Shown one piece after another: positions 1 to 64,000 of a DNA stretch of 64,000 nt. Position numbers and translations under genes: made by a program. The stretch is from the NCBI RefSeq assembly GCF_949628265.1, contig NC_088786.1, positions 868,001 to 932,000 on the forward strand, in the 5' to 3' direction. Below the pieces are notes generated by a model. It was not told the DNA's origin and searched no databases. It was given only the letters and a program-made list of their open reading frames with translations. The number at the start of each line of letters is the position of its first letter. The stretch's first letter is position 1. The stretch is from Cloeon dipterum. Lineage: Eukaryota; Arthropoda; Insecta; Ephemeroptera; Baetidae.

Positions 1-112
1 AACCTAAGTTAGGAACACCTTGCGCTAGATCGGTTTAGCTTTATTTCACATAGAGTTAGGCAAAAATTAAAATCGGAACTCGCGTTAAAGTTAGAGACTC
101 ACTACAATCACC

Positions 113-2170
113 ATGTTTAGCTCCAAAGATTTAGGTGATATTTTCCATCAACCTAATCCAGAATCACAAACTCTTGAGAAAGAAATAGCAGAAGAACTGC
201 AAAACTCCACTATCGTCAAAACTCATGTTCCCAGCCTTCGCGGAATGTGCGAGAACGTGTTGATGACGGACGCGCTGTCCGAAGCAGACCCAAATGAACT
301 AATCGGTCAGCTCATTCGACATTTCGACCGGAATAGATCCCAGCAAAAAGGCACTGCTGCGTACGCGATCCAGCAATTTAATCACGCGAGAGCCAAGTCC
401 AAAATCGCGGAAAGAAGAACAGGATTAATTGCGAAACAGCTCGAAATGATGAATAAATCGTTCTACACAGCCCCATCTCATCGTGATCGGATCACAGAAA
501 AAAACGCGAAGTTAGTAGACATCGAGAATTTTGACGAGTCCAAAGAAGTTCAATTTGCAGCAAATAGATCGGTACCACCGAATCCCTCAAGCAGTTTGCA
601 CCGCGAAAGCGAGGACGCTTATGCACGTCACAATAACATGCACACGCGTACACAAGATTTTGAGACAAGGGAAAAATCATTTTATCCCTCGTCAGGGCAA
701 ATCGGACACCCATTACCGTCCGAAAGTCCCCAGAATTTGTTCGGCAGAAATTCATTCGGCCCTCAGACAGCTAATTACTTAGCAGCAAATTCTAAATTCA
801 ATCGCGCCAACAATTCATCAAGAATTGCAGGTGACGAAAACATTCCTGACCTACCCAACACCCAAAACACCATGACCACACTCAACAATTCATTTATGAA
901 TGCAGGAAAAAATTCCACGCTGCATTCTGCTCCAAATTACACAAATTCCACGTTGCATTTTCCCGTACACAACTCAAATTCCTTGTTCGGATCGTATGGC
1001 ATGCGCCAGCCACAACCAAATCCTACAAATGATAGGAATGTGCAAGGCCAGCTGCACAATGACCCAATTTCACACATTACTCAAGCATTTCTGCAAGCCA
1101 TGCAAATGACGCAAAACAATACCAGCCAACGGGATGAATCAAATAAAATTCACAAAATCAGAATTCCCCAGTATAAAGGCAAACAAGACTCAAAAACCCC
1201 GCTGGAATATTTGAAATTAATTTCAAACCAGGCAAAGACGTACCAAGTAGACGAGTTGCAATTGATTCATATCAAGATGCCAGCATGCTTGGAGGGTGAT
1301 GCGAGTTACTGGTATGATTGCGTGGGGAAAAATTGCGCGACTTTGCAAGAGTTCAAAAACTTGTTTATGACTGAATTTGCAGCCGTTGATTACCTCCGCA
1401 GTTTGAAACGCGAATTAGAGCGCCGGACCCAGCATGTTAATGAACCACTCACGACTTATATACACAAGATCAAGGCGTATTACGATATCATCGACAAAAA
1501 TGCCGACGACAGCGAGATCATTCAGCGGGTACTTGACCAAATGAATCCCCAATATTTTCCGTTCATGCAGAAACACAATTTCAGCACGTTAATGGATTTA
1601 TTGGAGGAAGCCGCGCGCGCTCAGAGTTTCATGTACAAAACAAAAACGTATATTCCACCGCCTTCTGCCGCTGAGAGTGTCGAGACATCTTTAGCGTATA
1701 CCGGACGCCCTGTTGACAATACCCTTGCGCCGCAAGAGATTCCGCTCGAGACGCTGAATCCGCAGCTCTCACGTTCACGATCGCGCCGCGAAAAAAGACA
1801 TGAGAAGAGAGGCAATTCGCGAACAAGTTCCTATTCACGCGAACGTTCCTACTCTCGTGATAATTCGCGCCATAGGTCGAGTGAGCGGAACGCGCATTTC
1901 AACAAAAACCATGACAGGCGCCGAGATACGCAAAGATCTTATTCACGCGGATCACGTGACCACTCTGCTAACAGAAACGACAGTCGTAGCGACTATCGCC
2001 ATTCATCTGGCGATAGGAAAGACAAATACGCGAATAAGTACAAAAGAGACTATTCCGATTCCAGCAAGCAAAAACCAAAATATGACAACAAAACCAACAG
2101 CTCAAGCCGCGAGCACAGCCGCGAGAAAAAGCGAGACTTAACTCCACACAACAAAAAGTCGGGAAACTAA
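113..2170 (+). CDS. gag: Gag polyprotein of the Gypsy element, SR-rich C-terminus
   Basis: This 685-residue structural protein should form the intracellular particle. A retrotransposon Gag domain is visible at about residues 340-510 (from KIRIPQYKG through the DLLEEAARAQ stretch). The N-terminal half is Asn/Ser/Gln-rich and low in complexity. The last 130 or so residues are packed with SR, RS, SYSR and RE repeats, and no CCHC zinc knuckle is present, so the basic SR tail probably does the RNA binding (inference). The gene ends with TAA directly after a GGGAAAC heptamer, and pol follows in the -1 frame. The first ATG at 113 has no upstream in-frame competitor inside the window. Confidence 0.9.
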   Translation: MFSSKDLGDIFHQPNPESQTLEKEIAEELQNSTIVKTHVPSLRGMCENVLMTDALSEADPNELIGQLIRHFDRNRSQQKGTAAYAIQQFNHARAKSKIAERRTGLIAKQLEMMNKSFYTAPSHRDRITEKNAKLVDIENFDESKEVQFAANRSVPPNPSSSLHRESEDAYARHNNMHTRTQDFETREKSFYPSSGQIGHPLPSESPQNLFGRNSFGPQTANYLAANSKFNRANNSSRIAGDENIPDLPNTQNTMTTLNNSFMNAGKNSTLHSAPNYTNSTLHFPVHNSNSLFGSYGMRQPQPNPTNDRNVQGQLHNDPISHITQAFLQAMQMTQNNTSQRDESNKIHKIRIPQYKGKQDSKTPLEYLKLISNQAKTYQVDELQLIHIKMPACLEGDASYWYDCVGKNCATLQEFKNLFMTEFAAVDYLRSLKRELERRTQHVNEPLTTYIHKIKAYYDIIDKNADDSEIIQRVLDQMNPQYFPFMQKHNFSTLMDLLEEAARAQSFMYKTKTYIPPPSAAESVETSLAYTGRPVDNTLAPQEIPLETLNPQLSRSRSRREKRHEKRGNSRTSSYSRERSYSRDNSRHRSSERNAHFNKNHDRRRDTQRSYSRGSRDHSANRNDSRSDYRHSSGDRKDKYANKYKRDYSDSSKQKPKYDNKTNSSSREHSREKKRDLTPHNKKSGN

Positions 2171-2208
2171 AAAAGAAACCTGTGACTCAGGCCTCGGAGA
2201 GGCACAGG
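2161..2208 (+). promoter_or_regulatory. Programmed -1 ribosomal frameshift signal between gag and pol
   Basis: The last sense bases of gag form G GGA AAC (2161-2167) in the zero frame, a canonical X XXY YYZ slippery heptamer, followed at once by the TAA stop (2168-2170). Pol is open in the -1 frame across this point. Eleven nt downstream a two-step hairpin can form: CCTGT (2179-2183) with ACAGG (2204-2208), and GCCTC (2191-2195) with GAGGC (2199-2203), with a bulge on the 5' side. Heptamer, stop, spacer and stem make a complete frameshift module. Confidence 0.8.
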
Positions 2209-5200
2209 CGACAAAAAATGAAGGAGAAAAACCTAAAAGCAATGCTTGACCAGTCAGTTCCACAAATTAAGAAAATGAAAAACACAAACAGCGTCAATTA
2301 CGATCGCCCGTATATTCCTTTAACCATTTTCGGACGCCATTATAAAGGTTTAGTCGACAGTGGCAGCGACGTCACTTTGATTGGAGACAAACTATTCCAA
2401 ACTATTAGAGAAAGGAAGCCAAAAATTCGCTATGCAGCAAAAACAATTAGCACGTTGGGTGGAAAAACAATCGTAGAAGCATTAGTAGAATTGAAAATTG
2501 AGTGGAAAGCAGGAAAAGTCACAATTCCTAGTTACGTTCTCAAAGACAACGGAAATTCCATACTATTAGGCAGAAATTTCATGCGAGCAGCAAAGATCGG
2601 ATTGACAGCAAATGGTTATTTTCACGCTAGCCAGCCAGAAAAAGTTTTCAGATTCACGCGCAAACGCGAAGCGGACTTGAAATTGTTCCACGCGAAAGTA
2701 GATGAGCAGCGAATTTTGCGTGAGCTGCTGAAGGAGAAAATTGAAAACGACCAGAACGACCAAATCCTCGTCATGCTCAAGAAATATAACAAATTCGGAA
2801 TATTCAGTGAGAGTCCTGGATTAGCAAAAAATTTTGCGGTAAATGTGGAAATAAAAGATGCCCTTCCATTTAAAACATCACTACGACCATTGAATAAAGA
2901 GATGCGGACGATATTGGACGCTGAACTCGACAAAATGCTCGAACACGACGTTATCGAGGAAACTGATAATATTGTATTCGCTTGCCCTATTCATTTGGTT
3001 AAGAAGAAAACTCCACCTGGAGAGAAACAAAAATACCGCTTAGTAAGCGACATGCGTTTCCTAAACGGTAGGACTATTGCAAGGCCATATTTGAACGCTC
3101 AAAACCTCGACACCATATTTAGTCAAATCAAGGCGAAATATTACACAAAAATCGACTTGAGCGGTGCTTATTGGCAAATGCAAATAAAATCTGACGATCG
3201 AAAATATTTTGGAATTAACACGCATCGCGGATTATTCCAATACAAACGAGCTCCGTTCGGATGGAACGCGTCAGGTTTCGAATTTCAGAGACTGATGGAC
3301 AGAACATTAAAAGGATTGATTGGAGATTTTGTTGTTAATTTCTTTGACGACATTGTTATTTACAGCCATTCCTTTGAAGAGCACGTATTGCACGTGGAAA
3401 AGGTTCTAAAACGCCTACACTCTGCAAATTTGACAATAAACCCTAAAAAGCTACAAGTAGCAGCGACAGAAATAGAATTGCTTGGACACAAAATTTCACA
3501 AGGAAAAATGATTCCTATGGAGGAAAAAATAAAAAGTATAAAAAATTACAAAGCTCCAGAAAATAAGAAAGAAGTCATGCAGTTACTAGGTTTAACCGGA
3601 TTTCTTCGCCGTTTTGTTCCAAACTACCAGATCGTGGTAGCACCAATCACTCAACTTCTACGTAAAAATGCAAAATTCAACTGGAGTAAAGCGCAGCAAA
3701 AAGCATTAGATCAAGTGATTCACCATTTGACGTCCGACCAGTGCGTATTACATTTGCCAGATATGAACAAAACATTTGAAATTTACGTGGACAGCTGCAA
3801 AAATGGAATTGGCGCAATACTGATGCAAGACGTTGACGGAGAAGGCCCAAGACCAATTTTCTACATCAGCAGACAGACAACAGATACTGAGAAAACCTTT
3901 TGCGTTTCTGAATTAGAAGCAGTCGGTTTAGTCTGGGCTATTTCTAAGTTCCAGGACTATATTCAGTATTCCCGTTTTGTCGTCTACTGTGATCATCAGG
4001 CAATAAAAAACCTTCTGCACCAAACAAACCCTTCCGGCCGTTTAAAACGGTACGCTCTTTACTTAAGTGGTTTCAATTGTGAATTAAAATATCGCCCAGG
4101 TGACTCAATGGGAGCACCCGATGCACTTTCGCGAAATGCTATTTACACAATCGACGATTTCAAAAAGCCGAACACAGCGCGTGATTGCACGATCCCTCTG
4201 GACGAGATCAAACAAGATGGACAAATTACGTTCAACGATGAAAATTGCCCAACCGAAAAACACAATTGCAATAGATGCGAAGACAAACCAGTCAAGCTTG
4301 TGCACTCAAAAGGACCACGGAAAAAGAAAAATAAAGTTGCTGAAAAGGAGAAGAAAAATGAACCAAGCAAGAAGAAAAAATTGCCAAAAGCAAGATATTC
4401 AAGCAAATTAGTAAACCCATCGCCGCAAGAACTGAAAATGGGAAACAGACTAAAAGTTCTGATTGCGCAACTCCAAGATCTACCAGATTTCCCAACCAAT
4501 GACGAGCAGTGGAAAATTGAGCAAGACAAAGACACAGAAATTGTGGCACTGAAACAAGCAGTTCAATCAGGCCATAAACCGAAATACGGTTTAATAAATG
4601 ATGTGTTGCACTATACTGCCAAAAACAAACACTTAATTGTTTTGCCAGCGCACTTGAGACCTGCCGTATTAAAATATTGCCATTCTGATGTGTTGTCAGG
4701 CCATCCAGGCAAGTTCATAACACAAAAGAAAGTTGCAAATTATTTTACTTGGCGCAACATGAACAACGATATCAACGAGTTTGTCGCAGGATGCGAAATT
4801 TGTCAACGAGTTAAATCAAAAAACCAAACAAAATTCGGCTTATATAACAGGAAACTGGAATCTCATGTCGGAAATTTACTCAGCGTAGATGCTATCGGAC
4901 CTTTGCCGCGCAGTTCAAGTGGAAATGTACATGCCATTGTTTTTACTGACGTATTCAGTGGCTATACAAAAATTTTCCCAACTCGCACGTTGACCAGTAA
5001 AGTTGTAGTCGATCGTTTAGTGTCGTACTGTACCACTTTCGGAATACCAGAACGAATACTCTCCGACAATGCTTCCCAATTTGTATCAAAATTGTGGAAA
5101 GACACTTGCAAACGTTTAGGTATTGAGTACACAGTGATCAACCCATACAGGCCATGCGAAAATAGAACTGAACGCACAAATAAAGAGTTAAAAAAGAAGA

Positions 5201-5721
5201 TTCGGTGTTACGCACAAAGCAATAACAAATTGTGGGACGTTAATTTGGACGCGATCGCCTTTAGCATTAACTCCGCGGTGTCTTCAAAAACAAAATTTAC
5301 ACCGAATATGCTAATGTTAGCGCGCGAACTCCATCACCCACAAATGCCGCGCGAACCAGCTGACGAGATTGAATATCACGAGTACGCCAATGAGTTGATT
5401 AAACGATTAAAGACAGCAAACGAAATCGCACTTGAAAACTCAGCAACTGCACAAGAGAGATACAGGACCCGTTACAACAGAACAAGACAAAACCACCCAT
5501 TTGACGTCGGAAAATTAGTCCTGCGCGAAACAAATACTCTTTCCAATAAAGAGAAAAAAATCGCCGCTTCCCTCGCGCCAAAGTACGAAGGGCCATATCG
5601 TATCAAAGAGATGGTAGGAAACAACTCATTCCTCCTAGAGACACTAGATGGACGGCAAGTAGGCAAACGACACGCAGACCAGCTCAAATTATTCACATCT
5701 TCACCACCCTGGACGTATTAA
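2182..5721 (+). CDS. pol: Pol polyprotein (protease, RT, RNase H, integrase)
   Basis: This is a 1179-residue enzyme polyprotein counted from a GTG. In practice it should be entered by frameshift at 2167, because the frame is open from there and no ATG sits at the front. Aspartic protease has DSG at about residue 59. RT has FFDD at about 387-390 in place of YxDD. RNase H begins around EIYVDSCKNG. Integrase has an HHCC zinc site (HSDVLSGH and CEICQ) at about 835-880 and the core D, D, E residues in VDAIGP, DNASQF and the CENRTE region. The C-terminal GPYRI and HADQLK motifs are typical of Gypsy integrase tails. No stops or frameshifts are seen. Confidence 0.95.
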   Translation: MTQASERHRRQKMKEKNLKAMLDQSVPQIKKMKNTNSVNYDRPYIPLTIFGRHYKGLVDSGSDVTLIGDKLFQTIRERKPKIRYAAKTISTLGGKTIVEALVELKIEWKAGKVTIPSYVLKDNGNSILLGRNFMRAAKIGLTANGYFHASQPEKVFRFTRKREADLKLFHAKVDEQRILRELLKEKIENDQNDQILVMLKKYNKFGIFSESPGLAKNFAVNVEIKDALPFKTSLRPLNKEMRTILDAELDKMLEHDVIEETDNIVFACPIHLVKKKTPPGEKQKYRLVSDMRFLNGRTIARPYLNAQNLDTIFSQIKAKYYTKIDLSGAYWQMQIKSDDRKYFGINTHRGLFQYKRAPFGWNASGFEFQRLMDRTLKGLIGDFVVNFFDDIVIYSHSFEEHVLHVEKVLKRLHSANLTINPKKLQVAATEIELLGHKISQGKMIPMEEKIKSIKNYKAPENKKEVMQLLGLTGFLRRFVPNYQIVVAPITQLLRKNAKFNWSKAQQKALDQVIHHLTSDQCVLHLPDMNKTFEIYVDSCKNGIGAILMQDVDGEGPRPIFYISRQTTDTEKTFCVSELEAVGLVWAISKFQDYIQYSRFVVYCDHQAIKNLLHQTNPSGRLKRYALYLSGFNCELKYRPGDSMGAPDALSRNAIYTIDDFKKPNTARDCTIPLDEIKQDGQITFNDENCPTEKHNCNRCEDKPVKLVHSKGPRKKKNKVAEKEKKNEPSKKKKLPKARYSSKLVNPSPQELKMGNRLKVLIAQLQDLPDFPTNDEQWKIEQDKDTEIVALKQAVQSGHKPKYGLINDVLHYTAKNKHLIVLPAHLRPAVLKYCHSDVLSGHPGKFITQKKVANYFTWRNMNNDINEFVAGCEICQRVKSKNQTKFGLYNRKLESHVGNLLSVDAIGPLPRSSSGNVHAIVFTDVFSGYTKIFPTRTLTSKVVVDRLVSYCTTFGIPERILSDNASQFVSKLWKDTCKRLGIEYTVINPYRPCENRTERTNKELKKKIRCYAQSNNKLWDVNLDAIAFSINSAVSSKTKFTPNMLMLARELHHPQMPREPADEIEYHEYANELIKRLKTANEIALENSATAQERYRTRYNRTRQNHPFDVGKLVLRETNTLSNKEKKIAASLAPKYEGPYRIKEMVGNNSFLLETLDGRQVGKRHADQLKLFTSSPPWTY

Positions 5722-6199
5722 ATACAACAACCAATAAAAACCTTAAACTTAAATATATCTCTAACATAAACATAGTCACACAAATAAACATCAAAAAAAT
5801 TAAATCAAATTAAACCAACCCACAAATTACATGACTCATCCATATAAAATAATGATTACCAAAACGCTACTTCCGACTGTTGAATTAAACCTAAAAGTAT
5901 AAAGTGTGCCTGCTGCTCAACGCCGCAACCATTCAGACCGACATACGGTCTACAACCTTTAAGACCGACATCCGGTCTTAACCCTTAATATACCAAAATT
6001 TGGTTTATTAGGAGGCCTTTTTGGTTTAGTCAAAACTAACCGCAATTCGGTTAGTTGACTAATAAATCATGCCAATTTTAAAATGCTATTTTCATTACTT
6101 GAATAAAAATGTATTCAACATTTATAATTTTTGTGTAAAACGAAAATTCATTATTTGATTGAATGTAAATAAAGATTATTAATATTACTGTTCATATTC
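5722..6199 (+). other. 3' non-coding region of the Gypsy element with a cluster of short palindromes
   Basis: This AT-rich stretch between the pol stop and the LTR has no ORF. Four inverted repeats lie within about 130 bp: AGACCG/CGGTCT (5935-5951), a 9-bp arm pair TTAAGACCG/CGGTCTTAA (5959-5981), ACCAAA/TTTGGT (5992-6004) and AACTAACCG/CGGTTAGTT (6034-6056). The last extends to TAGTCAA/TTGACTA at 6027-6061. Each loop is 1-5 nt except in the extended form. Confidence 0.75.
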
Positions 6200-6766
6200 A
6201 GAAGGTTCATGTTACTAGTCAAAATTTCATTTATGCCCTTGTTGTAAAATGATTTAATAGTTAAAAATTGTTTGTTACATTGATTATCCACAATATTGTA
6301 CACAAGCCAATTTTCTTTTTGCGACCCCGGATATGAGACGACCTACACCATGCAAGATATAACCTGTCAATATATGTCTGTATGTAAATGAGGAGTAGGG
6401 GACAAGCGTATAAATAAAGCGCGCCTGCTCATATTCTTTATCATTCTGATTCTGAGTTTGCTACCTGGCCGCTCTAGTTAGCCGGCCAGAGCAGGAGCGA
6501 TACAGCTCAGCTAGTTAGAGTTTTATTCCTAGATCCCAAACCCTAACTCGCTATCGGCAAGGGAGAAACCGGCCTGCGGTTTCCCCTGTACAGCCCGGCT
6601 GTTCGTCATACCGTTCTTCCGGTTGACGCCGATTGCGAGTGAAGTCCCTTTCTAAATTCGCGCGACCGGTCGGCTATTCCCTAGTCGTCGTCGGAGTGCC
6701 CGTCACGTTAGCTTTTGTTTTAGTATTTAGAACCTAAACCCCTAGACTAACCGGAAGGCCGCTTCA
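6200..6766 (+). repeat. 3' LTR of the Gypsy element (left boundary approximate)
   Basis: A TATA box (TATAAATA at 6410-6417) is followed about 25 nt on by an initiator-like TCATTCTGATTC, as in an LTR U3/R junction. The right end is put at CA 6766 because sequence aligning with the macrodomain of element B begins at GGTGACTTATTC (6768). Without the 5' LTR the left end cannot be measured. A purine run before the LTR is not obvious; AGGAGTAGGGGA at 6391-6402 lies too close to the TATA box to mark the LTR start. Confidence 0.5.
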
Positions 6767-8443
6767 GGGTGACTTATTCCTCGACTCACCCGGGACGCCG
6801 CCCTTGCACACTGTGTAGGGGGTGACTTCTTGATGGGGGCAGGACTGGCTGTTCACGTTTGGAAACGCTGAATTCCTAAGGTCGCAGCAGAAAAAACCTG
6901 GGCAAACGGCAGTCCTGAAATTGCCGGACGACCAAGGAAATGGAACCGATAAACTTGTGTTCTACCTGGTTACTAAACCCCGTTCAGCCTGGTGCAAACC
7001 CCGGCCTGAAGACTTCAAATCCGCTGTACGTGACCTGGCCCGACAATGTGCTGAACTCCACGTCTCTACACTGGCCATCCGAAAAATAGGCGCCGGCCTC
7101 GACAAGCTCGACTGGCGTTGGGTTCGAAGTGTCATCGAGGACGAATTTTCCGGCAGCAACACGGAAATCCTTGTGTTTCATCACCCTGCGAAAGACTGAG
7201 GAAGAGATGGTGTGCTCAGCCAGTGAAACAAGTGGCCCCGAAGAGTAGCGGCACCACGGACGCCGCCCAAGCACAAGATGCCGCTGGATGTGGTGGACTC
7301 ACTGTGCGTGGGATGGAGGCCATCGTGAATGCAGACAAAAGGACAACACCACCGAGGGCCACTCCTCCTCCCAATCACAGCCACCCAGCGGCAGAGAGAC
7401 AAGGTGAGCAGTTCCCAATTTGCTCTGATTTGGTCACTTTGGCCAATGATCAACCTGTCCGCGCTCATGAGGTTTTAACCTCCGACAGGCAGGATGACTG
7501 GAAGCTGGTGCAGCGACATCGTTCGGCCCCCGACCTTGACGGCAACCCTGAGGCCGTCCAGGAGCAACCCGCCGCGTGGAAGGAGGGATTCACTGAGCAC
7601 GGGGTGGAGGACATCGAGTTCATCGAGCCATCCGAGACGACGAAGGGGGCCGCCCCCAACCCCGTGCTCAGACCTCCGGCGGCCGACGAGCGAGGTGAGC
7701 GTAACTCAGTTTCTTACATGGCCAACCCTGAGGCCAAAGAACCAGTCACCTCTTCTGAAAAAATTTCCTCGTCCCCCAGCAAACAGGTGTCGAGTCCCAA
7801 AATCTCGACAATCGAGAGGAGGATTAACGACGTGCGGAGCAAATTGGCCCAAGTTGACGCGGTAATCGCCAAGACACAGCCACACCCCCCAAACGCCCCC
7901 CGGCGAGATGGTGCCACAAAAGCCATCACATCTATAGTCACCTCGGCGGGTGGTACAGCTGGTCGCGGCACGGAGACCTGTAAGGTGGCTTGGGTTCCAT
8001 CTCCTTCCGCGACTGGCCCCACCCCAGGGCAAACATCAGGTGAGACCTGTTTAAAAACACCGGAGGCACTTGCAGCTAAAGATATGCCTGTTGATGCCCC
8101 TGTTGATGCTGCAAAAATTTCCAGTGATGCAGCTAACATGGCGAGGAAAAAGACGCAGATGCCAAGACGACAGCTTAATAGCTTGAAGCCCGATCACGAT
8201 GAGGATGGCGACGACATTACCATTGATGAGAAGGATGTCTGCGAAGCCCACGCGCCAGAACCAGTAAAGACAGACGGCTCCACCTTGAGAACAAGATCTC
8301 AGAAAAAAGCCGCCGCCTCAACAGTGCCTACAAAAAACAGAGACAAAAAGGACAACAATCAAATCAAGTTACTGATAAGAGTGAGTCAAATAACTTTCCT
8401 GCCATTAGTGAGAACAACTATAAGTGTGATTTTAAGGACTTAA
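6767..8443 (+). pseudogene. ORF1 of element A: TARG1-like macrodomain plus low-complexity C-terminal half, degraded
   Basis: The first 430 nt encode a macrodomain in shifting frames: GDLFLDSPG, ALAHCVGGDFLMGAGLAVHV, FLRSQQKKPGQ, KLVFYLVTKPRSAW and IRKIGAGLDKLDW. The frame is open from 6921 to 7199. These blocks match the known order of TARG1/OARD1 (GDLF, LAHC, MGAG, LLNQQKKSGE, YYLITK, GCGLD), including the Lys after the MGAG helix and the Asp of GAGLD. Two frameshifts precede 6921 and a third separates the macrodomain from a 7200-8443 frame rich in Pro, Ser and Lys. That part shares the GxAGRGTETC block and QAQDAA with ORF1 of element B. The N-terminal end is lost at the Gypsy junction. Non-functional here. 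Confidence 0.8.
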
Positions 8444-10024
8444 GAATCCTCTCTCTAAACGCGTATGGACTGCATGATGGTACAAACTATAACATGTTCT
8501 GCGACTTCGTTAACAACCTAATGCCCAAGCCAGATATAATCATTATATGTGAGCACTTTCTAGACAAACACGAAATCAATATATTCAAATTACAAGGCTA
8601 CAAACTAATATCACACTACGCCAGGGCAAAAAAGAGGGGAGGAGTCATGATCTTGTTAAGTGAAAACATAATCTGTAATGATAAGCCAATCAAGTTAAAA
8701 TCTATCAATTTAGTCTTTGAGGTCTGTGGCAGCTTGATCTGCCTAGATAGTTCTCCAATAGCCATTGTAGCAATGTACAGACCAAGCAATCCTAATGCTA
8801 ACTCAAATATTGAGTCTTTTTTTGAAAATTTACAAGAATTATTAGAACAAAACCGAGGGAGTGGAAACTTCCTGCTCGCGGGAGACTTAAACATTGATCT
8901 TACAGATTTAATGGCATCTACTAATCACCAATCACACAAACTCATTCAAATTTGCAAGTCGTTTGATCTGAGCCTTGTAAATCACACAGGCGCGACGAGA
9001 AAACCGAGTAATTTAGTCCGAGGGACCCTTATCGACCACTTATTTTTCAACATGGCTGAAAACAGTCAATATGAAATACTAAACACCCATTTTTCTGATC
9101 ACAAAACGGTTTTCGCCAAACTAGCAATTCCAGTAACAAAAAAAGTTGATACATTTGTATTTAAAAGAGTTTTCAAGGAGGAAAACTGGGGCCGCTTTGA
9201 AAGACTCTTACAAAAAGAATCGTGGCAGTGCATTTACGAAAAAAGAGACATAGATGATATTTGTAACTCATTCATGAGAACATTAATCAATTACTTTGAA
9301 ATATCCTTTCCTGTAAGGAAATGTATCATCAGAGCAAACCAACTCGACAAAATTGAATTGTCTCATTCAACCAGACTGATAAAAACTGAGCTGAGGGAAC
9401 TAAATGAATCTATCAAATGTGTGACTGATATTTCACAAAAAAACATTCTAAAAAGTAAATATAAGTCCCTAAAGAAGTATCTAAGCTTCTGTATAAACTC
9501 AGAAATAAGACAGAAAAATGACAAAACGATAGTAAACTCGGCAAACAAGAGCAAAGCTGCTTGGAAAATTGTTAAAAACACAGTGCAAACAGCATTTTAT
9601 GAACACAAAATCGAATCACTGAATGTAGGCTCCTATAAGACTAAAGACACGAGATTAATTGCAAACACACTCAACAAAAAATTTGTGGTTAACAAACCGT
9701 CTCAGAACACTGACACTAGCCAATATCCCATGACAAAACCCCAACTACACTACAAATTTGAATTAATTCCTACTAGTCCTGCTGAAGTCTATAGCGTTCT
9801 CATGAACTTAGCAACAAAATACTCTGCTGGTTGGGACGGCATATCCGTCAACGTCCTAAAACGAATTGCGTTATTTGTAATTAACCCGCTATCACATCTC
9901 ATAAATGTGTCTTTCCACCAAGGAAAATTCCCCGAAAATATGAAACTGTCCAAAATTATACCAGTTTTTAAAAAAGGGGAAAAAGATGATCCAGCGAATT
10001 ACAGACCAATATCGATAACGTCAT
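8363..10024 (+). pseudogene. ORF2 of element A, part 1: AP endonuclease and start of reverse transcriptase
   Basis: Translation is open from about VTDKSESNN, overlapping the end of ORF1, through LRILSLN. It passes the endonuclease motifs SEH-like CEHFLDK, AGDLNIDL, LIDHLFFN and FSDHKTVF, then the RT entry region (GWDGISVN, PVFKKG, NYRPISITS). It stops abruptly at 10024 because an LTR is inserted. The enzyme would nick target DNA and prime reverse transcription from the element RNA. The frame is clean over 1.6 kb, unlike ORF1, and resumes at 11660. Confidence 0.9.
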
Positions 10025-11659
10025 TGTAGACTCACTGCATGAGCTACATTTTTATAATTCACTTTATGCTCTTGCAAGCACCAGCCCCCCTTTTGCTCCA
10101 GCCCCCCTGTTTGCGTGCATACTCATAGCGCCCGTGAGGGAAGGTCCATTTTTATACCAGTTAAATCATGCACATAGCGTGACGTCACTTTTGCCAGCCA
10201 CAACTTGCGAATTACTAAAATCAATCTTGTGATCGCTCACTCACGGAGCCGAGCCAACCGAGTAGATACAAGAGCGATTGCCTAAAAGCGAGCAAGCGAC
10301 GCGGCTGACAGAGGTGCATCGCTGCACGTGCCATCGGGCACGGACAACGACCCCTCTCGACGCCATCGTAGCTGTCAGACATGATGAAGAGCGGGTCATT
10401 TCAAGGTGGCGAGGGCCACCTCCCATTAAATCATGTCAGTCGTCCCCCTCCGAAAAGAGGCGTTGATGTCGCAATCATAGACAAAAAAACAAGTAGCAAA
10501 TGGACCAAAACGTCAAAAACCCGCCTGAGTTATGGAGCGTCATGTCTAGACACGCGTGCACACGGGCGGGACTTGGGTATAAAGAGGGGGGATCCCGACG
10601 CCTCGGGGCTCTTGTTCCACACCCGCTACACGAAGCAGCAGGTTGTTTCTCTCGTCACCCCGTGACATGTATATTGGCCGTGACATAAATCTGTCATTTT
10701 GAGAAACCGAACACCAGCCAACTTGGGCGCTGAGCACCCCTCAGTGCTGCATTCCCACCCTAATTCGCTGACAACCGGGACACACATGGAATCCATTATC
10801 TTCCTTGTTCTCTTGTAAGTACACTCACATTTCGATTAGTCCCCTCCGACAAGTCATTCGCGTCATATTACCCAAGTTTTATTGCCATTTTGACCCAACA
10901 AGTCAGGCGTCAAGTTTCTTCCACAAACATTAGAATACTCGACGTATTTTAAGTAATTCAGAAATTTCCGTTGATTTTCCGTTAAGTTCCGTCTGTTCCG
11001 AGAATTCATATCACACTCAAACACATTAATATTCCAAAGTGCCTACCTCAGTATTTTATTTCAATAATTGTCTACAACCCTTTCCATAATTGCCATTTGT
11101 CATTTTGTCTAGTTCTGCATATTCCTAAAACAATGCTGTATCGCTCGAATAGTTTGTGTGAAATAAACCATTTTTCCAAAGTTTGTAAACTCTAATTCGT
11201 TCGTTTCTGTCCTGCCATTATATCTCCATTCTGCTCAAATTTGAAATTAAACGAAATTGATAAGTTTAACGTAAATGTGTTTTCCCATTTAATGCGTGGA
11301 AGACTAGTGCTGAAGTCTCACAGGACGGCCAATTTAAAGTAAAAGTGCTTTCCCATTCAGGCGAGGAAAGTTAATCGCCCAAAAGAGAGTTATCAGAATC
11401 AGAAAGAAATATTCTAAAGACACCCGCTGAGAGAGTAGCGAGAGTTCATATCTCCGCACAAAGGAAGAGAGGGAGAGCCGTGCCGTCCGCACACCCCTCG
11501 GGCCTGGCCTGCCGAAACTGCCGCGCTGGGCGCCCACACACACACGGTGAGTTGCTTTCTTCTCTCCTTTGTTCGCCAGTCCTTCCAGTGCACCCCGAAC
11601 TCAAACTCAAATCTGCTGTGTAATTTATTCGCTCTATTAACACCTTGAGCGAGGCTACA
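10025..11659 (+). mobile_element. Solo LTR, 1635 bp, flanked by 5-bp target duplication GTCAT
   Basis: The unit starts TGTAGACTC and ends GAGGCTACA, giving TG...CA termini with short imperfect inverted ends. GTCAT stands on both sides (10020-10024 and 11660-11664). A TATA box lies at 10578-10584 and an AATAAA at 11162-11167, in the order expected for U3-R-U5 on the + strand. No gag or pol is inside. It interrupts ORF2 of element A; deleting it with one GTCAT restores the RT frame. It is what remains after LTR-LTR recombination of a full element. The family cannot be assigned because no coding part remains. Confidence 0.85.
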
Positions 11660-11842
11660 GTCATCTATCTCAAAAATCTTTGAAAAGGTATTCCTTGCAC
11701 GCCTTGAAAATTTCCTCTCTGTAAATAACTTGCTTAGTGAAAACCAACATGGGTTTAGAAAGAGCAGGAGCACAGTTACATAGCTCTATATGATTTTGTT
11801 ACCACTATTTATTCATCCATAGACGCGAGAGATAAAATTAAC
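11660..11842 (+). pseudogene. ORF2 of element A, part 2: reverse transcriptase fragment
   Basis: This short RT piece reads SSISKIFEKVFLARLENF, then a stretch with ENQHGFRK, the RT motif that follows NYRPISITS in related elements. One stop or frameshift occurs near 11780. It ends in ...DARDKIN at the insertion point of element B, where TAAC (11839-11842) is repeated at 17766-17769. Confidence 0.85.
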
Positions 11843-11973
11843 AGATTCAGATTCAGATTCAGATATTCTTTTATTTTGTTAAGCCAAATATTTACAGGGG
11901 TGGCTCTTAAAATAAGTCAGGTGTAGCCTTTTTGGGCTGTTAAACATAATATCACAGACATAAAAAATAATAA

Positions 11974-14934
11974 TTACAGACAGAAAAATTCGTCCAGGTC
12001 ATAGAATTGGTGGTGCAAAACCAGCTGCTTGACATTGGAGATAAACTCTTTGCTATCATCAATTAACTTAATTGAACTTGGAAGCGCGTTGAAGAGTCTC
12101 GGTATCATGCTCGCTGGGTTTTGCACCGCCTGTTTCAAATTACATGGTTTAACGTACAGGTCATTGTAACATGCGTTATTTTCTTTTCTGCGAGTGGGTA
12201 TACCGCCTACATGTGGAACGTCTCTACATTTTGGAAATTCTGCGGGGTACTTTTTGAGGAATTTCATACATTCATGGATGTACAAGGAATAAACTGTCAT
12301 GATATTAAGCTCACGAAAGAGGTCACGACAGGATTCTAAGGGTCTGTTGCTCCTCCCATAATACTTGCCGCACATGGCCCGAATCACTCTTTTTTGGGCA
12401 GTGAACACGGTTTTCATGTGGCAGGAGCCTCCCCATATCACGATTGAGTACAGAATGTGACTAGGCCGCGTACACCTGTTTTAAAGCCGTCTTAGACACT
12501 TTGCCATATAGCATTGTGAACAGGTAGGTTACACTACGCAGTTTGGCCGCGACACTGTTACATTGTTCTTCCCAGTTTAGATTTTCGTTTATATACACTC
12601 CCAGCAGTTTACTGGATTTCACAACGTCCACTTTTTCACCATTCACTATAATCACTGGCTGAATAATATTTTTTGTTTGGGTGGTATGCATTTGGACCAT
12701 TTTAGTTTTCTTCCCGTTTAGCGTTAGGAAGTTTAAATCAGCATAGTTTACAATTTCCTCGTTGGCCTGTAATGATTTCGAATTGACGTCTATACAATTA
12801 GCACCGCGAATTATTACAGTAGAATCATCAGCAAACATTATTAGTGTTGCGATCACTATCTGAAGTGGAAAATCATTCACATAATTGGTGAAGCAGTTTG
12901 GGCCAAGCGTGGTGCCCTGCGGTATACCCATACTAGATTTTAAAACACTTGAATTTATCGTTTTGAGATGATTTCCATCAATCTCTTTTAGCTCGACATA
13001 TTGTTCACGATCCAACATGAAACTTTGTAGCCAGCTAATGGCAGTTTCATTCAAACCATACATTTCAAGTTTTTTTAACAAAAGCTGAGGATATAGGGTG
13101 CCAAATGCGTTACTAAAATCGTACAGGATCACATTGACTCGCTCTTTAGCCTCCATTGAACAGGTAACTAGGTTGATAAATTCGAACAACGCAGAATTTG
13201 TGCTTTTACCTTTCTGGAAACCATGCTGTTCAGCAGAAATTAAATTATTTCGCATTAGATGGTTCTCAAGTCGTGCTAAATAGACTTTTTCAAATGTTTT
13301 TGAAATAGACGAAGTGACTGCTATTGGTCTATAATTTTGAATGTCAGTCTTAGAGCCTTTTTTAAAAACCGGAATAATCTTTGACAACTTCATGTTCTTT
13401 GGAAATTTACCAGAGTTAAGGGAGGCATTAATCACATGACAAAGAGGAACTACAATTTGGAGAGCGATTTTTTTAGGATTTCCACCGAGATACCGTCCCA
13501 GCCATGAGATTTTTTAGTTTGGAGTTTTTGTATGATTGCGTAAATTTCTGCCTCACTTGTTGAGGCTAGAAAGAATTTATCACAAATTTGAACTGGGGGA
13601 TGGACATATTCATGATTTGGATTCGGAGGGACAGGAACTACAAAGTTTTGGTTTAACTTATTAGCTATTATTTTTTTATCTACGATCTTCGCTCCTCCAA
13701 TAATGACATTGTCAATTCTGTCAACGCTTTTAGTGCAACACATTTCATTTATAATATTCCAGGCTGTCCGTGATTTATTTTCGGCTCGTGCTATTTTCTG
13801 ATCATTAAATTTTTTAATGTCATTGTTAATGCAATACGAGACATAATTTTTTAGATTTTTGTACGCCTTTCTAAGCTTGTCTTTGCTTTCAGGATTACGC
13901 TCTGATTGAATTTCATCCGCGAGGTCTCTAAGTTCGGCTTGTTGCAGGCGGGTGTGATCAGATAACTCTGCTTTATTTAGTTTGTTCGCTCGTTTTAAGG
14001 CACGGGTAATAGGGAAGCATAGCTCAAAATACTTGACTAACAGTGTTACGAATGATTCGCATTTTTCGTCGGCAGTTTTAACTGCATATACATCATGCCA
14101 GTTCTCAGATTCTAACATGTCAATCAATTTATTTAATTTGTGGTCTGAATATTTCCTCGCGTGGATAAATATATCCTTACAAATGCTAGCTTCGATTTTC
14201 AAATTTGCCGAGATTGCCATATGATCAGAGAAAGATAGGTTTACTATTTGGAAATTTCCCGGATCGACAAGAAGCGGGCTTGCTATTACATAGTCTATTA
14301 GGGAGCCTGAATTGGGATTTTCATTGGGCCTAGTTACTTTTCCAGCGTTTATAACGACGGTGTCGTAGCTATGGAGGATGTTTTCCAGTTGAATTGAATT
14401 TTTTTCCCGACGCAAATAATCGATGTTAAGATCTCCCGCAATAAGAATTTCGCCCTTGCATCTATATTTTTCAATTGTGTTTTCAAGGTGCACAAAAAAC
14501 TGGCCAATTTTTGAATTTGAATCAGGATTTGACGGTCTGTAGATTGAGAATACATGCACAACTATGTCATTGATTTCCATTTTGACGCCGCATATTTCGA
14601 AGAGGAATTCCTTTGAGCTTGTTTTAACATTTTTAATTTTACAGTTCAATATTTCATTGACTAGTAATAATACTCCTCCCCTTTCTCGTTTTATTCTTCC
14701 GTAGCATGCCATGTTTTTGTAGCCCTTTAGTTTAAATTTGAGAACCTCGTATTTATCGAGCCAATGCTCTGAGATCGCTATAATATGGGGTTGGGGTTTA
14801 ATTTGGCTTACAAATGTCATGAAAAAATTGAATTTGTCTGGATTTTTCAGTCCCTGCACGTTTAAACTCAGTATGTTGAGATTAATTGGGTCTCTAGAGT
14901 TCTGTTTTACCTTTACGAATGTTTTATCACTCAC
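11974..14934 (-). pseudogene. ORF2 of element B: AP endonuclease plus reverse transcriptase, two frameshifts
   Basis: Endonuclease occupies the first 240 or so residues (LNILSLNVQG, AISEHWLDK, AGDLNIDY, LIDYVIAS, FSDHMAIS). RT follows with KSHGWDGISVE, NYRPIAVTSS, EQHGFQKG, GIPQGTTLGP and the catalytic FADDS, then a C-terminal QVY...SHILYS...WGGS thumb region. Frame breaks sit at an A7 run near 13473 (one base short) and near 12461 (QVYAA then a stop, with the frame resuming at SHILYS). The catalytic Asp pair is intact. The start is a GTG at 14934, but the frame is open upstream over the ORF1 stop, so translation may be coupled to ORF1 (inference). Confidence 0.9.
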
Positions 14935-14942
14935 GTCACTGT

Positions 14943-15797
14943 CTACTTTAGTTTGTTGTCTTCTCTCTTGCTCTCGTTTTTTCGTGCTGAGGATGTCTTA
15001 GTGTCTTTAACTGTAGGCTGCTGCTTCTTCTTCCTATTTCTTGTCAGTGCTGGGCTTGGGGCCGCGTCAGGTTCAATTTGCGTTTTCTTATGCTTAGACA
15101 TGTCGGGCTGCACATCACTGTTGTTTGATGCGGAGTCATTCGGCGTTCGGCAAGCAGCAATCTCGTCATTTAGAAAGCCGGCACTGGAAACGGGGGCCCC
15201 ATCAGTAGCAATACGTATTTGGGCACCGTTAGCATAGAGTACCTCAGGTGATTGAGAAAAAGGAACTGGCTCACCTGATGAGTGCCCTTGGGTGGGGCCA
15301 GCCGCGGAAAGAGATAGAACCCCAGTCGCCTGACAGGTCTCGGTGCCGCGGCCAGCTGGTCCACCCGCCGCGACGACTGTAATGTTGACAGCTTTAGTGG
15401 CACTGTCTCGCCCAGGGGAAGGGGAAGGGGCCCTCGTGGACTTCAGCACGGGGTCAGCCTGTGGCGACAACAACAGGTTGTTGTAGCGCTTCTCGATGTC
15501 GTCCATGAAGCGGTCGAGAGGGGACTTCTTTTGGTTGCCAGCCTTCCCGTCGTCAGTTTTGGCAGGGCTGTTTGCAGGAGGAGAGCCATCAGAGCGAGCA
15601 TCAACGAGTTCCTTGACCGCGAAAGTGGTCAGAGGAGAAACAGGAATGAGCTCACCTGAATCTACGGCCGCAAGGGTGGGGCTGGACGCAGGAAGCGTGG
15701 TGGCCCCCGAAGTCGTCTCGCTGTCCATCCTGCGCCCAGCTTGTCCACCCTCCACTGCGGCGTCCTGTGCTTGGGCGGGTTTTGAGGCGCCGCCACG
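14943..15797 (-). CDS. ORF1 of element B, C-terminal part: low-complexity basic tail
   Basis: This 284-codon continuation lies beyond element C. It begins RGGASKPAQAQDAAVEGG in frame with the codon before C and ends with a Lys/Arg-rich tail (SKHKKTQ, TRNRKKKQQ, KREDNKLK). The GRDSATKAV...GGPAGRGTETC block is shared with element A and is the best conserved part outside the macrodomain. The tail is likely to bind nucleic acid (inference). ORF2 starts 9 nt beyond the stop in another frame. Confidence 0.8.
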   Translation of the reverse strand, partial: RGGASKPAQAQDAAVEGGQAGRRMDSETTSGATTLPASSPTLAAVDSGELIPVSPLTTFAVKELVDARSDGSPPANSPAKTDDGKAGNQKKSPLDRFMDDIEKRYNNLLLSPQADPVLKSTRAPSPSPGRDSATKAVNITVVAAGGPAGRGTETCQATGVLSLSAAGPTQGHSSGEPVPFSQSPEVLYANGAQIRIATDGAPVSSAGFLNDEIAACRTPNDSASNNSDVQPDMSKHKKTQIEPDAAPSPALTRNRKKKQQPTVKDTKTSSARKNESKREDNKLK

Positions 15798-15801
15798 CCA
15801 A

Positions 15802-16867
15802 ATTCAAATTCAAATTCAAATTCAAAAAAATTTTATTCTGTTATGGTAAAATATTTACAGTTGCCATTTAGAATATGTCAAGTGTTTACTATAAACTAAA
15901 ATCACTAAAATTACAATTAAAGTATTCAAATCTGTCATAAAAGCAGTGGGTAATCAAAAGTTTCTTTGTTGTATTTACAAAATTGTTGTAATTCCCAATT
16001 TGTCGAATTTGCTTTGGTAATTTATTATATACTCTTGGTATCATCACTTCAGGGCTTTGTGAGCACAGGATCATCGAGGTAGAGGGCACTACGAGTTCCT
16101 GCTGGTCAGCATTCATGCTGCGTGTTATGCGAGTATTCACTTCTGCGACATCACTCGTTCGCAAGATTTTTTCTGGGTGCTTTCGGACGTATTTTGCGCA
16201 CTCGAGGACATAAAGGGAAAAAACAGGCAGAATTTCTAATTGACGAAACAGTGGACGGCAGGATTCAATTTCTTGGCCTGGTCTACGTTTTCTTCTCTTC
16301 TTTGCCATCGTCCTCAATATCCTCTTTTGTGAGACGAGTACGTCACTCAGATGGGTTGATGCTCCCCAGACAATCAAAGAGTAGAGGATGTGACTCTGAA
16401 CGTGCGCAAAGTAGACTTGCCGCATAATTTTATCTGTTACTCTATCTTGCATTTTTACAAAAAGGAAAGTAGCACTCCGGAGTTTAGCACATACTTGGTC
16501 GCACTGTTCCTTCCAGTTCATTGTGTCGGAGAGAATTACTCCGAGTACCTTGCTTTGGGATGCTACTTCGACCCTTTTTTCACCGATGTACACTTCTGGC
16601 TGCAAAATCTTCCTTGTTTGTGCTGTGTGTACTTGAAGAATCTTGGTTTTTTCAGCATTCAACCTTAAGCCATTGGCCTTAGCGAATTGGCAAACTTTGT
16701 CGTTCACTTCGTTTGTCAGTTGGTTTACGCTTTCGTAGGTTGCTGCTCTGGTGGTTATTGACAGGTCATCAGCGTAGAGAGCAAGGCTGCAAGCAACGGA
16801 TTCCAGTGAAAGATCATTCTCATACATTGTAAAACCAAGAGGTCCAAGCACTGTTCCCTGAGGAACA
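15802..16867 (-). mobile_element. 5'-truncated non-LTR element C inserted in ORF1 of element B
   Basis: This 1066-bp element reads on the - strand from the middle of RT (VGVPQGTVLGP) to a 3' UTR ending in four TTTGAA hexamers. TTGG (plus-strand CCAA at 15798-15801 and 16868-16871) stands at both ends. Removal of C plus one TTGG joins the two halves of ORF1 of element B in frame. The RT is related to that of A and B but distinct, and the tail hexamer differs, so it is another family. Confidence 0.9.
15889..16867 (-). pseudogene. Reverse transcriptase C-terminal part of element C
   Basis: This is an open frame of about 326 codons from the GVPQGT motif to the stop. It contains LYADDLSI, the catalytic YADD box, then LNAEKTKILQVH, KVLGVILSD, MNWKEQCD, QVYFAHVQSHILYS and WGAS. 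Endonuclease and the first half of RT are missing through 5' truncation, so it cannot act alone. The frame itself carries no stops, indicating recent insertion. Confidence 0.9.
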
Positions 16868-17602
16868 CCAACTGGGGGCCACTCTTCTCCGCATAACCCT
16901 TCTCTCGTTGGGTTCGGTGAAGATAAGGATGTCTGTTTCGCTGCCAGCAAACGCGTCCTCCAGCACGCTTACCACCCATGGCCAGTAGAGACGGTCTAGT
17001 CCTGCGCCGATTTTCGGTATAGCGATCGTCGGCACGTTGGACTTGTTGCATCTCTCGGCCAGGGCGAAGACGGCCTTGCGGAAGTCCTCTAGGCGGGGGC
17101 GGCAGCGGGCTGACCTTGGTTTCGTGACCAGATAGAAGACAGTCCTGTCCTCTTGGTCACAGATGATCGAAGTGACTTCACCGGGTCGAAGACCGAGTGA
17201 CCTCAAGTAGTCTTGGTAACCGAAGCGCTCTTTAAAAGTGATAGCTAGACCAGCTGACATCGCAAAGTCGGCACCTACGCAGTGTCCCATTGCTGCACCT
17301 TGAGGGACATCAGTGAAAAGATTGCCTGTGATAAAGTGAATTTTTGCGACGCCGGTCGGGGAGATTCCCGAGGCCTGTGCAGTCAGTGGACGGCCATCTT
17401 GAAGCGCTTGGCTATAAGTCCTTATTGTGTCCGTCTGAAGGCCGACTCTGTCCTTGAGAAGCTGTAGGTCGCGGAGCACTGTCTCAATTTTCTTCTCTAG
17501 TCGTTGATTTTCTGCGCCCCGGCCACAACAGGGGCAGACAGGAGCAGGCGGAAAGATGGAGGCCGGTGGAGCGCCACGAAAAATATCAATTTTACGCCGC
17601 AT
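16868..17602 (-). CDS. ORF1 of element B, N-terminal part: Cys motif, coiled coil and TARG1-like macrodomain
   Basis: Starting at the ATG at 17602 this reads 245 codons. Order: a CPCC cluster at residues 23-26, a heptad-like charged helix at about 31-58, then a macrodomain at about 84-231. Blocks are ITGNLF, MGHCVGADFAMSAGLAITF, KERFG, RPGEVTSI, YLVTKPRSARC, IAIPKIGAGLDRLYW and TDILIF. These follow human TARG1/OARD1 in order and spacing, a known hydrolase that removes ADP-ribose from Glu/Asp and uses a Lys and an Asp. The equivalents here are Lys124 (FKERFG) and Asp203 (GAGLD). Element C splits the ORF at Trp245. The frame resumes at 15797, so ORF1 would be 529 residues without C. The role in retrotransposition is unknown. 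Confidence 0.85.
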
Positions 17603-17765
17603 TTCTGCAGGCACAGCGGAGATTTCACTCGCGCAAGTAGCCGGACCAACAACTTATCTTGTGCGAAACCTTTCACCTGGACCCTCTGTCATAAAACGGT
17701 TCAAAAGACTCTAAAATCGGCGAGGCCTAATGCAGCAGTATTTGTTTATGTTCGGCAGGCCTGCC

Positions 17766-18953
17766 TAACGTAATCTTGTACGACTTGTCAAATGCCTTCG
17801 GGACATTGTACCCCCAACTTCTCTTGCAAAAACTGAAAAATTACGGACTTTGTAACAATTCACTAAACTGGCTAAAAAGTTTCCTCTTAAACCGAGAACA
17901 GTTCGTACAGCTTAGGGAACTAGACCCTTTAAGTAACACGTATCGTAACATTAACTCCACGTGGGAGACGTCTCAAATGGGTATACCCCAAGGTACCACA
18001 GTGGGACTCACCGGCTTCAACATATACACGAATGACTTAGAATTACATGTAGTGATTGCTGCACTGTGCTTATTTGCGGACACTAGCGTAATGGTCAAAG
18101 GACCCAATAATGACGAGGTCAATAATAAATCGATAGCTGTAAACAGTCAAATTGTTGAATATACAAGAATCAATCACCTTAGCCTAAACGCAAATAAGAC
18201 AAAACTGTTACAAATACACGTGCCACAAATGAAAAATGTGATAAACCCCAACATTAAAATCAATGAACTACCAGTTGATGTAGATTGTAAAGGTAAACTA
18301 TTAGGAGTGTTAATCTCAGACACGCTAAATTGGAATGATCAAAATGTGATGCCGTTAGCAATAAACTCCGAAGTGTTACCTATTTGTTCACAATGTTAAG
18401 AGAAAAAGTGACGAAAAGCATACTAAGACAGGTTTACTTTGCTTACGCACAGAGCCACATCTTGTACTCGATCATTATTTGGGGCGGGTCACCATCTCTC
18501 AAAAATGTCTTTGTGGCGCAAAAAAGGATTGTGCGAGCCATGGCTGGCATGAGATACTGGCGGAAAAACACCGCACTGGACTCATATGCCGTCCACTTTT
18601 TACAAAATATGAAATTCTTACTGTTTATTCATTGTATATTCTGGAGTGCATGAAATATTTGGTCAAATATAGGAATAAATTCACCCTGGCGCGAGACCAA
18701 CCCTCCATTGGCCCACGTACCAGGCGTGCGGCTACTAATCTCTCTCCCAGTGACTTACATGTAGAAGCGTGCTCCCTAAACATTTCAAACCAGAGTCCAT
18801 CAATTTATGATCCCTAGAATTTTTAACAATTTACCGGTAGAGATAAAACTGATTGAGGAAGACCAAACATTTCTTAAAGCCATAAAAGCCATTGTATGGA
18901 AATACCAATTCTACGATATGTCTGAATATTTTGCCTGTGATTTTATAATATAG
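17766..18953 (+). pseudogene. ORF2 of element A, part 3: RT palm, thumb and C-terminus
   Basis: The frame runs from NVILYDLSNAFG through GIPQGTTVG, the catalytic region LFADTSVMVKG, LSLNANKTKLLQ and KLLGVLISDTLNW. The second Asp of the FADD box is replaced: the site reads FADTS where element B has FADDST, probably a small deletion, so this RT would be inactive. Frameshifts follow at about 18343, 18590 and 18815, after which the end IPRIFNNLP...FYDMSEYFAC reads to TAG at 18953. The 3' UTR continues to the CTTGAA tail. Confidence 0.9.
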
Positions 18954-19364
18954 TTAATATTAGTATGTTAGTATGTAATGTAGGTTAGCATAAGATTGAC
19001 GTATTTTAATAAGTCAACCCTGTAAATATTGACTTAATCAAAATAAAAAGCTAAAACTAAACTAAAACTAAACTATAAAATTAATTGAATTGAAGATAGA
19101 TAAATTAATTAAATTAAATGTTTGATTCAGGGATTGCTTGGTCAAAAAAAAAAGAAATTGTGAATTTGTGAAAGTGATGAAAAAACTACTAAGTGATTGC
19201 ATATCTTTTTTATGACTTGCATGAATATTTGTTGTGTGAATGGCAATTGTGAATGATTTTTTTATTTATGATATGTACTCTGTTGTTGACAACAATTCAA
19301 AAAACCATTATAATTATGTCGGTTTTAATGAATAAAGATTAACTTGAACTTGAACTTGAATTGT
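18954..19364 (+). other. 3' UTR and hexamer tail of element A
   Basis: This AT-rich stretch has no ORF. It holds ACTAAA repeats near 19050-19075, an AATAAA at 19331-19336 and an ACTTGA hexamer tail at about 19342-19362. It ends only about 165 bp upstream of the first likely potassium channel start codon. Confidence 0.7.
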
Positions 19365-19529
19365 ATTTTGTTAAGAATCATGCAGCGCGGTGTGGCGGTA
19401 GGTGCGCGGCGAAAAATAAATATCAGCGCGATCAATCGTGCGCGTATTGGCGGCAGCGCTGCCGACGCCGCCGCCGAGTCATGCTCGCCGCGGCGAGTGG
19501 AGGTGGCGTGTGTGCTAGTCGCGCTCCCG

Positions 19530-22500
19530 ATGGCCTCCTCGAGCAGCCAGCGTTCGTGCCAGCAACAACAGCGGCACGGCAAAAAGCAGCCGTCTACTGG
19601 CTGCACCTCCTCCAGGGTCTGCAGATGCGTCAGGGTCTTCTTCGGTCACCTTTTCTCCAACCTCGGCCTCTTCGCCATCGTCGTCGGCTACGTGCTCCTT
19701 GGTGCGCTCATGTTCGAAAACCTAGAGGCTGAGTTTGAGTTGCAGCAGAGGGGAAACATCAAGAGGTACAGGGACGACTGCCTGAAGGAACTCTGGCAAA
19801 TTACAGGTACGTGACCCCCCACCCACCCCCACCCCCGATAAAATTATTAAAGTTTAGTTTTAACTGTTTGCAACCTGTGTTATCTCCGTAATTACAATTT
19901 TGAAAAAAGATGACGCCTGCAAGATCAATCCCGGTTTGGTTTGTAAATCTAAAGAACAGCAAAACATGGATAATTAAGATTTTCCACATTTTTTTCCACA
20001 CGTTTTAGCTTATACTTTAAATAAACTAACATGCTCAACCCTTAAAAATGCAAAATAATTTAACGCATGGATAAATTTATCCACATTTATCGCTATTAAT
20101 TAATAAAATATCGATCAATTTTAATTGGGGGGCATAACAAGTGAATTCATAAACAGTCCAGTTGAGTGCACACGCGAGCAAACTCGGAAATATGTGTATC
20201 TTACAATACATTCACATAATATGAAATGTGTTTGTTATTGTTGTTTGCGGTCCTTGGCGGTGTACATATTCGAGCGGAAAAGGAATTCGAAGACCCTACC
20301 CCTACAGATTGAGAACAATTATTTTTTTATCCACATTGATTTGAAAGAGAGTTTTTAATATTATAATACCAAAATATTTTAAGATTGACCTTAACATTAT
20401 TCTGTAATTTTTGAGCTGATTATTTGGGTTGGTTCAAACGGTAAAATATTTTGCTTCTGAGTAATAAAATTTAGTGTTCGGCTGCTTTTTTATTAATATA
20501 GCCGGTAGTGGTGTTCCAAAACTGCATGTTTTGAATCTCCTTTATGAAATGTGACTTTTGAATAGCAAAAATAATCGATCCACACACAGGAAGGCTGCAA
20601 TCGCACAGCAAAAAGCGAGTTTACTTTGGAGCAAACAAACTGCGGTGGGGCAGCGCGCTAAAGTTTCCGGCGGCAGCATCTTTTCATGAAAAGACGCCAC
20701 GCGAGACGAACGCGCTAATCAAGAGCTCGACTGCTCTTCCTCTGGGCCTGTGTGCGCAATTTAAAATCTGTCTGTGCGCGCCTTATTAATTCCCTAAGAA
20801 GCTCTTTGGCTGCGCGCTGGTTGCAGTTATATTGCATCCATTGAGCCGCCCCTGCCTAGTTGATGGGCCCGCCGCCGACTTAATTAAGCATGTAAAGAGA
20901 ATATTACACTCACACACACCCGCGTACACATATGTATATATATATATACTGTACTTACAACGCCTGGCTCTGTTAAGCTCGGAAATCGGAAACCTCACTC
21001 ACAAGGGGAGACTAAATATGCGGCGCGGCGGCCGGCGGATTAGTCGAGTTACGTGCCGGGGATTTTCTCGTGAAAATATAAATTCAGGAACTCAATAATA
21101 ATCTTCCCTGCCAAAAGATGGTTAATCTATCCCTAAGTTGGATTCAAAAATGGTCGTTAAGGCAATTTAAATCAAGGAACGAGAAACAGTGAAAACAAAT
21201 TATAATCTTGACGAGTACAATCTTATATTATGTGATTATTCTACGTATTGTGGGTGCGCTGGAGCCGTGACAGAAATGCGTCTTTTGGTAGTGCAATTAT
21301 TCGTCTTTATTCAAGAAGTATTAGTAATCAAGACTGTGAAATTATTACATTAATAAACAAAAATCACATTTACAATAAAAACATAACATTCGAATATTAA
21401 CAATCATTACCTTACCCCATGGTGCGGGTCTTATATGAAATAGTTTTATATAATTTTCTCGCAATGGTGCGAGGCTTAAGGTGCAGTGGGGTAGAAGGTG
21501 CAGTAAGGGTGCTGCACCTTGGTACTGCCACCTGGCGATACAGGTTAAATGCAAAGAAGTTATTAGGAAAGTAGTGGCGAGGAGGCGCCACACTATCGAA
21601 GAAACCAGAAATCGAGGAATTTGTTAAAAACAGATCGACGTTATAATTTATTCCCGTTCCTTCGCAACAAGGAAATAATATTATCCGTTTATGTATGTAA
21701 TGATTTCTACTAAAAATTCGAGCGGATATTTTGAACAATGTGATCGTGACATATTTCAAGCTAGTTTCAACAAAATAAAAATAAAATTCGCAGCAGTTGA
21801 AAAAACATTTCTTTTTTCGCCGTGCTCTTTCTCCAACAACACGTGCGTTGGTTGGTAATCAAATTAAACCAAAAAATCTGCCCTTACATTAGTTCATTGC
21901 TTTAAGGGACAATAAAAACAAACGAAAATTTCATTGATTCGTCGTCAGTTCAAAAGAGCAAACTAAAATTTATGTTTATTAAAATTCCTAGTCTTAATTT
22001 TCCCGTGTTTTATATGGCTATAATGTTATTAGGAAATTTGATTTTATTGCATGGTCAGTTTGCATAAAGAAACGTCTAGAGCTGAGCAACCGTCTAGCTG
22101 GGGTCAAAAAGCCGTCACAAAATGTCTTCTTTTTCGACGAAAACACCCTCTTCACCGGTATAATTATCAGGGAGCACGATTTCATAATGAAATGCGAACA
22201 TGAGTTGACAAGAAGGTAATAACCATAAAGAAGGCGCGGCGGCGTTCGATCTGGAATATGCCCGCGCGCGCCACGTCGTCACTTTGGTGCAGAGAAGCAG
22301 ACTTTTTTTTAAAATGAAGCCGATGAGCGGTAGGTGTCAGAAATAAAAAGTAAAAAGTGTCAGAAATAAAACTTTCAGATGTCCGAATGTTGATTTGTAT
22401 GGGGTCTGGTCGGGCAGCGTGCGTGCGTGGTGGACCCGGCCGCCGATGACGCAAAGACACGCACACGTGCTGCGCCGGCCGCGCGGAGAACGAACGGTGG

Positions 22501-25500
22501 CGTCGTCGTTGCGCAGGAAATGCAAAAGCGCATTTGGCGGCGTCCACGCGGAACTCAACAAAATAACACGCGGCTGCAGACCCACTTTTCGCCTGCAAGC
22601 AGTACGCTCGTGTCTCTCGCTCGCCGCCTCCCGAGAGAAACACGCGTGTAAACACTTTTTACGATATTCCTCCCCGCGACTTGATCTCTCTCTCTCTCTC
22701 TTTCTCTCAATAAATTTTGTGAGATGGAAATAGAGACGCGTGTGTGTTTCGCGTTCTGCCGAAATAACTAACTAAGCTTTTGTTTCTGCTCTGCGTTATT
22801 GCGAAGAGAAGAGAGGTTGTTGCTCGCTAATAACTATACAATTTTTTTTCAACGCGCGCGCGCCCACAAGGTGTGTTTATTTTCTTGTGTCATTACACTA
22901 TCCCTGCTCGCGTCACTTGCTTGCCTGATGTTTATCTTCTTTTTGCAGCTGTGAAATATTTCTGAGAAAAATGCTGAGACGCGCAGTTAGAAAACTATTC
23001 GGATATTCAAATATTATTCCTGTGCTAGTGATTTTTTTTAACTTTTGTGTGCTTGGCAATTATATAGCTCGAATTAACTCCTATCGAATGCGGTGGCCAC
23101 CTTTTTTCTCATCACCGGAGTCACGCCGGTTGCCTATACCTCTTCACTCGAGCAGCGTACGCGTTTGTTTTTGTATTTTTACAATACACTGCAGTACAGA
23201 AATTAAGCAGGCTTCTGGAATTTCAATCCGGGTGTATTTACAAACTTACTTAGTCAATTCAGCAGTTGCATAAACCCTAAGTGTTCGAAGCCGCCAACAG
23301 ATGGCGCCACCGTAGACTTTAGATTTTAAGGCACTTCCGCTGCGATTTCAGACTCAATCTAGCTATTTTGCATTCTTCAATTAATTTGCTATTTTTTGAC
23401 GTTCTGAAAACCAAAATCGGTTCAGCCAATCGCCGTAGAATCGTGAAAAACTATTTTTTGAAATACAAAAATCTTTTGCAACGTTTCCACGGCGAATGGC
23501 TGAACCGATTTTGGTTTTCAGCACGTCAAAAAAAAGGAAATTAATTACAAAAAAAAAGCAAAATAGCTAAATGGAGTCTGAAATCGCAGCAAAAATGCCT
23601 TAAGCCCGCTTAAAACCAAAATTTTTTAAGAAAGTCTGTGGTTGCGCCATCTGTTGGCGGCTTCAATAACTAAAGGTTTATGCCACTGGTCAATTAATAA
23701 TTAATCTAACAACAAGTAAGCTCAGAACTTGTGTTTATGCTAACAAAATTTATAATAATGATGAATTTTTCAATTTCAGAGCTTCTATGTAGTGAAACAC
23801 GCACACTTTTGCTTGCAACACAATCATTGCGAAATGTATACACTATAAATATGTTTCTTTTAATTGTTAATTTGAATTTTGTATTTCGACTCATTTAGTA
23901 TACACGCGCGGAGAGAAATAGAGGAGCTTTTCTTTTTCTCCTCTACCGCGCTGTGTAATGCAAATAAATATAAATAATAAATTAAGTAACATTAAAGAGA
24001 GAAACGTAGTGTCGCACATATTTAAATAGTTTTGTGAGAAGGAAGTGTGCGTGTTTTGTTACAGCTGCCCCGATAACGAGTTGAATATTTAATATTAAAT
24101 TTGTTCGTCTTGCAGAGCGGTTAAACGTGCTGTACGAACAAAATTGGACGCAACTCGTGCATGAACAGCTGAGACGGTTCGAAACTAACGTCGTGGCGGC
24201 TGCCAAGCTCGAGGGTTACGACGGAAAAGATCTTTTAGACTCTGAGAGGCAGTGGTCCTTCAGCGGTGCTCTCTTGTACTCCGTCACCGTCATCACTACA
24301 ATCGGTTCGTAAATTTAATTTTTTTAATTTTGCTGACATGATTTTTTTGTTCAATGTTATTAAAACCAGGCTTCATCCTCGTTGTCAAAAGAAATTATTT
24401 TTTTAGCGTTTTTTTTTCAAACGCGCACTAGGCAGCTATTGGAATATTAATAGAGCCGCGGCTAGAGGCATTATACGGGCCCCTTTGGCTTTGCTCTTCA
24501 AAGAGTTAAGTCTTAACACGGTGCATGTTGGAAGTGATGCCCTTTCTCACTTTTTTCACCTTTTGACAGGTCATTAATTGTGAAATAATTGACAAACACA
24601 TAATATAATTTATTTTCCTGCCTGATTTTCCTTCAGATTCACTTTTGCAGCGTTAGATTTTTTTACTTTGTCTCTTTGAGGGAATGTCCTCTGGAATAAG
24701 TAAGTGATCGCTCTAGCTCAAACTCGTGTTCCTTGTTTGGTTTGATATTTTATAAGCACGCACGGTTTAAAGAGGAATGATAGTGAATTTCCCCGCAAAA
24801 TCCTTTAACACACATACAGATTGGGTCCTAAAAATCATGTACATTTAAAAAAATACATATAGGCAGCACTGTAAATTTTCGAGAAAATCGGCCTCAAACT
24901 TAGCATTGTTTTAAATGGAGAATTTTCAACGGAATTGTGTAATCGCGATTTTCTCTAAAATTCCGCATTTCCCCCAAAAAAAGACTCTGGCTGTCCGATA
25001 GATCTCGATGAGAGGATTCCAAATCATGTGAGAAAACATAGTGCAGCACTGTAAATTTCGGAGAAAATTGGCAAAAACAATCTGATTGGTCAGCGCCCAG
25101 CGCTGCTGGCCAACAGAGGGGGGCGTTTCACGCCGTCGCTTCTGGTTGCATTACAGAAGGTGGCCGGCGCGCAACTCAATTATCTTTTTAATTACGTTTT
25201 CATTATCAGAAAAATTTGAAATTTTCGCACATGGTAACCAATGAATCTGTCCTTGAAAATCAATAACAAATTTATTTATATTATACGCAGTCTCTGATGG
25301 CCATAAGGGTCCGAGTTTGCCTCTGAAAATCATTAAAATTATTAAAATGAAAGAAACATTTTTTCTGAGATAATTCTTGAATAAATAACTTAATTTTGGG
25401 TATTTTGATTTTTCCCAAAAAAATTAAACGTTCTTTAATGGCCAGCTGAAATTTTCAGACGATTTTTTTCAAAAATGGTAAATTTGAGAAAATTTTGCTG

Positions 25501-28220
25501 AGACGGGAAAAACTGGAAATTTAATCAGCTTTCTGAATTTAGTCATTATTTAACGCTAATATGAACAGGTGAATTTTAATGAAGCCAAACACAGACCCCA
25601 TTTGAAAATCTGCAATTTTTGAAAAAATAAAAAATTTCTTTCAAGACTCAAAGGCACTATTTTTTATCTTCTCACAATTAAATTTTCATAATTTTTCTCA
25701 CCCCGGAAGTAATTAATTTCCTATGCTAAAAAAAGAGGGCGTAACCGGTAAAATTCGAAAAATTGGATTTTGGGGCACTTTTGGTCAGAAGTACATGGAA
25801 AATATAGGTCGGTTAGGGTTAACTTTACATGAAATTTCATTTTTTTTTTTTAATAAAAAAAAATCACTATCATTCCACTTTAAATTTTTTTTAATTAGGT
25901 TACGGAAATCTGGCACCAAAGACTCCGGCCGGCAAGATCCTGACGATAATCTACGCCGTGTTCGGAGTGCCGCTGATGCTGCTGTGCCTGTCCAACCTGG
26001 GCCATTTGCTGGCCAACACGATCCAGTTCGCCTACTCGCACGTGTGTTGCAGCCTGCAGCGCGGCAGGAGCGCGTCCAGGAGGCGCAGACATACGCCGTG
26101 TCGGCACGTGGGGAATGCGCAGTGCACCGCCGAGGAGGGCGTCTCGCCGACCGCCATCGTGACCATTCCGCCCCCGGAGCAGTTCAAGAAGCGGCCTCCG
26201 CCGCCTCCGCCGAGACTCACGCCTCTCAAGCCCAAGCTGCTGGCCCAGGACGTGAGGCAGCTGCTGGTCGAGTGCGCAGAGTACACGGCCGCGCAGGCCG
26301 CTGAGTCGGCCGCTTCGCACAAAATGCTGCACGAACTCCGCCACACCGACCACACTGCCCTGGACGACGAAGACTGCTTGGACTCCGCCTCTAGATACCA
26401 CAGGTGATACAAAATTTGAGTCGCCAATCAAGGTCACTATATCAGAAAATGTTTAACTCATTTCTTACCACAATATCTCCATCATATTAATTTAAAATTG
26501 ACCAGTTGCATAAACCCGTAGTGTTCGAACTTCGAAGCCGCCAACAGATGGCGCAACCACAGACTTTCTTAAAAAATTTTGTTTTGAGCGGTTTTAAGGC
26601 ATTTTCGCTGCGATTTCAGTCTCAATAATCTAGCTAATTTTGCATTCTTCAATTAATTTGCTTTTTTTCGACGTGCTGATAACCAAAATCGGTTCAGCCA
26701 TTCGCCGTAGAAACGTTGGAAAAGATTTTTTTATTTCAAAAAATAGTGTTTCACGATTCTACGGTGATTGACTGAACCGATTTTGGTTTTCAGCACGTCA
26801 AAAAATAGCAAATTAATTGAAGAATGCACATGCAGTAACTAGATTGAGTCTGAAATCGCAGCGAAAATGCATTAAAATCGAAAGTCTACAGTGGCGCCAT
26901 CTGTTGGCGGCTTCGAACACTTAGGGTGAATTAGGTGATATTTGCTGGAAATTCACCAGTTGCATGCCCTTACTTAGAGTTCGAAGCCGCGAACAGATAT
27001 GGTTCTGTAGTGCCTGCCAATAGGTGGCACTCTTCTCCACCTTTTCCCTGAGCTGTGAACCTTTCCTTAGTGTTAGGGACATTTTACTATACTTCTCTTT
27101 AGCGTGAGATATATACTCACGCCGCAGACGTTGTGAATAATTTCGCTCAATAACATTTCATTCGCTCGTCCCTGTAATTGAGAATATATAATCTGTGAGC
27201 CCAATTGTAATTGACTGACCCGGATTGACGGGTCCAAATTTGAGGCATTCGAAATATAAATTTTACCACATAAAAGTTATCTCAGAGAATTGTAGAAATA
27301 TCTGAAGTTGCTGGGCTGCGTTGGAATTTCCAGCGGTATCTCAGGCGCGTGAGGAATGTCATCTTCTCATCTCAAATTTCCTGAATTTCCGCGAGTATGG
27401 GCAAACTTCCGTGCATCACGTCGCGGGGTCACCAAAATGAGGGGAATGCTTGAAGTAAATCCCTCAAATTCTTTCGAATGCCTCAAATTCTTTCTTTTTC
27501 TTTTAATGCTTGACTAATTCTTTTCAAATCGACCTTCACACGTTCTCAGATAAATTGATTGACCACAAAATCTGGTGGATTTTAAAATATATTACATTAA
27601 ATTCCGCAAATTGTTGAGAACTCGTGCAAATTAAAATTATTAAAAAAAATGATAACGTTGTTTTTGGCAGTTCGTTGGAGCGGAACGCGAACACGCCGAC
27701 GAAGCAGCCGTTGATCCAGTGTTCGCCGCCGGCGTCGGTGCCATCGACGACGATGTCGAGTCTGCAGCAGCGACAGTCGTGCTCGATGGAGCTGCCCGCA
27801 CCGGGGTCGGCGTGTTCGAGCGACAACAGCTCCGAGAGGAGGTCGTCGTCGTCATCGTGCGAGGCGGAGAGCAACAACAAGCGGCGGCGAGTGCCGGTGA
27901 CGCTGGTGCTGGTCATCCTCAGCGGCTACATCTGCCTGGGCGCGACGGTGTTCGCCGCCTGGGAGGACTGGTCGCTGCTCGACGGCGCCTACTTCTGCTT
28001 CATCACGCTGTCCACGATCGGCTTCGGCGATCTGGTGCCTGGCAAGTCGTTCCAGCGGGCGGCCAACCCGGACGGCGGCCAGATCCAGCTGGTCGTGTGC
28101 TGCGCCTACCTGCTCGTCGGCCTCGTGCTCATCGCCACCGCCTTCTCGCTCGTGCAGGAGGAGGTCGTCCTCAAGTGCACAAAAGCCGCCCGCTGGATCG
28201 GCATCTCCACCAAGAAGTGA
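19530..28220 (+). CDS. Two-pore-domain (K2P/TWIK-type) potassium channel, four coding exons
   Basis: Coding exons are 19530-19806, 24116-24304, 25899-26403 and 27671-28220, all GT-AG and phase-consistent, giving 506 residues. The plasma membrane channel sets background K+ leak. TM1 is SNLGLFAIVVGYVLLGALMF in exon 1. The extracellular cap is in exons 1-2. P1 ends TVITTIG|YG across the exon 2/3 junction. TM2 is GKILTIIYAVFGVPLMLLCL. A long cytoplasmic loop with a PPPPPP run and Ser-rich stretches spans exons 3-4. TM3 is TLVLVILSGYICLGATVF, P2 is STIGFGD at about residue 438, and TM4 follows. Both filters are canonical. The start at 19530 has the better ATGG context; an in-frame ATG at 19380 abuts the transposon tail and would add 50 unlikely residues. 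A non-coding exon farther away is possible. The subtype is not assigned. Confidence 0.92.
19807..24115 (+). other. Intron 1 of the potassium channel gene
   Basis: This 4.3-kb intron holds a GC-rich island at about 22380-22660 followed by a CT-repeat (22688-22706), an R1 fold-back copy (23256-23695) and a short TA microsatellite (20934-20948). The GC-rich part could hold an alternative promoter or exon. I see no ORF with recognisable protein features there. Confidence 0.5.
23256..23695. repeat. R1 fold-back MITE, copy 1 (K2P intron 1)
   Basis: This is a nearly complete palindrome of about 440 bp. Arms start AATTSACCAGTTGCATAAAC and continue through GTTCGAAGCCGCCAACAGATG; the right arm is the reverse complement (CATCTGTTGGCGGC...TGGTCAATT). 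The centre contains inverted CAAAATCGGTTCAGCCA blocks. No coding capacity. Confidence 0.85.
24768..25882. repeat. R2 fold-back element, long copy (K2P intron 2)
   Basis: This 1115-bp element begins TAAAGAGGAATGATAGTGA and ends with the inverted TCACTATCATTCCACTTTA. Internal blocks recur at 39.8-40.4, 41.0-41.5 and 60.5-61.25 kb: GGTCGGTTAGGGTTAACTT, the CTTTCTGAATTTAGTCA block and CCAGCTGAAATTTTCAG. The right end lies 16 nt before the exon 3 splice acceptor (25899). Confidence 0.75.
26496..26926. repeat. R1 fold-back MITE, copy 2 (K2P intron 3)
   Basis: It has the same arms as the other R1 copies, beginning 92 nt after the exon 3 donor. The right arm stops at the TAAGTGTTCGAAG complement without the outer 20 bp. 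A left-arm fragment of another copy follows at 26949-27001. Confidence 0.8.
26949..27001 (+). repeat. R1 left-arm fragment
   Basis: It starts AATTCACCAGTTGCATG and runs through GTTCGAAGCCGCGAACAGATA, then diverges. It is a broken copy next to R1 copy 2. Confidence 0.6.
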
Positions 28221-28366
28221 TGGCCGACAAAGAACCAAGTCCGGCCGACTCGAATTCTTTCACTCTTGCATCGACGCGTGTCTCGCGTTTATTTCTTGTT
28301 TACTTCCGTGCCACGCAGCTACACGCAGTGATTTTTTGACATTAATTCGTTTATGCACATTTTTGC

Positions 28367-28801
28367 AATTCACCAGTTGCATAAACCCTAAGTGTTCGAA
28401 GCCGCCAACAGATGGCGCCACCGTAGACTTTCGCTTTTAAGACACTTCCGCTGCGATTTCAGACTCAATCTAGCTATTTTGCTTTTTTTTAATTAATTTG
28501 CTATTTTTTGACGTGCTGAAAACCAAAATCGGTTCTGCCAATCGCCGTAGAATCGTGAAAAACTATTTTTTGAAATAAAAAAAATATTTTCCAACGTTTC
28601 TGCGGCGAACGGCTGAACCGAGTTTGGTTTTCAGCACGTCAAAAAAAGCAAATTAATTAAAAAAAGCAAAATAGCTAGATTGAGTCTGAAATCGCAGCGG
28701 AAATGCCTTAAAACCGCTTAAAACCAAATTTTTAAGAAAGTCTTTGGTTGCGCCATCTGTTGGTGGCTTCAATAACTAAGGGTTTATTCAACTGGTCAAT
28801 T
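28367..28801. repeat. R1 fold-back MITE, copy 3 (just 3' of the K2P stop)
   Basis: This full 435-bp copy has AATT at both ends and starts 147 bp after the potassium channel stop codon. It may therefore lie in the 3' UTR, where the transcript could form a long hairpin. Confidence 0.85.
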
Positions 28802-29559
28802 TGTAGCATTTTATCAGATGATCAGATCACCGCTGAGTTTTTTGAAATATCATATTAAGCAAATTTAACTCAATGACCTTGACTATGCAAATCAGATGAA
28901 TTTTTGGGGAAAATGTTTGTCCTTCTGTCGTGGTTCGAATTTCACACGTGCTGGATTCGGTCGTAAGTTGGTTGCCAAAATTGTCACAGTGTTCAGTTGA
29001 GATCTGTGAAAAAGTCAATGTGATACAGTAATGAACAATTCTGGTTGTCTGAATATTGTTGATATTATGTATGTAATAATAGAAGTTTATTCCTTTTGTG
29101 TCAAACATGCTCCTTGGAATTCAATGTGAACAAGTATTCGCTACAAAACTCTACTGGTCCCCAATAATTTAATTCGTTAAATTTTGATTCTGGAATTTAA
29201 TTCACGCAAGATTTGTTAAGAAGTAGATCTTTCCCTCCCCAAAACAAAAATCGGAATTGATAGTGAAAAATAAACACAAAGTAAGAACGAAAACCCCATT
29301 TCCGTTATTTCATTGAATGGCTTTGTGAACGTAATTCGCAGCACATCACATCACGTGTATTTCGCGCCAATTATTTTCAACTAGCACGATTGCGCGCATC
29401 CGCCAGCTGCCCCTCCCACTCAGTTGAGTGTTGTTGTTGTTATGATTGAGCCCCGGCTGGCAGGTGAAAAGCAACGCTTGAACCACGTGAATGGGAGCAA
29501 ATTGAACATTTTGTGCTTTTTATTTTTACTGCTCTGCACTTTTGAGCTATACAACGACG
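28802..29559. other. Intergenic stretch before RPS19BP1
   Basis: AT-rich, no ORF with protein features. The last 150 bp are more GC-balanced and presumably hold the RPS19BP1 promoter. No TATA box is evident. Confidence 0.4.
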
Positions 29560-30363
29560 ATGTCATCTGTCGTGTGGAAAAATCTGCAGTTGTTTGACCT
29601 CGCAGAAGAGGAAAAGAAAGGCAAGTTGCAGTTTTTAATTATTACTTATGTATTTATAATGTGTTAAAATGATTGTTTACGTTTAGAGGAGAAAAAGGGC
29701 AAGAAGTGTGGTGGAAAAAGGGAGCTGCAGATCGGTGCTGAACGACGAGGCGTCAAGAAAAGCAAGAGGAAGGCCAAAGACGAGCAATTCCAGCAAAGTA
29801 CATATTTACAAGACAAATTGATTAAATTAAACAATAATATATGTTTCTGTGTATGTATTTGTGCACAGGGTCAACTATCTTGGGAGCAAAAGGACTACTT
29901 TTGCCTTTCCTGAAGCACTCGGGGCCCAAACTAGAAGAAGAAAGCGAAGAGCAGATCGTTGAAGAAAACCTGAAGCGATTGCTCAGCTTGAGCCAAATCT
30001 CTGCCATCGATCTCAAATGCGCTGAAAAGGTATAAATTTGGAATGATGATTTATCCGAGATGTTTGGTAATAAATCTACAATTAAAAATACAAGTAGTAG
30101 CGAAATCGATTTATGTGTTTAAGTAATTTGTGGCCTAATTTCTGACATCAACGTTTGTTATATTTTTAATTTATTTCTTCAAAAATACAAAAGCTCCTCT
30201 CGGACCAGCCGATATAAAATAACGGACTTTCCAATTGCAGATTCTGGAGAGAACGAACAGGAGGGGAGCTCGACGCACATTTGAGCCCAAGAAAAACACG
30301 AACACTGTATTCACCGAAGCTGACTTTGCCAAGTTTGAGAAGAACTACGTTGCTGACGACTGA
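29560..30363 (+). CDS. RPS19BP1: RPS19BP1 / AROS (active regulator of SIRT1) orthologue
   Basis: Four exons (29560-29620, 29687-29797, 29869-30029, 30241-30363) give 151 residues, near the 136 of human AROS. The diagnostic part is the C-terminus, NTVFTEADFAKFEKNYV, matching the GTVFTEEDFQKFQQEY signature of AROS. Before it come a Lys-rich nuclear/nucleolar signal (KKSKRKAK) and a helical block ending CAEKILERTNRRGARR. The family binds ribosomal protein S19 and takes part in small-subunit biogenesis; SIRT1 activation is shown in mammals only. Intron 1 uses a GC donor (AAAG|GCAAGT), the usual context of GC-AG introns. The gene is compact, with short introns of 66-211 nt. Confidence 0.88.
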
Positions 30364-31276
30364 TTGTGAGACAGCCGATCCTTGCTTGCTTGCTTGTCGC
30401 GCGCGTCCGGTTAGGCTATCCTCTAGCCTGCTTCACTCTACTCTTTGGCGCCGATTGCTGTTCCACGTCATGAACTTTTCACGGAGCTCTCTGTTAAGTT
30501 CGCGTTGGCCTTGCCCCACTTTCCATCCCATCCAATCTACAAGTTTACAGTTCAACCCCTGAAATTCTTTCTTGATTTCATCCTTACCTTCATAGAACCA
30601 AAAGCCTGATTTTAAAATTAGGTTTGTAAAAATGTAACCGTTTTAAGCTAAAACAATTATTGCATCTCAAATTCGTTTGTATTAAAAAATGTAATATTTT
30701 TAGATTATTTACTCTTTTTTTGCTCTTTTTATCCCTGTCCTCGGAGCGGGAAGGGCGCGCGCTGAAACCTGGGTCCCAATAACACCGCGAACGGATTGAA
30801 TGGGCGCACCAGGCCGCACAGGGACCCAGCCCACTCAAGGGCCACTTGCCTCTGCACCGAGAAGTGCATTGAAACGCTAGACATTCGTCCCTTACTGCCA
30901 AATCACGCATGCTGGAAAGGTGCAAAGCAGCCCGTTGAGCAATTTGAGCATTTCGAGTCACTAAAGTAACCACTTTTTGCCATCTCTGACATTGGGTAGC
31001 CAGTATTAGATCTCCCAACTGCTCAAATGCCTCCCATTGCTTTGACACTCCTGAGAATGCCTTAACAGTGCGAGCCAACGGGCTGGTTTTGCGCAGTCGA
31101 TGCTCACCTTTTAATTAAAATACAAGATTCAACAAATTTCAAACTGCCGTAATTTCTTGAAAAACAAATAATACATTTTTGGAATCTGCTCGGCATGATG
31201 AATCGAATCAAGTGTCATTTACATTAATAACAATAATATCTTTATTGACTCTTGGCGAAGTTTTAGTTTGTTATAA
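30364..31276. other. Intergenic stretch between RPS19BP1 and element E
   Basis: It contains the RPS19BP1 3' UTR and, at 30720-31080, a GC-rich patch with a 162-codon open frame on the - strand (30590-31078). I do not recognise that protein: the Cys/Trp/Arg-rich first two thirds pass into an AT-rich tail typical of chance translation. It may be debris of another mobile element. A TTA microsatellite at 31275-31297 belongs to the tail of element E. Confidence 0.4.
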
Positions 31277-34200
31277 TTATTATTATTATTATTATTCTTG
31301 TTTATTCTCATCATGTCATAATACAAATACAGTACACATAATGTACATTATGTCAAAGTCAAAAATTATCGATGAGTAAAAGGCAACAATGCTAGCGGAA
31401 AACCGATTTAACAGACCGAAGTCATCGCAATGCGACCGTGGGAAAAATCACTAACACTAGAAGCGCACGTTCACAGACACTTTAAAACTCTTGCCACATG
31501 TGCTGCTTGAGGAGAGCGGGGAATTGCGCGGCGTTGCAGTCTTTGAGTGCCGGAGGCAAATCGTTCCATGGCTTGACTACCCTGAAGGAGAACGCGCGCT
31601 GGCCGAAAACACTGCGAGTCGGAGGCGGCTGGAGACGGGGGTGCTGGCCACTATCACCTCTCAATACACGACCCTCAATTATTCTCGCACGCGCGTTAAA
31701 ATCGGTCTCACCACACTCACACTTTTTGAAAAAGATTAAGTCATTGTATCTCAGCAGCATTGGGAATGGCATGATTTTTTGCTCATTGGCCGGCGGCGGA
31801 TTGCGGCCATAGATGAAATGCACCGCCCTCTTTTGCACCCTCTCCAGCCTGTTGACGTTGTCTTGTGTTGTCGGGTGCCAGGCTGGGAGGCCGAAAGTCA
31901 TTACCGGTCTCACAAGAGTCAGGTATGCCACCCTCTTAACGCGGGCCGTGCACCCTTGCAGGTTACGCGCCGCGAACCCTAGGTTTCGTGCTGCCTTCGC
32001 ACGCACGATGTCCGTGTGCTCGTGCCATCGGAGGTCGCTTGAGATGTGCACGCCGAGCATACGCTCCTTGTGCACGTACTCGAGAACCGTAGCACCGAGG
32101 GTGTACACGAACTGCAGAGGGACGCGCGCGCGGGTTATGTCCATGATTTTGCACTTTTTGGCGTTCAGAGTCATCCCGTTGTTGGAGCACCAAATGTCGA
32201 TGTTGAACAAATCTTCCTGCAGCGCGTCGGCATCTTCTTGGCATCTTATTTCTTTATAAATGGTCGCGTCATCGGCGTACTGGACAAGGGTGCTGCTTGT
32301 TACCATTTCTGGTAAATCCGCGACGAAAATGTTGAAGAGGAGCGGGCCGAGAACGCTCCCCTGAACAACTCCCGAGGCCACCTCACAAGGCTCCGAGCTC
32401 TCTCCGCCGAACTTGACAAACTGGGTTCTGCCAACGAGGAAGTTCTCGTACCACTTAAGCATTTGACCTTTTATGCCGTAGTGCTGCAGCTTAGAGAGGA
32501 GCCTCGGATGCAAGACTTTATCAAAAGCCTTGCTCCAGTCCAGGAAGACAGCGTGGATGTGAGTGCCGCTCGCTTCGTCCAGGGCAGCTGTCCAGTGGTC
32601 TATTGTCCCCGTCAGCAAAGTGGTGCAGCTTCTTTTCTCCCGAAATCCATGTTGGCATGAGGGAATTACTTTTTCTTTTTCTAAGTATTCCACCGTTCTG
32701 TCTCGCACGATTCGCTCGAGCGTTTTTCCCACAAGAGATGTAATGCTGATAGGCCTATATTAGTTCTGCATGTTGCTTTTATCTCCGTCCTTGAATATGG
32801 GGGTGACTGCTGCAGTTTTCCAGTCGGCCGGAAGTTCGGCGGACTCGAGCGATTTGTTGAAAACGTGTGCGAGAGAAGGAGCGAGCGCTGCGGCACAGTA
32901 TTTGAGCAGGGGAGCTGGCAATCCGTCTGGGCCAGCAGCTGCGCTCGCCTTAATTTGCTGCAACCGGTTATGCACCTCGGCACTTGTGCACACCAAATCG
33001 CACATTTCTTCTGTGGAATCTACGCACGGCGTGTGTCGTCTCATGAAAGGAAATATATTTACGGCTCGCGAGAAATTTCTTTGAAAAACAGCACTGAATC
33101 CAGCAGCCACCTCACGGGGCTCACTGACACTTTTTCCTTGAAGTTCGAAGGTGAGATTATTGTTAGGCACTTTTGTCTTTGAATTGATGTAGCGCCAGAA
33201 TTCATTGCTGCCGTCCGGTCCATTTCCGATCCTCCAGAGCCAGTTGTCTCTCGTCGCTCTCAGTGCTTTCTGGACTGTTCTACGTGCCGCTACAAACGTA
33301 TCTCGCGTTTCAGCCGTTTTTTCCCTCAACCATTTCCTGAAAAGCTCGTCCCGAATTTTTATTAATTTCTTCAGGCCCGTGTTCATCCACGGTAGTAGCC
33401 GCTTTTTCCTACCGCCAACTCTTCTTTTTGGGATGAATTCCTCTGCACAGTCAAAGACGATTTTTTTCCAGCTTTCCCAAGCTTCATTCATGTCTGTTTT
33501 CTGCATAACTGGCTGCAAGCGCCCCTCTAATACGTCATTTATTGCAAACCAGTCAGCACGACGGAAATCTAAAATTTCGCGCGGCGCGCTGATTGGGCGG
33601 CAAGAACTGACCGATAGGGTGACTAAGAGGGCATCGTGGTCAGAGATTCCGCACACAACATTAGCGGCCGCAACGAGCTCGGGAACGTCACTGAGGAAAA
33701 GGTCGAGGATATTTTCCGAGTTTTCTGTCGTTCTTGTTGGCGATTTAATGTGCTGCTCCAGGGCCATTGTGGTGAAAGCGCTCAAAAAATCATCTGCGGG
33801 GGCTGCGTGAGCGCGAGGTGGATCCAAAAGCCACGAAACGCTAAGATTAAAGTCGCCCATCAAGAAACACCCGTCGTAGCTATGTTGCTCAGCCGCTGCA
33901 AGCTCGAGCGATTCTAAAAGCGCCGCGTTATAAACGGTGTCCGCGTTTGGCCGCCTGTACGCAGACCCGACGAGGAAATGCAGCGAGTTTGCCTTTATTT
34001 GCGCCCACACTATCTCGGCCTGGCCCTCGAGTTGTTGCAACCTCTTTGGCTGCAAGTGTGGCCGTATTGCAAGAGCAACGCCTCCGGCAGGTCGGCGGCC
34101 CCCCAGCCTGTCCTTACGCAGGACAACGTAGTCGCGCGGCAGCACCTCGTAATTGTGAACGTCCGGCGATAGCCACGTTTCGTTAATTGCGCACACGTCG

Positions 34201-35071
34201 GCCTCGTGTGCAGTAAGCAGCGAGAGCACGTCGGCAGTCTTCTTTCTGTCTTTCAGCGATCGCGCGTTAAAACAGATGAAGGTTACGGCATTTTTGCCCA
34301 CTTGGCGCGGGAGAATTAGAGTTGATGGGGGGCTTGGGGGTGGTGGGGGCAAGCTCCAAAACGAGTCATTCATCGTAGGAATAGTGCAGCTCCAACACAC
34401 GTAGTTTCCGTTCTTGCGGTATGCGCTTATTTCTTTTGCTGGCATCCGAATCATTTTTGAGAGACACACGCCGTGGTATATTTTGCCGCAGTTGGCACAC
34501 AGAATTTTCACGGCATTTTTGGCTCCTACCTTGTCGCAGAGATGGCATGTTGTCGGCTGGCTGAGAGGCCCTGGCAATACCTGGATGTCTCCGCACAAGA
34601 GCGCGAAAATTGTCAGACTTTTGAAAAGTGCCGATGAGAGGCCCAACTTTCGGCGTGAGAAAATCTGACAACAGGCATTCCAGAGCAATAGATTAGCCCG
34701 GCGTCCTCTTACCCCGCCGCAGCTGATCAAGGACCAGCAGGACACGCTACAATTTTCGGCGACCTCAAGCGTGCTGAAGGAGGCGGAAAAAGGGTCGATC
34801 GGCGCGCCGGGCACATGCTGGCGGTCAATGCTCAGGCAGCGTGTGTAAACAGCGACGAACAAGGCGAGAATCAGCCGGCACCGCATTTCAGGTCAAAACT
34901 TCTCAGTTTCTAGTGGGTGTCAGAGGGAAATGACCCCAATCGCTTGGGGGACATTTCATGGGTCCCCTGGACCCACCAGGTAGCATGCAACAGTCAGACA
35001 AGGGACAAAAAGGTCAAAAACTGCGGAGCAGCAAATTGTTGCGTATGTAGTTACCTAGGTGGCGTCCTCGT
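31277..35071 (-). mobile_element. Full-length CR1-like non-LTR retrotransposon E, target duplication GTTATAA
   Basis: This 3.8-kb - strand element is flanked by a perfect 7-bp repeat GTTATAA (31270-31276 and 35072-35078). It has a 5' UTR of about 185 nt, one long ORF and a 3' AAT-repeat tail. The 5' UTR contains the palindromic GGGTCCCCTGGACCC. The presence of both ends plus target duplications shows full-length insertion. No separate ORF1 is present. Confidence 0.88.
31482..34886 (-). pseudogene. ORF of element E: zinc finger, endonuclease and RT with one in-frame stop
   Basis: This is a frame of 1134 codons broken only by one TAA at codon 709, inside the RT entry motif (QN stop YRPISITS). 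A hydrophobic N-terminus is followed by GDIQVLPGP (residues 99-107), a degenerate form of the 2A-like GDIELNPGP found in CR1-type elements. A PHD-like Cys/His cluster lies at 114-168. Endonuclease has FICFNARSL, INETWL, MGDFNLSV and ISDHDALL. RT has GPDGLPAP, QHGFREKRS, GVVQGSVLGP and the catalytic YADDATI, then a C-terminal domain with WHPTTQDN. A single base change would reopen the frame, so it is a recent copy. Confidence 0.92.
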
Positions 35072-35078
35072 GTTATAA

Positions 35079-36445
35079 AATTTTCCAATGGAAAATTTGT
35101 TTTTGCAAAAATGTAGGGATTTTAGTAAAGTTTGAATTTTTGCTTGGATAAATCATCAAACTTCCCTTTGGACATTTCAATTTTTGCAGGTTGCTTTTAG
35201 AAAGACAATTTTTAAAATGGATCGACTGGCAAATTGGGAAGAGGGAAAATTGTAAAAAAATTGCAAATTTCATTTGATTTCCGAGTTTTAAAGAAGAGAT
35301 CACTGCTAAGACGTGAGCAATTGTTAAAAGCAATTCTTTTGAAATAGAAAAGTTGTATAATTATGTCAGTCAATATTTTTAATTTAAGAGGCTTTTATAT
35401 CCGTAGAAAGTCCAGAATTTGAAATTCATTGAACGTCCATTCTGCGAAAGCTGCAAATGATGGAAAATTTGATTTCCCTTTAGACCCAAAAAATCTTTTA
35501 TCAAACATCTGTTAATTGTTATAAAATGAATACAGTTTATTATTAATTTGATCTTGCAGGACTATAAAAGTCTGGATAGCATCTTCCGGGCAATTTCCGA
35601 TGGAAAGCAAAATAACGTGCAAATATATAAATAAAACATCCAATCCATGGGGAGATATTCGCGAATATCCTGGGGCAGCCGCATTGGATATAGAATGGCT
35701 CAAATAATAACACCTTTTTGAATTTTTTTTCTTCTATTATTTAGCGTTAGTTTGTCTACTTGACTGGGTGCTTGGTTTAGAAGTTAACTTAATAAGATTA
35801 TTTATTCCTCTAGTGTTAACCTTAAGGTAAAATAATTCCGAGAGCATACTTAAATATTTTTTGGTTTAAGCTTTTTCTTCTATTTTATTTTTAATATCTA
35901 TAATTGGTATTTTATATCAACAAGATGACGTTTATTTTAGTCTTAGAGGGTCTTATTTAGTATTCTAGTGAACGATATTTTAACTGTTTAACTTTATTTA
36001 CAAAAGCAAGATCAAAAAATTTGACAGACCTTTTTTGAAAAGCTGAATTTCCTAAATATCGTTGAGCTATGTTCAATATAATTAAAATTGTTGAGCTAGT
36101 TGGGATGTAAGTGATGGCAGCATGGGAAACGCGCGAAATGATTTATTTTTTATAAAAAGAGGAACTGAAATTTGAATTCTATTTCACCTTTTTTATAGAA
36201 TTGAAAGTGTTTATCATATTTAGCCTCTAAATTAAAATACATATATATAATTTTGTTCAAACGCTTTCAAAACATGAGCAGGCGAATTTATTTTTGCGGT
36301 CGCAGCTTTCGCACAGGCCTATAAAATTGCCGTTAGTTGTTATTAATTGGTATTTTGCAGTTGTTCTCTTTTGTTGGGGCAAAGTAATATAATTATACAG
36401 AGACACGTAACAACAGATGCAATAGCCGTGTTTTGAGACAAACTG
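35079..36445. other. AT-rich intergenic stretch
   Basis: I see no ORF or RNA gene. The last few hundred bases before 36446 lead into the cuticle gene promoter. Confidence 0.4.
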
Positions 36446-36451
36446 TATAAG
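36446..36451 (+). promoter_or_regulatory. Candidate TATA box of the cuticle protein gene
   Basis: TATAAG sits about 207 bp upstream of the start codon in a locally GC-richer region. A transcription start about 30 bp downstream would give a 5' UTR of about 175 nt. TATA promoters are common in arthropod cuticle genes. Confidence 0.45.
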
Positions 36452-36652
36452 TTTGGCTCGCGGGCAACGAGATTGGAAAAGGCGTGTTGCGCTGAATGGG
36501 GTCGGCGCGGCGGTTTCAGTGAAAGTGCTCTCTCTCGAGAGATCTATTCTGCACTTTGCTGCGTGTGTGTGGATGTGGAGCTAAATTGGCCTGACTCGAC
36601 TCGAGCAGTCGACGTCTTGCCCGCATCGAGTCCAAGTCGCTGCAACTCCGTG

Positions 36653-39600
36653 ATGAACAAAGCCGTCTTTTTGGCCGTCCTCCTCGTCGCCGTCTACCTG
36701 ACGCACGACAATGACGCCAGGGTTGTGGTCAGTATTCTAAAACCACCGCAATTTCACATGCTAACAAAATTGACTTATTTTTTAATTTGTTTGCATTTTG
36801 CCGTAATGCGAACTGAACTAAAAAAAATATTGTTTTCAATAAAAAAACAAGACAAAGCAATTTCATTTTTTTTTAATAATTGAATCGAGACAAAGCGTGA
36901 ACCAACGCTGCTCAAAATTACTAATTGGATTCCGCGCGTTTTCTCTTTCCTTTCATATATTTATAAAAGGAAGATCTGTGTTTGATGCTCTCTAAATTAA
37001 AAATTCAAAAAAGCATAACGAGCGAAATATTTTCTCACTTTTTAACTAAAACCAGATTCACTCATTCATTTAATTTCAATTTTGATATTTTTTGCTTGTT
37101 TTGATAATGCAAATAACAGTCGCCTATAAATGAAATTATAAAATTTGGATTGTTTTCTTCTTTTTGCAGAAGAAGGACCGCGCCCGTCGCGGCGTAGTGG
37201 CCATCGGCCCTTTGGCCGTGGTGCAGAAGCGCAGAGACCGCGACGAGCAAGACCTGTCCAAGGTGCCGGGCGTGCCAGGGGTCGACTACCCTTTGTTCCG
37301 CTCCGTTCCGCCCACGCACTTTGACTGCAACGCTGTTCCCGCGCGACCCGGCATGTACGCCAACGTCGAGACCGGCTGCCAGGTTCGCTCAATCGCGTTC
37401 ATTTTAACTCTCAGCCCGCATGATTATAATTCCTGTGTAGCGAGCGATAGTCTCACAATCAGTGGCAGGGCCAGAAGTAGAGAAAGGCGAGATCTCGTTA
37501 ATTGCCAGAAAAATGAAAAGTGGCCGAGCTAGTTTGGAATGACCGCAAGCGGGCGGGCGCGCTCACTCACGTGTTTCCTATACAAGGTCGTGTCGTTGCT
37601 CAATTTTTTGTCGTCGTTCAATTCATTTTTTCCTCAGGGTACACACAAATTTTGCCGTAATTAAAATGGCGCATTTATTGTTCTGTTTACATTTAAATCA
37701 AAATAAATTCCTCGTGAGAGTATATTTTTGGTCAGAAGTATCAATTTTCGAAATTGAGACAAAACGGGTACCTGAAAAAAAGATTTGACCATCTTTAGAA
37801 TAAAATGGTCAAAAACTCACATCCCTGATGCTGCGCGTCAAACTTGAGAGATGAATTGAATTTATACTTCCCTTTGAATTTGCTCGACAGAGTGGCTGTT
37901 AAAAATTCAGCAACCTCTCACGCGAAATAACAAACGCAGCCTCTCTCGTGGGAATAACTGCAATAAAATAATTTTCTGGCCACGCAGTGAAAGTACGCAG
38001 CTGAAACCTTCACTCTCGCGTCGTGTGTCGTTGAAACAAAATAATCGTGCGAGCAGAATCGTATTGTCCTATAAAATAATATCTTTCTTTCGCTATGATT
38101 GATATGCAGCTGCATGGTTATTGTTCTTGTCCTTTCGCGCTGGGTTGACGTCGTTTTGTCTGCTTTTTCTGTGTCAGCCAGATGTCCGTTCGATCGCAGC
38201 CTCAGGGCACACCTGGATTGGCTGTCGATGTCGAGCGAGCCGATTACGAAACCGCCGGCCGTAATCGAATATACCAGAGCACTGGAATAAAATATTATTC
38301 GAAACAATTAACTAGCTCATTTAACGCCGATAAAAAACGAAATGTTCGATTTAAGCTGAAAATTGATCCAACTTAAATGTTGTAGAAAAACCGAAGATTA
38401 AAATAGAGAAGGGGTAAATTTGCTAGAAAAATTTTCGTGTATTTTTTTATTAAATATTAACTGTGCTAAATAATAGCTTCAAATATATGTTAAATCTTTT
38501 GGAAGAGAAATGAATCGCACCTGAAAAGTGAACGATTTGTTTTTGAGATTTATCCAAGAGCTAGACGAACAAAGAGTTTCATTTGCATAATGGAAATCGT
38601 GCTCATTTGAGAAAAATAGTCCCAATCCTTTTTTTAAAAAAAAATATTTGCTCGCTCACGGGATTTTCGAGGAATAAAAACCAAATAAAATGGCTCATCG
38701 CAATAGAAAGCAAAATAAATAGAAATATATCGCAGAGAGGTGATCACGGTGCTTGACTTCAACTTGTATTTCCTCTCTAGCGGCGTAGCTGCAACAATCG
38801 CAGTGGTTTTTGCGCAACCTTTATGCTTTTGCTGAAAGCGTGACCCTGCGCCGCGCGCTCGTCAAGACTAATCCCGCCGAGCGAGTGAGCTATCTAGAGA
38901 ATATATTTTCTGATAATATTACCCCACTCGCGGCTGATAATTAACTCCGACCGCATGGGTTGTTTTTCGGCCAAATAATTAACTGCGCTTGAATTAGGTT
39001 GTGAGTTAGCTGCGTTCGCGCGCGCGTTCTTGGACCAATTATGAGAATGTGCGTGGCCCTTGCTTGCCGTGTTTTAGGCGTACCACGTTTGCCATGACGG
39101 CCGCGAAGGTCACCAAGGCGCCGCTTTCCTCTGCCCCAACGGAACGATATTCAGCCAGAAGGAATTTACCTGCGACCACTGGTACAACGTTGACTGCCAA
39201 AGCTCCCCATCTTACTACAGGTGAATTATTTATTATAAATATTTTACAATCATTTTATCCGTTGAAATTTTTTCTACTATCGTTGCCCATTTTCCCACTC
39301 TTTGTCGCTTATTAAATTCCTTTCTCTATGTATTTAATTAATTTTTTTAAATCTGTCCTTTCGGCTACAAGCAACACGACGTTTACTATTGCACAAAATC
39401 TAATGATTATTTTTATTTGTTATTGTTCTGAAAAAATTTGCTATTCTTGAATATTTAAAAAAGACTGACGATCGAGTTGTACATTTTTTAAACGTTGTGA
39501 GTGATACTTTTAAATTTTCAAACCTTCCGGGTTTTTAAGCCGAAACGAAGGAATGAATTTTTTTTACTATCCGATAAAAAATTCCTCATTTCATTTTAAG

Positions 39601-40468
39601 CAGGAAATTGCAAAATAGAGGTTATGTAATGGTTTGAGAGAGTGTTCTATAACATGAACCCGCGACTTTCAAGCAAAAATTCAGATATAGGGGGAACCTA
39701 AATATTGAAAACAAACCATTTTTCAAAGCAGCATTTTGGGCACGTCTTGAAATTTGTGTAGTCTTTTGCTCTAACAATTCAAAATTACAAATGTTTTGAA
39801 AATTTGAGTTTTTCTTTTATTACTGTCAAAAATTTCAGCAAAAACTCCTTAAAATTCACTTAAAAACGGACTAAATTCAGAAAGCTGATTAAATTTCCAG
39901 TTTTTCCCCTTGGAGCAAATTTTTCTCAAATTTACTGTTTTCGCACAAAATTCGTTTGTAAAAATTTCAGCTGGCTGTTAGAGAACTTTTAAAAAAAATT
40001 CGGGGAAACTCAAAATACCCAAAATTAAGTTAATTCATTCAAGAATCATCTCAGAAAAAAATATCTTTTTAGTTTCAATAATTTCTATGATTTTCAGAGG
40101 CAAACTCAGACCCTTATGGCGTATAATACAAAGATTTTTTTTATTGAATTTTAAGGACAGATTCATTGTTTACCATATGCAAAGCGATAATTACAAATTT
40201 TTCTGACAGTGAAAACATAATTAAAATGTTAAGTTGCGCGCCGGCCGCCTTCTGTAATTTTCAGTATTTTCTATTTAATTTTGTAACTGTACACGATCCT
40301 CAGAGCCAAATTCGATGTGTGTTAAAGGATTTGCAGGGAAATTCACTATCATTCCTCTTTAACGTGTGTCTGTTTGATGTTCTCAGCCTGAACCTGGACC
40401 CCGCCAAGAACCCGTACTTCGAGAGGGCGCACAAGGAAGCCGCCGCGGCCGCGCTGGTGCATTTCTAA
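36653..40468 (+). CDS. CPAP1-type cuticular protein, one chitin-binding type 2 (CBM14) domain
   Basis: Exons 36653-36727, 37170-37382, 39078-39220 and 40387-40468 give 170 residues. The first exon is the signal peptide (KAVFLAVLLVAVYL, cleaved near DNDA), so the protein is secreted. After a basic linker (KKDRARRG) comes one CBM14 domain with six Cys: FDCNAVP, TGCQAYHVCHDG, AFLCPNG, FTCDHWYNVDC. One domain with flanking linkers defines cuticular proteins analogous to peritrophins group 1. The C-terminal tail is NPYFERAHKEAAAAALVHF. The expected role is binding chitin in the exoskeleton, produced by epidermis. The exact member of the group is not resolved. An R2 repeat ends 25 nt before exon 4. 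Confidence 0.9.
39845..40361. repeat. R2 element, partial copy in CPAP1 intron 3
   Basis: This is the inverted equivalent of the half of the R2 copy in the K2P gene: CTAAATTCAGAAAGCTG, ATTTCAGCTGGCTGTTA, GAGGCAAACTCAGACCCTTA and finally TCACTATCATTCCTCTTTA. The other terminus is missing. Confidence 0.75.
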
Positions 40469-40702
40469 GCGTCGAAGCGGCAGTAGCAGCAGGCGATGGG
40501 GGGCCCTCTGCCCCCAGGGCTGCCGCCCACGCTGGACACGTTCAAGAATGTGGCTCTGATCGCCGGACTGGACGTGTCTCTCTTCCACCTCGGCCTCGAG
40601 TTCATGCTGGCGCTCGCTCTGGGCCAGCTCTTTGTTGAGTTGTCCATTTTCGTGCACAACCACTTCATCCAAGATTGCCTTCAGCATGAGTCATTACTAT
40701 AA
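40469..40702. other. GC-rich 3' UTR of the cuticle gene with overlapping open frames
   Basis: Base composition stays gene-like after the stop at 40466-40468. The - strand is open (40349-40687) and reads a Glu/Gln/His-rich, coiled-coil-like sequence (LNKELAQSERQHELEAEVEE). The + strand has a hydrophobic frame 40496-40702 behind two stops. Neither matches a family I recognise, and no splice sites clearly serve the - strand frame. AATAAA at 40775-40780 could end the cuticle mRNA. Confidence 0.35.
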
Positions 40703-40979
40703 ACAGCGGCGGCAGCCACCATCATTCATCAAAAATTTCAAAGAATTAGTATTTATTATTTCCTCTGTCATGATCAATAAACATTTACTCTGTAAATAAA
40801 TGTTACGCGTGAATAGTATTTCTTAATGCGTTTGTGGCCCAAAGTAGAGAGAGAGGTTGTGTGTGTCATCAGCGTAATGAATTCCAACAAGCATATATGT
40901 TGACGGAAACTGCAGGGTTTTGAAGGAGTGCCTCTGGTGCGACGTAAATTTCTAAAGCAAGAACACCTCTCGGTCAATT

Positions 40980-41513
40980 TAGAGTTGGATGATAGTGATT
41001 TTTTTATTTAAAAAACAGATGAAATTACATGTTAAGTTAACCCTAACCGATCTATTTTTTCCATGCCCCTAATCTAATTTTTCAAATTTTACTGGTTACT
41101 TTTTTTAGCAAATGAAATAAATTGCTTCCAGGATGAGAAAATTTATGAAAAAATTAATAGAGAGGAGAAAAAAATAGTGCTTTTGAGTCTTGAAAGTTTT
41201 TTTTGCAGATTTTCGAAAGGGGTCTGTGTTTGGCTTCATTAAAATTCACCAGTTCATAGCAGCGATAAATGCTGCCTAAATTCAGAAAGCTGATTAAATT
41301 TCCAGTTTTTCCCCACTCAGCAAAATTTTCTCAAATTTATTATTTTCGCAAAAAATTTGACTGAAAATTTCAGCTGGCTGTTAAATCACCTTTAAAATTT
41401 GTTTGGGTAAAACCAAAATACCAAAATATAAGTTAATTTATTCTAGAATCATCTCAGAAAAAATATCTTGTTTAAGAATTTGGCGAGGAAATCCGCTATA
41501 TCATTCCTCTTTA
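40980..41513. repeat. R2 element, copy 3 (intergenic)
   Basis: It starts TAGAGTTGGATGATAGTGA and ends with ATATCATTCCTCTTTA, carrying GTTAAGTTAACCCTAACCGA and the CAGAAAGCTGATTAAATTTCC block. It is a shortened copy of about 534 bp. Confidence 0.75.
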
Positions 41514-42335
41514 ACAACCTGCTTCTATAATCCAAAAGCGCTGACCACAACCAATATAATAATAATGCACCAGAGTATTCTCAAATTGTGACAGAAAAAT
41601 CGGCAAATATGCTGATCCAAAATTCCAAAAGCTTTTTTGTAAAAAAAATTGCGAGCACATTAAAAAAATGAATTTCTTTCAGATCAGGAACAAAAAATTA
41701 TATTCAATTTCAATTTGTTTGTTAGTGTACAACAGTTAGCTAACTTTTCCACAGTAGCTTTACGCCCAGACTTTTTACTATAATCGCAGTTAGGCTGCTT
41801 TTCGACTTAAAGGGCACTTCCAATTCCACGCACAGTACACTATGCTTCCTCAAAAATGTATCCACTACATCGAAAGACTTGTTTTTATGATCTGAGAGCT
41901 GCACATAACGATATCAATTACACTAGAGCCATTTTTAGATGTGTACGTGCTTTGTAAGGGGATTTTATTTACTAATTGTAGGCTATTTAGCAGATAATAA
42001 ATTCGTGGATCAATTCCCCTTTGCCTTTAACAATGCGACAATTAAAATCGCCTGCAAAAACTACGGACTCTGGATTTGTAATAATAAAGGAAAAGGTCTC
42101 AGTGAGCTCGTCCCGAAAAATTCTATCTTTGGACATAGTTATATTGATTACTAAATTCCAGACGCAGAATGTTTAAAAATTCAAAAATAGGAAAAAATCA
42201 TCTAATTAAATTTTTTAGGTAGTGTATTCATTAAGAAAAATTCAATTTCTCCGAATTAATTAATACTATTTGTTGGTGTCTACAATGAAGCACATTTTTG
42301 TGTGAATTCAATCCTCGTCAAGGAATACGCAAATA
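41514..42335. other. Intergenic stretch downstream of GRHPR
   Basis: AT-rich; no gene seen. It must hold the 3' end of the - strand GRHPR transcript. Confidence 0.4.
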
Positions 42336-44116
42336 TTACAAAGGGGCAGGCATCTGTTTTCCGTCGAGAGCTGCCAAGATGTTGTCGACAGCAAGCATGG
42401 CCATGTCGCCTCGCGTTTTCTCCGTGGCGCTCCCCAAATGAGGAGCAAGTACTGTGTTAATTTTGATTAATGTTTTGAGCATCAATTAAATTTGCAAGAT
42501 GGGTTATTCACCGCAGTTTTTCAGTTTGGTCAAAGGATGATCGGCGGGCAACGGCTCAGGACTCATCACGTCTAGAGCGGCTCCCCAGATTTTGCCATTT
42601 TGCAGCGCACTCACCAGAGCCTCCTGGTCAATGATGTCTGCGTGGGGTTGCGATTAATCGATTATATGTGACCAAAAAGACGGATAAAATTAATTTTTGA
42701 TACCTCCTCTAGCGATGTTTACGAGGATCGCACTTTCTTTCATCTTGGCAAAGGCTTGGGCGTTGAACAGGAATTTTGATTCTGGCGTCAGTGGACAAGA
42801 GACAATTACAAAATCGCTCTGTTGAAGAAGCTCGTCAAAGGACACGAAAGTGCCTCCCAACTTGTCCCCTGCGTCAAGTTTTTTTTTCGTTTATTTTAAT
42901 AAATTGCAAGAGTTGAAAAACAAATAAAATAATAGTACCTTCTGGTTTTCTGTTGTGGCCGGTGTAGATGAATTTGCCAATTTCGAAAGGCAAGAGGCGC
43001 TTCACTATGGAGAGACCGATATTGCCGAGGCCAACAACGCCAACGGTGGAGCCTCTTATGTCCTTGCCCAGAAGCCACTGAGGACGCACAGCTTCCCACC
43101 GCCCCCTGACGCATCAAAATTAACAAATGTGGATGTACATTTTTTTACCATTTTTCGAAATGTTCAAGTTTTTAGATTTTTTAATTTCAATGAATTCTAA
43201 ATTTCGCGGGGGCCAAATTCATGGCGTCCGGTAGAGTGTGGCGCGAAAAATGGTCACGTGAAAATGCGCGAAAAGAAGCAAGTTTTCGTGTCAATGTTGT
43301 GACATAATTTGCATTACTAATTGTGTCTTTTGGATCGCAAAAACAAACTCTTGCTTGACACTCTCGTACGGGAATCCAAAGAGAGCTCATCTTGGATCTG
43401 CGCAGTGCGAACCAATTTTATCGCACATCTGGTGTAGAGAGGCCCGGATTTTCTTCAGACCATAAAATCAAAAAGTCTAATTTGCTTAGTATTTTGCGGC
43501 AATTCTTTTGCAAGATTTCTTTTTAAAAAAAATGTTTGATATGACTAATTTAAATTTCACGGCGCTACAAATTTAATAAAAGGAGATAACCTTACTCCAG
43601 AATGCTGTTTCGGCCTTCAGGAACGCGTCTGGCTATTTCGAGGAGGAGGCAGAGAGCGATTTCCGCGACAGCAGCATCGAGGACGCCGGGCGTGTTTCCG
43701 ACTTTGATTCCCCTGCTCTTGGCCTCCGCGACTTCGATGTTGTCGTAACCAACTGCCATGGTGGCCACAACTTTCAGCTTTGGACCTAAGTAAGCAACAA
43801 AATTGAATTTCCACACATCACAAAAAAAGCTAAATGTTCACGCACCAGCCAGATCCAAAACCTCTTTGTCCATGCGATGCTTGGACAGCCACAAAATTCC
43901 ATCAAGGTCTGGAGTGACTCTGCTCAGAATTTGGTCGCGTGTCGAATATGGCACCTCAGGACAGACGACCAACTCGCACCTGACAAGTAATTTAAAATCA
44001 ATATGTCTTGTTTAAATATTCAAGCGCAACACGCACCTCTGCATCAACTTTTTTATGGCAAATGCAGGTATTTCTGGATGGGTTACCAGGATTTTAAAAG
44101 GTTTAGACAGAGCCAT
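42336..44116 (-). CDS. GRHPR: Glyoxylate reductase / hydroxypyruvate reductase
   Basis: Seven exons (44037-44116, 43846-43979, 43596-43785, 42939-43105, 42704-42868, 42512-42637, 42336-42451) give 325 residues, close to 328 in human GRHPR. This D-2-hydroxyacid dehydrogenase reduces glyoxylate and hydroxypyruvate with NAD(P)H, mostly in the cytosol. The substrate-domain start is KPFKILVTHPEIP. VATMAVGYDNIE is the conserved lead into the cofactor domain. The Rossmann GVVGLGNIG is in exon 4. Catalytic residues are Arg in NIARGD (exon 5/6 junction), Glu in DVMSPEPLP (exon 6) and His in LAPHLGSAT (exon 7). All junctions are GT-AG and in phase. The family also contains other 2-hydroxyacid dehydrogenases, but the exon 3-7 motifs fit GRHPR best. 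Confidence 0.93.
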
Positions 44117-44712
44117 AACTCTTTTTGTTTCCCTGAAACGAGACATAGTTAGATTTTTTCAAAGAAGTGTGTCATGTGTTACGGTTAAGAATTTTCGTAG
44201 GCTGTTTAAAAATTTCTGAAGATATAAATTACGAGTTTAGAGCGATTTAAACGGTTTTCGTCTACAAGGCTATTTTAAGTTTCAAAATCACAAAATTCGT
44301 GCTCCATTTGATGCGTAAATGAGAATTGGCCGCGCGGTTTTACACGTATTAAAAACTTCCCGAAGCATTTCCCGCCAAAAGGCGCGTGACTGATGCAGCT
44401 GTCACTAGAGGGCAGTGCGTGCGTTAAAATTGCGACAGCTGACTGAGTCCTGGCTACTATATTATTGAGTCGTGCTTGGCATTAAAATTCTCCGCGATAA
44501 ACTTATGTGGGACAATTTGACAGCTCGGGATTTCACAATTCGGCTGACAATTCCGTGAGTGAGGGGCGAGTGCGTCAAGAGAGTCGGAGAAAGCGGACGG
44601 CAGGCGGACGGCACAGGACACAGGACCGGAGAGAGGATGGCCAAGGCGATTGGGCGGTGCTCGCAGCCGCTCATGTCCACCTTTGCCTCTGCGTGAGAGC
44701 CCAGGGCAAACT
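44117..44712. promoter_or_regulatory. Divergent promoter region of GRHPR and RABGAP1 with an E2F-like site
   Basis: The two genes start 596 bp apart on opposite strands. TTTCCCGCCAAAA at 44368-44380 matches the E2F/DP consensus on both strands. No TATA box is apparent for either gene. Confidence 0.55.
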
Positions 44713-47700
44713 ATGGACCAGGACAGGTCGAGCGTCAAGTCGAACGACTCGGGGGGCGGATTTGAGTTCGTGCAGAGCTCGCGCGAGGACCAACCAGAGC
44801 TGAAGATTGCCAACAACGGAGACCTGGAGGAGCTCAAACTGAGCCTCAGCGAAGTGCTCAAGGAGGAGAGGACCATGGAGGAGCAGGGGAAGCGGGTGAG
44901 CAATTTTTCCGTTTTATCGGGGACTCGAGTCGAGTGTGTTTGTCTGTCTGTGTCGGTCTGTCTGACACGTTTTGGTTATCTCCATCTCCACTCCACCAGC
45001 TGCGCACTGTCTTTTTTTAAGTTAACAATAAGCTGCATGGATTTTCCTCAATTAGATTATCGCAAGGTTTGGATATATATTCATATTGCACTCATTTTTT
45101 TCAGTGTATTAGTTGTTGCGGCTCCTTGCTAATGTCTAATATATGTTGTTTGGTTTTTTAATTTGGAAACTCTTGGATTTGTCGCTTTAATACAGGGTTC
45201 CGAAAAACCCGGGTTTTTTACATTTTGCCCGACCCACCTGGGTTTTATTGGGGGGTAATATGGTGTTTTTGGGTGTTTTCAAATTTGCTATTCACTGCAT
45301 TTTTTTCAAGAAACGAAGAAATTTAATCCTCATGCTCCGGGACTTGCCAATTTTTCTATGTGCAAAAATGCAGCACTACCTTTTTAGCGTTAAAAAAACA
45401 GCCAAAAACGATTTTTTTCCAGCATTTTTTTTATTGATACTAATAATATTGAGTAAGATAGTGGGTTTTTATTGGGTTTTTTTAGCCTTGTTAAACCCGA
45501 TAAAACCCGGGTGGGTTTTATCCGGGGTGGGGAAAATTCGGAACCCTGCTTTAATATAGTTTTAAATTGTGTCGAATTAAGAAATAATATCAGTAGGCAA
45601 AATGTTCGTTTTGATGGAGTTTGCAAGTTTCAAATTTTAAAAATCCTATGCCAATTTTCGTAAAATCATGAGTCCACTACTTGAAATTTTTAAAGTGTCC
45701 GGAAATGTACCTGAATTTTCGTATCTGCCTAGGATTAGGAAAATTGCGCGTAGCATTTTATTGGTTAATTATAATTTTTTTCAAACTAAAACTGGTCATA
45801 TAGCTCCGTTTTGGTTTCTTTAAAAATACCTAAAAATCAATGAATGAATTTTCAGATTTCCAATTCACCAGTTGCATCAATCCTAAGTGTTCGAAGCCGC
45901 CAACAGATGGCGCCACCGTAGACTTTCGCTTTTAAGGCACTTCCGCTGCAATTTCAGACTAAATCTAGCTACTGTGCATTCTTCAATTAATTTGATAATT
46001 TTTGACGTGCTGAAAACCAAAATCGGTTCACCCAATCGCCGTAGAATCGTGAAAAACTATTTTTTGAAATAAAAAAATCTTTTCCAACGTTTCTACGGCG
46101 AATGGCTGAACCGATTTTGGTTTTCAGCATGTCAAAAAAAAGCAAATTAATTAAAAAAAGCAAAATAGCTAGTTTGAGTCTGAAATCGCAGCGGAAATGC
46201 CTTAAAACCGCTTAAAACAAAATTTTTAAGAAAGTCTGTGGTTGCGCCGTCTGTTGGCGCCTTTAATAACTAAGAGTTTATGCAACTGGTCAATTCAATA
46301 TTTCTTTTTTTTTCGAAAAAATTAGTACACGACCTAGAGCGTCCATCGGGATTATTTTTTTGTCCGGAGCTCTCCTTTTATCAAAAAGCTCTGTTTATTT
46401 GTTTTTTACTTTATGGCAAATATAATTAAAAAGTTACAAAGCCCGGAAAATTTGAATTTACCTCGGAATTTAAAAAATGACCCACTGATCGATTTTTCTA
46501 TAAACTAAATTGAGCCAGAACTGTATTTTTAATCGATTTTGAAATTTGCTTTCCATGTTTTCGTAACATAGTAAAACGTCGCTTCCGGTGAGTTTCCTTG
46601 TTAGAGGGGAAATTAACACAGTGACGTCAGAAAATTGTATTTCTGTCGGTTACATATATTAATTTTCTCCCATTCGAAATTGATGTAATTGAGAAAAATA
46701 GAAATAAAGGAGAATGAACCACTTTTATTTATTTAAGTTAGTTCTTGTTTTAAATTTCATGTAGCTAGATAAACTGTTGCAATTTCGTGCGCACATCGTA
46801 GTTTGAATAATTGTAGCGATCAATTAATTTTCCTCTCCTACTCTCTGGCTTTGAGCTTCACGCTGCTTTGGTTAACCTACAGTGTGTTTTTCCTATTTTT
46901 CTAATGTACCAGGTTGGCGCTAGTAAATTCTACATTGCCTCTCCACAGGAAGGAAAGGAGTCGGACATCGTTTTCGAGACACCCACTTTTGATGGTATGT
47001 TTAAAAAATTATTTATTTATTTATTTATTGAACAAACAATAAACATTAAAACAATCAATCTCAGCCTAGCTAAAAAAAATATGTCGATTGGGAGCTGTTT
47101 AAAAACCACATTTATGATCGTTTTTAGATGTAGACATATTTTTTTTCTTGGTTCTGCAGCCTGAGTAAGAAAAATCTGGTTTAAATGGGCAACGTCAAAA
47201 ATGTGGCGCCATGAGTATATAGGCAGCGACTCTGCAATGATATAACTTGATAAGCACTTTTAAAATATTTATTCTGCGTGTATGTAGGCCACGATGACGG
47301 CGCCGTTTTCAACCAAATCTCGTATCTGGGAGCCGCCAACATCAACGCGCCAAAAAGCGAGGCCGAAATCCACAGGAACATGGCCATTTTGAACCGTGAG
47401 CAGGGACAGGACCAGTGCATCAGGGTCAGCGTCAAAATTCCCAGTTGCTCGTCAGGTACTTCACTCGCGTTAACGCGTGGCAACGTATTTTTTTTTCATT
47501 ATTATCGAATTTGACACGTTTTAAAAGGAACCAATTGCCGGGAGCGGTCTTTCGGATTTTTGTTACGCGTCCAGTCATGACAGTAAATTTAGAAAATCTT
47601 GCATTATCAGCGTCACGAATCCAAATTCAACCCTATATACAGTTTTCACTGATAAACTGATAAAGTTTTGTTTTTTACAGCCTTGACAGGATATTTTTAA

Positions 47701-50700
47701 TTTTAGCCACCACTAATAAATAATACGCAAGTCCTTATCGCAATGTATTGAAAAAAGAAGCTTTAAAAAACAAAAATTAGTATATTGGCGTTTAGGATTC
47801 GAGTCAATTTTGAGCTTTTTTTATTTGATTTCAGCCGCGCATCAATGGATTGTTTTTTGATTGCGTGTATACCTCTGTTTTTACTTAGAAAATACAATGA
47901 TATGTTATCGGTCAGCAGGAAGCGTGGTGCTAATCGACGCGGCGACAATGCAGATAATAACCTCGTATGAAGTGCAGCGCATTCTGTTCTACGCACACGG
48001 AATCGCCGACTCGGACGAGGCAGCGTGCTTCGCCTTCACTTGGTCCCACGGCAATTCGCAAGAGTCTGCCATCTTCCAGTGCCATGTTTTCAGATGCGAC
48101 ATTCCGGAAGCTGTGAGTCACAATTTTATTGATTTTAAAAACCGCACCACCATTTTCGATAATAAATTTTGTTCGACCAAGGTGCGGCAAGTGTCTGCCT
48201 GCTTTGCAAAAGCATTCATGCGCTCGCCGCCGAAGCCTCAACCGTCCTTGATGTGTGATGAAAGCCAGGGTGATCTCAAGCCGTCGTCCCTGCAATCCCC
48301 TGTCTCCACAATGTCCGAATTGTTCATCTTTGAGCTCACCATGGATATCAAGGAGGAGGACTCAAAGGTATTCACTGGCACGGCTCGGAATGCCAGGGAA
48401 ATTAGAGACTTAAACAATTGAGTTAAGATTTGTAAACGTCGTCGTGTTGCTGCTCGTGCAGAAATATTTAAAAAACCAAAATTATCGACTATTTCTCTGC
48501 AGGGAGGCTATTACGTGGTGCCGAAAGACCGGTCGCAGTTCAAGCTTCGCGCAAACACCGAGAAGCAGTTGTGTTTTAGCGTGCACCAAGTGTCGTCGGT
48601 GCACCAGCGCATCCTGCACATCGAAAGGTGTTTCGGGGTGCTCGTGTGTCCGGGACGGAACGTGCGGCACGCGGACATGCGCCTCCTGGAAATGTTGTCG
48701 ATGGGCAACGACCCCGGGAGCAACAAGTACATCATCACGGGGCAGTGGGACTCGAGCGATCCCGCACTCGAATCGCTCAACCTGGTCGAAGAGCCGTCGT
48801 CCGCCAACAAAAGCTACGTCACCGTGGCCATCGACCTGGTGATCCGAGGCATCCAGGAGCCGGTGCGCCTGCAGCTCGAGACCAAAGTCAAGGTCTACCC
48901 GAAAAACGAGCGCTTTTGGAATCTGAGCAAACGCCAGCTGGTTCAGCAGTTTTATTTGAATTTGAAGGAACTGGCCGCCTCCGACACGAACGAGCCGCAA
49001 TTCGAAGTGATCTCGGTGGACACCTCTGGTGAAATAGACAGGACCAACAAAAGTTTGGGCATCACCTTGTCTGGACTGATGAGTTTGCAGCTTGTCGACC
49101 CGATTTTGTCGCCGAAAGAGGAAAAGGAGGACGACTTTCGGGACGACGAGTTGTCAGGTATCAAGGATTGCAAGTTTTGAACGATCCAAAATCAGTCTCA
49201 CTTAATAAAATAATCTGACGCAGATAACGACGAGCCGATGCTGAGTGGAACCGGCAACGTGTCAAAAGACTGCAGTGCGGCGCTTTTGGAGCAGTGGTCG
49301 GAAGCACTGACCAAGTGGACGCAGACTGGAACGAGGCCTAAGCAATTGACGCACCTGGTTTACCAGGGCATTCCGGACGCCCTTCGAGCCGAAATCTGGC
49401 AGAGGCTGGCCGGCCACAGCGAGGACGTCATGGACAAATACCGCGTGCTGATCACCAAGGAGAGCAGTTGCGAGTCGGTCATCCAGAGGGACATCAACCG
49501 CACCTTTCCGGCGCACGACTTTTTCAAGAAGGCCGGCGGACTCGGCCAAGACTCGCTTTTTAGACTTTCCAAGGTAACAATCGCTTTCCTCTCAAATCCA
49601 GCGTTATGATTTTTATTGCGAATTGATTGGGTGACTTATTTTCTTTTTCATTTAATTACAAAATATTTAAAAATAAATATTAAATGTGATGACAAACCAT
49701 AGGGAAACATGAACTAGGAGGCAAAATTTAAAAATAAAAAACCCATTTGAAATGAAAAAATGTTACAATTAATTATTGAAAAAATAAACGAGGTATGTGC
49801 AAATAATTTGAATGAATTTTGACAGGCGTACGCTGTGTACGACGAAGAGGTGGGCTACTGCCAGGGTCTGAGCTTTCTGGCGGCGGCGCTGTTGCTGCAC
49901 ATGCCGGAGGAGCAGGCGTTCTGCGTGCTGGTGCAAATCATGTACCACTACAAGCTGCGCGACCTGTTCAAAGACGGATTCGAGAACCTGAACATGCGCC
50001 TGTACCAGCTGGGCCGGCTGCTAGAGGACCAGGTGCAGGACCTGTGGCAGCACTTTCAGGAAAAGGGGGTCGAGGAGCACATGTATGGCTCGCAGTGGTT
50101 TCTCACTCTCTTCACCGCTAAGTTTCCTCTCCACTTGGTCTTTCACATTCTCGACGTGTTCCTTCTCCTCGGAACCGACACTCTGTTTCTGGTTGCACTC
50201 GCTTTGCTCACGGTTGGTCGCTCGCCAATTTTGCTAATTTCCTTCTCATTTGCTAATCGAATCGAATATATTCGCAGTCGAGCAAGAAAGACCTGCTGCA
50301 GCTGGACTTTGAAGGCGTGCTCAAGTACTTCAGGGTGAACCTGCCCAAGAAGTACCGCACCCCCAAAGCCTCTGCTCAGCTGATGAAAAAGGCGTGCAGT
50401 TTGAACGTGAAGAAACTGCACAAGTACGAGAAGGAGTACCTGACCCTGAAGAACGCGCAGGACAAAGCCGACCTGTACGGCAACGAGTTCGAGCGGCTCA
50501 AGAACGAGCTGCAATTCTCCGAGGAGGACAGGGAGCGTCTCAGGACCGAGGTCACGCAGGTCAAAGAGATGATCCAAAGGGAGGTGCAACGAGCCAACGA
50601 CGAGAGGCAGAGAAACGAGGTCATCATCTCCGATTACAAAAAGATCTGCTCGCAACTCAGTCAGCGGCTCGAGGAGCAAGTGCAAGCTGGCAAGATTCTG

Positions 50701-51894
50701 GAATCTCAGGTGCTAACTGTTCAATAAATAAAAATAAAAAATTATTAAACAATGCGTGTGATTGCAGGAGAGGGTTTGCCCAAAATGCAAAGGAATCTCG
50801 GAAAACTCGTGGGTGGACCCGCTGAGTGCAGACGCCGATCCCAGACTGGCACAAGCGCTGCAGAGGGTGCGAGAGCTCGAGCTGGAACTCGCACAGACTA
50901 AACTGGAGCATGTGGAGGCGGAGTGCAGGAATCAGGTACTATTTTTTAGTTTAGATCATCTGCAATTTTCTGTAATTTTCATTGGCCAGAATTAAATGTA
51001 ATTTATCCGTGGGAAGCCGCTAGGGTGCTGAGGAACGAGACTTTTGGCGCATTATCTCTTTTTAGCGCCCTCAATGAATCGAATTAGCTCTTGACTCGGC
51101 CGCTCAGCGTAAATTAAATTTGAATTATTCCATTATATCGAGGGCTACCCTGACACCAATTATCGATTTCCTACCTGACCGCAGGGGTGACCCCCAGCAT
51201 TTTCCGACGGTAAAAATTGAACTGCTCTAAAAAAACGCACCACCCTGATAATTTGAGTAATTTTTGGCCTCTTAAGAACTGTCTTTTTCGTTAACGCCAA
51301 AAGACCCATTTCTCTAGATTTCAACCCGATTTTCCGAAAAAAACCTTCAAGCAAACCATGTTAATTTAACCCACCTCTTTACCACCCTAAAAACATGCAA
51401 AAACGCCCTCTTGAGAAAGTGTTACCACAAATAAACGGAAGTACATTTATCGAGAAATTACTTTATCTTGATTTTTAGTTATGAAAGTGTCCGCTGCTAA
51501 AATGTAGAGACCAAATTTGTACTTCTTTTCTGGAAAGATGAAATTTTCACACAAAAAGCAGCTATAAATAAAATTTAAACTTTTCACCACACGATGGATC
51601 TTTTGATGTCCTAAACAACAAAGAGACCGTCCTATTAAGCGTTTTAATTTTGGGCCAAATACAAATAATTTTGCTGTGTGGAGAAAAATGTTTTAGCGGA
51701 TCAGTCTAATTAAGGATGTCTTTTGACAGGACCTAATCCACCAGCTGAATGCAGTCAGCTCAGAGCTGCAGGCCAGCAAAAGCTCGTGGCTCAACAAGAC
51801 GCTGTCGTCGTTCAAGGAGGCGGCAAAGAAAGAGGGAGCTAGCCTACCTGCGAGGAGGGAGTCGAAAGACGGCATGGTCAGAGACGCCGCCTAA
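44713..51894 (+). CDS. RABGAP1: RAB GTPase-activating protein 1 (PTB, kinesin-like and TBC domains)
   Basis: Eleven exons (44713-44895, 46949-46994, 47288-47455, 47919-48112, 48182-48367, 48503-49157, 49224-49573, 49826-50212, 50278-50709, 50768-50935, 51730-51894) give 977 residues; the human protein has about 1069. The order matches RABGAP1/GAPCenA: acidic N-terminus, PTB domain from ISYLGAANI through RCDIPEA, a kinesin-like/DUF3694 segment in exon 6, a TBC domain in exons 7-9, then a long coiled coil (KKLHKYEKEYL... ELELELAQTK). The TBC Arg finger is IQRDINRTFP and the Gln finger is GYCQGLSF. It stimulates GTP hydrolysis by Rab proteins at endosomes or Golgi; the Rab target is not deducible. 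The C-terminal part carries CPKCKG. The start has an acidic DQDRSS beginning and a good ATGG context. Confidence 0.95.
45193..45548. mobile_element. hAT-type MITE in RABGAP1 intron 1
   Basis: This 356-bp unit starts CAGGGTTCCGAA and ends TTCGGAACCCTG, a 12-bp terminal inverted repeat typical of hAT elements. It is flanked by a perfect 8-bp duplication CTTTAATA (45185-45192 and 45549-45556). The inside is full of inverted AAACCC/GGGTTT blocks. No transposase. Confidence 0.93.
45862..46295. repeat. R1 fold-back MITE, copy 4 (RABGAP1 intron 1)
   Basis: This full 434-bp copy has AATT at both ends. The left arm keeps CCAACAGATGGCGC (45900-45913); the right arm has drifted (GCGCCGTCTGTTGG). Confidence 0.85.
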
Positions 51895-52243
51895 ACTATC
51901 TAATTATATATTCTTATCAACTCACAAAATGCCCTCGAGCAGAAATAATAATAATTGTCGTTTAGGCATTGCTTTTACATGTTATCAACAGTAACACTAC
52001 TTATTGTACTTGTATCAAATCGGAACGAGGGATCAACTTCCCCGTGTAATGTTTCCCTCCATGCTTACTCACTAGTCACTGACTGAGGGCTATTCAATCA
52101 CAAAAATTCATAGGGTTAGTGCCATGGTCAAAATAAAGATAGCTCTACTTTTTGTATTAAAACACAATCATCCTGTTTATTCCTCAACTCCGTATAAATT
52201 GCTGACGTAGCGCCAAAATTGGCAACTGCAGTCTTGATAGTCT
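51895..52243. other. Convergent 3' regions of RABGAP1 and the PARP1-like gene
   Basis: 349 bp separate the two stop codons. AATAAA at 52130-52135 on the + strand can serve RABGAP1, and a - strand AATAAA near 52175 can serve the PARP1-like gene. Nothing else is seen. Confidence 0.5.
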
Positions 52244-54623
52244 TTACCACCAGTTGCGCCCCCACGGGCCGTACTTTTCATTCAAAAAGCAGTCTCCGAT
52301 GTCCTGTTTAATAAAATGAGTTAAAACTGCGCGCAACTCTCACGTAGGCATACTCACATAGATCCACTGCGCAGCCATGTCGTGTCGCCGCAGCAGATCC
52401 TTCAGTCTGGCTGTGCCGACGTGCTCCAAAAATTCTTCGCCCACAATCGGAGTGCTGAACTGCTCTATGTAGTTGAACCGATTTTTGTTGTTCTCCTGGA
52501 AAGCCTTGATGCTTGCTGCGACCAAAAAATTAGACCATCAGTAGGAAATAAAAGAAAAAAACAAACAAGACTACCTTGATTGGTGATGACCGCCTTGGTC
52601 CTGCCGTTGATAAATGTGACAACGCGTCCCCCCAGCTGCTTGATCCTTTCCTTGGCGTGCGCCACGCCGATCACAACGAATTCTTGTCCGTTCAGAGGGC
52701 CTTTCGGCAATAAAACCTTTTCTCTGAAAGTTGGGCGAAAATAATTACTTGAACGTTAAATATTTTTAAATATCTTGACGGTGAAAAGTACAAATTCAAA
52801 AGGTCAGATTTTTTCCGTTTGGACCCGTCAGAGAATGAAATCATCTCACTATTAAATGAAAATCAAACTTGAAGATCAATTTTTAAATTTTACAAACTAA
52901 AAACAATGAATGAACAAAAGTATTCAAAGAATGGAAAATAAAAAGCATACCTGGGAACAAACTCGGGTGCATTGATGTTGAGCCCTGTAGTTGGCATCTG
53001 GTTTTCAGTCTCTGTGGATTTTTCTTGCACGGTGAACTTGTAGGTATTGCTGGAAATTTTGGATCGTATCCGGAAGTGAGCCAAAAATTATTCAAAGCAA
53101 ACGACTTACAAGAAGTCAAACTCGTCTCTCAGCGGCTTCGGGATTTTCAGCTCGGTGCGAGGCGGCTCCAGGCTCTCGTATGTGCAGTTTTCGCCGTCTT
53201 TCGTGTTAAAGCACTTGTACAGGTTGGTCACAGTCCTTGATTTAAGAGATTCTATTAATTTATAATCTGGCCGCAGGATGGATTCAAACGTGGCTGGCTT
53301 ACTTGTTAACGTTGCCTTTGCTTTTGCACTCTGGGCAGCTGACGACCACTCCATGTTTGGCAGCAGCAATCAAAAGGTCCAGCAGCTACGTCGAGTGTCA
53401 GACAGTTAATTCAAAATTATTTCGATTCAAAATTAAATTTACAGCGCTTTTCTTGGCCTTTGCAGGAATTTCCTGCTTGTTGTGCTTGAGGATACGCTCG
53501 TAGTCTTTCACTGTTAGCCCTGCCAGCAGGGTCTTCAACTTCTGCAAGCGGTGAGAAGCAATCTTCTGAATTTTCCACTGGCTTGCTCCTTGCGCAATCA
53601 TCATTTCCCTGGTTGGATAATTCTCGCATGTTTAAAAAACGTTAAAAAAGCTATTTAAAAAGAAAAGTACGTTGTAATTTCAGGCAGCAGTTGCGCCAGT
53701 TCCTTTTGGTCCTGGGCCTTCAAGGCGAAGAAACCAGGCAGGCAGTCAGCGCCGTCCCAGAACTCGAAGAAGTCTCTGTTTGAAGCAAAACACTGCACGT
53801 GATACCAGCGAGGGATCCCGTTCAGAGCGTTGCCTTTGTTCGACGTGTAGTCCATTCTAGCGATCCTAACAATACTCTGATACACAATTAATTTCAATAA
53901 TAATTAAACATTTTCATTATTTTGCTTCACCTTGGTGATTTTCTCATGGCAAGAGCAACAAGTGGACCGCTCGGACAGCGAATAGTCGATCATGAATTTT
54001 GATTTGTCGCCCACAATTTTGGTATTTCTCCTCGCAGGTTTCGCCTTTACTGCATTTTCCTTTCCTCCATCCTCACTGCTTGCATCTACGTCTGTTTCAG
54101 AATTGTCCTCGGTCCCCTCGTCCTCATCAGCACCACTACCATCCTGAGAGGATTTCTTCGCCGCCGCCACTTCTTTGCCTTTCCCAGGGCCCTTTTTTCC
54201 AGGCTTCTTCATCTTATTCTCTCCTGAGAAAAATTCATGTTAATATTTTTTACTGCCTAGAAGAGCTGAAAGATTCACCTTCAGTCTCATGATTTGTGCC
54301 AATATTTGCTCGGACGTAAGTTTGGTCTTCAGCTCTCAGTTTGTTAAAATTTAAAATGTCACTTGTACTGCCAGGTTTGTGCCGCTTAAAGAAGCAATCC
54401 TTGTGAAACCAGTAGGAGAGCTGCAATGAGAGAGAAGAATATGCATGTAAGGAACACCAGAAATTTTTGCTTGAGAATAAAATAATGTATTAATATTTCT
54501 AACCTGAGTGCAAATTCCAAGCCGAAGCAGCCTGTTCTCTATCAAAGCATTGCAGCCTCTGCATTTCGACCTTCCACTTTTTGCGTACTCGGCGCAGTAA
54601 GGACGATGTACATTGTCTGTCAT
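52244..54623 (-). CDS. Truncated PARP1 paralogue: three zinc fingers and BRCT, no WGR or catalytic domain
   Basis: Eleven in-phase exons (54504-54623, 54279-54420, 53931-54223, 53671-53876, 53443-53608, 53303-53385, 53110-53235, 52951-53049, 52575-52723, 52358-52515, 52244-52303) give 533 residues. Zinc finger 1 is KCRGC...FHKDCFFKRHKP, finger 2 is STCCSCHEKI...PRWYHVQCF, and finger 3 is VSCPECKSK...KCF...NCTY with its helical lead. BRCT runs from LNGQEFVVIG to EEFLEHV. The protein ends at KYGPWGRNWW, right where PARP1 goes on to WGR. An acidic linker (ADEDEGTEDNSETD) sits between fingers 1 and 2. It should bind DNA breaks but cannot make ADP-ribose, so a competitor or scaffold role is possible (inference). 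Every splice site is intact, arguing against a dead copy. Confidence 0.9.
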
Positions 54624-55386
54624 GTCCAACAACTAAAACTATATACCAACATTAAAAGATTTATAGATAATTGAAAAACGCCGAAATTATTACACAAACT
54701 TGCATACATACCTCTCTTCGCTTCACATTTAGAATAACGGCTGCAGGCTGCATCAAAATCTTCGCGGCATTGAGATAGAATAAGTTGAAATGGGTTCGAG
54801 TTACCGCCGAACTAGAAAATCTCCGCTAAATACAAAACCTATTTGATACTCATGATGTTGTTGACTTTTCGCGGGTTGCTGGAGTTCAATGTTCCGCACT
54901 AAACTAATCGTCTACTGTCTCATGTTCATGCCACAAATCACACCGTTAGCTGCTAAACCAATCAGATCATTGCGTTCGGCACGTTAACTTCAAAACTGCA
55001 GGATCAGCAACAGTAGATAACAACATTGACCAAATTTTCTTATTTAAATAAACCGAAACTTTTGAGATAATTTTCATTTTACTTTATTTATTTTTATTTG
55101 GGATTTTAATGTGAAGCTATTATGCTCTGCTCGCGAATAGTTTCTAATTTCAAACTATCATCCAAATAGTTTGGTTGGCAGCATTGGCATTCCGCACCGG
55201 CCTCTTATCCCTGTTGCCATCAGGTTCCCACTGACCCACTCTTTTGACTTTTGACTACTACACAACACACACCACCACGATTGGGCGGGAACGAAAACAT
55301 TCGTTCGTGATACCGCTCTGTCAATTTTATCGAAAATCCCTGATTAAAGGAACTGAATCAACCCTTGCGTATGCGAATCTGCTGAA
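54624..55386. promoter_or_regulatory. Divergent promoter of the PARP1 pair
   Basis: 763 bp separate the start codons of the truncated paralogue and PARP1. An E2F-like GGCGGGAA (55284-55291) lies about 100 bp upstream of PARP1, and TTTTCGCGGG is at about 54867. Shared control of the two genes is likely from the arrangement. No TATA box. Confidence 0.5.
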
Positions 55387-58300
55387 ATGGACGACGATCT
55401 GCCTTATAAGGTTGAATACTCCAAGAGCAGTCGCGCTAGCTGTCGTCTATGTCGCGAAAAAATCGATGCCGGCGTGATGCGCCTTGCTGTCATGATGCAG
55501 GTAACCAAAACCTTCTTTCGTTCCGTCGCTTTACATTTGTTTCAATCACGACTCTTCATTGATCTAAGGCGATTTTTGCCTGCGTTATGTTTTGTTGCTG
55601 TTAATTGTGATTGATATTGAGGTGGCAAAATGTTTTGTCACTCTCGACTGCTCTCAAAGGGGCCATCTTTGTATCGAGTTAGGGCATGACCATACACGTA
55701 CGTTTGGGAATCGGTGCGTTGTCAAACGGAATGGAGCAAAATTCCAGACAAATAGAAACCAAAGCCTTGTCCAGGGGACAGTACACTGCCACGAATCCTT
55801 TGGAAACTATGTACGTATTTATGTCATCCATTAATTTATTAATAAATCGACATAATCCCTGAATACCTGGAAATAATTTTTTGGTTATATTTTAAAGTTG
55901 TCTGCTAATCAAAGATTTATATGTATTTTTAGTCGTCCACCTTTGATGGGAAGATGCCCTTCTGGTTCCACAGAGACTGCTTTTTCAAAAAACACAAGCC
56001 AAAAGCGTTGGGAGACATCGCTAAATTGGACTCCCTCCGGAGTGAAGATCTTGCATTTGTCAAAGAAAGACTTGCAGCTTCAAATGGGAGCACAGACAGC
56101 CCTGCAGGTTCGTTTCGATAGATTACTTACAAGTCAAACAACAAGTAATAATTTGAATTGTTAGGTGGATCCAAAAAGAAAGGCAAAACCGCTGAAAAGC
56201 GCAAAAGCAGCGGCAAGAAGGCTCTGCCAGATTTCAAGTGCGAGTACGCAGCGTCCAGCCGAGCCGTGTGCATTGGCTGCGAGCAGAAGATCATCAAAGA
56301 CGAAATCAGAATCGCCAAAATGGACTACGAAAGTGAGAAGGCGATGCGTTTCGGCGGCATTCCGCGCTGGCACCACGTCGACTGCTTCGTTCAGACCCGC
56401 GCGCAGAACGAGTTCTGGGGCTCTGTTGAGGACATACCTGGATTCAAGACTCTCAAAACGGAGGACAGGCATGAACTGAAGAAGAAAATGCCTCCAATGA
56501 AACCGTAAGATTTGCGTGGTTTTTAATTTTGCAAATTAAAATTTGTGTAATTATAGTGTCAAAAAGGAAGCGGAAGGAGAGCCACCAAGCAAAAAGGCAA
56601 AGTCCGAGTTCAGTGAGGAGCAAATGAAGGAGCAGAACAAACGGATCTTCAAGCTCAGGGACAACCTCGAGACCCTGAAGACAAAAAACCTGCAGGACCT
56701 GCTCGAGTACAACAAGCAACAGATTCCTTCAGGAAGAGAGCGCCTACTCGATCTGCTTTCAGACGTCATGACCTTTGGAGCCCTGAAGAAGTGCCCTGAT
56801 TGCCAAAATGGAAACCTCTATTACAGGTGAAACGTCGAGTTCAATATTTTCCCAACAATTTAACTTGATTTTAAATTTTTCAAGCTAGGGAACACACAAA
56901 TTTTTGCCTAGAGATGTGAATTAGAATTTATTTTTTCTTATTGGCAAAATTTGAGTCTAGTTTTTATTTCGTGAGTTTGTTAAAAATGGATTTGAACCTT
57001 TGCAGGAACAACACATACCATTGTTCGGCTGAGACTGAGTGGTCCAAGTGCACTTACAAAACAAAGGAGCCTGAAAGAACTGAGTTCAAAGTTCCAGCAG
57101 CTTTCAAGGAAGACATTTCCTTCCTGTAAATCTAAACTCGAATTAATGTTGCTCTTGACTTCATGTTTTAATTTCAAATTAGAACGAATTACAAATCGAA
57201 GGTGGGCAAGCGTCTGATTCAGGAGTTTGAGAGGTCTGGTTCTGGGTCCGCGATTGCTTCTGCTTCAAGCAGTGGTCCAGCTGTTGTGCGGCCGAAGCCG
57301 CCCTTGGACCGCATGGAGTTTGTGCTGCACAGCAGCCTGTGCAAGGGCGAGGAGAAGGAGAATCTGAAAAAGCAGATTATCCGCTTGGGGGCCAAGAGCG
57401 CGTCCAAGGTGTCCGAGAAAACCATGGCTGTAATTGCCTCCGAAGGTGACAACTTCCTCTCACATATACAATTTGTATTTGGCTAAATTTCTGTATCATC
57501 TAGCGCTGCTGAAAAAGGGTGGCAAGCAAATTGACGACGCTAAAAATCTTGGTATCCAAGTAGTGCCAGCCGCATTCTTTGACACTGTTGTCAATAACAT
57601 AAAAGGAAATATTGCTGATCTTGTGACCAAGATGTCCATTTGTGACTGGGGAAATGACGTGAGTATAATATAAATCATTATCGGGAGCTATGATACGCAA
57701 AGAGTTGCAAAGATTCAACTCCTTTGCCACTAAAGCTCCCTAAATTAAATTGAACTCTGATGACTTTGGCACCAGGAAGGAACTGGCCAGAGACAGATAC
57801 GGTTCAGACAATTCTACATACTCTTATTTTCGTGTGTGCAGTACCCACTCATAATTAGAGCTGTGGTAATTGACTACTTTTTCTGTGCTTCTGCCAAGCG
57901 TTGCAGAACCTTAAAATCTTTTCTGTTGCTCATAATCTTGTGAATTGCAAAAATCGTCTCAAACTGATTAAATTAATGAAGGAAAAACGTTAATCAACAA
58001 GCCCGTAACATTTTGAATAAATACAGCCCTGTGTGTTCGGTTTAAATTTATCTTAGATTTTTTTAGCCAAATCAGAGGGTGCCACCAGAGGAGACTGAAG
58101 AAGAGAAGGCTCTGAAATCTAAGAAGAAAAGTGGAAGTAAGTTTTTCTGTCTTAAAATTTCCCTTTTTTATGTAATCAACCAATTGCAATCCTAAAACTT
58201 CACATAAATCTTTCAAAACAATGTAATCGAGTTCTCCAAAACCCGCATTTTTGTTTTTCAAAACAAAAGCTTTTTAATACGAATTTTCACCCTCTCTTCA

Positions 58301-60300
58301 GGCGACCGGTTTGCCAGTCACGGCTCGAGCAAAATCAAAGTGCAAATGAAGAATGGCGCGTACGTGGACCCCGAGTCGGGACTGGAGTCGAAGGGACGCG
58401 TGTATCGCGACGGCAGCGACCTGTACACGGCCATCCTGAGCAACAGCGACCTGGCCAGCGGCAAGAACTCTTACTACAAGCTGCAAATCGTCGAGTCTGA
58501 CAAGCGCAACAAGTGGTGGCTGTTCAAGTCGTGGGGCCGCATCGGCACCTCTGTCGGCAAGACGAAGCTGGAGGAGTACAACGACGTCCAGATCGCCATC
58601 ACCGACTTCGAGGACACGTTCCACGAGAAAACCGGCAACGAGTGGGAGCGCAGGGCCAGCTTCCAGAAGCGGCCTGGAAAGTACTTCATGCAGGACATCG
58701 ACTACGGACAGGGGCAGCAGGACAACCTGATCAAGCTGGAGGACGGAGGAGTTCCCTCCAAGTTGCAGCCGCAGGTGCAGCAGCTGATGAAGCTACTCTT
58801 CAACGTACAGGCCATGAAGGAGACTCTACTCGAGTTTGAGCTCGACCTGGAAAAAATGCCGCTCGGCAAACTGACCCAGAAGCAGCTGCGAGCGGCCTAC
58901 TCGGAGCTGGCCAAACTGCAGGAATCCGCCCACGGAGACAAGAAAATGAGCCAAACCGACTTGATCGCCATCAGCAACAAGTTCTACACCATGATCCCCC
59001 ACAGCGCTGGACTCGACTCTCTACCTTTGCTCGACAGTGAGGAGCTTATTAAGGTGCGTAATTGTTTAAACATATTTTTTAGGTTCTTTCAAAAATTATT
59101 TTTAATCTAGTACCGAATAAAGACTTTTTTTATTTTGTCTATTTCTTTGCACATAATTGTTGGTGTCAAAAGAAACGCTCAAAACATTTTTCGCCTCGGC
59201 CTCCCACATTGTGGTTTTTTTTAATTGCAATTTTTATACGAATTAGATGAAATTTGGGAAACTTTTGGAAATTCTGACAAAATTATCATTTTTTGCGCTT
59301 GACGTTATAATAAACAACATAGCTTCTCTGCTTCTCTCTCAATTTATTTGAAAATTTATTTCATCCAAGCAACTAAGCAATTTTTTATTGATTTTAAATT
59401 TAAAATTCCTATGTAGCGTAATTGTGTAAAAATTTAAATGATGATAAAACAATCACAATCATCACGGTTGAACAAAAAATTGCATATTGATTCAACATTT
59501 TACCATCAATAATTTATATAACCTATTTTCAGAGCAAGTTGGCGATGCTGGACTCGCTGATGGAGCTGGAGGTGGCTTACAGCTTGATGAAGGTCAAGGA
59601 GGAAGACCAGGACAAGGAGGCTCATCCGTTGGACTTGCAATACTCGAAACTGAAAACAAACATCTCCGTTCTGGAGCGCGACTCGCCAGAATTCAACCAC
59701 CTGGAAACGTACGTGAAGAATACCCACGCCGAGACACACAACCAGTATTCGCTGGACATTGAAGAGATATTCAAGGTGGAGCGCCACGACGAGAGGAAGA
59801 GGAGCAAGGTGCTCGACAAGTGGAAGAACCGGCACCTCCTGTGGCACGGCTCCAGAATCACCAATTTCCCTGGCATCTTGTCTCAGGGTTTGAGAATCGC
59901 TCCTCCGGAAGCCCCTGTGACTGGCTACATGTTCGGAAAGGGCATCTACTTCGCGGACATGGTGTCCAAGTCTGCCAACTACTGCTGCACCTCCAAGACC
60001 AACCCTCACGGCCTGCTCCTGCTGTGCGACGTCGCCCTGGGCAACGTCACCGAGCGCACCAACGCCGACTACATCGAGAAGCTGCCCAAGACCTTCCACA
60101 GCGTCAAGGGTGTGGGAAAAACACAGCCTGACCCATCGCAGGTGGTCGAGCTACCGCACGGCACCAAGATTCCTCTGGGCAAGCCGGCCAACGCCCCTGT
60201 CAACAACACTTCACTGCTCTACAACGAGTACATCGTGTACGACCAGTCGCAGGTCAAGATCGAGTACTTGCTCAAGATGAAGTTCAATTACAAGTATTAA
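55387..60300 (+). CDS. PARP1: Poly(ADP-ribose) polymerase 1, full length
   Basis: Ten exons (55387-55500, 55933-56107, 56165-56504, 56557-56826, 57006-57125, 57183-57445, 57504-57658, 58067-58136, 58302-59053, 59533-60300) give 1008 residues against 1014 in human. The nuclear enzyme senses DNA breaks and makes poly(ADP-ribose) from NAD+. Order: zinc finger 1 (SCRLC...FHRDC), nuclear signal and finger 2 (VCIGCEQK...PRWHHVDCF), finger 3 (CPDCQNG...CTYKTKE), BRCT (exons 6-7), WGR ([15 protein letters not shown], exon 9), helical regulatory domain, then the ART domain. The H-Y-E triad is present: His in LLWHGSR (about 857), Tyr in GKGIYFAD (about 891) and Glu in [10 protein letters not shown] (about 984). 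These lie within five positions of the human residues. AATAAA is at 60421-60426. Confidence 0.97.
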
Positions 60301-60492
60301 AATGCAAAGCATTCCTAATTATTGTCAACCGCTTTACAGGCATACTTTTCATTTTTGTTCATCTGCATATTATGTAGTTCGATGTTACCTTGATTTGTCT
60401 CGAATTTTTCTTCCCCGAGAATAAACATAATAAAATACTGAAGGTATCCCTTTATTTTATTTACTGCAACACAGCAGAAGCAGGTTAATAAT

Positions 60493-61250
60493 TAAAATGT
60501 GGAATGTTAGTGACATTTTTTAATTTAAAAAAATCATGTAAAGTTAACCCTAATCGACCTATTTTTTCCTTGTCCTTCAGATCAAAAGTGCCCTAAAATC
60601 CATTTTTGGTTACGCCCTCTTTTTCGAGCCAAGGAAATTAATTGCTTCCGGGATGAAAAAAATTATGAAAATGAGAAGATAAAAATAGCACTTTTCAGTT
60701 TTTTTTTTTTTTTCAAAAACTAGATTTTCGAAATGGGTCTGTGATTGGCCTGATTAAAATTCACCAGTTCAAATTAGCATAAAAAGCTGCCAATATTCAG
60801 AGAGCTGATAAAATTTCCAGATTTGTCCCCACTCAGCTAAATTTTCTCAAAACATTCGTCTGAAAATTTCAACTAGCTCCTGTCTAGAAAATTTTGGCTG
60901 TGTGGGGGAAAAACTGGAAATTTAATCAGCTTTCTGAATTTAGTCAGTATTTGACGCTACTATGAACTGGTGAATTTAGTTATGTGCCAACCACAAACCC
61001 CTTTCAAAAATTTGAAAACTTAAACAAGACTCAAAAGCACTATTTTTTATCTTCTCACTACATATTAAATTTTCATAATTTTTCTCTCACCCTGGAAGCA
61101 ATTAATTTTGGTCCTCAAAAAAGAGGAAATTTCGAAAAAATTTGATTTTGGGGCATTTTTGGTCGGAGTACAAGGAAAAATAGGTCGGTTAGGGTTAACT
61201 TCAAATGAAATATCAATTTTTAAAAAAAAAATCAATAACATTCCACTTTA
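60493..61250. repeat. R2 fold-back element, full copy between PARP1 and ARMT1
   Basis: This 758-bp palindrome starts TTAAAATGTGGAATGTTAG and ends TAACATTCCACTTTA. It holds mirrored GTTAACCCTAATCGACC / GGTCGGTTAGGGTTAAC blocks and the CAGCTTTCTGAATTTAG core in both directions. It separates two convergent genes. Confidence 0.8.
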
Positions 61251-61407
61251 AATTCTGGATGATTTGGTCGGTCACTGACTTTGTAGCCAAATTAGATTAT
61301 TTAAATCGCTTGGAAATATTGGTTTCGCAGAGATCGTCTAATTTTTATTTTTTGGCAATAGAAGAAAGTTCATTATGCAGTAAAAACAATTTATTGAGCA
61401 GGAACCT

Positions 61408-63348
61408 TTAGTCGCAGAGCTGAATTACAGCATATTCTCCGCTGACCATCCAGTTTCCCGTCATCTTGGCGATTACAGATTTTTCCAAGCCAACAACCAC
61501 GTCTGCCTTGAGAGTTCGTAACGCAAGCAGAGGTTTGGGACAACCTTCAAAAGCCGTTGAAAGCTCAGTTTGCGGATCCCAGTTAAGGTCTCCAACGAGT
61601 TTACGGTAATTGAGGTCGCCTTTGAAAATCACCAAGCTAGACGAACTCAGGAGGTTGAACAAGTCAGGGTCGACCTAATTCAGAAATAATTCAATGGCTA
61701 TTTTTTAACATCCGTGAATTTGTCTCACGTACCTCCTTCATCTTTGCAAAAGCGTGGGGCAGAGTCCAAAAGGAGGACTTTGAGCTAGGGTGCAGGACCC
61801 ACTTGCCGGAGTGGACGTGCGATCGCCAACGGAACCCCAGCTCGGGAATGTGGTCCTCGAGGTACTCGAGACTCCAGAAAATGTCCATCGGGGTGGCGTC
61901 GGACACGAACCACGGCATGTTTTTAGCGTGAAATCTGACTGTAGACACAAGTTGACGGCTGACCAAGAAGTCGGCTAAACACAAGTCGGTGAACAACTCA
62001 AAGCCAGCATTGTCCAAAACAATATCTGGAAAAATATTAATTTTCTTAATTTTCGAGTTTCTTTAACTAATCATTTTCTATTGCAATCTATAGTAACTGT
62101 CCTGGCTTTTTTAAGGGAATGACCAAGGTCCAACAAAATTTCTAAGACTTTTAGGAATTAATGAGCGGTTTTTCGAATAAAATACAAATTTGGAGAAAAA
62201 TTAATATTCACTCAACGATTCAGGCCTCTTTGAATAAAAAATTCGGAATTTTAATGTCGTCTGTACATATTCCCCTAGTCATTTTTTGAAAACTTGTCTT
62301 TTGGTGCTCTAATAAAAAAAAACTCAAAATAAAAATCAAACTAAGGCAAAATAAATGAATTAAAATGCACCGATGATAGAAGATGAGTTTCCATTCAATT
62401 TCAAGATCTTGGCCCAAGCATTTTCCAAGTGATTGCAAAGAATATTTTTTTCCAACGAGGGAAGCTGCTTGATCGGATCCAAATTTTGGTGCCTTTGCTC
62501 TCCTCCGCTGAGCGACATGTCACATTTATTGCCCCAAAGAGAAACCTGCAATTTAAGCCAAAAATATTATTTATTGAGGATTGAATGAAAATGTATGTAA
62601 TTAACCTTGAGCAATTGGAAAAATTGCTCTTTTCCAAGGTCAGGAAGAGGTTCATCAGAGATGAAACGATTGAGGTGAGCCTCAAGTCCTTTCATGGCAG
62701 ACGTGGAAGCGGCAAATCCGTGTTTCTTTTGCTCCGAAAATTGGTCAAAATCAGAGAGACTAGGGCTGCAAGAAGGGGGTTCGAATTAAGCGCTTATCTA
62801 CTTTGCTCGGAAAATGTATGTGTACCTTTGAGCTATGTTATCCCTCATCCTTCTGTAGAGGTAGCATTCGACTAGAAGCCACGGAGAGTCAAACCATTTG
62901 CCGCCTTGCACGCACGAGTTCCACAAGTCTACGTCATCCCCAAGATTAATTGGCACCAGAGGTTTGTTGGTTTGCAACTCATTTCTCAGCTTGGAAAAAC
63001 TTCCAATTAGTGATTTTATGTCTTCACGTGCTTCCTGTTTGGACAAAACATTGTAGAAATTTTAATTTAACCAATTTTTAGATCACAACCTCTCCAAACT
63101 GCTCGATTATCTTGTTCTTATCTCTGTACAGGTGATCGACGGTTTTGGTGATGATGACTGGAAGTCGGTCTTTTATTGTATCGTAGGCAAAACTCCTGAA
63201 ACGACACGAATTTTACGAATAATCCTGTATAATAATATGGCAATATACGCGATACACACTGCTTGTATTTGGCTGTCAACGGTGCACCCGCTGGAGTCGG
63301 CTCGTCCAAAGATTTGTCGTTGAAAACTGCGCTACTTTCATCACTCAT
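61408..63348 (-). CDS. ARMT1: Damage-control phosphatase ARMT1 (DUF89 family)
   Basis: Seven exons (63260-63348, 63090-63195, 62826-63034, 62606-62765, 62371-62545, 61733-62025, 61408-61674) give 432 residues; human ARMT1 has 441. Diagnostic blocks in order are [92 protein letters not shown] and [10 protein letters not shown]. The DNAGFEL and KGDLNYRK motifs carry the metal-binding Asp/Asn and phosphate-binding residues of DUF89 proteins. The family removes phosphate from damaged sugar phosphates such as fructose-1-phosphate; PCNA carboxyl methylation has also been claimed for the human protein. Predicted cytosolic/nuclear, with no signal or membrane segment. Confidence 0.95.
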
Positions 63349-63964
63349 TTTTCTTTAATTTTGAAGCAAAAATATATTGTCGTTGATGCTTGATGCTTGA
63401 ATAGGAAAAGTAGAAATTAACACATATTATTATAGATAATCTAGATATTTATATATAATTTAAATAAACATATGCTCTGAATTTTGATTTTGTTTTGAAT
63501 TAACGGAATCAACCAACAAGATATAATGAATGAGAATCACGCACGCGTCTGCGTCGTTCGACTTTTCAAGGAAGCTCCGGCCTGGAAGAGCCACGCCCCC
63601 TTGGAGGTTCCATCCCGCTCGTGTGGTGTGTGAGACTGTGAGTTTGTGTGTCCGAGGCTCGCGTGGAGGAGGCTTTATTGATTTTCCCATCTCGTCGAGC
63701 GAGGAAAGAGGGGCAGCGCGAGTGAGCTGGCGAGTCGTGTGTCGTGTGCGCCTGCCGCCTTGTCCGACCGATTGACTCACACGTTGCTCCCGACACGATT
63801 GGGAGACGTTTCCTTTGCTGAATCAAAGTGTCTGGATGGTGAGCGCGGCCAGGCAGAGATCGACCTCGACCTTCAGTTGGGCTACCTGACACGGCCGGCA
63901 CTCGGCCAATGGACCACTTGTAGTAAAAGCAGTGTTCACGCCGCTCGCACGCCCGTTAAGCACC
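63349..63964. other. Region upstream of ARMT1 and of the next + strand gene
   Basis: The left half is AT-rich, the right half (63540-63960) GC-rich and CpG-rich, as expected for a promoter plus 5' UTR of the gene starting at 63965. Open frames here are short and look accidental. Confidence 0.4.
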
Positions 63965-63983
63965 ATGATGTCTGACACAGTAG
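63965..63983 (+). CDS. Probable first coding exon of a gene running off the right edge
   Basis: CACC precedes an ATGATG start reading MMSDTV, and a strong donor GTAAGT follows after 19 nt. Only six codons are visible, so no product can be named. The start could equally be the second ATG. Confidence 0.4.
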
Positions 63984-64000
63984 GTAAGTCACCTTGAGAA

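Follow-up and report, generated by a model that had tools for sequence, protein, structure and literature searches.

ORF1 of a non-LTR retrotransposon (LINE) of Cloeon dipterum, referred to here as element B, encodes a macrodomain of the type of human TARG1, an assignment supported by sequence, predicted fold, the published TARG1 pattern and the catalytic residues. In this genome macrodomain ORF1s are paired with two distantly related ORF2 backbones, and within ORF1 it is the macrodomain that is under the strongest constraint. Element B lies in a 64,000-nucleotide stretch (“the window”) of contig C1 (43,195,403 bases) of the 190 Mb genome.

Locus and nested elements

By comparison with other genomic copies, three nested LINE layers were distinguished in the window (Table 1), of the L045, L037 and L049 types; the ORF1 of each family carries a macrodomain. 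In the outer, L045-type LINE the macrodomain ORF1 has decayed (match at 6765-7190, with internal stops), and the ORF2 of this LINE is the insertion point of element B. The 5′ end of element B reads GGCAGGCCTGCC and its 3′ tail consists of CTGAAT repeats. The innermost, L049-type insertion holds the RT part of its own ORF2 and its own 3′ end, with a tail of GAATTT repeats. It is flanked by TTGG (15798-15801 and 16868-16871), which is ambiguous between a 4-bp duplication and microhomology at the 5′ end. The site without this insertion is present in L036 and L037, in which no clear target duplication was read.

Table 1. Positions of features in the window
Feature	Position	Strand	Basis
Outer L045-type LINE, in pieces (6768-10008, 11660-11841, 17767-18973)	6768..18973	+	copy comparison
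Element B, L037-type LINE, full length except for insertion	11843..17765	-	copy comparison
TAAC target-site duplication of element B, low side	11839..11842	.	read from sequence and copy comparison
TAAC target-site duplication of element B, high side	17766..17769	.	read from sequence and copy comparison
L049-type LINE, 5′-truncated, inside element B ORF1	15802..16867	-	99.6% over 1074 bases to L049
Element B ORF1, N-terminal 245 residues	16868..17602	-	open frame, other copies
Element B ORF1, second part (Ser/Pro/Ala-rich, basic tail)	14943..15801	-	98.9% identical to residues 262-546 of L036 ORF1
Element B ORF2 (AP endonuclease and reverse transcriptase)	11977..14997	-	broken; frame changes near 13470 and near 12457
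Cys cluster CPCC (within PVCPCCG) of ORF1	17525..17536	-	sequence
Predicted long helix, presumed coiled coil, residues 28-68	17399..17521	-	AlphaFold2
TARG1-type macrodomain, residues 84-231	16910..17353	-	sequence match and predicted fold
Lys codon, equivalent of human TARG1 K84 (nucleophile)	17120..17122	-	alignment
Asp codon, equivalent of human TARG1 D125	16994..16996	-	alignment

An earlier note on this DNA had assigned the macrodomain frame to ORF1 of a non-LTR element. That assignment is supported by an ORF2 that overlaps ORF1 and encodes AP endonuclease (APE) and reverse transcriptase (RT) domains, by many copies, by the tandem-repeat 3′ tail and by the 4-bp target duplication TAAC. 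The extent given for ORF1 had to be revised. The minus-strand frame in question, with an ATG at 17602 and a stop at 16820-16822, encodes 264 residues and is only the N-terminal part of ORF1, since an L049-type LINE was inserted there and L036 and L037 are uninterrupted. Residues 1-245 (17602-16868) belong to ORF1 and residues 246-264 are foreign, derived from the inserted LINE; on the plus strand, 16868-17602 has stop codons in the frame read. In other copies the full ORF1 is open for up to 517-630 codons, stop to stop.

In the set of LINE families to which element B belongs, the macrodomain of ORF1 is followed by a long Ser/Pro-rich basic tail, and ORF1 overlaps ORF2. The Cys cluster that the note had described was found in the sequence, and by eye such clusters also precede the macrodomain in L039, L040, L045, L046, L050, L053 and L055. 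The helix between cluster and macrodomain was predicted with a pLDDT of ∼80 at residues 31-50 and of 46-53 at residues 51-70, and is presumed to form a coiled coil. Pfam models of RRM, esterase, PHD and zinc-knuckle domains gave no match in the four ORF1s scanned, a scan that weak domains could escape.

Several other features of the window were recorded. At 95-5721 (+) there is an LTR-type retrotransposon whose long gag-like and pol-like frames are both open (by eye), and at 31482-34892 (-) another LINE with endonuclease and RT domains; ahead of these, its frame holds a Cys/His cluster that looks PHD-like by eye but has no match to the Pfam PHD models. Exons of a host PARP gene at 58211-59110 and 59494-60300 (+) encode WGR, PARP_reg and PARP catalytic domains. 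The ∼41 kb between this gene and the macrodomain LINE are probably coincidence, and the gene shows only that ADP-ribosylation machinery exists.

Identity and active site of the macrodomain

Human TARG1 matched residues 86-233 of the 264-residue frame with an E value of 3.2e-25, and the Pfam Macro model scored 13.1 bits, below its cut-off of 22 bits. All five sequence blocks that the earlier note had named within residues 84-231 are present. The note had also proposed structure prediction and fold comparison as a check; AlphaFold2 returned a macro fold, with a pLDDT in ten-residue blocks of 79-96 over residues 91-230, 69 at 81-90 and 55 at 231-240, and TARG1 was the top match in both fold comparisons. 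The TARG1/OARD1 type that it had suggested is thus nearest in sequence and in fold.

Active-site residues were compared in an 18-row alignment comprising 13 LINE rows of the Cloeon dipterum genome, P0001, the non-LINE paralogues L047 and L048, P0002 and human TARG1. All 18 rows retain equivalents of Lys84 and Asp125. Outside this alignment, the Cloeon gene model P0007 is missing the stretch with the catalytic Lys and is perhaps a broken copy. The pattern TKx(30,35)Px[IL]GxGxD, given in PMC6397177 as designed for TARG1-type proteins, was matched by 16 of the 27 sequences tested. These include six of the 12 LINE rows of the genome (the window, L037, L039, L040, L045 and L046), together with P0001, P0006, P0008, host TARG1 (L023), L002, human TARG1 and four others. 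The pattern is absent in L043 (Pro to Leu), L049, L025, L050, L053, L055 and five others.

Most pocket residues are kept in the window's branch. The adenine-binding Asp20 is Asn in the window, L036, L037, L053, L055 and P0002, and Asp elsewhere in the alignment; as a binding residue outside the TARG1 pattern, it was not treated as defining the type. Ser35 is changed to Gly and Tyr150 to Phe in the window family, and likewise in L039, L040, L045 and L046. Lys and Asp are retained in the L049/L025 and L050/L053/L055 families, but their ligand loops are strongly altered; in L057 the first ligand loop is altered. Due to these changes, ADP-ribose binding is doubtful in all three. Their domains match TARG1 at E values of 1.1e-11 (L050 type, profile of three), 3.8e-7 (L049) and 3.4e-5 (L057 ORF1). 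The predicted fold of the L050-type domain of P0010 had a mean pLDDT of 44.

LINE families and copies

Searching the genome with the window ORF1 gave 57 matches. Three of these, of 19 residues each and to the foreign residues 246-264, were dropped before upstream and position counts were made; the remaining 54 take in non-LINE genes such as host TARG1. Among 20 stretches read, five had both ORFs open and overlapping, with lengths from stop to stop of 546 and 1008 codons (ORF1 and ORF2 of L037), 517 and 973 (L039), 543 and 1063 (L049), 578 and 990 (L050) and 618 and 1020 (L055). RVT_1 and AP-endonuclease models matched the four ORF2s scanned (L037, L039, L049 and L050), and the PDB relatives of two ORF2s were mainly L1 and R2. 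The copies are young: L036/L037 are 98.5% identical over 4873 bases, L041/L042 99.8% over 4644, L038/L039 99.4% over 4627, L050/L051 99.2% over 4868 and L050/L052 97.5% over 5216.

An ORF2-based search (47 of 1270 and 45 of 632 candidates scored) was chosen to lessen ORF1 bias. Among the matches listed that extend close to the ORF2 start, a macrodomain match was found upstream in 16 of 23 for L037 ORF2 (7 without) and in 13 of 31 for L039 ORF2 (18 without). When all matches listed are counted, truncated elements included, the figures are 21/46 (L037) and 15/47 (L039). Note that in these counts some matches are pieces of one element, a divergent domain would escape, and 5′-cut copies are pooled with copies that have a different ORF1. 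Two loci 98-99% identical to L039 ORF2, C2:36621812 and C5:311965, had no macrodomain match upstream. On the five large contigs, 30 of 49 macrodomain matches (non-LINE ones included) are at most 2 Mb away from a contig end, where ∼11% would be expected if they were spread evenly; they are mostly at one end of C2 and one of C5.

Selection on the domain

Values of dN/dS were calculated by NG86 for 14 pairs that share members, 13 of them LINE pairs. In the seven computable LINE pairs, dN/dS is 0.07-0.16 in the macrodomain vs 0.40-0.82 in the remaining ORF1, the value for L036/L037 resting on very few changes; not counted in this range are five LINE pairs with saturated synonymous sites in the domain and one identical there. 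Synonymous divergence (pS) was smaller in the rest of ORF1 than in the macrodomain for 13 of 14 pairs (tied in one), and this inflates the ratio outside the domain. Taken alone, pN is 1.2- to 4.3-fold higher outside the macrodomain in 13 of 14 pairs, and in L040/L042 it is about nil both inside and outside. The low dN/dS and low pN of the macrodomain therefore indicate that selection on the element maintains the domain.

Exchange of ORF1 and origin of the domain

The ORF1s of L037 and L039 are 43.6% identical over 514 residues (323 bits), which is most of their length, and their ORF2s are 26% identical over 331 residues (72 bits). L037 ORF2 is closer to the RT part of the window LINE at 31482-32759 (131 bits) than to L039 ORF2. 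The macrodomain tree was worse by 10.5 log units (p-AU 0.019) when constrained to the ORF2 grouping, and the opposite constraint cost 9.0 (p-AU 0.016); these tests used a short domain, and their groups were picked with the trees already in view. An L037+L045+L046 clade is not rejected by the ORF1 tree on its own (p-AU 0.19). In L056, a 416-codon ORF1 precedes an ORF2 that shares 60% identity with L039 ORF2. No macrodomain was found in this ORF1 by hhalign (probability 0.1%) and it had no PDB match; its tail is faintly like the tails of macrodomain ORF1s (hhalign probability 20.7%). L057, with an ORF2 of the L039 type (56%), has a further divergent macrodomain in ORF1 (hhalign probability 99.2%). 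From the mismatch of ORF1 and ORF2 and from L056 without and L057 with the domain, the macrodomain behaves as an ORF1 module that comes and goes and crosses LINE backbones; it appears to have moved between LINE types.

A 40-row tree was built from 17 sequences of this genome, 18 hand-picked from 66 matches, P0001, P0002, P0006, P0008 and human TARG1. In it, 28 rows (LINE domains, TARG1s and some others) are set apart from 12 other macrodomains (100/99). The LINE label changes three times on this tree, in which long branches were flagged, with a bootstrap range of 2-4 and 0% of 200 bootstrap trees with a single change; the minimum forced by the starred branches is one. Host TARG1 (L023, C3:25042792-25043193) is 53% identical to human TARG1 and pairs with it (91/93), not with the LINE domains; its identity to the window domain is 33%. 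In protein searches, the metagenome proteins P0001, P0006 and P0008 resembled ORF1. The Cloeon proteins P0004 and P0007, named macro domain-containing, are on contigs of 44,486 and 434,950 bases, which are probably from another assembly. Viral contigs and prokaryote genomes (alignment A3) gave 12 and 30 pattern matches, with no relative among them.

Proposed function

As a whole, the best explanation is that ORF1 of these LINEs carries an active TARG1-type eraser acting on host ADP-ribose marks, and we give this about an even chance. Judging from its residues, the window's branch likely binds ADP-ribose and removes single units by the lysine mechanism of TARG1, in which Lys84 is described as the nucleophile and Asp125 as resolving the intermediate; TARG1 is also described as reversing ADP-ribosylation of DNA (PMC9967889). 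The ORF1 protein would oligomerise on the element RNA via its helix, if this is indeed a coiled coil, and would take the eraser domain into the nucleus. A LINE encounters DNA breaks, RNA and silencing factors, and each of these is a site of ADP-ribosylation. The eraser may remove ADP-ribose that host PARPs or another host transferase attach to the RNP, to RNA or DNA ends of the insertion intermediate or to silencing factors, and removal could let insertion or expression proceed. The ORF1 macrodomain may in this way meet host PARP signalling, as the earlier note had proposed. In mammals, nuclear LINE-1 ORF2p complexes are described as containing PARP1, which is reduced in EN- and RT- mutants (PMC5821459), and mono-ADP-ribosylation of KAP1 by SIRT6 as silencing L1 (PMC4695847). 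The eraser reading is weakened by Asn at position 20, Gly at 35 and Phe at 150 in the window family, by the altered ligand loops of the other families, by P0007 with its missing Lys stretch, by related LINEs (L056) that do without the domain and by the ORF2 matches with no macrodomain match upstream.

The macro fold could instead be a nucleic-acid-binding ORF1p core in place of an RRM, without ADP-ribose chemistry. RRM-type ORF1 proteins have their RNA-binding core behind a helix, which is where the macrodomain sits, and the degenerate ligand loops of the L049/L025 and L050/L053/L055 families and a viral macrodomain solved with RNA (3gpq) in the fold list fit such a role. However, the window's branch keeps most of the pocket, the TARG1 pattern and both catalytic residues, and Lys and Asp are kept even where the loops have changed; we consider a purely structural role rather unlikely. 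We likewise think it unlikely that the domain is a reader, which would bind ADP-ribose on chromatin or at nicks, tether the RNP to PARP-active sites and so aid target choice. The predicted fold is close to ADP-ribose binders, and the ALC1-like macrodomain class is reported to include a PAR binder without enzymatic activity (PMC9967889), but a pure reader would not need the catalytic Lys found in every aligned row. The clustering of matches near contig ends would suit a reader and may also stem from selection or heterochromatin.

The host has a TARG1 of its own, from which an exon could recently have been captured, or the arrangement could be an assembly accident, in either case with no role in the element. 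This is very improbable given the low identity of the window domain to host TARG1, the shared order of ORF1 and ORF2 in numerous copies across different contigs, the strong purifying selection on the domain, and the occurrence of Cloeon proteins on probably another assembly and of relatives in metagenomes. The single captured host exon that the earlier note had named as grounds for refutation was rejected, since the domain is present in multiple element copies and under selection.

Viral macrodomains act against host ADP-ribosylation and are carried by some RNA viruses. By analogy, the domain may be a standard, exchangeable ADP-ribosyl hydrolase cassette of insect LINEs, a counter-defence against host ADP-ribosylation spread by ORF1 swapping between two backbones and turned in some lineages into a new ORF1 core in which Lys and Asp are retained for some other chemistry; we put this forward tentatively, as possible but more doubtful than the eraser itself. 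If the eraser explanation is true, anti-ADP-ribosylation by retrotransposons would be the same arms race as that of RNA viruses, inside the genome, and restraint of LINE insertion by PARPs would become directly testable.

Comparison with known systems

Human TARG1/OARD1 (C6orf130) is a free host mono-ADP-ribosyl hydrolase of ∼150 residues, whereas the element domain is one part of a longer LINE ORF1, is preceded by a helix and has Asn for D20 in the window family. Less similar than TARG1 are the bacterial DarG antitoxin macrodomain, which is paired with the DarT toxin, and those of alphavirus nsP3 and other viruses, which belong to RNA viruses, not LINEs, and offer a parallel of logic. In LINE-1 ORF1p, a coiled coil lies ahead of a core made up of RRM and CTD. 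The modelled helix of element B, a presumed coiled coil, likewise precedes the core domain, which differs in being a macrodomain.

CR1/L2/Jockey LINEs also have two ORFs, with APE and RT in ORF2, and a modular ORF1 exchanged between lineages (PMC4120745). The ORF1 domains named in the abstract and keywords of that paper (Metcalfe and Casane 2014) are PHD, esterase and RRM, and the word “macro” is absent from the main text of this survey of 448 Jockey-superfamily elements. Our literature searches found no description of a LINE with a TARG1-type macrodomain in ORF1, in keeping with the earlier note, which knew of no well-described class; Repbase, Dfam and InterPro were beyond their scope and may hold prior notice. 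With the macrodomain, the known ORF1 types gain a further core domain, and ORF1 exchange is seen here between distant LINE backbones within one genome.

Other macrodomain frames

Three adjacent short macrodomain frames, L033, L034 and L035, lie at C5:23157513-23171541 with no LINE ORF2 seen beside them; their relatives are P0009, P0011 and P0012 in Cloeon and P0013 and P0018 in metagenomes. L047 (C2:24889767) and L048 (C5:27785003) are related frames of 309-339 codons, each with a long tail in addition to a TARG1-like domain, also with no ORF2 seen beside them, and with a dN/dS of 0.29 in the domain. By eye, a stretch W....TPL...Y...RK (residues ∼165-200 of L057 ORF1) is common to L050 and L057 ahead of the divergent macrodomain and is found in weaker form at the same place in L049 ORF1; it may be a further ORF1 module.
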